DNA of 36,915 nucleotides from Rathayibacter sp. SD072 (GTDB lineage: Bacteria > Actinomycetota > Actinomycetes > Actinomycetales > Microbacteriaceae). The stretch lies in contig NZ_JADILJ010000039.1 in NCBI RefSeq assembly GCF_017355185.1, positions 1-36,915 of the forward strand, written 5' to 3'. Shown piece by piece: positions 1 to 36,915 of the stretch. Every line of letters starts with the position of its first letter. The first letter of the stretch is position 1. Position numbers and translations under genes: made by a program. The notes beneath the pieces were generated by a model that saw only the letters and a list, made by a program, of their open reading frames with translations, did not search any database and had not been told where the DNA came from.

Positions 1-64
1 GCACCAGGAGACGGACCGCGACGCTTCGAGACCGCCCCGGACGGCGGGCGATCGTGGCCGTCAT
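1..64 (-). CDS. Possible N-terminus of a protein running off the left edge
   Basis: On the minus strand an ATG at 64 opens a frame that stays open to the window edge (21 codons). It reads as a short basic stretch followed by the start of a hydrophobic run (about SVAVRLLV), which is how many bacterial sensor kinases and other membrane proteins begin. No ribosome-binding site stands out and the piece is too short to identify. It would be divergent from the DUF3500 gene. Confidence 0.25.
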   Translation of the reverse strand, partial: MTATIARRPGRSRSVAVRLLV

Positions 65-174
65 CGGGCGTCCAGCAGGGCACGGGTGAGGGAGGGCATG
101 AGCAAGACGGTAGGTCCGCCGTCGCGACATCGGCTATGCGCACTCTATGAGTCACCAATGAAACCCGAACCTCG

Positions 175-207
175 TCATCGCATAGACATCTCATAGGAAG
201 CTCATCG
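175..207. promoter_or_regulatory. Repeated TCATCG/TCATAG motifs upstream of the DUF3500 gene
   Basis: TCATCG occurs at 175-180, TCATAG at 191-196 and TCATCG at 202-207, the last two 11 bases apart (one helical turn), as in direct-repeat sites for OmpR-type response regulators. The opposite strand also carries TCATAG just upstream (around 144-149). The site lies between the DUF3500 gene and a possible divergent membrane-protein gene. Binding is an inference from spacing only. Confidence 0.25.
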
Positions 208-241
208 AATCGGCCTAGGCGAGCGTTGTTGTGTCGTCGTC

Positions 242-1483
242 ATGGTCAGCACCTCCTCCCTCACCCAGTCCATCTCCCGGCGCGGGATCCTCGCCGGGAT
301 CCCCCTTGCCGCCCTGGTCCTCGCGGGCTGCACGGCCAACGGATCCACCTCCACCGCGACCGGCACCGCGACAACCGCACCTACGGGCACTCCGGCGGCC
401 GCCGGATCTGTCGCTGCGCTCGCACAGGCGTTCCAGGCGTCCCTCAGCGCTGAGCAGCAGGCGACGCTCGTGCAGAGCTACACCCTCACCAACGCCGAAC
501 TGTGGTCGAACTTCCCCCAGGCGCTCCTCAGCGGAATGGGCGGCGGAGCGGCCGGCGGCGCCGGCGGTGCACGTCCGTCCGGCGCGTCCGGGTTCCCCAC
601 CGACGCCGCTCGACCCAGCGGCGCCGCCGGCGGCGCAGGTGGAGGCGGCGCCCCCGCCGGTCTCGGCGGCGGCGCACGGCTGGGGCTGAGCATCGGGGAC
701 CTTTCCGACGCGCAGCTCGCCCTGTTCCAGTCGCTGCTGAAGGCGACCACCGGCACGGGATCCGGCGTCGGCTACGACGAGATCCAGCAGCACTTGAACG
801 CGGACGACTACCTCGCGGACAACGGTGGCGGCGACGACTACGGCCGCTCCCAGTTCTTCGTCGCCTTCCTCGGCGTCCCCCAGGACACCGGAACGTGGGA
901 GTTCCAATTCGGCGGCCACCACCTCGCCGTCGCGAACACCTACATCAACGGCTCCCTCGCCGGCGCGACCCCCTCTTTCCGCGGCATCGAGCCGAACGGG
1001 GACTTCGAGTGGGACGGTTCCACGAACCACCCGATGGCCGCGAAGGAAGCCGCGTTCACCGCCGCGTTCTCCTCTCTCACGAGCGACCAGCAGGCGACTG
1101 CGAAGCTCAGCGACGTCTACTCCGACCTCGTGCTCGGTCCGGGCAGCGACTGGGCGTTCCCGGCAACGAAGGAAGGCCTCCAGGTCTCCCGGCTCAGCGC
1201 CGACCAGAAGACGCTCGTTCTCGACGCGATCGCCAGCTACGTCAACGACATCTCCGACGCGGAAGCCGCCACGATCCTGGCCACCTACAAGGCCGAGCTC
1301 GATGACACCTACCTCGCCTACTCCGGATCGACCACCTTCACCCAGCTCAACGACTACTTCCGCATCGACGGCCCCTCCGTCTGGATCGAGCTGTCCCTGC
1401 AGAACGGCATCGTCCTCTCCGGCTACCACCCGCACACGGTCTGGCGCGACCACAACACCGACTACGGCGGCACCAAGTCCTGA
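242..1483 (+). CDS. DUF3500-family secreted lipoprotein
   Basis: A 413-residue protein of the DUF3500 family, whose biochemical role is not established. The N-terminus has a twin-arginine-like SRRGIL followed by a hydrophobic run ending in the lipobox LVLAGC, so it is probably exported and lipidated at about Cys30. A Ser/Thr/Ala linker and a Gly/Ala/Pro-rich low-complexity segment (about residues 100-140) follow. The family core is visible: GGHHLAVANTYING near residue 225 and SGYHPHTVWRDHNTDYGG at the C-terminus; these conserved His/Asp residues could be metal- or substrate-binding, which is inference. There is no clear Shine-Dalgarno sequence before the ATG. The gene is monocistronic; the minus-strand frames across it are shadows. 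Confidence 0.85.
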   Translation: MVSTSSLTQSISRRGILAGIPLAALVLAGCTANGSTSTATGTATTAPTGTPAAAGSVAALAQAFQASLSAEQQATLVQSYTLTNAELWSNFPQALLSGMGGGAAGGAGGARPSGASGFPTDAARPSGAAGGAGGGGAPAGLGGGARLGLSIGDLSDAQLALFQSLLKATTGTGSGVGYDEIQQHLNADDYLADNGGGDDYGRSQFFVAFLGVPQDTGTWEFQFGGHHLAVANTYINGSLAGATPSFRGIEPNGDFEWDGSTNHPMAAKEAAFTAAFSSLTSDQQATAKLSDVYSDLVLGPGSDWAFPATKEGLQVSRLSADQKTLVLDAIASYVNDISDAEAATILATYKAELDDTYLAYSGSTTFTQLNDYFRIDGPSVWIELSLQNGIVLSGYHPHTVWRDHNTDYGGTKS

Positions 1484-1628
1484 CCGCCCACCCAGTTCGG
1501 CGCTCGAAGATCACGCCTGTCCCGGCGGTGTCGGACCGATGAGAACGCGACGCTGTTGCGGCAGACCATCCCCATCGGGACGTCGTTGGCGTGGAGCCCA
1601 TTCACCTCGGGCCCGGTACCGTGACCGC

Positions 1629-1979
1629 ATGGACGACGACGACGAACGTCAAAACCTGATGACACGCACCGAAATCGTCAACGCCTACATCAGAGCCGTT
1701 GAGGACCCCGAGAAGCTGTTTCGAGTGTGCGCGAACGTCTCGGGAGATCGCGACGACGAGAGGGCAGCTGTCGCCGCAGCATTCGAGGTCAGCGACGTGG
1801 TGGCCGATGCGATTCTTGACCTGCAAGTGAGGCGCTTCACGCCGAGGTCGATCGAGCAGATGCGGAACGAACTGGCCAACTACAACCTTCGACTAGCCGA
1901 ACTCGACCAACCGAAGGACGGTCCCGATACGGGCGACGAAAGGAAGACGGATGACCAACGACGTTCAACAACTCGTTGA
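1629..1979 (+). CDS. Small protein resembling the GyrA/ParC coiled-coil region
   Basis: A 116-residue protein. Residues ~60-95 contain DVVADAILDLQVRRFTPRSI followed by a heptad-like helix ending LRLAELD. This closely resembles the part of GyrA/ParC around the C-gate (Mycobacterium GyrA has QAQAILDMQLRRLAALERQ). The DNA-breakage domain with its catalytic tyrosine and the beta-pinwheel are both absent, so this is not a topoisomerase. The start at 1629 is chosen because upstream sequence in this frame is the shadow of the DUF3500 gene; no strong ribosome-binding site is seen. It overlaps the next gene by 29 bases, so the two are probably co-translated. It could interact with gyrase or simply share a coiled-coil motif; function unknown. 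Confidence 0.6.
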   Translation: MDDDDERQNLMTRTEIVNAYIRAVEDPEKLFRVCANVSGDRDDERAAVAAAFEVSDVVADAILDLQVRRFTPRSIEQMRNELANYNLRLAELDQPKDGPDTGDERKTDDQRRSTTR

Positions 1980-2286
1980 CGTGATGCTCGACAAGGCTGA
2001 AGCGGAACAGCCGAACGTCGCTCACACGATCACGGTGACGTCAGCGAATGCACTGTTCCTTCCCGTCGACGCGATGGAGCTACCTGCACGCGACGTCGAA
2101 GGGCCCGTCCGCGGGCACATCTACCGCAACTGCCTCGTGTGGGAGGAGGAGTTCCTCGATCACGTGATCCTGGTGTCGCCCGTGGTCGGACGAGACTTCG
2201 AGACGAGGCAACCACCGGCCTACTACGGGGACCTGCGCGACGGAGCCATCGGCCCCATCCCTCCGCCCCCGTCGAAGAGTGAGTAG
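1951..2286 (+). CDS. Hypothetical protein, coupled to the GyrA-tail-like gene
   Basis: A 111-residue soluble protein I do not recognise. It begins inside the preceding gene (29-base overlap), with AGGAAG at 1940-1945 as a plausible ribosome-binding site. The middle is rich in hydrophobic and aromatic residues (YRNCLVWEEEFLDHVILVSPVVG) and the C-terminus is proline-rich (PIPPPPSKSE). There are no membrane segments or cysteine clusters. The tight coupling suggests it works with its neighbour. Confidence 0.6.
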   Translation: MTNDVQQLVDVMLDKAEAEQPNVAHTITVTSANALFLPVDAMELPARDVEGPVRGHIYRNCLVWEEEFLDHVILVSPVVGRDFETRQPPAYYGDLRDGAIGPIPPPPSKSE

Positions 2287-2851
2287 AGGGGGCACCTCTT
2301 TCAGGGTCGGCCACAGCCGAGGGCAGGGGTGTCAACACGATCCGACCCGCTGGACGATCCCCTTACGAAACGGTTCAGCGGCGCCCGCGTCGCGTATGCA
2401 GGCGACCTTGAGCATCTGAATGCCCACGGTCGTCTGCACGAGTGCCGCGGCGGCACCAAGAGTCGTGCAGGGGACCACGAGGAACGACACGGATTTTCAG
2501 TGTCCGCACTCCTCTGCACGAGCGCTTTGCGCCCCGCGATTGCGAGGGTGTCAATCGACACTCGGCCGTCGACGTCGCACTCTGCACCTGGTCGACGTGG
2601 CGACGTCGGCCGGCGCTGCGCGAGCGTCCGGATAGCGACCGGCTACCGGTCGGCTCCCTCGAGACCGTGACTCCCCGGAACGCACGCAGGAGAAAGGGCC
2701 CTCAAGCAACCCGAGTGGCAACTTCGTCAAAAAAGTCGTCGTGTGCCGTTGCGCGACCGCCGCCTGCCTACGCGGACCGTCATTCGGATACGCGCACTCT
2801 GACCGGAACGCCTCGACCCACGGCTCGCGTGCTTCCACCAGACTGTTGGAC
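2287..2851. other. 565-base stretch without a convincing gene
   Basis: Short open frames exist on both strands but their translations are Arg/Ser/Thr-rich and typical of shadows in high-GC DNA. The next gene can be extended upstream to 2741 in the same frame, but that extension is also atypical (Cys/Arg/Ser-rich) and precedes its membrane helix. Only a short dyad (GTGTC-AATC-GACAC around 2548-2561) was noticed. Confidence 0.4.
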
Positions 2852-3661
2852 GTGACAACTGGATCCTCGAGCAGCGAGCACTTCAGATCTTGGCTCGCCG
2901 TGATCATCTCCTTGGCCGCGCTCATCGTGAGTTCCATCGCGTTCATCGCGCCACTTCGAGGAGCTCAGGAGGCGAAGGATGCCTCCGTAGCTGCCTTTCT
3001 CGACCGCCTCGTGGAACCGTCGGCGAGATCCACGATCACGGCCGGAGCGCGAACAGAAGCCGACTCAGCCGCAGACGAGTACACCCGGCTCCTTAGCCAG
3101 ATCTGGGAGGCGTGGGAGTATTCCGAAGGAGCAGGTACCGTCGAGAAGGGGTCCTGGGAGAAGATCGAGGACGGCTATTCCGTTTGCTTTCCCAAGCTGG
3201 ACCTCCTGACGTCCGGCTGCCAGAAAATGAGCGACTTTCAGTTCGCCGATGGCTCGCCCACGATCGTTCGCTTCTCAATCGATGACGTGCCGGTCGAGCG
3301 ACTTGTGGACCGTACGAGGTCTTCAATCACCACCGACGACGAATCTACGATTGATGTCTGGAGTGTCGGCGTCCTGACGGATCCTAGCTTTGAGACCAAG
3401 ACAGTCGTGCTGTGGACCTCGATGCGCGATGGTGAATCCCATCCGCAAGGCACGACCTACAGCCTCTCGACGTTCGACGCGCAGAACGAACGCGAAGAGT
3501 GGTTGGAGGACCCCGCCGTGCGCCTACGCGCGCCCATCGGGCGCTACGAGGCGGTACTTGGCGGCTTCCGAACGAAGGCTGAGGCCAACCTCATCTACTC
3601 TTGCTGGCTCGTTGAGCCTGCTACGTCGCCGGATTGCGTTTGGCTCAATCTGTCGTTGTGA
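2852..3661 (+). CDS. Membrane-anchored protein of unknown function
   Basis: About 269 residues from a GTG at 2852. One transmembrane helix lies near the N-terminus (SWLAVIISLAALIVSSIAFI), followed by a ~230-residue soluble domain with dispersed acidic residues. The topology fits an inner-membrane anchor with the bulk either outside or inside; the sequence does not decide it. The GTG start puts the helix close to the N-terminus; an in-frame start at 2741 would add an unlikely tail. A 7-base-arm inverted repeat 50 bases past the stop may terminate transcription. No family recognised. Its position next to defence-type genes is suggestive but not evidence of function. Confidence 0.6.
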   Translation: MTTGSSSSEHFRSWLAVIISLAALIVSSIAFIAPLRGAQEAKDASVAAFLDRLVEPSARSTITAGARTEADSAADEYTRLLSQIWEAWEYSEGAGTVEKGSWEKIEDGYSVCFPKLDLLTSGCQKMSDFQFADGSPTIVRFSIDDVPVERLVDRTRSSITTDDESTIDVWSVGVLTDPSFETKTVVLWTSMRDGESHPQGTTYSLSTFDAQNEREEWLEDPAVRLRAPIGRYEAVLGGFRTKAEANLIYSCWLVEPATSPDCVWLNLSL

Positions 3662-3712
3662 CACTGCACGTCTGCACTATCAGAATGCGTTACGGCGAAG
3701 CCGCGATGATGT

Positions 3713-3727
3713 CTCCCGTGACGGGAG
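3713..3727 (+). terminator. Short dyad after the membrane-protein gene
   Basis: CTCCCGT-G-ACGGGAG is a perfect inverted repeat 51 bases downstream of the stop at 3661. With a realistic loop the stem is 5-6 bp and no U-run follows, so termination is tentative. The rest of 3662-3991 has no strong gene. Confidence 0.3.
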
Positions 3728-3861
3728 GTGGACGCTTGCCGGCCCCTCAACGGACGCCCGCTCACTGCGGTTGGCGGGTAGACAAAGAGGGACCCTAGCC
3801 CCTCGAATCACGAGCATCGCCGTTTGGAGTAGGCGTAGCCGTCCCGGCAGACCAAGTGTTC

Positions 3862-3975
3862 ATGCTCGCGCCGTACGTCGGCGTTGCACTAGTAGTGGCC
3901 TTCGTGACCCCGGGCATCGTGGCCGCAGTCCGGGCCACCACGACAGGCTGGCCGCGATACGCCGCGAGCGCGTGA
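3862..3975 (+). CDS. Possible 37-residue hydrophobic small protein before the Shedu-like gene
   Basis: The ATG at 3862 starts a 37-residue frame with one clear hydrophobic helix (YVGVALVVAFVTPGIVAAVR) and a short polar tail, ending 16 bases before the Shedu-like ATG. An in-frame GTG lies two codons earlier. No Shine-Dalgarno sequence is visible. The frame is open back to a stop at 3796, so chance is possible in high-GC DNA. Confidence 0.22.
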   Translation: MLAPYVGVALVVAFVTPGIVAAVRATTTGWPRYAASA

Positions 3976-3991
3976 ACGTTAGCCTGCTTCC

Positions 3992-4906
3992 ATGTTGGAG
4001 CAGTACACCCACCTCGAACCGGACGCCAACCCCGACCGGCCCCGCCCGATGGATTGGCAAACGTATTCAGACACGGTGATGCAGGAGTGGTACGCACTCC
4101 TTCTAAGCGAGCCAGAAGAATCTGCGGTACAGACGTTCTTAGAACTTCACCCGGCGATGATCCCCGGAGGGAGCGGCGACGTCGGACCTGGCGGACATCA
4201 TGGATCCGATTTGGGCGCTGTTTTCACCCGCCCACGACTTAATGGTGCGGGACTTTCGTTCGAACCCGACTTCATGTGGGTCACGCGATCGTCTTCAACT
4301 ATCACCCCAATTCTTATCGAGATCGAAAAGCCCTCAAAACGATGGTTTAAGATGGATGGGCGACCGACTGCCGCCTTCACTGAAGCGCATGACCAACTGA
4401 ATGATTGGCGAACATGGTTTGCCAGAGATGGAAATGAAAGAATCTTTCGCGAGCAATATCAGCTCCTTGGAGACCATCCGAATCGGCCAGTGGAGCCACA
4501 ATACGTCCTAATCTATGGCCGTAGTAGCGAGTTTGATTTCGGAGGCGGACACACTAATCCCGATGACCTAAATCACAAACGGAATGGAATGCGAAAAGCA
4601 GACGAGACTTTTTTCACCTTTGACTCACTGAAACCGAAATTCGAGCACAGCGATTCCATCACCCTAAGGTCGCGCGCCAAAAGCCTAGAACCAGTCGCCT
4701 TCTCACCAGTTTTCACTACCGGGCCATGGATGTCGGACGGCTCGCGCCTCCTGGGCGACCCTACAGCAGCTCTCGTACGTACGCAGCACTTAACGCAAGA
4801 CCGACGTGATTACTTAGCAAAGCGAATTGCTCACTGGCAAAAAATTGACCGCGAAAGGGAATCAGGAAGAATCCGGGTTGGGATCCGGTCAGGCGGTCGA
4901 GAATAG
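3992..4906 (+). CDS. Shedu-like (DUF4263) anti-phage nuclease
   Basis: A 304-residue protein. In the N-terminal half FLELHPAMIPGG is the helix that opens DUF4263 nuclease domains. LSFEPDFMWV then supplies the acidic residue, and PILIEIEKPSKRWFKMDG followed by FTEAHDQLNDWRTWF supplies the E-x-EK and Q-x-DW signatures of this PD-(D/E)XK variant. Members of the family (SduA) are single-gene phage-defence nucleases. The protein is near the usual length for a compact member; the last ~35 residues are basic and helical. Base composition drops here relative to the neighbours (AAA, AAT and ATT codons are common), suggesting separate acquisition. The ATG at 3992 has no obvious ribosome-binding site. 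The DUF4238-like gene follows 21 bases later. Confidence 0.75.
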   Translation: MLEQYTHLEPDANPDRPRPMDWQTYSDTVMQEWYALLLSEPEESAVQTFLELHPAMIPGGSGDVGPGGHHGSDLGAVFTRPRLNGAGLSFEPDFMWVTRSSSTITPILIEIEKPSKRWFKMDGRPTAAFTEAHDQLNDWRTWFARDGNERIFREQYQLLGDHPNRPVEPQYVLIYGRSSEFDFGGGHTNPDDLNHKRNGMRKADETFFTFDSLKPKFEHSDSITLRSRAKSLEPVAFSPVFTTGPWMSDGSRLLGDPTAALVRTQHLTQDRRDYLAKRIAHWQKIDRERESGRIRVGIRSGGRE

Positions 4907-4927
4907 TACAAACGGGAGAGTTTTCTT

Positions 4928-5665
4928 GTGGGAGTTAAACGCGGGCATATGGTGTCAAAGGGCTACATCGGAGCCTGGGCCAACGAACGGAACGTCGTTG
5001 ACGTCGTTGATATTCAGGATCAGCGAGCCTTTTCCACATCCATCAACAATGCGACGGTAGTGAGTTATGTCTATGATCCAAAGGTACTGACCCTAAATTT
5101 AGAGAAAATTTATTCAGACGTTGAGGACGCCGGCATCCCCGTGATCGTTAAGCTACGCGAGGGAGCACAAGAACTTACCGACCGCGAGCGCGCCGCGATG
5201 ATTGCTTTTCTCGACATGCATCTTGACCGCGGTCGTTACGCGAATCAAACGAAGCTTCGAGCGCCGGCTTTGGTGTTTAAAACCGAAGGTGAGGTCGAGG
5301 AGGAGGAGCTACACCTTGGCGACATACTGCTGCTATCCCAGTATCTTCCGGAGGTACTGAGGCTCAAGACACTTGGGCTCAATCATTGGGTGTGGAGTGT
5401 GTGGCCTGTGGATATCATCCTCGCGACCGGAGACGGGGCGGTACTTCTTTGGGCACCAACGAAAGGCGAGGAAATTTGCACGGTCTCGTTCCCTCTCTCT
5501 CCAAGCCAATTGCTTGTGATTGGTCAGGACCTGCCCGATGAAGTGCTTATAAATTACCGCATGGCGGAGAACAGTAAGCGTTGGATCCTCGGGGAGCCCG
5601 GATCACTCAACCTCGACTGGCCCGACGCCCCGAGAGAGGGGCCAGCGGTGTCCTCGTCGGAATGA
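4928..5665 (+). CDS. DUF4238-like protein next to the Shedu-like nuclease
   Basis: About 245 residues from a GTG at 4928 preceded by CGGGAGAG at 4912-4919. The opening KRGHMVSKGYIGAWANE matches the start of DUF4238 proteins (usually HYVPRFYLRNF-like), and a central helical block with RERAAMIAFLDMHLDRGR corresponds to the family's middle region. The role of the family is not established; it recurs in defence-gene neighbourhoods. The gene is 21 bases after the Shedu-like gene, in the same orientation and with the same lower GC, so the two probably arrived and are transcribed together. It may be an accessory factor, a control protein or an independent defence gene. Confidence 0.6.
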   Translation: MGVKRGHMVSKGYIGAWANERNVVDVVDIQDQRAFSTSINNATVVSYVYDPKVLTLNLEKIYSDVEDAGIPVIVKLREGAQELTDRERAAMIAFLDMHLDRGRYANQTKLRAPALVFKTEGEVEEEELHLGDILLLSQYLPEVLRLKTLGLNHWVWSVWPVDIILATGDGAVLLWAPTKGEEICTVSFPLSPSQLLVIGQDLPDEVLINYRMAENSKRWILGEPGSLNLDWPDAPREGPAVSSSE

Positions 5666-5726
5666 CCCATATCGGCAACACGATTGGTCAGGCGAATACA
5701 TGTAGGCGCCCTCGCCGCGCAGCTTC

Positions 5727-5996
5727 TTACCCCTCCCGCAGCAGCGCTCGAACTTGCGCAAGCGGAAGTTTCGTCGCGTCAGCGATCTCATGCTCGTTCA
5801 CTCCGAGAATCACCGCTGAACGGAGAGCCGACGCGGCGCTTTCTTTGGCGACATCGCTACGTGCCCGCGTGCGAAGTGTCACCACTTCCTCGGCGGCTCG
5901 AGCGAGAGCTGCTGTTGCAGCCTCGGTCAGCACCCTGGGCTGAGTGCTCAAATCGATCCGCCACGACTCGCGAGGCGGTGCGGGCAGGTCGGTCAT
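5727..5996 (-). CDS. Small protein with a HTH-like C-terminus
   Basis: An 89-residue protein. Residues ~20-55 form a helical Ala/Arg-rich stretch, and residues ~66-88 (VNEHEIADATKLPLAQVRALL) resemble a sigma-region-4-like helix-turn-helix, with 'EIADATKLPLAQVRAL' as turn and recognition helix. It faces away from the ECF sigma operon and converges on the DUF4238-like gene. A DNA-binding role is inferred from that motif alone. Confidence 0.55.
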   Translation of the reverse strand: MTDLPAPPRESWRIDLSTQPRVLTEAATAALARAAEEVVTLRTRARSDVAKESAASALRSAVILGVNEHEIADATKLPLAQVRALLREG

Positions 5997-6017
5997 GAGC
6001 CGAAGCTACTCACGATC

Positions 6018-6084
6018 GAGCTGAGGTGACGATCGCGTCCTTCGCGTCCGGTCGGAAAAGTTTGAGCTGAGGTGGACGGATCGG
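6018..6084 (+). promoter_or_regulatory. Direct repeat in front of the sigma-factor operon
   Basis: GAGCTGAGGTGACGATCG (6018-6035) and GAGCTGAGGTGGACGGATCG (6064-6083) are near-identical direct repeats 46 bases apart, just upstream of the membrane-protein/ECF-sigma operon. GGAAAAG at 6055-6061 could be the -35 element of an ECF promoter, which would make this an autoregulated promoter; that is inference. AGGAGG at 6124-6129 is the ribosome-binding site of the first gene. Confidence 0.4.
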
Positions 6085-6133
6085 ACTCCTGCGGGCATGT
6101 ACCTGGTGACGGCACACTTCACCAGGAGGCATC

Positions 6134-6796
6134 ATGATCGATCCGCTCGACACGAAACTCGGCGCCGCGGGCCGCGTGCCCACCGATGACGCTCACGTGA
6201 GAGAAGCCCTTCACGCTCTCGTTGCCGATCGGGCCGCCCCTGCGAGGTCGCGCCGCCGACTGCTGCCCGCCGTCTCCATCGGCGTGACGATCGTGATCCT
6301 CGGGGGTACCGCTGCGGCCGCGTCGCAGTGGGGTCCGTGGACGTGGGTCACGGACCCGGACCTCGTGTACTCGCGGGAGTGGTTCGACGTCGACGGCAAC
6401 AGCCTTGGAAGCTGCGAGACCCGCACGTCGCTCGATTCCCTCACCGACGACCAGAAGACGGCCGTCCGGGACTATGTGGACGCACTGGACGTCGACGCTC
6501 TCCAGCCGAGCCCGGAAGCCGTCGCCGGCAGGCTCCTGGCAGCCGGGCGCCCCGAAGATTTCAATCGCCTCCTTTCCGGCGTCGACACCACCGACTTCGA
6601 GCTCTATCACGAGGGTGAGCTGTGGACCGGACAGGTGTCCGATGACGCCCGGATCATGCAGGACGGCCTGTCACAGGTCGTCTGGAACTCTCTCGCGGGA
6701 GAGTTGACGGCGCAGTGGCCCGACCTTGTGAACACCTTGCAGGGCAAGCAAGAAACGCAGTGCATCACCGACTCGCTTTACCCCAGCGCACCGTGA
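6134..6796 (+). CDS. Single-pass membrane protein partnered with an ECF sigma factor
   Basis: A 220-residue protein with an AGGAGG ribosome-binding site 4 bases before the ATG. The N-terminal ~45 residues are cytoplasmic and basic; one transmembrane helix follows (PAVSIGVTIVILGGTAAAA), then a ~150-residue exported domain with two cysteines (SCET and TQCIT). The topology is that of a membrane-bound anti-sigma factor, but no ZAS zinc motif (HxxxCxxC) is seen, and the gene precedes the sigma gene rather than following it. The 4-base GTGA overlap with the sigma gene shows translational coupling. The likely role is sensing or holding the sigma factor at the membrane. Confidence 0.7.
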   Translation: MIDPLDTKLGAAGRVPTDDAHVREALHALVADRAAPARSRRRLLPAVSIGVTIVILGGTAAAASQWGPWTWVTDPDLVYSREWFDVDGNSLGSCETRTSLDSLTDDQKTAVRDYVDALDVDALQPSPEAVAGRLLAAGRPEDFNRLLSGVDTTDFELYHEGELWTGQVSDDARIMQDGLSQVVWNSLAGELTAQWPDLVNTLQGKQETQCITDSLYPSAP

Positions 6797-7347
6797 CGCG
6801 ACCGCACGTCGAGAGCGTCCTCGCGGCAGTCGCACCCGACCTGCTCGGCTACTTCCTGCGCCGCACCACCGATCCTGAGGATGCTGCCGATCTGGCGGGT
6901 GAGACGCTAGCGGCAGCGTGGCGATCCTCGCGCCGCATGCCGAGCGGACCCGAAGAAGCCCGAATGTGGGTGTTCGGAGTCGCCCGCAACACGCTGCACC
7001 ACCACACGCGCGGGCGGGGCCGACGCGACGCTCTCACCGCCGCTCTCGGTCACGCGATTATTCAGGTCGAAGCGGAAGCGGACCACGACGGTCTCGACGT
7101 TCGGTTGGCCGTCGCGAAACTGCCCACGGACCATGCCGAACTGGTCCGACTCGTGCACTGGGACGGATTCACGCTCGAACAGGCAGCCACACACCTCGGC
7201 ATCCCCGCCTCTACAGCTCGGAGCCGACACGCGCGCGCGAAAGCGCTCCTGCGCAGCCACCTCGCGATCCCTGCGGAAGGGATGAACCAACAGCCCGGTC
7301 AACGAGCCCGCCGCGAGGCGCAGGATCGCTCTGCGGCAGACTTGTAG
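6793..7347 (+). CDS. ECF-type RNA polymerase sigma factor
   Basis: A 184-residue protein from GTG 6793, overlapping the preceding stop. Region 2 is recognisable (LLGYFLRRTTDPEDAADLAGETL...W....MWVFGVARN), and so is region 4 (LPTDHAELVRLVHWDGFTLE, then a HTH with STARSRHARAKALLRSHL). Length and architecture are normal for the extracytoplasmic-function group. The longer frame from 6715 only adds shadow sequence of the upstream gene. The C-terminal ~25 residues are an extra basic tail. It probably reads the promoter marked by the direct repeat at 6018-6084. Target genes are not evident. Confidence 0.85.
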   Translation: MTRPHVESVLAAVAPDLLGYFLRRTTDPEDAADLAGETLAAAWRSSRRMPSGPEEARMWVFGVARNTLHHHTRGRGRRDALTAALGHAIIQVEAEADHDGLDVRLAVAKLPTDHAELVRLVHWDGFTLEQAATHLGIPASTARSRHARAKALLRSHLAIPAEGMNQQPGQRARREAQDRSAADL

Positions 7348-7396
7348 AGGGGCGGCGACTGTCGGACGGTGCCGTCGGAGGGGAAGGTGGGTTGTC

Positions 7397-7759
7397 GTGG
7401 TTGATGGGCACATGTCTGCGCGGAAGGTGGAGCAGATCTACGACAACGACCTACCTTCACTCTTCGGTGAGGAGGAGACCGCAAGCCCAGTTCCACCGGT
7501 CGAACCGATGATGACGGAGGCGACCCGGGGTCAGGTTAGGCAGGCGTTCGCGAAGCTCGGGATCACGGGCGCTAGGGAACAGTTCGAGGTCGTCGCTGAG
7601 CTGACCGGTCTGCGGATCAGTTCGGTGCGGGAGCTGACCCAACGGCAGGCACAGACCCTCCTCATCAGCCTGAGCCGTCGCGTCGAGACGGCTGGCGCAC
7701 GACGAACCGGGAACGCCTGGGCCGACCGCGACGAAGACACCTGGATCGACAAGCTGTAG
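7397..7759 (+). CDS. Small protein with a phage-type helical domain
   Basis: About 120 residues from GTG 7397 (GGAAGGTGGG at 7382-7391 is a possible ribosome-binding site; ATG 7412 is the alternative). Residues ~42-95 (QVRQAFAKLGITGAREQFEV... VRELTQRQAQTLLISL) resemble a compact helical domain often found in phage and mobile-element proteins, sometimes at the end of recombination proteins. The C-terminus ends in an acidic tail (DRDEDTWIDKL). No enzyme motifs. It stands alone between the sigma factor and the methyltransferase. Confidence 0.55.
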   Translation: MVDGHMSARKVEQIYDNDLPSLFGEEETASPVPPVEPMMTEATRGQVRQAFAKLGITGAREQFEVVAELTGLRISSVRELTQRQAQTLLISLSRRVETAGARRTGNAWADRDEDTWIDKL

Positions 7760-7874
7760 ATCGAAGAAGCGTTCGAAGGTGTGTTCGTTTCTGGGGCTCG
7801 ACGAGAGGCCTCCATTCGGCTACCGTCGTAGAGACGCCACGCGGCGTCGGCGTCATTTCGAGGAGTCAGGCCAC

Positions 7875-9023
7875 ATGGACACTGCACGATCAAGCTCGGC
7901 CGGCCGCTCCTCGGAGACCCCTACGCCCCTGTTCGGAACAGCTAGCGTCGGGTCTCTCGAGTCATGGGAAGCGAAGCTCGCGGCGCCGACGATCAAAGTA
8001 GTGAACGGCGATGCCCGAGATACGAAGTTGCCGGACAACTTCACTGACCTGATCGTGACGTCGCCTCCGTACTGGAACAAGCGCGACTACGGCCACGTCG
8101 ACCAAATCGGTCTCGAAGCCACACCGGAGGCGTACGTCTCCTCGATCATGGATTGCCTGGACGAGTGGAAGCGCGTCCTGCGCCCCAGCGGATCGATCTT
8201 CCTCAACGTCGGCGACACCTACTACCGCCGGTCCCTCGTCGGCATCCCGTCTCGCATCGAGGCGAAGGCCATCGACGCTGGCTGGGCCGTGCGCAACCGC
8301 ATCATCTGGGCCAAGGAAGGCGGAATGCCAGATCCCGCCCGCGATCGGCTGGCGAACCGCCACGAGTACATCATTCACCTCACCTACAAGCCCAACTACT
8401 ACTACGACCTCGTGGGGTATTCGGCCGAGATGGGAAACGGAGCCAACCCCGGCGACGTGTGGACGATCAACCCGGAGCGCAACATGGGCGCTCACCTCGC
8501 GCCGTACCCGCAGGAGCTTGTGCGTCGCGCCGTGCTCCTTGGTGCACCGAAGCAGGTCTGTGCGACCTGCGGGACTGCACGTCGCCGGGTGGTCGAGCGC
8601 ACTCGTGAACTTGACGCGTCCCGACCTCAGGCGAAGCGGGCGATGGAACTCGCAGATGCAGCCGGACTGACGGACGAGCACATCCGGGCGATCCAGGCGA
8701 CTGGGGTGTCCGATGTGGGGAAGGCGACGAAGTTCCAGACGGGCACCGGCCGCAACACGCTCGAAGTGCAGCGGCTCGCGAGCGAGGCGAAGCAGGTGCT
8801 CGGCGGTTACTTCCGCGAGTTCACGTTCTCGAAGAAGAAGACAACCGGGTGGACCGACTGCGGTCACGGCACTCCGGGTCGTGGTGTCGTCCTGGACCCG
8901 TTCATGGGAACAGGAACGACGTTGAAGACCGCTGCCGCCATGGGCCGTGACGCCGTGGGCGTGGACCTGGTGCCCCTGATGGATGCGCCCGAGTCCCCCA
9001 CGTGGGTTGGGCCTACGAGGTAA
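7875..9023 (+). CDS. Site-specific DNA methyltransferase (beta-class, N4C/N6A type)
   Basis: A 382-residue protein. The catalytic TSPPYW (residues ~62-67) precedes the AdoMet-binding DPFMGTGTT (~350), the beta-class order; SPPYW is typical of N4-cytosine and some N6-adenine enzymes. Between them a target-recognition insert carries CATC...C and a later DCGH, a possible zinc site. GAGGAG at 7860-7865 supports the ATG at 7875 over the in-frame 7779. The stop overlaps the McrC-like gene's stop by 11 bases in convergent orientation. It probably protects self DNA from the McrBC-like complex encoded opposite. The C-terminus (PLMDAPESPTWVGPTR) is a normal family end. Confidence 0.85.
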   Translation: MDTARSSSAGRSSETPTPLFGTASVGSLESWEAKLAAPTIKVVNGDARDTKLPDNFTDLIVTSPPYWNKRDYGHVDQIGLEATPEAYVSSIMDCLDEWKRVLRPSGSIFLNVGDTYYRRSLVGIPSRIEAKAIDAGWAVRNRIIWAKEGGMPDPARDRLANRHEYIIHLTYKPNYYYDLVGYSAEMGNGANPGDVWTINPERNMGAHLAPYPQELVRRAVLLGAPKQVCATCGTARRRVVERTRELDASRPQAKRAMELADAAGLTDEHIRAIQATGVSDVGKATKFQTGTGRNTLEVQRLASEAKQVLGGYFREFTFSKKKTTGWTDCGHGTPGRGVVLDPFMGTGTTLKTAAAMGRDAVGVDLVPLMDAPESPTWVGPTR

Positions 9024-10380
9024 TGCCGAGAATCGCTCCGACCTGACGAGCGAAGTGCTGATCTTCTGCGTCGAGGTCAGCTGCGGCGAGGTCGTATCGG
9101 TAGTCGAAGACGGACACTGCTCCGACATCGCCGATGAGGTGAAGTCCGCCGGCATGCTTGTCGGTTTTCGGGTGCACGAGGAGAACGTTGGTCGTCCCGT
9201 ATCGCGTGGCGTAGGTCACTGCTTGGTTAACCTCGGAGCGCTCGGGCAGCGTGCCCTTCATGAGGGTGTTTTTCAGCTCCGCGACCAGAGGGATGGTTCC
9301 GTCGTCTCGCTGAAACACGATGTCGGGCGTGGCGTTGGGTGACGTTTCCGTCTTGACGAGGGCCACATGGTTCACTCCGTCGAGCACACGGGGGATGTCC
9401 GGGCTCTGATAGAGCGGGATCTTCCCGTCTTTGTTCCCGTCGAGAATGCTGACAGGCCAGCTGCGATCCGTGGCGACACGGTGGAGCGTGGTGCGGACGT
9501 ACGCTTCGAAGAGGTCGCCCATATTGAGAAGCATCGAGGGCAGTTTCACGTCACCTGTGCCCTCGTCGAGCGAAATTCCGCGATCGGTCAGGACGGCGAC
9601 GGCGAGGCGAAGCGGTTCGCGGTAGTAGGTCCGCGACGCGGGAGGTTCGGCAAGCCCAGCCACGACTGGATCCTCTAAGTACCTTTGCTGAGGATCAATC
9701 TCGACGTCCGTGAAAGCGCGCAGCAGGCTCGCCAGTAGGCGGACGCGACGCTGGCTGTCTGCTATACCGCGTCGGGGGCCGACGTACCGTCTGTGCAGCT
9801 TCGAGAGCGCTGCTTTCAGGCATCGGTTGTAGGCGTTGTCTGTGGTGCGTTCGAACCACGAGAACTCCGCTTTGGTGGTGATCCCGCGGGCAGCGAAGTG
9901 GCGGACAGTGTTGGCAATGTCGAGATGGCCATGGGGGCGGGACCCGCTGTCCGTCTTGCGGATGTAGGTCCGATAGAGGCCTCGGTTGCGGATTTCGTCA
10001 CAGTGGCGGATGAGGGAATCGGCGTAAATGTCGAGCACCCAGTCCGAGACGGTCGAGGCTGTCGTGTAGGTGCGGAGCGCATCGAGGGCGAAGGCTTCGT
10101 AGCCGCTGCGTTGCACCATCCGCGTGAGGTTGGACATCGGTGTGCGCGGTGTGATGCGCAGGACGATCTGGTCGTTGATCGGCACGATTCCGACGATCCC
10201 GCCGGCTTGCAGTCTGAGTTCAGATCCTTTGAAATCGACCGTGAAGGCATTGAGTTTGGCGACGGATTCATAGATATCGAGCTTGCCGTCGGGTGTCATT
10301 ATTTCGTCGCGCTGTACCGGGATGAAGCCGTACTCGCGACACTCCCGCATGCGCGGAGCGGCGGAGGTTCCAGGTGTCAC
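9013..10380 (-). CDS. McrC-like restriction nuclease subunit
   Basis: A 455-residue protein of the McrC/LlaJI.R2 type. The N-terminal half carries the domain that contacts the AAA+ partner (GIVGIVPINDQIVLRITPRT at ~65-85). The C-terminal PD-(D/E)XK nuclease is visible as TPDIVFQRDDG, then VAELKNTL (E-x-K) and the helix QAVTYATRYGTTNVLLVHP. It starts with a GTG at 10380 that overlaps the McrB-like stop (GTGA), so the two are made in a fixed ratio. McrC activates GTP hydrolysis by McrB and cuts DNA. The convergent 11-base overlap with the methyltransferase may cause transcriptional interference between restriction and modification. Confidence 0.85.
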   Translation of the reverse strand: MTPGTSAAPRMRECREYGFIPVQRDEIMTPDGKLDIYESVAKLNAFTVDFKGSELRLQAGGIVGIVPINDQIVLRITPRTPMSNLTRMVQRSGYEAFALDALRTYTTASTVSDWVLDIYADSLIRHCDEIRNRGLYRTYIRKTDSGSRPHGHLDIANTVRHFAARGITTKAEFSWFERTTDNAYNRCLKAALSKLHRRYVGPRRGIADSQRRVRLLASLLRAFTDVEIDPQQRYLEDPVVAGLAEPPASRTYYREPLRLAVAVLTDRGISLDEGTGDVKLPSMLLNMGDLFEAYVRTTLHRVATDRSWPVSILDGNKDGKIPLYQSPDIPRVLDGVNHVALVKTETSPNATPDIVFQRDDGTIPLVAELKNTLMKGTLPERSEVNQAVTYATRYGTTNVLLVHPKTDKHAGGLHLIGDVGAVSVFDYRYDLAAADLDAEDQHFARQVGAILGITS

Positions 10381-11357
10381 GCGGCGTCGTCTGGCCCGGC
10401 AGGGTCATCGGCCTGCTGCGGACCGCTTTCGTTCACCTGGACGCCGGCGAAGATGGTTTCCCACCTGGATTCAACCTGACGGCGCGTCTCGGGGTCGAGG
10501 CGGAAGGCACGATCCACAGCGAACTGGAGTTGGTACTCCCACACGTCGCGGAGTGCCGCCGGCCCGTCGACGTTGATGAAGTACGCGTGACCGATTGCCG
10601 CCGCTGGGTTGTCTCGCGACATCCCGTTGACCAGGTGGAACCATCCCAGAACCTTGCTCCTCAGAGGGTCGGTGACACCTCCGAGATCGAGGATCTCTTC
10701 GAGGGCGGCGCGGTCCGGGTCGATCTTGATCTTCGCGAATCGGCGCTCGAACGCGGCATCGACCTCGTCGACACCCCTGTCGATGGGGTTCATGGTGGCG
10801 AGGATTTCGAGGTTCTCGGGCACGCGCAACGATTCGCCGGAGGCGAGCGCGACTTCGAGGCCGCGCTTGCTGCGTTCGACGTAGGTGAGCGCTTCACCGA
10901 ATACCCGAGCTGCATCGGCGCGGCTCAACTCGTCGATGACCAGCACGTAAGTGTGCTCCGGGTCTTTAGTTGCGGCTTCGCAGATTCTCTTGAAGATGCC
11001 CGGCTTCCGGTCAAAACCGCCCCCGGGAGCCGGCACGAAGCCTTCCATGAAGTCGTCGTACTGGTAGGACGCGTGGAACTGAACGAACCGCACTCGGGCC
11101 TTGTCGCCGGCTAGCGCCTCAGCAATCTGTGAGGCGTAGAAGGTCTTCCCGGTTCCGGGAGGTCCGGTGAAGATGACGCCACCGAAGGTAAGAAGCAGGC
11201 GTCGGACGAGAGCGAGCTTCGGGTGATCTGCTGCCATCCGAGGCGCGTCGGGTGCGTTCGACGCGTGCGTCGCCTGGAGCGTCGCGTCGACGCCGATGCC
11301 GAGGTCATCAGCTGTGAGGAGGCGCACTCGGGGTACGAGTTGAACGACAGCAGCCAT
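10377..11357 (-). CDS. McrB-like AAA+ GTPase restriction subunit
   Basis: A 326-residue protein. Walker A is GPPGTGKT (~residue 80) and Walker B is YVLVIDELSRAD (~165). The McrB-specific loop (usually MNTADRS) appears as ATMNPIDRGVDEVDAAFERRF (~225). The ATG at 11357 overlaps the previous stop by one base (TGATG) and is preferred to the longer frame at 11393. Only ~65 residues precede the AAA+ core, so the N-terminal DNA-binding domain of classical McrB is missing. Recognition is therefore likely supplied by the upstream gene product. It would form hexamers that translocate DNA using GTP. Confidence 0.85.
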   Translation of the reverse strand: MAAVVQLVPRVRLLTADDLGIGVDATLQATHASNAPDAPRMAADHPKLALVRRLLLTFGGVIFTGPPGTGKTFYASQIAEALAGDKARVRFVQFHASYQYDDFMEGFVPAPGGGFDRKPGIFKRICEAATKDPEHTYVLVIDELSRADAARVFGEALTYVERSKRGLEVALASGESLRVPENLEILATMNPIDRGVDEVDAAFERRFAKIKIDPDRAALEEILDLGGVTDPLRSKVLGWFHLVNGMSRDNPAAAIGHAYFINVDGPAALRDVWEYQLQFAVDRAFRLDPETRRQVESRWETIFAGVQVNESGPQQADDPAGPDDAA

Positions 11358-12148
11358 CACTCCACCTGCTCTTCGAGGAGAGGTTCGAACCACTGGAAGT
11401 CGGCTGAGGGTGCGGACGAATCGAACAAGCTCTCGAACTCCTCGTCGTCGCCGAACTGGAAACGTCTGCGGAAGGCGGTCACGGCGTCACCTGGTTCAGG
11501 AAGGGGATCGCCCATTCCGGGGCCTCCGTTGCCTCGGCGCCAGCCGTCGTCCACTTCGATCGGCAGCGGGAGTCTCGTGATGAATCCCGGTCCGACTCGG
11601 CGACGATTCGGGTCTTCGACGGGGTTGAAGGATCGCACCCCAGGGGATTCCGGGGTCGGCTGGTACGAATCGCCTGGCGAGTCCGTTTCGGAGATGCGGA
11701 ACCCGAAGTTGCGGAACAGGTACACGCTCAGTGGTACCACCGGGGCGCGGTGGCCGTAGAGAAGGGCATCTAGCGCTCGAACGGCATGATCCTCCGGCAG
11801 GACGTAGGTGTCCCCATCTACGAGAAAACCTGCGGTCCTACGGATCGAGCTGGGAGCGAAGCTCCCCGCCAAGTTGTCGTTGAACCAGTACACGGACCCG
11901 TCACTGTCTCTATTCCAGAGAGGACGGTAGTTCGGCTTTTTTGGCGGTCCGCCGGGAATTTCGAGGAGGGGACGCAGCTCAGACCATTGCGGATCGAACG
12001 GCCCGTCGCGCCTCCAGCGACGGTGGACCTGCAAGTAGGCAAGGAAGTGGGGATGGATCTTGCGCTTGCCCAGTGTCGCGATCGCCCATTTGACGGCGTC
12101 GACCGTGAGCACGAACGTCGGGCTGCCGGCTGCATCTACCATCGACAT
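11357..12148 (-). CDS. Third subunit of the McrBC-like restriction operon (unknown fold)
   Basis: A 263-residue protein and first gene of the operon. I do not recognise its family. The N-terminal ~55 residues are helical and basic (VKWAIATLGKRKIHPHFLAY). The middle is aromatic-rich (LWNRDSDGSVYWFNDNLAG) with LVDGDTYVLPEDHAVRAL; the C-terminus is acidic. Its stop is fused to the McrB start (TGATG). The order unknown-McrB-McrC, beside a methyltransferase, matches Bacillus subtilis BsuMI (ydiR-ydiS-ydjA), so it may be the DNA-recognition subunit replacing the missing McrB N-terminal domain. That assignment rests on synteny, not on sequence similarity I can check. Start could be ATG 12148 or two codons in. 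Confidence 0.6.
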   Translation of the reverse strand: MSMVDAAGSPTFVLTVDAVKWAIATLGKRKIHPHFLAYLQVHRRWRRDGPFDPQWSELRPLLEIPGGPPKKPNYRPLWNRDSDGSVYWFNDNLAGSFAPSSIRRTAGFLVDGDTYVLPEDHAVRALDALLYGHRAPVVPLSVYLFRNFGFRISETDSPGDSYQPTPESPGVRSFNPVEDPNRRRVGPGFITRLPLPIEVDDGWRRGNGGPGMGDPLPEPGDAVTAFRRRFQFGDDEEFESLFDSSAPSADFQWFEPLLEEQVE

Positions 12149-12342
12149 CTCACTATGCCAGAGCAGCGAACGGGCTCCCCCGCCTACGTTTCCAATGACG
12201 TCGATCAGGAGGATGCCGCAGACGCGTCAGCGGAGTCGGGTGGGGCTCGACCGGTGTGGGTCTGTGACTGTGCAAGAGCCGTGCCAGACGACTAGCCGCA
12301 GCTCCTGACCGATTTGGCTACCCACGGAGGCCGAATGATTCG

Positions 12343-12615
12343 CTACCCGCGGGGGCGACGGGCGGTGCTGTTCGCGTCGAGTTGGCGTTCGACGTCAGTG
12401 ACGATCGCGCGGGCGCGCTCGGCCTGCGCGCGGAGGGGTGCGACGCGGGCACTGGCGGGCTGGCTGTTGTAGCGGGCGTTCTCCTCCGCGTTGTCGGCCT
12501 GGTGGTCCGCTTCGCTGGCGAACTCTCGCAGTGCTTCGGTGACGATGTAGTAGTCGCCATCGTTTGCGAGGTTGAGCAGCACGGGCTCGAACGACGGGCG
12601 TGTGGTGTCGGTCAT
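12343..12615 (-). CDS. Small coiled-coil protein coupled to the toxin-antitoxin pair
   Basis: A 90-residue protein. A hydrophobic segment (FEPVLLNLANDGDYYIVTEAL) is followed by a long Ala/Glu/Arg-rich helix likely to form a coiled coil. The ATG at 12615 shares a base with the antitoxin stop (TGATG); the track-length frame from 12735 is only shadow upstream of that. It is the third gene of the operon and may be a chaperone or co-antitoxin, but nothing in the sequence proves this. Confidence 0.6.
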   Translation of the reverse strand: MTDTTRPSFEPVLLNLANDGDYYIVTEALREFASEADHQADNAEENARYNSQPASARVAPLRAQAERARAIVTDVERQLDANSTARRPRG

Positions 12616-12938
12616 CAGGAGGCCTCGACGTACGCGGCGGCGGCTTCGCGGAGGATCTGGGACTTGCTGACGCCGCGACGCTTGGCGAGCTGGCTGATCT
12701 TCTGGTCGAGGGGCTTGGTTGCGCGGACCTTCCACATGGGACCGGCCGCCTCGTCGGCGTCGAGCCGGGGCCGGCCGCGGGCGATCGTCACGGCGTTCTC
12801 GAGAGTGTCGGCGCCGGTGGCTGCGAGCAGCGCGTCGCGGGCGGCGTCCGCCGCAGCGGCGCCGTGCAGCGCCGTTCCGGGAACGGGGGCGAGCAGGCCG
12901 CGCTCAGCGCGGTCCGCGAGGTCGTTGTAGTCAGTCAT
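12615..12938 (-). CDS. Ribbon-helix-helix antitoxin-like protein
   Basis: A 107-residue protein. The C-terminal ~40 residues (MWKVRATKPLDQKISQLAKRRGVSKSQILREAAAAYVEA) form a ribbon-helix-helix: a beta strand (WKVRAT), helix A (LDQKISQLAKRR) and helix B (SKSQILREAAAAYV). The N-terminal ~65 residues are the likely toxin-binding part. The gene overlaps the end of the BrnT-like toxin gene by 8 bases, giving a toxin-then-antitoxin order as in brnTA. It probably neutralises the toxin and represses the operon promoter. Confidence 0.7.
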   Translation of the reverse strand: MTDYNDLADRAERGLLAPVPGTALHGAAAADAARDALLAATGADTLENAVTIARGRPRLDADEAAGPMWKVRATKPLDQKISQLAKRRGVSKSQILREAAAAYVEAS

Positions 12939-13203
12939 GTCCCTCTCCTTCGTTCAGCAGGTGCCGGTACAGGTCACTGAGCGGCATCACGTGGAAGATC
13001 GTCAGGGTGCGCGGTGGGCGCATCGCGGCGATCACTTCGATGTAGCGGCCCGTCTGCCCGTGAGGGTGTCCGACGTAGACCGTCGTCACCTCCCCCGGCC
13101 GTCCCTCGACCTGCGCGGCACCCTCGGCGTGAGTCATCGCGTAGAGCGCGTCCTCGTGTGAGATGCCGTGCTTGTCGGCGCTGGCTGGCCACTCAACTCC
13201 CAT
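12931..13203 (-). CDS. BrnT-like/DUF4258-like toxin
   Basis: A 90-residue protein from ATG 13203. The opening VEWPASADKHGISHEDALYA matches the beginning of BrnT-type RelE-fold toxins (KHG-I-EDA), and the end (IEVIAAMRPPRTLTIFHVMP) supplies the beta-sheet core with basic residues. A longer frame from 13266 adds only a hydrophobic shadow. The message may be leaderless: TACGCT and TTGTGG sit just upstream and no Shine-Dalgarno sequence is present. BrnT toxins are translation-inhibiting ribonucleases; the activity is inferred from family. Divergent from lsr2 copy 1. Confidence 0.65.
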   Translation of the reverse strand: MGVEWPASADKHGISHEDALYAMTHAEGAAQVEGRPGEVTTVYVGHPHGQTGRYIEVIAAMRPPRTLTIFHVMPLSDLYRHLLNEGEGHD

Positions 13204-13356
13204 GAATAAAGCGTACCACAATAATAGGGCCACAAGGCTTTTCTTGGTCAAGTTCCCACATGCCAAGAATCAGAGCGCTCGTGGAATCACCGGCGCGAGA
13301 GAATGCGCGACTGCTAGAAAGGAGACGATCACCCTTACTTACTTGGAGACACACTG

Positions 13357-13692
13357 ATGGCGCAAAAGATCACTCTTGTCGATGACCTGGACGGCTCTCC
13401 TATCGAGGGTGACGGTGGAACCGTGACCTTCTCCGTCGATGGCGCGAACTACGAAATCGATTTGTCGGCGGAGAACACCTCGAAGCTGCACTCGGTGTTC
13501 GAGAAGTACGTCGACGCCGGCCGTCGCGTGCGCCGCGACGGCAACGCCGGCTCGTCGGCTCCTGCCCGCGCGAAGAGCGATCCGGAGCGCCTGAAGGCGA
13601 TCCGGGAGTGGGCGGCGAAGAACGGTCACAACGTCTCGGACCGCGGCCGCATCTCCGCCGAGGTCCAGAAGGCCTACGACGACACCCACTAG
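13357..13692 (+). CDS. lsr2: Lsr2 nucleoid-associated protein, copy 1
   Basis: A 111-residue Lsr2, normal family length. The N-terminal oligomerisation domain (AQKITLVDDLDGSPI... [10 protein letters not shown]) is followed by a linker and the AT-hook-like DNA-binding domain (IREWAAKNGHNVSDRGRIS); RGRIS is the minor-groove hook. GGAGA at 13343-13347 precedes the ATG. Lsr2 binds AT-rich xenogeneic DNA and silences it, like H-NS. A plasmid copy can mask the plasmid from the host ('stealth'). A second copy lies at 21221; they share the core but differ across the linker (RVRRDG... vs RVRGNG...). Confidence 0.93.
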   Translation: MAQKITLVDDLDGSPIEGDGGTVTFSVDGANYEIDLSAENTSKLHSVFEKYVDAGRRVRRDGNAGSSAPARAKSDPERLKAIREWAAKNGHNVSDRGRISAEVQKAYDDTH

Positions 13693-13714
13693 GGCGGCGT
13701 CTACCCTGGCACTC

Positions 13715-14017
13715 ATGGCGAGAGGCGCGACGGTGGCAGTGCACGATTCCGGCAGCAGCGACGGGCGGTCCTGGCTCGCGCGTCTTTTCCGCCGGCCGCC
13801 CGCGGAACCGCTGCCGGCGCCCCCCGCTCGCGTTCCGCGGGCGCCGCAGACGCCGGAGCAGATCATCGCGCAGTACACGCGCATGGTGCAGGGATTCGTG
13901 GACGATGACCCCACCCAACCGCCGGGCGCGGTGTTCGTGTGCGGCGTGGGTCCAATGACGGTCAACGTCGACGGCGAGGGCCGCGTGGCCCTCACCCCGC
14001 GCGCCTCGATGAGCTGA
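13715..14017 (+). CDS. Small hypothetical protein
   Basis: A 100-residue protein. A basic, proline-rich N-terminal half (WLARLFRRPPAEPLPAPP) precedes a helix (PEQIIAQYTRMVQGFVDDD) and a small beta-rich end (GAVFVCGVGPMTVNVDGEG). It starts 23 bases after lsr2 on the same strand, so it may share its transcript. No recognised family. Confidence 0.5.
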   Translation: MARGATVAVHDSGSSDGRSWLARLFRRPPAEPLPAPPARVPRAPQTPEQIIAQYTRMVQGFVDDDPTQPPGAVFVCGVGPMTVNVDGEGRVALTPRASMS

Positions 14018-14097
14018 CCGTCACCGCACCTTCCATGGACTCTGCAGAACAGTGGAGGCGTGGGGGTCAGTCTCAGTCCTGAGTGAAAGAGTGAGGC

Positions 14098-14340
14098 ATG
14101 GCGACTCCCCGCACTCCCTTGGCGCGAGCTGCGCTGATCAGTAACGGCATGGTCTGGTTCGGCCTGTCGCTGATGTTCGCGAGCATCGCCGGTGAACAGA
14201 CCTACGCCGCGTTCACCGGTGAGTGGTTCAACGTCCTCGGCTGGGTCCTCCTCGTCGTCGTCGCGATCGGCCTGGCCGTCGTCGGCGTGATCGAGAACCG
14301 GAACATCCGCGCGGGCAAGAAGCGCCGGCAGCGCCCCTGA
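14098..14340 (+). CDS. Small two-helix membrane protein
   Basis: An 80-residue protein with two predicted transmembrane helices (residues ~14-30, ISNGMVWFGLSLMFASIA, and ~45-65, VLGWVLLVVVAIGLAVVG), a short exported loop, and a basic C-terminal tail (RAGKKRRQRP) that places the C-terminus inside by the positive-inside rule. No family recognised. A strong hairpin terminator lies 60 bases beyond the stop, at 14401-14439. Confidence 0.55.
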   Translation: MATPRTPLARAALISNGMVWFGLSLMFASIAGEQTYAAFTGEWFNVLGWVLLVVVAIGLAVVGVIENRNIRAGKKRRQRP

Positions 14341-14400
14341 GACGTCCCCGGCTTCGTGCAGCCGTTCTGCGCGGGCTGGGGGGTCGAGGGGGCTCTCCCC

Positions 14401-14439
14401 CGCGTGCGGGCCGGCCCGTTTCGGGTCGGCCCGCACGCG
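14401..14439. terminator. Strong hairpin between convergent genes
   Basis: An 18-bp stem (14401-14418 with 14422-14439, one G-T wobble) with a TTT loop lies between the convergent genes ending at 14340 (+) and 14445 (-). It probably serves both directions. No U-run follows, as is common in high-GC actinobacteria. Confidence 0.75.
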
Positions 14440-14444
14440 CTCGC

Positions 14445-14870
14445 TCAGAGCATGTACAGGTGATATCCGACCGCGACGCCCTCGCGGAGCGGGCCGAAGG
14501 TGTCGGCGTAGTCCTGCGTCTCGTGACTGTTGCTGATGAGGTCGAGCGCGACGCGCTCCTCGTCGCTCTCGTCGCTCATCTCGTCGGGCTCGTTCTCCCA
14601 CTCGCGGAGCACGCGGTGTCCGGCGTCGGTGACGCGGAAGAGCGCCCAGAATCCGGCGAACGTGCCGACGCTCTCGCGCTTGAACACGAGAGCCGTGGCG
14701 GTGGGCCAGGCGTGCCGGGCGGCGGCGGTGAGGAGCACGCGCACGGCGGCGCGTAGCGCTCGGGCGTCGCCGGTCTCGGCCGCGGCGTTCACGGCGTCTT
14801 GCGCGGCGCGCAGCTCGGCGGTGTGTCCCCACACGTCGGCGGCGGCGGGGGTGCTGCTGGTGGTCGTCAT
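14445..14870 (-). CDS. Plasmid hypothetical protein downstream of ardC-like gene
   Basis: A 141-residue soluble protein. The N-terminal ~65 residues are Ala-rich helices, then an aromatic patch (GTFAGFWALFRVTDAGHRVL) and an acidic stretch (EPDEMSDESDEER). No motif identifies it. It follows the ardC-like gene by 75 bases on the same strand and probably shares its transcript; it may be an anti-host or regulatory accessory, but this is speculative. Confidence 0.55.
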   Translation of the reverse strand: MTTTSSTPAAADVWGHTAELRAAQDAVNAAAETGDARALRAAVRVLLTAAARHAWPTATALVFKRESVGTFAGFWALFRVTDAGHRVLREWENEPDEMSDESDEERVALDLISNSHETQDYADTFGPLREGVAVGYHLYML

Positions 14871-14945
14871 GGTGTGGCCTTTCGATGAGTGGAGGATCGC
14901 GGGAAGGGGGCGGGGGGCCGACCCGGAGGCCGGTCCCCCGCCGGA

Positions 14946-15884
14946 TCAGGCGTCCTCGTCCTCGGCGTCGGCCTCGTCGCCGTCGAGGATTTCCGCGATG
15001 CGGTGCGCGGTCGTCAGCACCCGCGCGGCGGTCCCTCGGATCACGTCCGCGTCGCAGTTGCTCCACCCCGCGATGTAGCCGACGCTGTACGCGCTCGTAT
15101 CGAACCCCACGAGCCCAGCGACGACGAACGCGACCCCCTCGGCCTCGGTCTCCATCAACCCGCGGTGCTGCGCGTACTCCTCCAGGTCGTCCACGTGACC
15201 CAAGAGAATGTGCGCCGTCTCGTGGATCAGGGTCTTGGCGGCCTGCTCCGGCGCGAGGGTGTCGCCGACGACGACGGTGCGGTCCTCGGGGCGGGCATAG
15301 CCGCTCGTTCCCTGAGGGAGGGTGCGCCGCTCGACGGTCCAGTCCTCGGCCTCGAGAAACGCGCTCAGCGCCGCGATAACGCCGTGATCCTCGGTGCCAG
15401 TCAGCGGCCGGGCGATGTCGCGGGGGTCCTCGGCGCCTTCCATGAGGTCGGTCTGTTCGATCGCGAATACCGACACGAGCGGGTAGTAGGTCTGGACCTT
15501 CTGCCCCTTCTCGTCGGCGCTCGTCGTGGCGCCCTCCTCGGGCTCCTCGTCGGCGTCGATCTTCCGCTGAGCGAAGCCAAAGATCTTGATCGCCTTCTCG
15601 CCCTTCCGCACCTGACGGCCCTTGCCCTGCCACGCGCGGAACCCGGCGACCGCGGACGCGTCGGGACGCTGCGCGAGGATCAGGAGGAGGTTGCCGAGGC
15701 TGTAGCGGTGGAACGAGGACGCGAACGAGAGGAACCGGCGCCAATGGTCGGAGTCGCGCAGCGCCTCGACCTGCTCGGTGATGCTCTCGTGCAGCGCGGC
15801 GGCCTGCTCGCGGCGCTCCTCCGGGGTAGTCCGCGGGGTGCGCTTCTTGGTGGCGGTCTTGCGGGTGGTGGTCGTGCGGGTCAT
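14946..15884 (-). CDS. ArdC-like anti-restriction protein with zincin protease domain
   Basis: A 312-residue protein. The N-terminal ~130 residues match the ArdC-type single-strand DNA-binding domain (RYSLGNLLLILAQRPDAS, then GFRAWQGKGRQVRKGEKAI). The C-terminal half is an ImmA/IrrE-like metallopeptidase with the zinc motif HETAH in LIHETAHILLGH (~residue 210) and a helix with ETEAEGVAFVV carrying the third ligand Glu. ArdC of IncW plasmids protects incoming single-stranded DNA from host restriction. AGGGAGAA upstream of the ATG supports this start. The gene is divergent from structured-RNA copy A. Confidence 0.8.
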   Translation of the reverse strand: MTRTTTTRKTATKKRTPRTTPEERREQAAALHESITEQVEALRDSDHWRRFLSFASSFHRYSLGNLLLILAQRPDASAVAGFRAWQGKGRQVRKGEKAIKIFGFAQRKIDADEEPEEGATTSADEKGQKVQTYYPLVSVFAIEQTDLMEGAEDPRDIARPLTGTEDHGVIAALSAFLEAEDWTVERRTLPQGTSGYARPEDRTVVVGDTLAPEQAAKTLIHETAHILLGHVDDLEEYAQHRGLMETEAEGVAFVVAGLVGFDTSAYSVGYIAGWSNCDADVIRGTAARVLTTAHRIAEILDGDEADAEDEDA

Positions 15885-15953
15885 GGCGGTTCTCCCTGTG
15901 CGAGGATCAACGCGACGGGTCCCGTGGTTCTAAGCCAACTACGGGGCTTTCGT

Positions 15954-16256
15954 CTTGTCTGATCGTTTTTTTGTGCCTCTCCGGCGGGAAGAACCGCTTG
16001 AGTGGAGGCGGCGGAGTGACGCCTGTTCCGAACGAAATAAGGGAGCTTGCGACCGCGTTCGGAACAGGTGGCACGGAGCCGCCGGAGCGAAATAGGTTTG
16101 TACCGCGGAGAGGAACAAAAAACCGCGGGGCAGCGCCGCGCAGCGGCTCCCAGTCGCCGCAGGCGATGCGCGCAAAGCGCGCCCCGCCCCGCGGGCGGAG
16201 AACCGGGGAGGGTGAGGGGTCGGCCCCTCACGGGACGGCAACGCCGGCCCTCCCCC
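15954..16256 (+). ncRNA. Structured repeat element, copy A: candidate noncoding RNA
   Basis: A ~300-base element repeated at 18298-18593. Plus-strand folding: closing helix 15965-15983 with 16106-16123 (CCTCTCCG/CGGAGAGG plus a T-run/A-run extension); GGCGGC 16007-16012 with GCCGCC 16078-16083; a 19-position helix 16016-16034 with 16056-16074; hairpin CCGC-TTGA-GTGG (15994-16005). A 3' domain follows with hairpins at 16134-16146, 16155-16167, 16168-16182 (GCGCGC-AAA-GCGCGC) and 16212-16231 (GTGAGGGG-TCGG-CCCCTCAC). Compared with copy B, several helices keep pairing by double substitution, and G-U wobbles occur on the plus strand only. Any frames through it are short and arginine/glycine-rich shadows. 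It is divergent from the ardC-like gene and convergent with the SSB gene. Family not recognised. Confidence 0.8.
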
Positions 16257-16282
16257 ACAGAATCCGCGCCCGAGCCAGCAGA

Positions 16283-16307
16283 TACAGGTACCTGTAGAGC
16301 TGTAGAG
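16283..16307. promoter_or_regulatory. 14-bp palindrome and tandem octamers after RNA copy A
   Basis: TACAGGTACCTGTA (16283-16296) is a perfect palindrome, overlapping a tandem duplication of CTGTAGAG (16292-16299 and 16300-16307). It lies in the otherwise gene-free 16257-16510, between the RNA element and the SSB stop. It could be an operator or a recombination/plasmid control site. Nothing else was found in this gap. Confidence 0.4.
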
Positions 16308-16510
16308 CCGCTGTCGATACCGAACGGGACGATGGAGACATGTGGGAGCTGGCACACCGGACGCGCGCGGAATCGGCATCGACGGTGGTGCACAGCAACG
16401 CGGCGACCAGCGCTGACGCATTGCAAAAGTGCGCGCGGCGATCCTGGAAGGTCACGTCATTTTGTACGTGCTCAGGGTCGAGGCCAGCTCGAAGTAGGGG
16501 CTTCTCTCGT

Positions 16511-17230
16511 CTACTCGGCCGCGGGGGCGGCGCTGCGGCGCGGGGTGCGCTGCGCGGCCGTCGTGACGACGGCCGTCGCGCGGGTGAGGCTCGGGCCGAT
16601 GGCATCGGCTTCGATGACGCGGCCGTAACGCTTCTTCTCGCCCTCACCCCAGGAGACGGTGTGCTCGTAGCCGACGACGATCACGGCGTCGCCCTTGTGG
16701 AGGGAGGCGAGCACGTGCTCGCCGAGCTCGAACTTCGCTTCCACGAAGTGCGTCGTCGGCGCCTCATGCGCGGTCCACTCTCCGCCGCGGAACTCGCCGG
16801 TGTTCTCGATCACGCGCAGCTTCACGATCTGCACGCGGCCCGCCTGCACGGCCTCGGGGTCGGTGGCGAGGTTCCCGGTGATCGTCCTGGTGCTCATTTG
16901 GCGTCTCCTGCTCGTGCGGTTCGTGGGTCGTCCCGTCGACGTCGACGGGGAGGCGTTCGGGGTGTCCTGCTCTGGTGCTTCCGTCTCGATACCCCAGGAC
17001 GCTAGTGCGGCGGCTCGGGTGACCGTGTCGGGCGGCTCGGACAGCGCCCTGCGCTGTTCGAGCTCGGCGCGCGTCACGGCATAGGCCGGGAGACGCCGCT
17101 CGTCGCCGTACGCGATCCGGTAGTACCGATCGGCCTCGTTCTCCAACCAGTCGACCTCGCCCTGCCGATCGGCCTGTCCGGCGAGGTACCCGGCCCGGTA
17201 GTCGTCGCTCGAGGCGTCCGGGCCGGTCAC
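16511..17230 (-). CDS. ssb: SSB-domain protein with a ~111-residue N-terminal extension (internal SSB start)
   Basis: One uninterrupted 239-codon frame. It begins with a GTG at 17230 overlapping the nrdH stop (GTGA). Residues 1-111 are a separate domain (DDYRAGYLAGQADRQGEVDW...) followed by a Ser/Thr/Arg-rich linker. Residue 112 is Met (ATG 16897) and starts a single-strand DNA-binding OB-fold: STRTITGNLATDPEAVQAG, VQIVKLRVIENTGEF, and a short tail. There is no stop between the parts, and AGGAGA lies ahead of the internal ATG. Either a fusion protein or two products (239 and 128 residues) are made. The acidic DDDIPF-type tail of housekeeping SSB is absent. It likely coats transferred or replicating plasmid DNA. 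Confidence 0.75.
   Translation of the reverse strand: MTGPDASSDDYRAGYLAGQADRQGEVDWLENEADRYYRIAYGDERRLPAYAVTRAELEQRRALSEPPDTVTRAAALASWGIETEAPEQDTPNASPSTSTGRPTNRTSRRRQMSTRTITGNLATDPEAVQAGRVQIVKLRVIENTGEFRGGEWTAHEAPTTHFVEAKFELGEHVLASLHKGDAVIVVGYEHTVSWGEGEKKRYGRVIEADAIGPSLTRATAVVTTAAQRTPRRSAAPAAE
16898..16909 (-). promoter_or_regulatory. Internal ribosome-binding site deciding the short SSB start
   Basis: On the minus strand AGGAGA (16909-16904) sits six bases before the ATG at 16897, inside the coding frame of the longer protein. The spacing is ideal, so a stand-alone 128-residue SSB (16511-16897) is probably made as well as, or instead of, the long form. Confidence 0.6.
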
Positions 17231-17457
17231 GCTGCGTGCTTCTCGATGAGGTCGGGGCGGAAGCCCGACCAGTGGTCCTCGTCGCTCGCGACGACCACCG
17301 GGGCGGCGGAGTAGCCCAGCTCCTCCGTGATGTATGCGAGAGCGGCGGGATTGGTTGTGATATCAACGGTGGTGTATTCGATGCCCTTCTTCTCGAGCAC
17401 CCGATAAGTCATGGTGCACTGAACGCACGAGGGCTTGGAATAGACGGTCAAAGCCAT
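17227..17457 (-). CDS. nrdH: NrdH-type glutaredoxin-like protein
   Basis: A 76-residue protein, the usual NrdH length. The redox motif CVQC is at residues 11-14 and the cis-proline region is SAAPVVVASDEDHWSGFRPD, typical of NrdH. It reduces class Ib ribonucleotide reductase with thioredoxin reductase. AGGAGG ahead of ATG 17457 settles the start; the longer frame is shadow. No nrdI, nrdE or nrdF is present, so it must serve the host enzyme, probably boosting dNTP supply during transfer or replication. It lies third in a four-gene operon and its stop overlaps the SSB-protein start. Confidence 0.9.
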   Translation of the reverse strand: MALTVYSKPSCVQCTMTYRVLEKKGIEYTTVDITTNPAALAYITEELGYSAAPVVVASDEDHWSGFRPDLIEKHAA

Positions 17458-17756
17458 GACGACTCCTCCTGATAGAACTCCATGTGCGCTTCGAGTTCTT
17501 CGACGTTTTTCTCGTCGTAGTGTGCGTCGATCCACCATCCTGCCGCATCGCGCTCCCCCGCCTTGGTGAGCATCTGTGCGATCACGTTGACCTTCTCGCA
17601 GGAGAGCGTGGGCGAGACGGTCGTCGCCACGGAGATGTTCGCGAGGGCCGCCGTGTAGGAAGCGCCTGCGGCGAGGAACGCCGTCACCGCCTCGTCGTAG
17701 TCCGCCTCGGCGGCGAGGTAGTTCGTCACGGCGTCGGCCTTCTGCTGCTCGGTCAT
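17448..17756 (-). CDS. Small acidic hypothetical protein upstream of nrdH
   Basis: A 102-residue, mostly helical acidic protein (TEQQKADAVTNYLAAEADYD ... VEELEAHMEFYQEESSWL). It starts at ATG 17756 inside the end of the previous gene (4-base overlap) and overlaps nrdH by 10 bases, so all four genes are coupled. It contains one Cys and no catalytic motif. Function unknown; a plasmid housekeeping role is likely from context. Confidence 0.6.
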   Translation of the reverse strand: MTEQQKADAVTNYLAAEADYDEAVTAFLAAGASYTAALANISVATTVSPTLSCEKVNVIAQMLTKAGERDAAGWWIDAHYDEKNVEELEAHMEFYQEESSWL

Positions 17757-18238
17757 CGGTCCGATCCTCCCGGGGTGTGGTGAGCGTCGCCCTCGTCGTC
17801 GTCGTCGGTGGCGTGCTCCGCAATCCACAGGTCCGCGGCCTCTCCCCTGCCTGCGGCTCGCAGGAGTCCGGCGAGGGCGTCGACCTCACCACAGTTCAGC
17901 CGCGCTGCGACATCCCCGGCAAGGTCCCAACTCGCAAATGTGTCCAGGAACGCCGCCAGAGTCTCCTCAACGCTCGGCGCCGGTGCGGCGGGCTCCGCTC
18001 CCCCAGCTTCAACAGCGGGCGTGAGAAGGGCGATCAGCGCTTGCGCGAACGGGGACCCGTCCTGCTCGATCGCCAGCGCTCCGGGCGCGGCCGTCCCGGG
18101 CAGGCAGAGCGTGTTGCGGGCGTCCTGGAGGATTTCGGCGTCGGTGGCGGTGTCGTAGTGCGCGCTGGCCGCGCGCTGCGTGGTGCAGATGAGCGCGAGC
18201 TGCTCAGGGGTGGCCTGGCCTGTGGGCGTGTTCGACAT
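17753..18238 (-). CDS. Hypothetical protein, first gene of the nrdH/ssb operon
   Basis: A 161-residue protein, helical and acidic in its second half (ALIALLTPAVEAGG, then SVEETLAAFLDTFASWDLAG and LNCGEVDALAGLLRAAG). The last part resembles the following gene's C-terminal region in layout (both end with a domain carrying 'A..AD.WI..H'), hinting at a shared small fold. GGAGAAGCGGG precedes the ATG at 18238. RNA copy B begins 60 bases away on the other strand, divergently. No family recognised. Confidence 0.6.
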   Translation of the reverse strand: MSNTPTGQATPEQLALICTTQRAASAHYDTATDAEILQDARNTLCLPGTAAPGALAIEQDGSPFAQALIALLTPAVEAGGAEPAAPAPSVEETLAAFLDTFASWDLAGDVAARLNCGEVDALAGLLRAAGRGEAADLWIAEHATDDDDEGDAHHTPGGSDR

Positions 18239-18297
18239 GATTCCCGCTTCTCCGGAACGACACCGGGCCTCTCACCTAATGGTGGCCTGGCTTATCC

Positions 18298-18593
18298 CTT
18301 GTCTGATCGTTTTTTTGTGCCTCTCCGGCGGGAAGAACCGTTTGAGCGGAGGCGGCGCAGTGACGCGCATTCCGGGCGGAATAAGGGAGCATCGCGACCG
18401 CGTTCGGAATGCGTGGCACGGAGCCGCCGGAGCGAAATAGGTTTGTACCGCGGAGAGGAACAAAAAACCGTGGGACAGTGCCGCGCAGCGGCTCCTTGTC
18501 GCCGCAGGCGATGTGCGCCAAGCGCACCCCCGCTTGGGCGGGAAGACTGGGGAGCGCGAGGGGATGCCCCTCGCGGCCGGCCCAGAGTCGGCC
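18298..18593 (+). ncRNA. Structured repeat element, copy B: candidate noncoding RNA
   Basis: The second copy of the element at 15954, same strand, ~2344 bases downstream. The main helix (18360-18378 with 18401-18419) retains pairing although three base pairs differ from copy A (C-G to G-C, U-A to C-G, G-C to A-U) and two A-U pairs became G-U. Other covarying hairpins: CCGT-TTGA-GCGG (18338-18349), GTGCGC-CAA-GCGCAC (18513-18527), CGCGAGGGG-ATG-CCCCTCGCG (18555-18575). The closing helix and AATAGGTTTGTACCGCGGAG are unchanged. A final hairpin (GGCCG/CGGCC, 18575-18593) followed by ATTTCC may terminate it. It is divergent from the nrdH operon and convergent with the recombinase paralogue. Confidence 0.8.
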
Positions 18594-18639
18594 ATTTCCG
18601 CCTCATTCGACGGGCTTTCTCGGTTGTTCGGGCCGTAGG

Positions 18640-19536
18640 TCAGTTGCGGCGGAGGTCGTCGTTGTCGGCGAGAAGCGTGGCTGTCTGCAGGAGCAGAGCG
18701 GCCAACCTTGCGTCGACGTCGTCGTAGGCGTTTGCGACGTCCTGCAGGGTTCGTCGAGTGGACGGTTCGAGCCGCGCGCGCGGGTGGTTATCGACCGGTG
18801 CTTGTCCGGTTCGTTGCCGGTCCGCAGTGATGGCCGACATCGCGCGGGTGGTGAGTGGTCCGTGCGGGTTGAGCCATCCGTGTTGATCGATCGCCGGGAG
18901 CAGGACCGGTGCGACTCGCCAGTCGTCGGCCACGTCGGTGTCGCAGTCGTGCGTATCGGTGAAGAGGGTCGGGTCGAGGATTTCGCGGACGGTGTACCGG
19001 AACCCCAGCGCTGCTGGCCCGAGGACGCGCAGCCAGCGGGTGACTACGCACCGCCAACACGACACGGCCTCCGCCGACTTCTGGACAGGGACGCCTGCGA
19101 CTGTGATGTCAGCGCCGGTGACGATGTCCGCCTCGGTGATCGTTCGCGCATGCCCTCGGGTGAGGTGGAGCTGATCGAGCAGGAGCAGCAGGAACGCGTC
19201 GCGGCGGCCGACTAGGCCTACCGGGTAGCGGGTCAGAGGCAGGGCTGCGACTGCTTCGGCCGGGGTGATCCATCTTGCGCCGGCGCGGATCGGTCGTGCG
19301 AGTTCCGTAGGCGGGACAGGGAATGCTGCGTGGAGGAGCTCGTGGGCGGCGCGAAGGGCGCGCACTCGCCCGACGGCCGTGGACGGGGCCGCGGGAACCG
19401 CGGCGAAGAACCGCCCCAACTGAACGATCGACGCCGGCGCGGGACTCGCACCGACTGCGTCGCACCAGTCCGTGTACAGCTGCCAATGCGCCCGACTGGA
19501 CACCGGCAACTGCTCGAGGACGTGGTCGGGGGTCAT
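18640..19536 (-). CDS. Catalytically degenerate tyrosine-recombinase paralogue
   Basis: A 298-residue protein coupled to the recombinase by an ATGA overlap at 19533-19536. It parallels that protein block by block: a SAM-like N-terminal domain (HWQLYTDWCDAVGASPAP against a similar block), an internal Cys pair and helix (SCWRCVVTRWLRVLG against TCAACAWVRWLRILA), then APVLLPAIDQHGW against APLLRRMHKTGLP. It stops before the HxxR and Tyr box, so the nucleophile is missing. It could be a directionality or architectural partner that binds the same sites, or a decaying copy; intact length and coupling argue for a function. Confidence 0.6.
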   Translation of the reverse strand: MTPDHVLEQLPVSSRAHWQLYTDWCDAVGASPAPASIVQLGRFFAAVPAAPSTAVGRVRALRAAHELLHAAFPVPPTELARPIRAGARWITPAEAVAALPLTRYPVGLVGRRDAFLLLLLDQLHLTRGHARTITEADIVTGADITVAGVPVQKSAEAVSCWRCVVTRWLRVLGPAALGFRYTVREILDPTLFTDTHDCDTDVADDWRVAPVLLPAIDQHGWLNPHGPLTTRAMSAITADRQRTGQAPVDNHPRARLEPSTRRTLQDVANAYDDVDARLAALLLQTATLLADNDDLRRN

Positions 19537-20657
19537 AGTCCGAGGTCGTTGACAGCGTTCCCGGTGAGCGGATCACGCTCGCGCGCGTAAATCTCCACTG
19601 TCGCCGGGGATCGGTGTCCGGTCTGCCGCATCACAGCATGCGTACTCGCCCCGTGCCGGAGCGCTTCGGTGACGAATCCGGCGCGGAGGGAGTGGGCGCT
19701 GTACTGCTCAGGGTCCAGGCCGACCGCGGTCACGCGGCGTTTGACGATGAGGTTTACCGACTGCGCCGACAACGCATTTACGGTCGGCAGACCGGTCTTG
19801 TGCATCCGCCGCAGCAACGGCGCCTCCCCCTCCAGAGTAGGGATGCTGGTTCGGCACACGTGCACTGCGGGGTCGTCGGTACACAGCACCCGCATCACCG
19901 CGCTGCGCCCCGTCGCGCCCGCGGCGAGAATCCGCAGCCACCGCACCCACGCGCACGCCGCGCATGTGAGTGGTTCCCGGCCGTAAGGAATCGCTTTGAC
20001 GAGGCCTTTCCCGGTCTGGTCGGTCTTGGAGCGGCGGATCCGCAGATGCAGCCCGTCCTCCTTGTGTCGGGTGACGTCGGAGATGCGCAGGTCGATGAGT
20101 TCAGTGCGGCGAAACGCGCCAGCCCAGCCGAGCAAGATCACCATGCGGTCTCGAACCCCGGTCGCTCCCGCAGGCCATGTCGTGACGTCGATGCGGTCCA
20201 GGACCGCCTGCACGTCCGTGAGAAGCAGGGGGTCCGCTCGACGCGGGGGTCGCAGCCGCTCCCGACGGATGCCCTGCAGAGTACGAGCTACCAGGGCGCT
20301 GTGGCCGGGAAGTGGGAGGTTCTGTTCCGCGTGCGCAGCGTTGATTGCGGACAACCAGCGGGCCATGGAGGCCGGGGCATACCGCCACTTCCCTGCGGTC
20401 GTGAGGATCCCGGCTCGGTCGGCGAGGTACTCCGCGACCGTCTCCGGTGATGCTGGCAGGTGCGGACGGCCGTTCGCGGCGCACCAGGACACGAACGCCC
20501 GCAGGTCCGACTCGTACGCCCGCCGCGTGTTCCCCGCGATCGACGCATCACTCAGCTCCGACACCGCCGCCGACACCGGCACCACGGCTCCAGCCGGCAC
20601 CTGCTCCGGTACTGAAGTCGCTACCGGTTCTTCGAGCATTTTCTGCGGAAGCGTCAT
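19533..20657 (-). CDS. Tyrosine recombinase (phage-integrase family)
   Basis: A 374-residue protein with all catalytic residues in order: Arg in AGAFRRTELIDLR, Lys in RRSKTDQTG, HSLRAGF (His-x-x-Arg), and TGHRSPATVEIYAR with His and the nucleophile Tyr near the end. The N-terminal core-binding domain is clear (NTRRAYESDLRAFVSWCAANG). An insertion contains CAAC, possibly a metal site. The ATG at 20657 overlaps the preceding stop (ATGA), so it is preferred over 20684. The probable role is plasmid dimer resolution or integration. No flanking attachment site is evident; it is the middle gene of a three-gene operon. Confidence 0.9.
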   Translation of the reverse strand: MTLPQKMLEEPVATSVPEQVPAGAVVPVSAAVSELSDASIAGNTRRAYESDLRAFVSWCAANGRPHLPASPETVAEYLADRAGILTTAGKWRYAPASMARWLSAINAAHAEQNLPLPGHSALVARTLQGIRRERLRPPRRADPLLLTDVQAVLDRIDVTTWPAGATGVRDRMVILLGWAGAFRRTELIDLRISDVTRHKEDGLHLRIRRSKTDQTGKGLVKAIPYGREPLTCAACAWVRWLRILAAGATGRSAVMRVLCTDDPAVHVCRTSIPTLEGEAPLLRRMHKTGLPTVNALSAQSVNLIVKRRVTAVGLDPEQYSAHSLRAGFVTEALRHGASTHAVMRQTGHRSPATVEIYARERDPLTGNAVNDLGL

Positions 20658-20986
20658 GACCGGGGCACCCCCCACACCAGGCACGCCCGACAGTTCACAT
20701 CTCGACGATCCGGCCCGCTGACCGGATCAGGGCAGGAACCGGTATCGGTATGCGGGAGGCGGCCGTCCGCGATCTGCTCGAGGACACGCACCCGCTCCAG
20801 CAACTCCGGCACACTCGAACGCAGAACCCTCGTCGCCTGCAAAAGGACACGCCAATTCGGTTCACCGTCCCCGTCAAACCATTCAGCAGACCGGACCTCG
20901 TCTATCTCGGCCGCAAGCGCGTCGACGTCCGGCGGAAAGGCCAGGATGCCCTCGAACGGGCCCTCCAACTGATCCGACACCGACAC
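20654..20986 (-). CDS. Small protein with a C-terminal cysteine cluster, upstream of the recombinase
   Basis: A 110-residue protein. The GTG at 20986, with GGGAGAGG 6-7 bases ahead, is the best start; the longer frame begins with a TTG. The N-terminal part is acidic and helical (DVDALAAEIDEVRSAEW, LERVRVLEQIADGR). The C-terminus has three cysteines in CPDPVSGP...VNCRACLVWG, a possible zinc knuckle. It overlaps the recombinase start by four bases. It may control or assist recombination; this is inferred from coupling only. Confidence 0.6.
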   Translation of the reverse strand: MSVSDQLEGPFEGILAFPPDVDALAAEIDEVRSAEWFDGDGEPNWRVLLQATRVLRSSVPELLERVRVLEQIADGRLPHTDTGSCPDPVSGPDRRDVNCRACLVWGVPRS

Positions 20987-21220
20987 GACACACCTCTCCC
21001 GAACCAACGCTCGCAAACACGGAACAGTTCGCCAACTTCCCTACTAGCGATTACACCATCCGCAGGCACCAACGCCGAGTAAGCGCGCACCCGTGTCGGT
21101 CGCGCTTTTCCGCACCTAGCATTCCCAGGCGTAAAGGGCAAAGCGCGGCATGCTGTGGAATACGTCAATAGACGTGCGTTACAGTCGTGACGCTATTTCT
21201 TGAACTTGTAGGAGGTTCCC

Positions 21221-21553
21221 ATGGCTCAGAAAGTCACTCTGGTCGACGACATCGACGGCACCCCCCTCGACAGCGACGGAGGCACCATTCGCTTCGGCAT
21301 CGACGGCGCCAACTACGAGATCGACCTCTCCGCGAAAAACACCCAGAAGCTGCACGACGCTTTAGAAGACTTCGTCACCAACGCCCGCCGAGTTCGCGGC
21401 AACGGCGGGACCGCTACTTCGTCGACCGCGAAGAAGGGCGACCCGCAGCGCCTGAAGGCCATCCGCGAATGGGCCAACGCCAACGGACACACCGTGTCCA
21501 GCCGCGGACGCATCCCCACCGAAATCCAGGACGCCTACGACGCCGCGAACTGA
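21221..21553 (+). CDS. lsr2: Lsr2 nucleoid-associated protein, copy 2
   Basis: A 110-residue Lsr2 paralogue with the N-terminal dimerisation sheet ([20 protein letters not shown]) and the C-terminal DNA-binding helices ([19 protein letters not shown]) with an RGR hook. TAGGAGG at 21209-21215 is a strong ribosome-binding site. It is not a recent duplicate of copy 1, since substitutions are spread through the whole length, so the two were either acquired separately or diverged long ago. They could form mixed oligomers with each other and with the host Lsr2. Confidence 0.93.
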
Positions 21554-21633
21554 CGACAGCCGCTTAGCGCCGGATTCGGGCACACCACGAGGGGTGCTGG
21601 TGCGTGGAGGATGCCACGTGCGAGGGTGAGCGC

Positions 21634-21948
21634 CTACGCGGCTTCCTCGTCATAGAGGTCGAGTGCTCCGGTGTCTGTGAGGTCGTGGTCGCATCCGCGG
21701 GCGGCGTGGGCGATCACGAGCGCGAACGCGACCTCGAGCGCGTCGCAGTCCCGCAGCAGCATCCGAGCTTGTCCAGGCGCACACCACGTTTCCGTGCGGT
21801 AGACGCCAGGGCTCCCGTCCTCCACCCAGAACGTGATTCGAGCGAGGACCGGGCTGAGTCGCCGCCTGCGAGCGACCCACCGATTCGAGTGCGTTCGTTC
21901 CAGAATCACCCGCACCACCACCCTCAGTCCCCTACCGTCTGGACTCAT
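21634..21948 (-). CDS. Hypothetical protein between lsr2 and HU genes
   Basis: A 104-residue protein. The first half is basic and beta-like (RGLRVVVRVILERTHSNRWV, LARITFWVEDGSPGVY), the second helical (MLLRDCDALEVAFALVIAHA), ending in an acidic tail. A GTG two codons upstream is an alternative start. Convergent with lsr2 copy 2. No family recognised; 21955-22179 holds no further gene. Confidence 0.5.
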   Translation of the reverse strand: MSPDGRGLRVVVRVILERTHSNRWVARRRRLSPVLARITFWVEDGSPGVYRTETWCAPGQARMLLRDCDALEVAFALVIAHAARGCDHDLTDTGALDLYDEEAA

Positions 21949-22179
21949 CGTCACAGGCGCAGGTTTCGACGGTCTTACGGGCGGCTGACGATCATCTGCG
22001 GGTGGCTAGCGAATGGGCCTCCTGAACTGGCCCAACACCTTTGACCGCGTTGAGGCAGTGACTGGGTGAGGATCGGATCACCTGCTCGCGCCGTGGTCAC
22101 ACGCCCCAGTTTGCCTCGGGCCACACAGCGTGACCGCCTCAGTTGCCAGTGATGACACGACGACCTCGAAGAGTCATAG

Positions 22180-22467
22180 CTACTTCGCGGCGGCCTTGAG
22201 CTTGGTGCCGGCCGAGACCTTGACCGAGTGGCCGGCCGCGATCTGGATGGTCTCGCCGGTCTGGGGGTTGCGGCCGGTGCGCGCGGCGCGGGAGGTGCGC
22301 TCGATGGCGATCCAACCGGGGATGGTGACCTTCACGTCGTTGGAGACGGAGTCGGCGAGGGTGGAGAAGAGCGAATCGAGGACGCCGTTGACGGCGGCCT
22401 GGCTCTGGCCGGAGTCCGCGGCGATCTTCGCGACGAGCTCGGTGCGGTTGAGCGACTTGTCAGCCAT
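22180..22467 (-). CDS. hup: HU-family DNA-bending protein
   Basis: A 95-residue HU/IHF-type protein: N-terminal helices (NRTELVAKIAADSGQSQAAV), the V-KVTIPGWIAIE strand, and a beta-arm with the intercalating proline in RTGRNPQTGETIQIAAGHSV. It lacks the long Lys-rich tail of the mycobacterial chromosomal HU, so it is the short plasmid/phage-like form. GGGAGGAC lies upstream of the ATG. It probably supports origin opening or plasmid compaction along with the two Lsr2 proteins. Confidence 0.92.
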   Translation of the reverse strand: MADKSLNRTELVAKIAADSGQSQAAVNGVLDSLFSTLADSVSNDVKVTIPGWIAIERTSRAARTGRNPQTGETIQIAAGHSVKVSAGTKLKAAAK

Positions 22468-22670
22468 TGGAGTGTCCTCCCAGGACGTTCGCGCTGTTGA
22501 GAACAGCTAGTGGTTGTGGATCGTCCTCGGCCGGGGACGGACTCCCTCAACCGGTCGGACCGTCCGTAACCTACCCCTCGGGCCAGACCCCCGGCACCTC
22601 GCGCTGGGTGAGGCCCAAGGCCTAGCGTGAAGACGCACTGTCGAGCTTCCCCCCTCGCTCCGGTGCAATG

Positions 22671-22700
22671 CTCCCGGCCGGGCCGCCGCCCGGCCGGGAG
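22671..22700. terminator. Perfect 13-bp hairpin in the HU-parB gap
   Basis: CTCCCGGCCGGGC (22671-22683), a CGCC loop and its exact reverse complement (22688-22700) form a very stable stem in the 22468-22877 gap. The gene at 22878 is transcribed toward it on the minus strand, so it may terminate the par operon. No U-run follows. The rest of the gap holds only the HU promoter and no gene. Confidence 0.5.
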
Positions 22701-22877
22701 TACTCCTCCGCACACAGAAGCCCTCCTGGCACACGCTGCAGCTCAGAATGGACCTCCCAGGCCCTTCTTCGCCCTCAGAATTGACAGAATGCACTTCGCG
22801 CCCTAGTAGCGGTAAGCGCAATTATCATTGCGTCGAGTTCCTAGGCATGAAGCGAGAGCAACCACTGGGTGCCTGTG

Positions 22878-23267
22878 TCAGGAGCCTCGTCGACCGTCTC
22901 GGGCTCGAGCGCCCCAGTACTCGCGAACCGCAATCTCGATCACCGACCGTTGCGTCAGTCCCTGCTCGTCTGAAGTTGCGTCGATGAGCTCAGAAATGTC
23001 CTGAGAGATTCGGGTAGAGAACGGAACGGTCAGCTCCCTCCCCCGTGGCCTACCTCGTCGAGACGGCGTAGGGGCGGGCGGCTCGAAGGACGGAGATGCC
23101 ACCACCGGAGGTCGATCCAGGTTCCGCACATCGCTTGTAGACGCGGCGGCATTCGAGGCACCAGGAGCGGGCTTGGTCTGGTAGTCGACAGGATCGATCG
23201 ATTCGTCAGGCGCTGGCGTCGGACGACGGCGCTGCAGTGACGCCGGCCGATCCTCGATCTCGCTCAT
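22878..23267 (-). CDS. RHH-type partition partner protein (ParB-like role)
   Basis: A 129-residue protein whose ATG (23267) overlaps the parA stop (ATGA). The first ~75 residues are disordered (Pro/Ala/Ser-rich) with a short basic segment (SRRGRPRGRE). The C-terminal ~45 residues (LTVPFSTRISQDISELIDATSDEQG LTQRSVIEIAVREYW) form a ribbon-helix-helix. Small RHH proteins take the centromere-binding role in type Ib par systems, where the N-terminal flexible tail activates the ParA ATPase. This one is longer than the usual ParG and fits that role. Confidence 0.7.
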   Translation of the reverse strand: MSEIEDRPASLQRRRPTPAPDESIDPVDYQTKPAPGASNAAASTSDVRNLDRPPVVASPSFEPPAPTPSRRGRPRGRELTVPFSTRISQDISELIDATSDEQGLTQRSVIEIAVREYWGARARDGRRGS

Positions 23268-24034
23268 CGGATCACCTTTTCCACGATTTCTGTGTACGCA
23301 GCAAGGACAGGGGCTCCCTTTCGATAGTTGCCGTACCATTCCCCAACCAATCGCACTTCTGGGACGATCGCGCGGTCCGGAACGAGCGGAGTGAGCAAGA
23401 GGCCTGTAGCCCGTAGCTCTTCGATGCTCGCTACTGCAGGTCGGCTCATGATCGTTTCTTTTACACCACCTACTACGATCCCGGCCTCGGTGATCGAAGC
23501 GGGAGCGCCGAGACGACGACGGTTGATGCGAAACTGCTCAATCGTTCTGCGAGCCCCCTCTACCCCGTCGACGCCGTCTCCGCTAGGTGTCGCCGCGTAG
23601 ACGACCGTATCTGCCGCGTTCAGCGCCGCAAGCGTTAGGGGTCCGCCTTGCCGATTAGGACAGTCGATGACGACAAGGTCCGCGTCTAGGCCCAGGAGGG
23701 ATACTTTCAACCTGATTTCAGCGTGATCGGCTCGGTCAGCTTCGCGATTAGAAACCGATCGGGCGGAAGGAATCACGCGCAAGTTATCGTTCCACGAGCT
23801 GCGGACAGCCAGGTCTTGAGCCCAACCCTCTGGATCAGAGTCTCCGAGGATTGCCCCCACGTGCAGGCCCTCCCCCGCCGGCGCAACATTGAGCCACTTC
23901 GTCGTCGCTGCGCGTGGATCGAGGTCGATGAGCAGAACCCGTTTCCCCTTCGTCGCGGCAACCATCGCCAGGGACACGGCCGTCGTGGTTTTGCTGACCC
24001 CGCCTGATTCGCTGTACACCATGACTACCTGCAT
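23264..24034 (-). CDS. parA: ParA-family partition ATPase
   Basis: A 256-residue protein without an N-terminal DNA-binding domain, as in type Ib systems. The deviant Walker A is ESGGVSKTTTA (signature Gly-Gly-x-x-Lys-Thr with a Ser in place of the second usual Gly), then VLLIDLDPRAATTKW, ADLVVIDCPN (Walker B) and a C-terminal helical part. ATG 24034 is chosen; two codon choices upstream add only MMDC. It drives plasmid copies apart on the nucleoid. The gene overlaps its RHH partner by 4 bases and is preceded by a palindrome-rich region, probably its operator and centromere. Confidence 0.88.
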   Translation of the reverse strand: MQVVMVYSESGGVSKTTTAVSLAMVAATKGKRVLLIDLDPRAATTKWLNVAPAGEGLHVGAILGDSDPEGWAQDLAVRSSWNDNLRVIPSARSVSNREADRADHAEIRLKVSLLGLDADLVVIDCPNRQGGPLTLAALNAADTVVYAATPSGDGVDGVEGARRTIEQFRINRRRLGAPASITEAGIVVGGVKETIMSRPAVASIEELRATGLLLTPLVPDRAIVPEVRLVGEWYGNYRKGAPVLAAYTEIVEKVIR

Positions 24035-24157
24035 GCAGTCCATCATACACGCATGTCGACCTTACGTACTTACATCCTGCGGTATTTCCTGCATGCATGA
24101 AATTACGCATGAATGACGTCAGGCTGTCTGGGCGACATGCATGTACGCACGGTGCGT
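24029..24157. promoter_or_regulatory. Candidate parS/operator region with repeated GCATGC palindromes
   Basis: Three GCATGC-type palindromes lie in order: CTGCATGCAG (24029-24038), TGCATGCATG (24090-24099), ACATGCATGT (24135-24144). ACGCATG occurs at 24049-24055 and 24105-24111, and ACGCACGGTGCGT (24145-24157) is an inverted repeat. The cluster sits at the parA start and upstream, where the RHH protein would bind for partition and autorepression. Confidence 0.55.
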
Positions 24158-24173
24158 CGGGAAGTGACCACTG

Positions 24174-25469
24174 CTAACGAGCGAACGCTGTCGCCAGCTC
24201 TGCCCAATGGGTGGTGGCGCGGGCGGATAAGGCGCCGCGTTTCATCGTCCACACCGGTCCCTTGCGGATTCCAGCGAGTCCGAGGCCGATCGCGGAGCGG
24301 CCGTGTCGCTTCGTCACGGCGTCGATCGTGGCGCCGAGGCCCTTGGTGTCGAACGCTGTGTCGAAGACGTCGAGGAACGCGTGGGAGCCCTTGGGGGAGA
24401 GGTTGGTGAGGATGACGCCAGCCCTGACGTAGCGGGCCCCGTCGCGCAACCGGGGCTGCAGCGTGCCGATCGCGGCCCTGACGATTGCCACCGGGTCGTC
24501 GGTGGGGATCGGGAAGCCGGCGAGGCCGCCGGCGGACTCGTACGGCGCATCCGCGAAGGGCGACGTCGAGGCGAACACGCTCATCGTCTTTGTCACCGAC
24601 TCCTGCGCTCGGAGGCGGTGGGCGGCGCGTTGCGCGTAGACGGAGAGCACCTGCTCCATGTCCGCGATCGTCGTTACAGGAGTGGCGAACGAGCGGGAGA
24701 AGATCAGCTGGTCACGGACCGTGCGGGCGGCCTCGAGGGGTATGCAGTCGATGCCGCGCAGCTCGTAGACGGAGCGCTGCAGGACGACGGAGAACTTCTT
24801 CCGAATGAGCGCGGGGTCGGCGTCGCGGAGGTCGCGGATTGTGTGGATGGACAGCTCCGCGAGGCGCTTCCCCGTGCGGCTGGCGACGCCCCACAGCTCG
24901 GTCACGTGCTGCGAGGCCATGAGGGCGTCGAGCTGCGCGGGTGTGTACCAGTCGGTGTCGCAGACGCCGCCAAGACGCGGGTGCTTTTTCGCGCCGCCCT
25001 TGTTGACGAACTTCGCGAGTGTCTTGCTCCGTCCGAAGCCGACGCAGACGGGCAGGCCGACGTTCTTGGCGACGGCCGCGCGCATCGCTCGGCCAATTTT
25101 GGCCCGCTCCGCCACGTCGCCGTCGACGCCGAGGAAGCTCTCGTCAATCGAATACACCTCCTGCCAGGCGGAGTAGCGGCCTAGCAGCTCCATCACGCGG
25201 GCGGACAGCTCGCCGTACAGCTCATAGTTGCTGGATCGGGCGATCACCTCCGGCAGACGGCCGGCTCGGATGAGGGGTTCGATCTTGAACCAGGGCGTGC
25301 CGTTCTCGATGCCAAGCTGCTTCACTTCGTCCGAGCGGGCGACTACGCAGCCGTCGTTGTTCGAGAGGACGACGACGGGCCGGCCCGCGAGCTTGGGGGC
25401 GAACAGTCGCTCGCAGGAGACGTAGAAGGAGTTGACGTCGACCAGGCCGATGCGCTGCTCAGAGCGCAC
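24174..25469 (-). CDS. umuC: Y-family DNA polymerase, UmuC-type
   Basis: A 431-residue protein. The N-terminus is the Y-family palm (GLVDVNSFYVSCERLFAPKL with the first catalytic Asp; EVYSIDESFLGVDG with SIDE). The UmuC-specific insert (VVLSNNDGCVVARSDEVKQL) separates it from DinB. A thumb and little-finger domain follow. GTG 25469 overlaps umuD by 11 bases. Together with UmuD' it performs error-prone lesion bypass, and plasmid-borne copies such as rumAB/mucAB raise host mutability. The C-terminus is complete (THWAELATAFAR). Confidence 0.93.
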   Translation of the reverse strand: MRSEQRIGLVDVNSFYVSCERLFAPKLAGRPVVVLSNNDGCVVARSDEVKQLGIENGTPWFKIEPLIRAGRLPEVIARSSNYELYGELSARVMELLGRYSAWQEVYSIDESFLGVDGDVAERAKIGRAMRAAVAKNVGLPVCVGFGRSKTLAKFVNKGGAKKHPRLGGVCDTDWYTPAQLDALMASQHVTELWGVASRTGKRLAELSIHTIRDLRDADPALIRKKFSVVLQRSVYELRGIDCIPLEAARTVRDQLIFSRSFATPVTTIADMEQVLSVYAQRAAHRLRAQESVTKTMSVFASTSPFADAPYESAGGLAGFPIPTDDPVAIVRAAIGTLQPRLRDGARYVRAGVILTNLSPKGSHAFLDVFDTAFDTKGLGATIDAVTKRHGRSAIGLGLAGIRKGPVWTMKRGALSARATTHWAELATAFAR

Positions 25470-25908
25470 GGTGGAGGTGGTGCAGACAGACGGTGACGAC
25501 GCCCCAGATCTGGAGGTCGCTGAGCTCGGGGACGAGGATCGGCGGGTACTCGGGGTTCTCGGCGCGCAAGATCACGCCGCCGGGGGAGAGCTCGAGGCGC
25601 TTAACGGTGAGCTCGCCGTCGAGGATCGCGACGACGACACTGCCGTGCTTGGGAGAGAGAGAGCGGTCGACCACGAGTTCGTCACCGTCGCTGATGCCGG
25701 CGCCGACCATGCTCTCGCCGGAGACGCGGACGATGAACGTGGAGGTCCTGTCGCGGATCAGGTGGTCGTTGAGGTCGAGGGACCCGTCGAAATAGTCCTG
25801 CGCGGGGGAGGGGAAGCCCGCAGCGACCGCGTCTCCGGCGACGAGGAACGCGATCGTCACCGCGTCGTGCGCGGGAGTAGCGATCCGTTCCACGATCGTC
25901 ACACTCAT
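25459..25908 (-). CDS. umuD: UmuD-like self-cleaving SOS protein
   Basis: A 149-residue protein of the LexA/UmuD S24 family. Cleavage is probably at VAAGFPSPAQDYFD (Ala-Gly, ~residue 30). The catalytic Ser is in RVSGESMVGAGISDGDEL and the Lys in GELTVKRLEL. No DNA-binding domain is present, so it is UmuD and not LexA. GGAGG seven bases ahead of ATG 25908 decides the start over 25977. A LexA box sits 20 bases upstream. RecA filaments would trigger processing to UmuD'. Confidence 0.9.
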   Translation of the reverse strand: MSVTIVERIATPAHDAVTIAFLVAGDAVAAGFPSPAQDYFDGSLDLNDHLIRDRTSTFIVRVSGESMVGAGISDGDELVVDRSLSPKHGSVVVAILDGELTVKRLELSPGGVILRAENPEYPPILVPELSDLQIWGVVTVCLHHLHRAL

Positions 25909-25928
25909 CTCGCTACCTCCTGACGTAT

Positions 25929-25944
25929 TCGAACATGTGTTCGA
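25929..25944. promoter_or_regulatory. LexA box (SOS operator) of umuDC
   Basis: TCGAACATGTGTTCGA is a perfect match to the Gram-positive/actinobacterial LexA consensus TCGAAC-N4-GTTCGA, 20 bases upstream of the umuD start. It implies DNA-damage induction of umuDC by the host LexA. Confidence 0.92.
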
Positions 25945-26062
25945 TGATGGTCGAGTGTAGGTCGGAGGGTCCGACAACGCTCGTGCACCCAGTCATCCGG
26001 CCCTGCGGTGGAACCGTCTCGGGCGCGTCGAGCTCGGCGGGGATCCGCGTCGAGGCCGAGGG

Positions 26063-28006
26063 TTAGGCAGCTGTCGACGACCACCAGAGCGATCCGGGGG
26101 CGAGCATGCCGGTTCGTCCCCAGTGCAGCGCTTCGCGGTGATCGCCGCGGCCGGCCGCGTCGCGGGGGTAGAGCGGCCAGACGCGCTCGCCAGCGGTGGC
26201 GGTCTCGAACAGTGGCCGGCTCGTGACGTGTCGACGTCGGGGGCGTTCTCTGGGGGAGGAGGAGCGGTGGGTGAGTTCGGCTTGCCACCACGCCCAGACT
26301 TCGCGCTCGACGTCGTAGCGGTGAGCTCGATCCATCAGAGTTCCGTCGACGCCGAGTGCGCGAGCTGCGGCGGTGCGGCGGTCGCGCTTCGCCTGGGTCC
26401 ACCCGTTGGTGTGCTTGACGATGAGCCGGTGTGTGCGGAGGCGGGAGAGGGCGGTGGCGGCGGTGCGGGCAGTGACTCCCAGCAGCGTGGCGGCGGCGTC
26501 GACCGCAAGGGTCCCTTCGCGGCGCAGCAGCGCGTAGGCCTTCCCTGCCAGATGCCCCAGTCCCGCGCGGGTAAAGAGGTCATGGCGGGTGTCGGTCAGG
26601 TCGGCTTCGAGCATGGTGAGGAGCATGGTTCGTTCGGTGAAGAGCAGCCCGGGGGGGCGGGGGTTATTAGTGGTTGTGACCGGACCTTGCGGGGAAGCTG
26701 TGGAAAAGTGCTCGGACAGTCGCCATTCGCTGGCGTTAGAGCCGTCCGCGTGGACGACGAGCTGCACGTAGCCGTCCTCGCGCAGCGTCCGCAGGGCGCT
26801 GGCTGCCGTGGTGCGGCCCAGGCCGGCGAGGAGGGCTAGGTCGCGAATGGAGGCGGCGACGGTGCGCTTGCCTGTGTGCAGGGTGAGATAGGCCAAGGCG
26901 GTGAGGATCGTCTTCTCGGACGTCGCCCGCTCGCTCCGGCCCCACCGGCCCGGGCTTACCCGGAACCGGTCCAGGAGGGCGCTGACGGAGGCGGCGATGC
27001 TGTCCAGCTCCGCCAGGTCGGCGGGTTCGCGCTCGGGCGGGAGAACGGCGTGCAGCGCCGCGTACTGGCGGGCCTTCTCCCACTGCCGTGCCAGGCGCTC
27101 AGCGGCCTCGTCGCGTGACCGCGGGCGGCGGTGGCCACGGCCGGTGTTCTTTGTCCGGTAGTGCTCCATCCCGGGCGCGGTCCGCGCGGCGTGCTCGACG
27201 TCGGTGAAGGTCCAGCCGGCGTGCGCGGCCGAGAGCAGGCACATGAATGCCGTCCACGACGGATTCGCGCCGCCGCCGGCCGTGGCCATGTGCGCAGCAC
27301 CGGCCGCGCTCAGCGACCGGTGCGTGTGGTGCGCGGTGGCGGTGGGAAATGGGGGAGTGGCGTCGACGCGCCGCGGCGGCCGGGAGGCTTCGAGCGCGTC
27401 CGTCACGGCCTCGATGGCGGCCTCGGTGACGGTCGTGTCTAGCAGCTCCTCTGCGCGGCCGCGGAGGACGCTCGAGAAGCTGCCGTCACGGTGCGGGGAC
27501 AGCGGCGGACGAGCGGCGCCAGTGCGCGGGTTGCGGAGCATCCCGTGATCCAGCGTGCGGAAGTTCGCTCGAGCGGCGATCGCCAATCGAGCCACCAGCT
27601 CGGCCGGGGCGCCTTCCGCGAGAGCGACCCACAGGTGCCGGCCGCCGGTCCCGGAGGACTGGCAGACAACGTGAGCGACCTGGTGCGCGTCGAGGACGGT
27701 GGAGAGGGCGTCGCAGTCGTCTGCGGCCTGCTCCATGAGGTCGGCGTCGACGCCGTGGGAGTCCTTGCCGTCGAAGTCGAAGCACAGCAGCCGGAACACT
27801 CCGGCGTCGTCGGCGAGGTAGATCGCCCACGGGGCCGCCGGAGCGACGGGAGAGACAGGGAAAGAAGCCGGATAGGCATTTTCGTCCAAGCGCCCGTAAG
27901 CATCCGGACGCATCGTGCGCACGGCAGCACGAGGGCTCAGCCGACGCGTCAACGCCCACGGAGCCAAAAAGGAGTCAACTTCGGCGTTTTGGGCGTGCGA
28001 AGACAC
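26063..28006 (-). CDS. Plasmid replication initiator with primase-like N-terminal domain
   Basis: A 647-residue protein. The N-terminal ~230 residues are archaeo-eukaryotic-primase-like: LLCFDFDGK supplies the acidic metal pair, SSGTGGRHLWVALAE the His motif, and LDHGMLRNPRTGA with HRDGS completes the core. The C-terminal half has at least two winged-helix segments (ASIRDLALLAGLGRTTAASA; VDAAATLLGVTARTAATALS), expected to bind the origin. This layout fits actinobacterial plasmid Rep proteins. The start is a GTG at 28006 directly behind an in-frame stop, with no Shine-Dalgarno sequence. GGGAGGAGAA lies further up (28037-28046), opening onto a 4-codon frame (GTG...TAA) that may couple translation. 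Confidence 0.8.
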   Translation of the reverse strand: MSSHAQNAEVDSFLAPWALTRRLSPRAAVRTMRPDAYGRLDENAYPASFPVSPVAPAAPWAIYLADDAGVFRLLCFDFDGKDSHGVDADLMEQAADDCDALSTVLDAHQVAHVVCQSSGTGGRHLWVALAEGAPAELVARLAIAARANFRTLDHGMLRNPRTGAARPPLSPHRDGSFSSVLRGRAEELLDTTVTEAAIEAVTDALEASRPPRRVDATPPFPTATAHHTHRSLSAAGAAHMATAGGGANPSWTAFMCLLSAAHAGWTFTDVEHAARTAPGMEHYRTKNTGRGHRRPRSRDEAAERLARQWEKARQYAALHAVLPPEREPADLAELDSIAASVSALLDRFRVSPGRWGRSERATSEKTILTALAYLTLHTGKRTVAASIRDLALLAGLGRTTAASALRTLREDGYVQLVVHADGSNASEWRLSEHFSTASPQGPVTTTNNPRPPGLLFTERTMLLTMLEADLTDTRHDLFTRAGLGHLAGKAYALLRREGTLAVDAAATLLGVTARTAATALSRLRTHRLIVKHTNGWTQAKRDRRTAAARALGVDGTLMDRAHRYDVEREVWAWWQAELTHRSSSPRERPRRRHVTSRPLFETATAGERVWPLYPRDAAGRGDHREALHWGRTGMLAPGSLWWSSTAA

Positions 28007-28093
28007 AGCAATGTGGCTTACGATGAGGTCACTTCTCCTCCCTCGGGTGGGGACGTTGAAGGCCCGGCCTAGGAAACCGGAACTTCGGGAAAC

Positions 28094-28135
28094 TGCTTCA
28101 CACCTGTTGGCCTGGTAACCGTGTGGTGTGAAGCA
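28094..28135. repeat. 11-bp inverted repeat near the rep start
   Basis: TGCTTCACACC (28094-28104) and GGTGTGAAGCA (28125-28135) are exact inverted repeats with a 20-base spacer, ~90 bases upstream of the rep GTG. A replication-origin or Rep-operator role is plausible by position. An attenuator hairpin in the rep leader is the alternative. Confidence 0.45.
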
Positions 28136-28144
28136 AGAGCTTCT

Positions 28145-28170
28145 AGGCCCGTCGCGTGAGCGGCGGGCCT
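28145..28170. terminator. Hairpin terminator of the RHH gene
   Basis: AGGCCCGTCGC (28145-28155), GTGA loop, GCGGCGGGCCT (28160-28170): an 11-bp stem with one G-T wobble, a few bases past the stop of the minus-strand gene ending at 28177 (position 28177 is its stop end). Confidence 0.65.
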
Positions 28171-28176
28171 AATGCG

Positions 28177-28473
28177 TTAAGCGGCGTTGATCGGCAACTC
28201 CGATCGGAGGTCCTGGGCGCGGGGGAGACGGCCGTCTTTGGACATCAGGTGAGTGAAGTGCGTCTCAATGTAGAGCGACACACTCATGCCGCTGGCAGCA
28301 GCAGCATCGGTCACGGCATCCCGCACGGTGGGGAGTACTCGCGTGTTCAGCTGCACAACAGCAGTGCCTTCCGGCCGGCGCTTCAGTCCCATAAGGGTCA
28401 TCATGGGTCCACGTGCTAGCACGTAGGCGCGGGCGGGGCGGCGTGTTGAGACTTCGGTGAGCGAATCGACCAT
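28177..28473 (-). CDS. Ribbon-helix-helix-like small protein upstream of rep
   Basis: A 98-residue protein from ATG 28473, with GGGGAGAC eight bases ahead; the 28518 frame is longer by shadow. The central part (AVVQLNTRVLPTVRDAVTDAAAASGMSVSLYIETHF) is a RHH: strand VVQLNTR, helix TVRDAVTDAAAA, helix SVSLYIETHF. Immediately upstream of rep, it may be the copy-number repressor (CopG-like), controlling rep through the repeat region 28094-28135. Confidence 0.6.
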   Translation of the reverse strand: MVDSLTEVSTRRPARAYVLARGPMMTLMGLKRRPEGTAVVQLNTRVLPTVRDAVTDAAAASGMSVSLYIETHFTHLMSKDGRLPRAQDLRSELPINAA

Positions 28474-28529
28474 CTGCTTGTCTCCCCTCGATCTAGCGGC
28501 TATCACCGCAACGACCACATTTTACGTGG

Positions 28530-29711
28530 TCACGACCCTACCGCGTCAGTGAGGGCGGGATGCGAGCCCTCTGCCGCAGCGTCGATCCGTGCTCGGAGCC
28601 AGGAGGCGACGGTCGATGTGAAGCGCTCGGCGTCGACGTTGTACTCCCAGGCGTGATCGGCTCCTGCCGACTCCCAGAGCGTCGCGGTGTTGGGGTGCTG
28701 GGCGACGAAGGCGAGGGAGCTGTCGAACGGGATCTTTCGGTCGCCGGATGAATGGACGACCAAGCTCGGCACCGTCACTCGGGAGCGCGCGGTCCAGTCA
28801 AGCTGGTCGAGGTCGACCGGGCCCGCCAGTCCGACGATCGAGGTCAGCGGCCAGTGCGTGAGAGCAACTTCTGCGAGCGTTGCGCACAGGCGGGGGAAGG
28901 GCAGGCCCATCTTTCCGGCGACGTTCGCCATGGTGCGGCGCCACTCGGTCGCGGGGGACACCAGCACGAGGCCCCGGATGAGATGGCGCAGCGCGGAGCG
29001 CTCGGCGGCGAGGAGGACGATGCTCGCGCCCATCGACCATCCGGCGAGGACGATCGATGTCGCGCCGTGCTCGGCGGCGAAGCGCATCGCAGCGTCGATG
29101 TCGTTCCACTCGTCCAGTCCGAGCGTGGACGCTGGGCGTAGGCCGTTCGGTCCTTCACCGTCTCCGCGGTAGGAGCACACGAGGCTCGTGCAGCCGGCCT
29201 CCGACGCGGCAGGCACGGTGCGGAGCGCGTTGACCCGGTTCGCACGGATTCCGTGCACGTGAATGACCCAGGTATCGGCGTTGGTCGTTCCGGGGAAGAG
29301 CCAGGCCGGCGCTGCTCCTAGATCGGTGTCGATCGCGATGGTCTCGACGTCGGCTGACACTGCGGTCGGGCCGTCGAACGAGTCACCTTCCCAGATCGCA
29401 CGATCGCCGGGAGCGGGCAGTGTGCCGCGGACGGCGAGCAGATGACGGGTGACCTGCTTGGCGTCACTGCGGGCGGCATCGACCTCTCCGACGATGGCGT
29501 GGCCGTCAGTCCACCAGAGCCCCATCACGCCGCGATGAGCCGTCAGTAGGTCTCGAGGCAGGACAACGGTGTCACGGTTCGCGGCGATGACTTTGACCGT
29601 CTTGGGCTTCGACGGAGAGACGACTCGTTTCGCGAATGCAATACCTAATCCGACGCCTAGGGTCGAGACGGCAGCGGCTCCGATTGCAGTCCCAATAAGT
29701 GCTTGTTTCAT
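28530..29711 (-). CDS. Alpha/beta-hydrolase with N-terminal signal anchor
   Basis: A 393-residue protein from ATG 29711 (overlapping the previous stop; frame 29753 is longer by shadow). An N-terminal hydrophobic helix (IGTAIGAAAVSTLGVGLGIAF) anchors it or directs export. The hydrolase core has the oxyanion-loop HVHGIRANR, the nucleophile elbow GWSMGAS (Ser), the acid in VHSSGDRKIPF and the His in ESAGADHAWEY. It is probably an esterase, lipase or acyltransferase; the substrate is unknown. Last gene of the XRE/ImmA/membrane-protein operon, to which it is coupled by an ATGA overlap. Confidence 0.8.
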   Translation of the reverse strand: MKQALIGTAIGAAAVSTLGVGLGIAFAKRVVSPSKPKTVKVIAANRDTVVLPRDLLTAHRGVMGLWWTDGHAIVGEVDAARSDAKQVTRHLLAVRGTLPAPGDRAIWEGDSFDGPTAVSADVETIAIDTDLGAAPAWLFPGTTNADTWVIHVHGIRANRVNALRTVPAASEAGCTSLVCSYRGDGEGPNGLRPASTLGLDEWNDIDAAMRFAAEHGATSIVLAGWSMGASIVLLAAERSALRHLIRGLVLVSPATEWRRTMANVAGKMGLPFPRLCATLAEVALTHWPLTSIVGLAGPVDLDQLDWTARSRVTVPSLVVHSSGDRKIPFDSSLAFVAQHPNTATLWESAGADHAWEYNVDAERFTSTVASWLRARIDAAAEGSHPALTDAVGS

Positions 29712-30670
29712 CGAGCAATCTCCATAGTCGATCCCAAATGTGACTCTAGCCAAATCTCAGCAGTGGCCAGGTCTTCTTCCTCTTTCGCGGAAAGTTCTAT
29801 TGCGCTATCGTTCTGCGCATCCCGGAGTGTGACGACATGCTCGAAAAGCCGGGTAGCGATATCAACTTCGGCTAACTCGTCTTCCGGCAACTGGTAGATG
29901 GTGCCGTGTAGACGCTCGATCGGGCCACGGAGGCTGGCCGACATGCGCTCGGCGACCCTAACCCACTTCCTGCGCTTCACGGAGAAGTAGACGATGCCGA
30001 ACATGACGAAGAGGATGCCGGGATAGAACAGATAGTTGAAAGTGGCGTGGAGCACGGCGGATAGTTCCGCCGCTCCGTAGTAATCGAAGATCAGGGAGGC
30101 GATTTCATCTACCGCGCCGGCTGCGATGAGCGCAGCAGCGACGACGAAGAAACGGTGACCGATAGCCGAGTCCTGTGCGGACAGCCGTAGGAGATCCACG
30201 GCGATGACGAGAACGGCGCTGAGGTAGAGCCCCGCGCAGAGGATGGCAGGAAGCTGGTCGATGTGGTCGTGGATGATCTCTGGCGAGGTCTCCGCTCGGT
30301 CGGTGATGAGGAAGAACGAGACCGTGGAGGCCGCCATCAGAACGGCGACGGTGGCGGCGAGCCCGATCCGCCTCTCCCGCTGGTGACCGGTTGCCAGCAG
30401 ACAGGCTTTGCGGGTGTACCAGAGCGCGATGACGGCGAGGACGTTTTGGACGGCGTAGACGATGTTGGAGCCACCAAGGATCCGATCAATGGTTTCGACA
30501 GGGACGACGAGCCCCAGGGTGGAGAGCGCGACGATGCCGACCCCCGATGCGATCCACGCGTAGGGCGCCTCCGTGAAGCCGGATCGTTTCTTTCGCCAGA
30601 ACCGGAACGGCTGAGGGGTCCTCCACAGAAAGATGGCTACGAGACCGAGGAATGCGAGTGTCTGAGGCAA
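29708..30670 (-). CDS. MAB_1171c-family-like multi-pass membrane protein
   Basis: A 320-residue protein with about seven transmembrane segments and a ~90-residue C-terminal cytoplasmic tail rich in charged helices (YQLPEDELAEVDIATRLFEH... SAKEEEDLATAEIWLE). The layout (seven helices, tail, neighbour ImmA/IrrE and XRE genes) fits the actinobacterial MAB_1171c/DUF6545 group, labelled 'putative transporter' though function is unproven. The start is a TTG at 30670, 11 bases past the ImmA stop; no better start is in frame. Coupled to the hydrolase by ATGA. It may secrete or sense a lipid or peptide acted on by the hydrolase. Confidence 0.7.
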   Translation of the reverse strand: MPQTLAFLGLVAIFLWRTPQPFRFWRKKRSGFTEAPYAWIASGVGIVALSTLGLVVPVETIDRILGGSNIVYAVQNVLAVIALWYTRKACLLATGHQRERRIGLAATVAVLMAASTVSFFLITDRAETSPEIIHDHIDQLPAILCAGLYLSAVLVIAVDLLRLSAQDSAIGHRFFVVAAALIAAGAVDEIASLIFDYYGAAELSAVLHATFNYLFYPGILFVMFGIVYFSVKRRKWVRVAERMSASLRGPIERLHGTIYQLPEDELAEVDIATRLFEHVVTLRDAQNDSAIELSAKEEEDLATAEIWLESHLGSTMEIAR

Positions 30671-30681
30671 GGTGCGACGGG

Positions 30682-31221
30682 CTAACCAAACGCCTTGTCA
30701 GCCAGGTGCGAGGCGGTGAGGAGATGCCGGACGATGAGCACGCCCGTCTGCTCCGCCTCGACCTCGGCACGAACGAGGTCCGGGTCGGGTGCGTGACGGT
30801 TGAGCCGGCTGGCGGACACCCGTCCTCGAACCACTGCTCCCTGCTGAGTGAGGCTGCTGAACGCTGCCTGCTCCTGCGGGGTCAGCGCTGCTGAGGTCAG
30901 GTGGCACCCCACGTGGCCGTGCAGCATGTGCCCGAGCTCGTGCCCGATGCCTCTGACGCGGAAGACGGGCCGGTCTTTGGCTCGCACGAGGACGGCGGCG
31001 AAGTCGGGCCAGTCGATCCACACGGCGCTGAGCGACTGATACGTGGGGTCGTCTGTCACTGAGATATCGATCGGCTTGCCGTGAACCTGACGGGTCATCG
31101 CCACGACATCATCGAGAGTTGCACATTTCTGCAGCCCAGCGTCATCAAGAATCTGTGCGGCACGACGCCGAATATCAGTTACGTCTACGGTGTTACTTCG
31201 CATCAGGTCCTCGACGTTCAT
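30682..31221 (-). CDS. ImmA/IrrE-family metallopeptidase
   Basis: A 179-residue zincin with the motif HELGHMLHGH (~residue 96) and a downstream helix RAEVEAEQTGVLIV providing the third ligand. Family members cleave or inactivate XRE-type repressors (ImmA of ICEBs1; IrrE of Deinococcus). It overlaps the XRE gene by 29 bases, so the probable substrate is its neighbour. Start at 31221 lies inside the XRE gene; ATG 31203 is an alternative. Confidence 0.82.
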   Translation of the reverse strand: MNVEDLMRSNTVDVTDIRRRAAQILDDAGLQKCATLDDVVAMTRQVHGKPIDISVTDDPTYQSLSAVWIDWPDFAAVLVRAKDRPVFRVRGIGHELGHMLHGHVGCHLTSAALTPQEQAAFSSLTQQGAVVRGRVSASRLNRHAPDPDLVRAEVEAEQTGVLIVRHLLTASHLADKAFG

Positions 31222-31870
31222 GGTGCAGCGTGCGAATGGTTTTCGTCAGAGCCCGCAACTCTGCGGGGCTAATTTCATCGAATGCGCGGGCCGCGATGCT
31301 TGTAACACCCGTCTCCTCGACTGCTCGCGCGAAGTCCTTCTGGGCTTCGATCGTCTCGGCAAGGTCTTTATCACCAGTCTGATACAGGTATCGGGCATCG
31401 ACATCGAAGACGGCAGCCAGAGCGGTGAGAACGTCGAAGTACTCGCGTCCGTCACCACTCCCGCTCGACAGTCGCTGCCAATCCTGCGCGTCGAAAGGCG
31501 CATGAGGGCCGGCCATCTCCATCACAGCGTCTACGGGAAGGCCGTTGGACAGGAAAGTCAGTCGACGGGCCAGCTCGGCCTTATCGACGGTAGCGATGCG
31601 CCGCTGCGCCTTCTGCTCGGTGACGAGCGTGCTCGCCGCGAGGGTGACGAACTCGGCCACCGTCATGCTGAGCGCGGTGGCGATCTGCTCGATGTCGTCA
31701 GCATCGAAAGGTGCATCGGCGCGCATCCGCACGTAGTAGTAGTTCGGTGAAAACTTCGACGTCTCGATCAGCTCAGCAGTCGTCATCCCGCTACGGGGGA
31801 GGAGCTGCCGGATTGCTTCCACGATCTGCAACGAGAAGTACGACGGCCCGACCTGCGCTCTACTACCCAT
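31193..31870 (-). CDS. XRE-family regulator with duplicated HTH-like halves
   Basis: A 225-residue protein. The first half has a Cro/C1-like helix-turn-helix region (QIVEAIRQLLPRSGMTTAEL... DIEQIATALSMTVAEFVTLA). The second half repeats the layout (AELARRLTFLSNGLPVDAVM... VLTALAAVFDVDARYLYQTG), so it looks like a tandem HTH. The C-terminal ~45 residues are charged. It is first in the operon with the ImmA-like protease, membrane protein and hydrolase, and probably represses it. ATG 31870 lacks a clear ribosome-binding site. Confidence 0.7.
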   Translation of the reverse strand: MGSRAQVGPSYFSLQIVEAIRQLLPRSGMTTAELIETSKFSPNYYYVRMRADAPFDADDIEQIATALSMTVAEFVTLAASTLVTEQKAQRRIATVDKAELARRLTFLSNGLPVDAVMEMAGPHAPFDAQDWQRLSSGSGDGREYFDVLTALAAVFDVDARYLYQTGDKDLAETIEAQKDFARAVEETGVTSIAARAFDEISPAELRALTKTIRTLHHERRGPDAK

Positions 31871-31977
31871 CCAGGTAGGCTAGCACCTGCTCTTCTGAGC
31901 ATGAATGTCCGCTCCAAGTGACCTGGAGACCCCCTGCACGGGTAGCAGGGAGCTACTTGAAGAGGTAGTGTGTCTCT

Positions 31978-32316
31978 ATGAGTACGGGGAACAACTCAGG
32001 GGATCAGGCAGTCGGCGTCATCGAGCCGGGTGTGGGGGACACGCGCAGGACGGTGGCCGTTTTCAACGAGCGCCGCTGGCTGGTCATCCGCGCACTGGTC
32101 GCTCATGGCCCTGCGACCTGCGATGAGCTTGCCGAGCTGACGGCGCTTCCGCCGACATCGATCCGGCCGCCGTTGCGGGTGTTCAAGGAACTGGGTCTGG
32201 TGGACATTCACGAGAACTCGGGGCGCGCGCGCACCTACGAGGTCAATCGTGCCGAGCTGCACGCGACCTGGACTGCCGCGTGCGCTGATCTTCTCCCTGA
32301 GGAGCTGTGCGCCTAG
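31978..32316 (+). CDS. Winged-helix transcriptional regulator A
   Basis: A 112-residue protein whose central ~60 residues are an ArsR-type winged helix (RRWLVIRALVAHGPATCDELAELTALPPTSIRPPLRVFKELGLVDIHENSGRARTYEVN). It converges on the second winged-helix gene and shares a CTAG at 32313-32316 as both stops. The ribosome-binding site is weak. Likely binds DNA as a dimer; partners unknown. Confidence 0.7.
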   Translation: MSTGNNSGDQAVGVIEPGVGDTRRTVAVFNERRWLVIRALVAHGPATCDELAELTALPPTSIRPPLRVFKELGLVDIHENSGRARTYEVNRAELHATWTAACADLLPEELCA

Positions 32317-32666
32317 AGGCCGACCTCGGGCCGCGGGGCGTCGGAGAACATGTTGGCCTCACTCTTAGCGAACAGCTCCTTGATGAACGCCTTGTCCGCC
32401 CGGTACAGCACGGTCCGGCCCGGCCGATCAGCGACAGGAGTGTCAACGATGACCGCTCCCGCGTCTTCAAGCTGCACAAGGTGACGACGCACGGTTTCTG
32501 CCGTCTTCTCCGGCACCTGCTTACGGATAGGACCGAAGTAGGAGCCGCGCTCCGGCTGATCAAGGTGGAGCAAGAACCACAGGATGCGGTGGTTGATCTC
32601 GTCCCCAATGACTCGAATCGCCACTTTCACCTCGTCGGGTATCGGGATGGGCGAGGGGTCGGGCAT
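32313..32666 (-). CDS. Winged-helix transcriptional regulator B
   Basis: A 117-residue protein with a winged-helix fold (VIGDEINHRILWFLLHLDQ; KTAETVRRHLVQLEDAGAVIVDTPVADRPGRTVLYRAD), differing in the N-terminus from regulator A. The two proteins share the same small fold in convergent genes, so they may act on each other's promoters or those of the conjugation genes to the right. The region 32667-32822 between its start and the lipoprotein gene would hold divergent promoters. Confidence 0.65.
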   Translation of the reverse strand: MPDPSPIPIPDEVKVAIRVIGDEINHRILWFLLHLDQPERGSYFGPIRKQVPEKTAETVRRHLVQLEDAGAVIVDTPVADRPGRTVLYRADKAFIKELFAKSEANMFSDAPRPEVGL

Positions 32667-32822
32667 GCATCAATCATGGCGCACGAAGCAACAAATCCCT
32701 CGCGGGGTTTTGGGCACCATAACTTATTTCTCGGTCGTTCACACATCGAACGTGGTGGTGAGCAGAAAATATAGTTAGGCTCGTGGTGGCGAGCGACTCT
32801 CGTCCGCACGAGGGGAAACAGC

Positions 32823-33359
32823 GTGACCGGAACAAAGCTGGCGCCGATCGCAGGCGCGGTAGCACTGTCGCTCTGTGGGCTCACAGCCTGCACGGCGAGC
32901 ACGGAAGCAGCACCGACCGGCACCAGCTCGTCGCCTGCTGCATCTGCGTCATCGACCCCCGCGCCGACGACGACCCCGACAGCGAGCGCTGCTCCTACCG
33001 AGGCAGCGCCCAGCGATGCGCAAATCACCGAAGACCCCTCAGCGGAGGCTGCTACGACCAGCCTCGCGACCACCGCGGTGACGGCGTTCTGCCGGCCCGC
33101 ACTGGACTACGACACCTGGATCGCTGAGCTGTACCCGTTCCTAAGCCAGCAGGCAGCAGTGGCCTACGAGACAGTCGACCCGGCGAACGTGCCGTGCACG
33201 ACTCTTACCGGTGCTGCGAGCGTGCGTGACGGCGATGGGGCCTTCACCATGCGCATCCTCGTCCCCACGGACGCGGGGGAGTACTCCGTGTACGTCCACC
33301 GGACCGCGGGGAGCACCCCGTGGGCTGTGGAGCAGATCACCCCCCTGGCGTCGGAGTAA
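32823..33359 (+). CDS. Putative lipoprotein of the conjugation cluster
   Basis: A 178-residue protein from a GTG at 32823, with GAGGGGAAA upstream. A signal peptide ending in the lipobox GLTAC (Cys ~24) is followed by a long Ser/Thr/Pro/Ala linker, then a ~90-residue folded domain with two cysteines. It precedes the wall hydrolase by 4 bases and is probably co-expressed. It may anchor parts of the transfer apparatus to the membrane, based on context only. Confidence 0.65.
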   Translation: MTGTKLAPIAGAVALSLCGLTACTASTEAAPTGTSSSPAASASSTPAPTTTPTASAAPTEAAPSDAQITEDPSAEAATTSLATTAVTAFCRPALDYDTWIAELYPFLSQQAAVAYETVDPANVPCTTLTGAASVRDGDGAFTMRILVPTDAGEYSVYVHRTAGSTPWAVEQITPLASE

Positions 33360-33363
33360 CCCG

Positions 33364-34539
33364 GTGGCAAAGGGGGGAATGGGGGTTCTCGCGGCGGTCC
33401 TGGCACCGCTGGTCGCGATCGCACTGCTGCTGTGGCTGCTGTTCTTCGGCGCCGCTGAGAACGCGGCCGCGGCATGCCTGCCTGGCGGCGGACCGGTCAA
33501 CGTGCCCGCGATCCCCGCAGACGCGAAGGTCGGCGCCTACGGGCACGACCAGCTCGTCAACGCCGCGCTGATCGTCAACGCGGGAGCTGCGAAAGGGCTC
33601 GGCGCCGATGGGCAGACGCTCGGCGTGCAGACGGCGATCGGGGAGTCCTCCCTGGTGAACATCAGCTACGGGGACGGGGCGATCAACCCGGACGGGTCGG
33701 TCGCTGACTCGATCGGCCTGTTCCAGCAGCAGTCGAGCTGGGGCACCGTCGAGCAGCGGATGGACCCGACGACCTCGGCGGGCTTCTTCTACGAACGCCT
33801 CGTGGCCGTCGAGGGCTGGCAGGCGATGGAGCCGTCCATCGCGATCAACAAGGTGCAGCGCAACGCCGACCCGAACCACTACACGAAGTACCGCGCCGAC
33901 GCCGTGGCGATCATGACCTACCTGAACAGCCTCGGCAGCAGCACGACCGCGCCGACGACGGCGGCGCCAGTGGGTGTTCCGTCGACGCCGATCGGCACCG
34001 CGCCCGCCTCACCGGCGCCGGTTGGTGGATGCGTCTCCGTGTCCGGCGATGCGCAGGCCCTCGCGGCGAATCTCGTCGCGGCGATGGACGCCGGCAACCT
34101 GACCCTTCTCGAGGACCGCTACGCGCAGCAGATCCGCGACATGGCCGCGGGCACCCCCAAGGAGAACTGCGCGATCGACGTCCGCATTCTCCAGATCATC
34201 ACCATCGGGCTGAACACGTTCGGGAAGGTCGGCGTCTCCGACCTCAACCGCCAGTGCACCGGCTCCCTTCTGGGCGCCGGCACCGGTTCGTCGCACTGGA
34301 TGAACGGCGGCGGCAACGCCGTCGACTTCTACAGCTTTGCGGGAACCGCCACGACTGGCTGCGACGCCAACGCGCTGCAACTCCTCGACGTTCTCGACCC
34401 GCAGGTCCCGCAGGGGTCCCGCGCTGGCCAGAATCAGTGCCGCTCGACCACCTATCAGCACATCACGCAGTTCGGTGACACCCCGAACCACCTGCACTTC
34501 GACGTCGCCTACGCCGACGGCCCCCTCACCACCGGATAA
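33364..34539 (+). CDS. Peptidoglycan hydrolase of the conjugation system (VirB1/TcpG-like role)
   Basis: A 391-residue protein. The GTG at 33364 opens directly with a transmembrane helix (VLAAVLAPLVAIALLLWLLFF), so it is anchored with the rest outside. Residues ~60-195 are a lytic-enzyme domain with GVQTAIGESSLVNI, DSIGLFQQQSSWGT and W-AMEPSIAINKVQ. A Pro/Ala/Thr linker leads to a C-terminal domain with SHWMNGGGNAVDFYSF and HLHFD, resembling a D-Ala-D-Ala carboxypeptidase-like fold. Two-domain hydrolases of this type open the wall for actinobacterial type IV secretion. The frame from 33211 is shadow. Confidence 0.75.
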   Translation: MAKGGMGVLAAVLAPLVAIALLLWLLFFGAAENAAAACLPGGGPVNVPAIPADAKVGAYGHDQLVNAALIVNAGAAKGLGADGQTLGVQTAIGESSLVNISYGDGAINPDGSVADSIGLFQQQSSWGTVEQRMDPTTSAGFFYERLVAVEGWQAMEPSIAINKVQRNADPNHYTKYRADAVAIMTYLNSLGSSTTAPTTAAPVGVPSTPIGTAPASPAPVGGCVSVSGDAQALAANLVAAMDAGNLTLLEDRYAQQIRDMAAGTPKENCAIDVRILQIITIGLNTFGKVGVSDLNRQCTGSLLGAGTGSSHWMNGGGNAVDFYSFAGTATTGCDANALQLLDVLDPQVPQGSRAGQNQCRSTTYQHITQFGDTPNHLHFDVAYADGPLTTG

Positions 34540-34612
34540 CCGGACCCCTCCGGAGCCCCAACCGGCGGCACCGAACACCCCGCACCACCAACACAGAAAC
34601 GGAGCACACACC

Positions 34613-34918
34613 ATGTCTGCACTCGCTCTCACCTCCGAGCTGATCACGGCCGCCGGCGCGCTCGGCGCCGTCGTCCCCGACCCGGGCCCCGGCGGCATGC
34701 CCCCCGGATTCGAAGCCTTCACCACCGTCATGGGCTGGGCCAAGTGGGTCGGCCTCGGCGTCGCCGTCGTCGGCCTCATCATCCTCGGCGTCACCATGAC
34801 CATCTCCGCCCGCCGCGGCGAAGGCGGAGAAATCGGCGGCTGGCTCGGCCGCCTGCTCATCGGCGTGATCATCATCTCCGCCGCCTTCACCGTCGTCGGC
34901 TTCCTGATGGGCGCCTAG
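34613..34918 (+). CDS. Small two-helix membrane protein, pilin-like (TrbC/VirB2-like)
   Basis: A 101-residue protein from ATG 34613 with GGAG eight bases ahead. Two transmembrane helices (WVGLGVAVVGLIILGVTMTI and LLIGVIIISAAFTVVGFL) are separated by a short basic, Gly-rich loop (ARRGEGGEIGGWLG), as in TrbC/VirB2 pilins and their Gram-positive counterparts. The gene order (hydrolase, small two-helix protein, anchored protein, TrbL-like) fits this. A signal peptide cleavage site is not obvious. Confidence 0.65.
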   Translation: MSALALTSELITAAGALGAVVPDPGPGGMPPGFEAFTTVMGWAKWVGLGVAVVGLIILGVTMTISARRGEGGEIGGWLGRLLIGVIIISAAFTVVGFLMGA

Positions 34919-34966
34919 CGACCCGGGAAACCGACCGGCACCACCAACAGGAAGGCAAGGGACGTC

Positions 34967-35689
34967 ATGAGCGACTCCGAACCGCGTAACCCATTCAAGA
35001 CGAAGGGCTTCATCGTCGGAGCCAGCCTCGTCGGAGCACTCGCCCTCGCCGGCATCGTGCTCGGCGTTACGTCCCTCGATGCCGGGGGAGGCGGCAAAAC
35101 TGCCGCCACCCCCGGCGTCTCTACCCCCAGCTCCACCATTTCGGCGGAGGCCGAGAGCGTGTGCGGACTCACCGGCTACGAAGAGACCGGCACCCTCACC
35201 GCCGCCCCGACGACGGAGTGGACCATCGTCGGCACCATGGCCGCCCCGAACTCGGACACGGCCGGGCCGGGGCTGACCGATGACGACGGAGTGCGCCGCT
35301 GCTACGCACACACCGTCGACGGAGCACTGTTCGCCGTCGCCAATCTGTGGGCGATGGGCTCAAATGCGCGTCTGGCCGATTCCGTCACAGACAAGCTGAC
35401 CGTTCCCGGCCCGGGGCGTGATGCGGCACTGGCACGAGATGTCGCGCAGTCGAACACTGGCCTGAGCGCTCAAATCGCAGGCTTCAAGACGCTCTCCTAC
35501 AGCGGCGACACCGCGACCATCGAAATCGCCTTCCGCCTGAACGACGGAACACTCGCGAGCATCGCGACGGACGTGGCTTGGTCGGACGGCGACTGGAAGA
35601 TGCAACTCACTGACGATGGCCAGTCGGCCTACAACCCGGTGCTGCTCCAGAGTCTCGGCGGCTACGTGCCTTGGGCGGGTGTCGCATGA
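34967..35689 (+). CDS. Membrane-anchored conjugation-cluster protein (unknown fold)
   Basis: A 240-residue protein with one N-terminal transmembrane helix (IVGASLVGALALAGIVLGV) and an exported ~190-residue domain containing two cysteines (VCGLTGYEE; RRCYAHTVD). AGGAAGG and AAGGGA precede the ATG. Anchored proteins of this shape sit between pilin and channel genes in actinobacterial transfer clusters, in a VirB8-like place; sequence similarity to VirB8 is not visible by eye. The last bases overlap the next start (ATGA). Confidence 0.65.
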   Translation: MSDSEPRNPFKTKGFIVGASLVGALALAGIVLGVTSLDAGGGGKTAATPGVSTPSSTISAEAESVCGLTGYEETGTLTAAPTTEWTIVGTMAAPNSDTAGPGLTDDDGVRRCYAHTVDGALFAVANLWAMGSNARLADSVTDKLTVPGPGRDAALARDVAQSNTGLSAQIAGFKTLSYSGDTATIEIAFRLNDGTLASIATDVAWSDGDWKMQLTDDGQSAYNPVLLQSLGGYVPWAGVA

Positions 35690-36915
35690 CACTACTCGTC
35701 ACCGAAACCACCGCTCCCGTCTCGGAATGCGGACTCCTCGACTTCCCCTGCAAGATCAACGAAGGCATCGGAGAGGTTGTCTCGGCAGCCGCGAACGATG
35801 CGTTGCAGCAGTTCGTCAACAACATCATGGAGGGCTACGGCAAGGCCCTCGCCTCCCTCGGCACCCTGTGGGTACGCGTCCCGTCACCGGTCACGGTCGT
35901 GGACCAGGGCGGCGGCGTCAACGGCGGCGGCACACCGCCACAGCCGGAAGCATTCGAGACGATCCTCGGCTACGTCACGTGGGTGTCCGCGGGCCTGGCC
36001 GTCATGTCCCTGATTGTCGCGGGAGTGATGATGACGAGCCGCCGCCGTCACGGCGACGGCGAAGCGCACATGGGCCGCATCGGCGTCATCCTCCTCGCGG
36101 TGCTGCTGCTCTCCTCGGCCTCTGCGCTGGTGACGGGTTTCCTGCCGCTGGCGATGCACCTGAACGAGTCCTCCTCGGTCGTTGGCTGGGTGCAGGGTCA
36201 ATTGCAGTGGTACACCGGCGGCATCGCGATCCTCTCGATCCTTCTGGCGGCCGGCCGGATGGTGTGGACGCAACGCGCGATGCCGCTCCGCGAGCTGGCC
36301 GGGTCGGTCTTGACGTTGATCGCGGTGGCCGGGGCCGGCCTCGTCGTCATCCGCTTGGCTACGTCCGCGGGAGATGCGTTCTCCGTCTGGATTCTCGACA
36401 ACTCGACCACGTGCAGCGTGACCAATGGAGAGTCGAACTGCTTCGGCACGACGGTCGGAACGATGATCGGCATGACGATGGCGTCGCAGAACTCCATCGG
36501 CCTGATCGGTCTGTTCCTGCTGGGAATGCTGGCCGTGTTCATGACCTACGTGCAGATCGCGCTGATGGTGTTCCGCGGCGCAATGCTCGTCGTCCTCGCC
36601 GGCATCTTCCCCATCGCCGCCGCCGCGACAAACACGGAAATCGGTCGGCAGTGGTTCAAGAAGGCGATGGCCTGGACCCTCGCGTTCATCCTCTACAAGC
36701 CCGCCGCGGCGATCGTGTACGCGATCGCGTTCCGCATGACCGGCACCGACCTGTTCAAGTCGGACGGCACTGGGCTCTTCCAGATCGTCACCGGCCTGGC
36801 GCTGATGCTCATCGCGCTCGTGGCCCTGCCCGCACTGATGCGTTTCCTGGTTCCCGCTGTCTCCTCGGTCGGCGGTGGCGGTGCGGCTGGCCTGCTGCTG
36901 GGAGCTGCGGCGGTG
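35686..36915 (+). CDS. TrbL/VirB6-like polytopic channel protein (partial, runs off right edge)
   Basis: At least 410 codons, still open at the edge. It begins at ATG 35686 overlapping the previous stop. A cytosolic/exported amphipathic N-terminus (DFPCKINEGIGEVVSAAAND) is followed by about seven to eight hydrophobic segments. The block QIALMVFRGAMLVVLAGIFPIAAAA with a following KMAWTLAF-like helix is typical of TrbL/VirB6 channel proteins. It forms the inner-membrane pore of a type IV secretion system. The C-terminus, probably a long Gly-rich tail starting at GGGGAAG, lies outside the window. Confidence 0.8.
   Translation, partial: MTLLVTETTAPVSECGLLDFPCKINEGIGEVVSAAANDALQQFVNNIMEGYGKALASLGTLWVRVPSPVTVVDQGGGVNGGGTPPQPEAFETILGYVTWVSAGLAVMSLIVAGVMMTSRRRHGDGEAHMGRIGVILLAVLLLSSASALVTGFLPLAMHLNESSSVVGWVQGQLQWYTGGIAILSILLAAGRMVWTQRAMPLRELAGSVLTLIAVAGAGLVVIRLATSAGDAFSVWILDNSTTCSVTNGESNCFGTTVGTMIGMTMASQNSIGLIGLFLLGMLAVFMTYVQIALMVFRGAMLVVLAGIFPIAAAATNTEIGRQWFKKAMAWTLAFILYKPAAAIVYAIAFRMTGTDLFKSDGTGLFQIVTGLALMLIALVALPALMRFLVPAVSSVGGGGAAGLLLGAAAV

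Follow-up and report, generated by a model that had tools for sequence, protein, structure and literature searches.

What are the two structured elements that precede an ArdC-like gene and a gene run with nrdH and ssb in Rathayibacter sp. SD072, and on which strand do they act? The window, the whole stretch analysed, comprises 36,915 nt (GCF_017355185.1, contig NZ_JADILJ010000039.1, positions 1 to 36,915, forward strand). An earlier note had read the two copies as a structured RNA of the plus strand. The relevant features are:

15963..16127, plus strand: element A, the folded strand and predicted T-strand; full match to class I model R1
18307..18472, plus strand: element B, the second copy, oriented as element A; matches class I model R1
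16033..16057, plus strand: apical box of element A (CGAAATAAGGGAGC-loop-GCGACCGCG), from comparison of relatives
18377..18402, plus strand: apical box of element B, from comparison of relatives
16093..16098, plus strand: predicted -10 (TAGGTT) in the 3′ arm of element A, from the class I alignment
18438..18443, plus strand: predicted -10 (TAGGTT) in the 3′ arm of element B, from the class I alignment
15985, minus strand: predicted transcription start in the 5′ arm of element A, paired with 16105, 7 nt past the -10
16128..16256, plus strand: GC-rich hairpins flanking element A on its 3′ side, from compensatory changes between the two copies
18473..18593, plus strand: GC-rich hairpins flanking element B on its 3′ side, from reading of the sequence
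14946..15884, minus strand: gene for an ArdC-like anti-restriction protein, immediately downstream of element A, with GGGAG ahead of its ATG
17753..18238, minus strand: first gene downstream of element B, uncharacterised
17227..17892, minus strand: ORF with a glutaredoxin (NrdH-like) domain (residues 149-205), in the gene run downstream of element B
16511..17230, minus strand: ORF with an SSB domain (residues 114-211), in the same run

Both copies were found where they had been placed, as direct repeats at 15945-16046/18289-18390 (87%) and 16049-16185/18394-18530 (92%). The double substitutions described between them, the changes in a TTGA-loop hairpin and the GCGCGC/GTGCGC and GTGAGGGG/GCGAGGGG changes are all readable in both sequences. 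Elements A and B score 154.3 and 148.6 bits against model R1, each being itself among the sequences that built the model. The gene caller placed no gene over either element; ORFs do overlap them. A tRNA search of the whole window found none, and the impression that no known RNA family fits held up in Rfam, where no family matched at gathering score (0 matches in the window).

Folded as single-stranded DNA, elements A and B reach z-scores of -7.75 and -6.76, respectively, with 0 of 200 shuffles equally stable. The covariation first noticed between the two copies extends to further relatives: 29 of 53 pairs are doubly changed across 27 class I sequences (alignment A2) and 0 of 500 shuffles did as well, the structures for A2 and for the class II alignment A3 having been derived from these alignments themselves with G-U allowed. 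Over the 27 sequences, the class I structure is 90.6% paired, against 37-48% for slid structures. A2 holds 27 of the 28 class I sequences (L068, which contains N, was omitted) and A3 holds 29 of the 34 in class II (L119, L146, L055, L078 and L079 were omitted). An RNAalifold consensus restricted to Watson-Crick pairs kept few pairs (13 in class I, 6 in class II), so per-sequence folds and these alignments were used instead. Class II elements adopt a branched fold. Across genera, the best conserved part is the apical box. A mobile repeat, or an operator in duplex DNA with the inverted repeat serving as a protein site and no single-strand role, would likewise be multicopy, inverted-repeat and intergenic; covariation over 53 pairs, together with the strand asymmetry and the orientation to gene and relaxase described below, leaves this scarcely credible.

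The plus strand, already favoured from wobble pairs in the two copies, is also the folding strand in the wider family. In Watson-Crick-only folds of 83 elements, single mismatches were G.T in 19 cases and A.C in 5, a bias absent from 151 flanking stretches (12 versus 24) and from shuffled elements (9 versus 8). The minus strand of element A reaches z = -6.16, with a fold 6.4 kcal/mol weaker than that of the plus strand. An excess of purine-purine mismatches was rejected as strand evidence, since composition explains it (271:28 in the elements, 286:19 in composition-shuffled ones). The G.T bias speaks against a minus-strand leader RNA, that is, a 5′ untranslated region resembling a riboswitch or antitermination element, and on that strand the commonest G.T pairs (A2 columns 75-102 and 81-99; A3 82-112) would become A.C. 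Such a leader would suit elements that lie directly 5′ of genes in several copies per plasmid. It would account for the Cryobacterium contigs on which both strands carry copies, and PMC8708921 describes inverted-repeat regions of the pLS20 type ahead of establishment genes, where the T-strand is the non-template strand. Taken together, we regard a leader RNA as very improbable.

Relatives occur on many actinobacterial plasmids. The own genome carries five further copies on another contig (C48), and three plasmids (L011, L012 and L014) have five copies each. The exact core was found in 1 of 396 genomes sampled evenly across the phylum, namely the own genome, and blastn detected the family in 35 of 398 genomes. 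A scan of a genome collection returned at least 116 stretches, and 77 of the 80 matches listed are actinobacterial by name. Phage records gave no match, and three viral-contig loci (L163-L165) were judged from their sequences to be chance core matches. Of 135 matches, 129 had enough flank; 121 remained after off-target removal and 83 after near-identical removal. Removal as off-target was by judgement and covered L092, L102, L111, L131, L163, L164 and L165.

Among the 83 non-redundant actinobacterial elements, 80 precede an opposite-strand gene, one precedes a same-strand gene and two have no called gene. When all 135 matches are taken, off-target ones included, the closest gene on the left lies opposite the folded strand in 122. 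A Shine-Dalgarno-like motif precedes 70 of the 80 genes, compared with 588 of 1600 shuffled sequences, and a hand count from record annotation places a CDS start within about 150 nt of 26 of 31 elements on fetched plasmid stretches. Among the first or following genes, those that could be recognised include leading-region types (ardC, nrdH-ssb, parB, DUF3846 and DUF3560). In the window, the SSB domain has E 1.8e-5 and 25.2 bits, slightly below the Pfam cut-off of 26. ArdC of plasmid R388 is described in PMC7213743 as required in the recipient and not in the donor.

An alternative is that the elements are priming sites only, at which a primase or RNA polymerase would prime the second strand on the folded T-strand and gene nearness would be incidental. 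The strand choice and the hairpin fit that proposal equally well, and class III elements, mostly without a close gene downstream, are in its favour. A 1997 paper by Masai and Arai, whose title reportedly names both transcription and primer synthesis, was counted on the same side. However, several copies per plasmid, as in L011, L012 and L014, the closeness to annotated start codons and the 80 elements that precede a correctly oriented gene count against it, and we consider this explanation unlikely.

The 3′ arm of the hairpin carries promoter-like boxes on the folded strand. The pattern TTGnnn-15..20-nAnnnT occurs in 49 of 83 3′ arms on this strand (220 of 1660 shuffles), compared with 22 of 83 on the other strand of the same arm and 13 and 9 of 83 in the 5′ arm. 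The folded strand reaches a hexamer score of at least 8 in 35 of 83 3′ arms; the corresponding figures are 12, 9 and 10 of 83 elsewhere and 215 of 1660 for shuffles. The other-strand count of the box pair is twice the shuffle rate, but the hexamer score, computed within the elements, shows no such gain on the minus strand, a further point against a leader RNA. In class I, T-12, A-11 and T-7 (the T, A and T of TAnnnT) are invariant in 27 of 27 aligned sequences, and the 3′-arm scan recognised no -35 match in this class, to which the window's elements belong. The TTG/-10 pair is present in 29 of 34 class II elements, 5 of 6 in class III and 8 of 15 others. The probability of being unpaired is 0.79 for A-11 and 0.50 for the remaining As in the arm, with A-11 ahead in 59 of 70 elements (p 2e-9); this analysis covered 70 of the 83 elements, and outside class I the -10 was picked as nAnnnT following TTG, so that its A and T are given rather than found. 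The predicted 3′-arm -10, joined by a -35 in the majority of class II and III elements, faces the neighbouring gene only in the folded-back strand. Applied to the known Frpo hairpins of F, the same scan detected no good boxes, so it is not a validated detector. A stricter rule found no sigma-70-like promoter in 15600-19000 (0.1 expected), and next to element A the minus strand has 2 terminator-like sites, with 1.9 expected.

In 47 of the 49 replicons or contigs with both an element and a relaxase gene, the relaxase is encoded on the strand opposite to the folded one, as expected of the transferred strand if relaxase strand is taken as its proxy. This relation holds for both relaxase families, without exception in a first set (25 of 25) and for 22 of 24 additional cases in a second, drawn from the first 50 genomes of a list of 64 loci; contig G791:C5 duplicates G045:C5 and was counted once. 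Two contigs, G828:C4 and G801:C6, have element and relaxase on one strand. Along the presumed T-strand, 13 of 16 plasmids have their nearest element at a distance of 6-29 kb from the relaxase; in W04, W05 and W18 it is 34, 45 and 92 kb away, which fits early entry poorly. The window contig gave no relaxase match. Copies occur on both strands in 7 of the 32 contigs with at least two exact cores. All seven are from Cryobacterium and share a single layout, with opposed copies about 9.2 kb apart, and no relaxase was found on them; these copies cannot all lie on one transferred strand.

The location 5′ of opposite-strand genes, the boxes in the 3′ arm and a folded strand opposite the relaxase fit folded transferred DNA and do not support the earlier proposal of an RNA. 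A rightward promoter yielding a structured non-coding RNA from the plus strand would agree with the wobble pairs, and in duplex DNA the 3′-arm boxes would indeed point right. However, boxes in the 3′ half would start an RNA that misses the long hairpin. The following gene on the right is encoded on the minus strand for 90 of 135 matches (plus for 25, none called for 20), so the product would be mostly antisense. Such an RNA would also leave unexplained how the elements relate to the relaxase strand and why their spacing to the left gene is narrow, and we give it only a very small chance.

Structure, covariation, folding strand, boxes, gene position and relaxase relation instead indicate that elements A and B are probably single-stranded DNA promoters, similar to Frpo/ssi, for early expression in the recipient. 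The plasmid would enter the recipient as single-stranded T-DNA, which the relaxase strand suggests is the plus strand of the window, and each element would fold on it into a long hairpin. The 3′ arm would supply the non-template -10 (and in other classes the -35) and the 5′ arm the template. Host RNA polymerase may then recognise the folded element, run from the loop side out past the base of the stem and continue leftward on the single strand. In element A, the putative start at 15985 pairs with 16105 at a probability of 0.97, and the predicted leader to the ATG at 15884 would be about 100 nt. Element A would drive ardC and element B the gene run with nrdH and ssb, presumably before second-strand synthesis, and each promoter would switch off once the plasmid becomes duplex. 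Points against this reading are the two contigs with element and relaxase on one strand, the seven Cryobacterium contigs, the elements distant from the relaxase, the scarcity of close downstream genes in class III, the excess of the box pair on the other strand of the 3′ arm and the missing -35 match in class I.

The tested single-stranded promoters found in print are from enterobacterial (E. coli) plasmids, with predicted candidates elsewhere, and the literature searched yielded no description of any in Actinomycetota. As described in PMC9849209 and PMC11541004, Frpo1 and Frpo2 of F and the ssi/Frpo-like sites of ColIb-P9 and others are likewise multicopy, non-coding hairpins of the transferred strand, lie upstream of ssb and leading genes, carry fold-back boxes and use the T-strand as template. 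F has the same layout of genes and strands, and its T-strand fold is also the more stable. In contrast, the class I model R1 has no match in the F leading region (L180), and the conserved apical box, the unpaired A-11 and the branched class II fold of the actinobacterial elements were not seen in F. The hosts also differ from those of the Frpo/ssi examples, being Actinomycetota. EGeRS1 and EGeRS2 of the pLS20 family (PMC8708921) are likewise repeated regions that precede ardC-like establishment genes, again on conjugative plasmids of Gram-positive bacteria, and EGeRS1 holds inverted repeats, as here. They are set apart by strand: the pLS20 T-strand is described there as non-template, whereas the predicted T-strand here is the template. 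The sso of ICEBs1 also acts on single-stranded DNA in a Gram-positive conjugative element but is described (PMC4595007) as a single-strand origin of replication.

The elements look like a set separate from the E. coli plasmid promoters, in Actinomycetota. We more tentatively raise the possibility that these are promoters of the phylum's own, independent of enterobacterial Frpo, in which a pre-melted -10 and a factor-read apical box act in a joint switch-on. A-11 would already be unpaired, and a specific host or plasmid factor may read the folded apical box, perhaps with a tandem G.A mini-hairpin, and recruit RNA polymerase; the establishment operons would then be turned on together, as a full set, in the recipient. 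Single-stranded promoters account for the expression of plasmid anti-restriction and SSB genes before the double-stranded state. In Actinomycetota, a covarying set definable by sequence would make it possible, with no data beyond the sequence, to point to the leading region of these plasmids, to the strand transferred and to early genes not yet known. It would also offer a natural variant series in which to ask what RNA polymerase requires for initiation on single-stranded DNA in folded form, and the invariant apical box turns the recognition factor into a directly testable question.

The two copies lie where the earlier note had placed them, share 87–92% identity across most of their length and, as delimited here, comprise:

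15963-16127, plus strand: element A
18307-18472, plus strand: element B

As single-stranded DNA, both elements fold far more stably than their shuffles (z -7.75 for A, -6.76 for B), and the complement of element A folds less stably (z -6.16). The window has no Rfam match, in agreement with the note's remark that no known family fits. Such elements are real and widespread. Blastn found further copies on contig C48 of the same genome and related elements in Rathayibacter, Arthrobacter, Mycetocola, Cryobacterium and Clavibacter, carried there by plasmids; within the family, 35/398 genomes gave matches. The hairpin tip is the best-conserved stretch; scanning the genome collection with its pattern gave at least 116 stretches, with actinobacterial names on 77/80 among the matches listed. 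The exact core occurred in 1/396 genomes of an even phylum sample, that of the window itself, and the elements are thus patchy, like plasmid parts. The reversed pattern, used as a control in that sample and in two further scans, gave none among the matches listed.

Assignment by eye and script yields three classes. Class I, a long hairpin, includes the window, other Microbacteriaceae and one Arthrobacter plasmid; class II carries side hairpins that form a junction (Curtobacterium, Clavibacter, Leifsonia and others); class III is an Arthrobacter group, and the remaining elements are unclassified. At E 0.01, class II, III and I queries matched 91, 25 and 40 plasmid records, respectively, many partially. 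The class I covariance model matched each of 14 loci (L166-L179, E up to 0.04), of which L178 is class I and the rest are class II, III or unclassified; a few matches (L172, L175) were full-length. In blastn, plasmid records of Prescottella, Gordonia, Mycobacterium and Mycolicibacterium (H77-H87) match the arms of class III weakly and in part, which suggests more distant relatives. The Microbacterium sp. Leaf288 element (L055) has two tips in tandem, 73 bases apart, as if the apical hairpin had been duplicated, and four Clavibacter/Frigoribacterium-type elements (L034, L049, L061, L159) have a second GGGAGC/GCGACC-like mini-hairpin soon after the -10 place.

The covarying structure described in the earlier note was borne out. 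Across 27 class I sequences, 90.6% of cells are paired compared with 76.6% in shuffles, and double changes affect 29 of the 53 pairs (0/500 shuffles as good), while for 29 class II sequences the values are 93.1% and 86.4%, with double changes in 21/32 pairs, all somewhat favoured because the structures were derived from the alignments on which they were scored. Sliding the class I structures lowered pairing to 37–48%. The plus strand, as the note had argued, is the folding strand: in Watson-Crick-only folds, single G.T and A.C mismatches on the reported strand stand at 19:5 in elements, 12:24 in flanking DNA and 9:8 in shuffled elements. Of the two strands, the folded one has the greater stability in 82/83 elements, but flanks lean likewise (108/151). 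The note had read this strand as a structured RNA, a reading that shares the fold and its strand; we consider the element most likely not an RNA and favour a set of single-stranded DNA promoters.

The neighbouring genes bear on this choice. The nearest left gene lies on the opposite strand for 122/135 matches and, among 83 non-redundant elements, for 80 (same strand 1, no called gene 2). The distance from tip to start codon is narrow (quartiles 106–163 in class I and 123–172 in class II, compared with 201–339 and 242–594 rightward), and a Shine-Dalgarno-like motif occurs at 70/80 starts versus 588/1600 shuffled. By hand count in annotated plasmid stretches, 26/31 elements have a coding start within ~150 nt; the others are L173, L174, L175 (class III), L177 and the L009 copy at 9234, where a LysR gene intervenes. 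A leader RNA of these minus-strand genes would share this placement, with the G.T over A.C balance favouring the other strand. Many first genes are uncharacterised. A Mycetocola plasmid has five elements, ahead of nrdH, a DUF3846 gene, dprA, ardC and parB. Of the window's two elements, A lies upstream of an ArdC-like gene (PF08401, E 1.5e-13) and B upstream of a gene run in which glutaredoxin and SSB domains occur. Leading-region functions include SSB and anti-restriction genes, according to PMC11541004, and R388 ArdC is required in the recipient and not the donor (PMC7213743).

Promoter boxes concentrate in the 3′ arm of the folded strand. A TTGnnn-15..20-nAnnnT pair occurs there in 49/83 elements. 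On its opposite strand the same arm has the pair in 22/83, the 5′ arm has it in 13/83 and 9/83, and shuffles in 13%; for hexamer scores of at least 8 the folded-strand count is 35/83, versus 12, 9 and 10 of 83 and 13% of shuffles. In duplex DNA the boxes point away from the gene, and only in the folded strand do they point towards it. Class I lacks a -35, and T-12, A-11 and T-7 are invariant in 27/27 aligned sequences. Sigma flips out A-11 during melting. In every class, no other hexamer base is as unpaired as this one, and in 59/70 elements it is more unpaired than the mean of the arm's other As. In most members of classes I and III, the predicted start has its 5′-arm partner at a similar position; class II is looser in this respect. 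Class III elements mostly have no close gene; six of them (L062, L109, L110, L112, L123, L138) have the best boxes, e.g. TTGACG-19-TACGAT, yet mostly no close downstream gene, and are perhaps priming sites or belong to unannotated early transcripts.

With the relaxase gene in the last-entering part, the folded strand, when opposite to it, would be the transferred one. In a first set, the folded strand was opposite the relaxase gene on 25/25 replicons or contigs carrying both, namely 16 plasmids (9 TrwC-type, 7 Relaxase-type) and nine contigs of the window's genus (G000:C48, G116:C1, G383:C2, G358:C2, G358:C3, G045:C5, G171:C7, G301:C7, G331:C1). A second set, from 50 genomes of the pattern scan, added 24 contigs, 22 opposite and two on the same strand (G828:C4, G801:C6), giving 47/49 in total; these replicons or contigs are not independent, but they represent many genera as well as both relaxase families. 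Plasmids W08, W09 and W19, 2/29 genomes searched and the window contig gave no relaxase match; W08 and W09 are nonetheless relaxase-positive by MOB-suite typing. G116:C1, the closest relative of the window found, has the same order of elements and genes, with the relaxase on the expected strand.

Some observations fit badly. Among 32 contigs with at least two exact cores (12 and 20 from two scans), 25 carry them on one strand and seven on both. All seven are from Cryobacterium (G794:C98, G794:C101, G795:C16, G818:C37, G827:C3, G820:C25, G814:C10), with opposed copies ~9.2 kb apart that do not fit one transferred strand; the relaxase search gave no match on them. From relaxase to nearest element, the presumed transferred strand spans 6–29 kb in 13/16 plasmids and 34, 45 and 92 kb in W04, W05 and W18. 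With its exceptions, the strand check slightly lowered our confidence in the promoter reading, which remains probable, and in independent evolution, still the doubtful side of even, and slightly raised both RNA readings, which stay unlikely.

Other genes in the window are:

3992-4906, plus strand: Shedu SduA C-terminal domain, defence-type
7779-9023, plus strand: N6/N4 DNA methyltransferase, defence-type
9013-11393, minus strand: McrBC component adjoining AAA ATPase, defence-type
19533-20684, minus strand: tyrosine integrase (Phage_integrase), right of element B
23264-24046, minus strand: ParA-like ATPase
24174-25469, minus strand: Y-family (UmuC-like) DNA polymerase

Leading-region islands are flanked by umu-like genes in PMC11541004.

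The F plasmid has the same layout: its plus strand carries ssb, psiB, traM, traJ and traY. Its leading region (L180) has no match to the class I covariance model, the box scan found no good boxes in F Frpo, and the Actinomycetota elements have no detected kinship to Frpo. Within the accessible parts of PMC11541004, PMC9849209, PMC12826799, PMC8708921, PMC12614216, PMC11730352 and PMC7213743, in a search outside which preprints and subscription papers fell, no single-stranded promoters are described in Actinomycetota, and 'actino' is absent from the main text of PMC11541004 and PMC12826799. The elements are most likely not RNAs but single-stranded DNA promoters with a Frpo-like mode of action; more tentatively, they may be promoters that evolved independently in Actinomycetota, with a pre-melted -10 and an apical box read by a factor.
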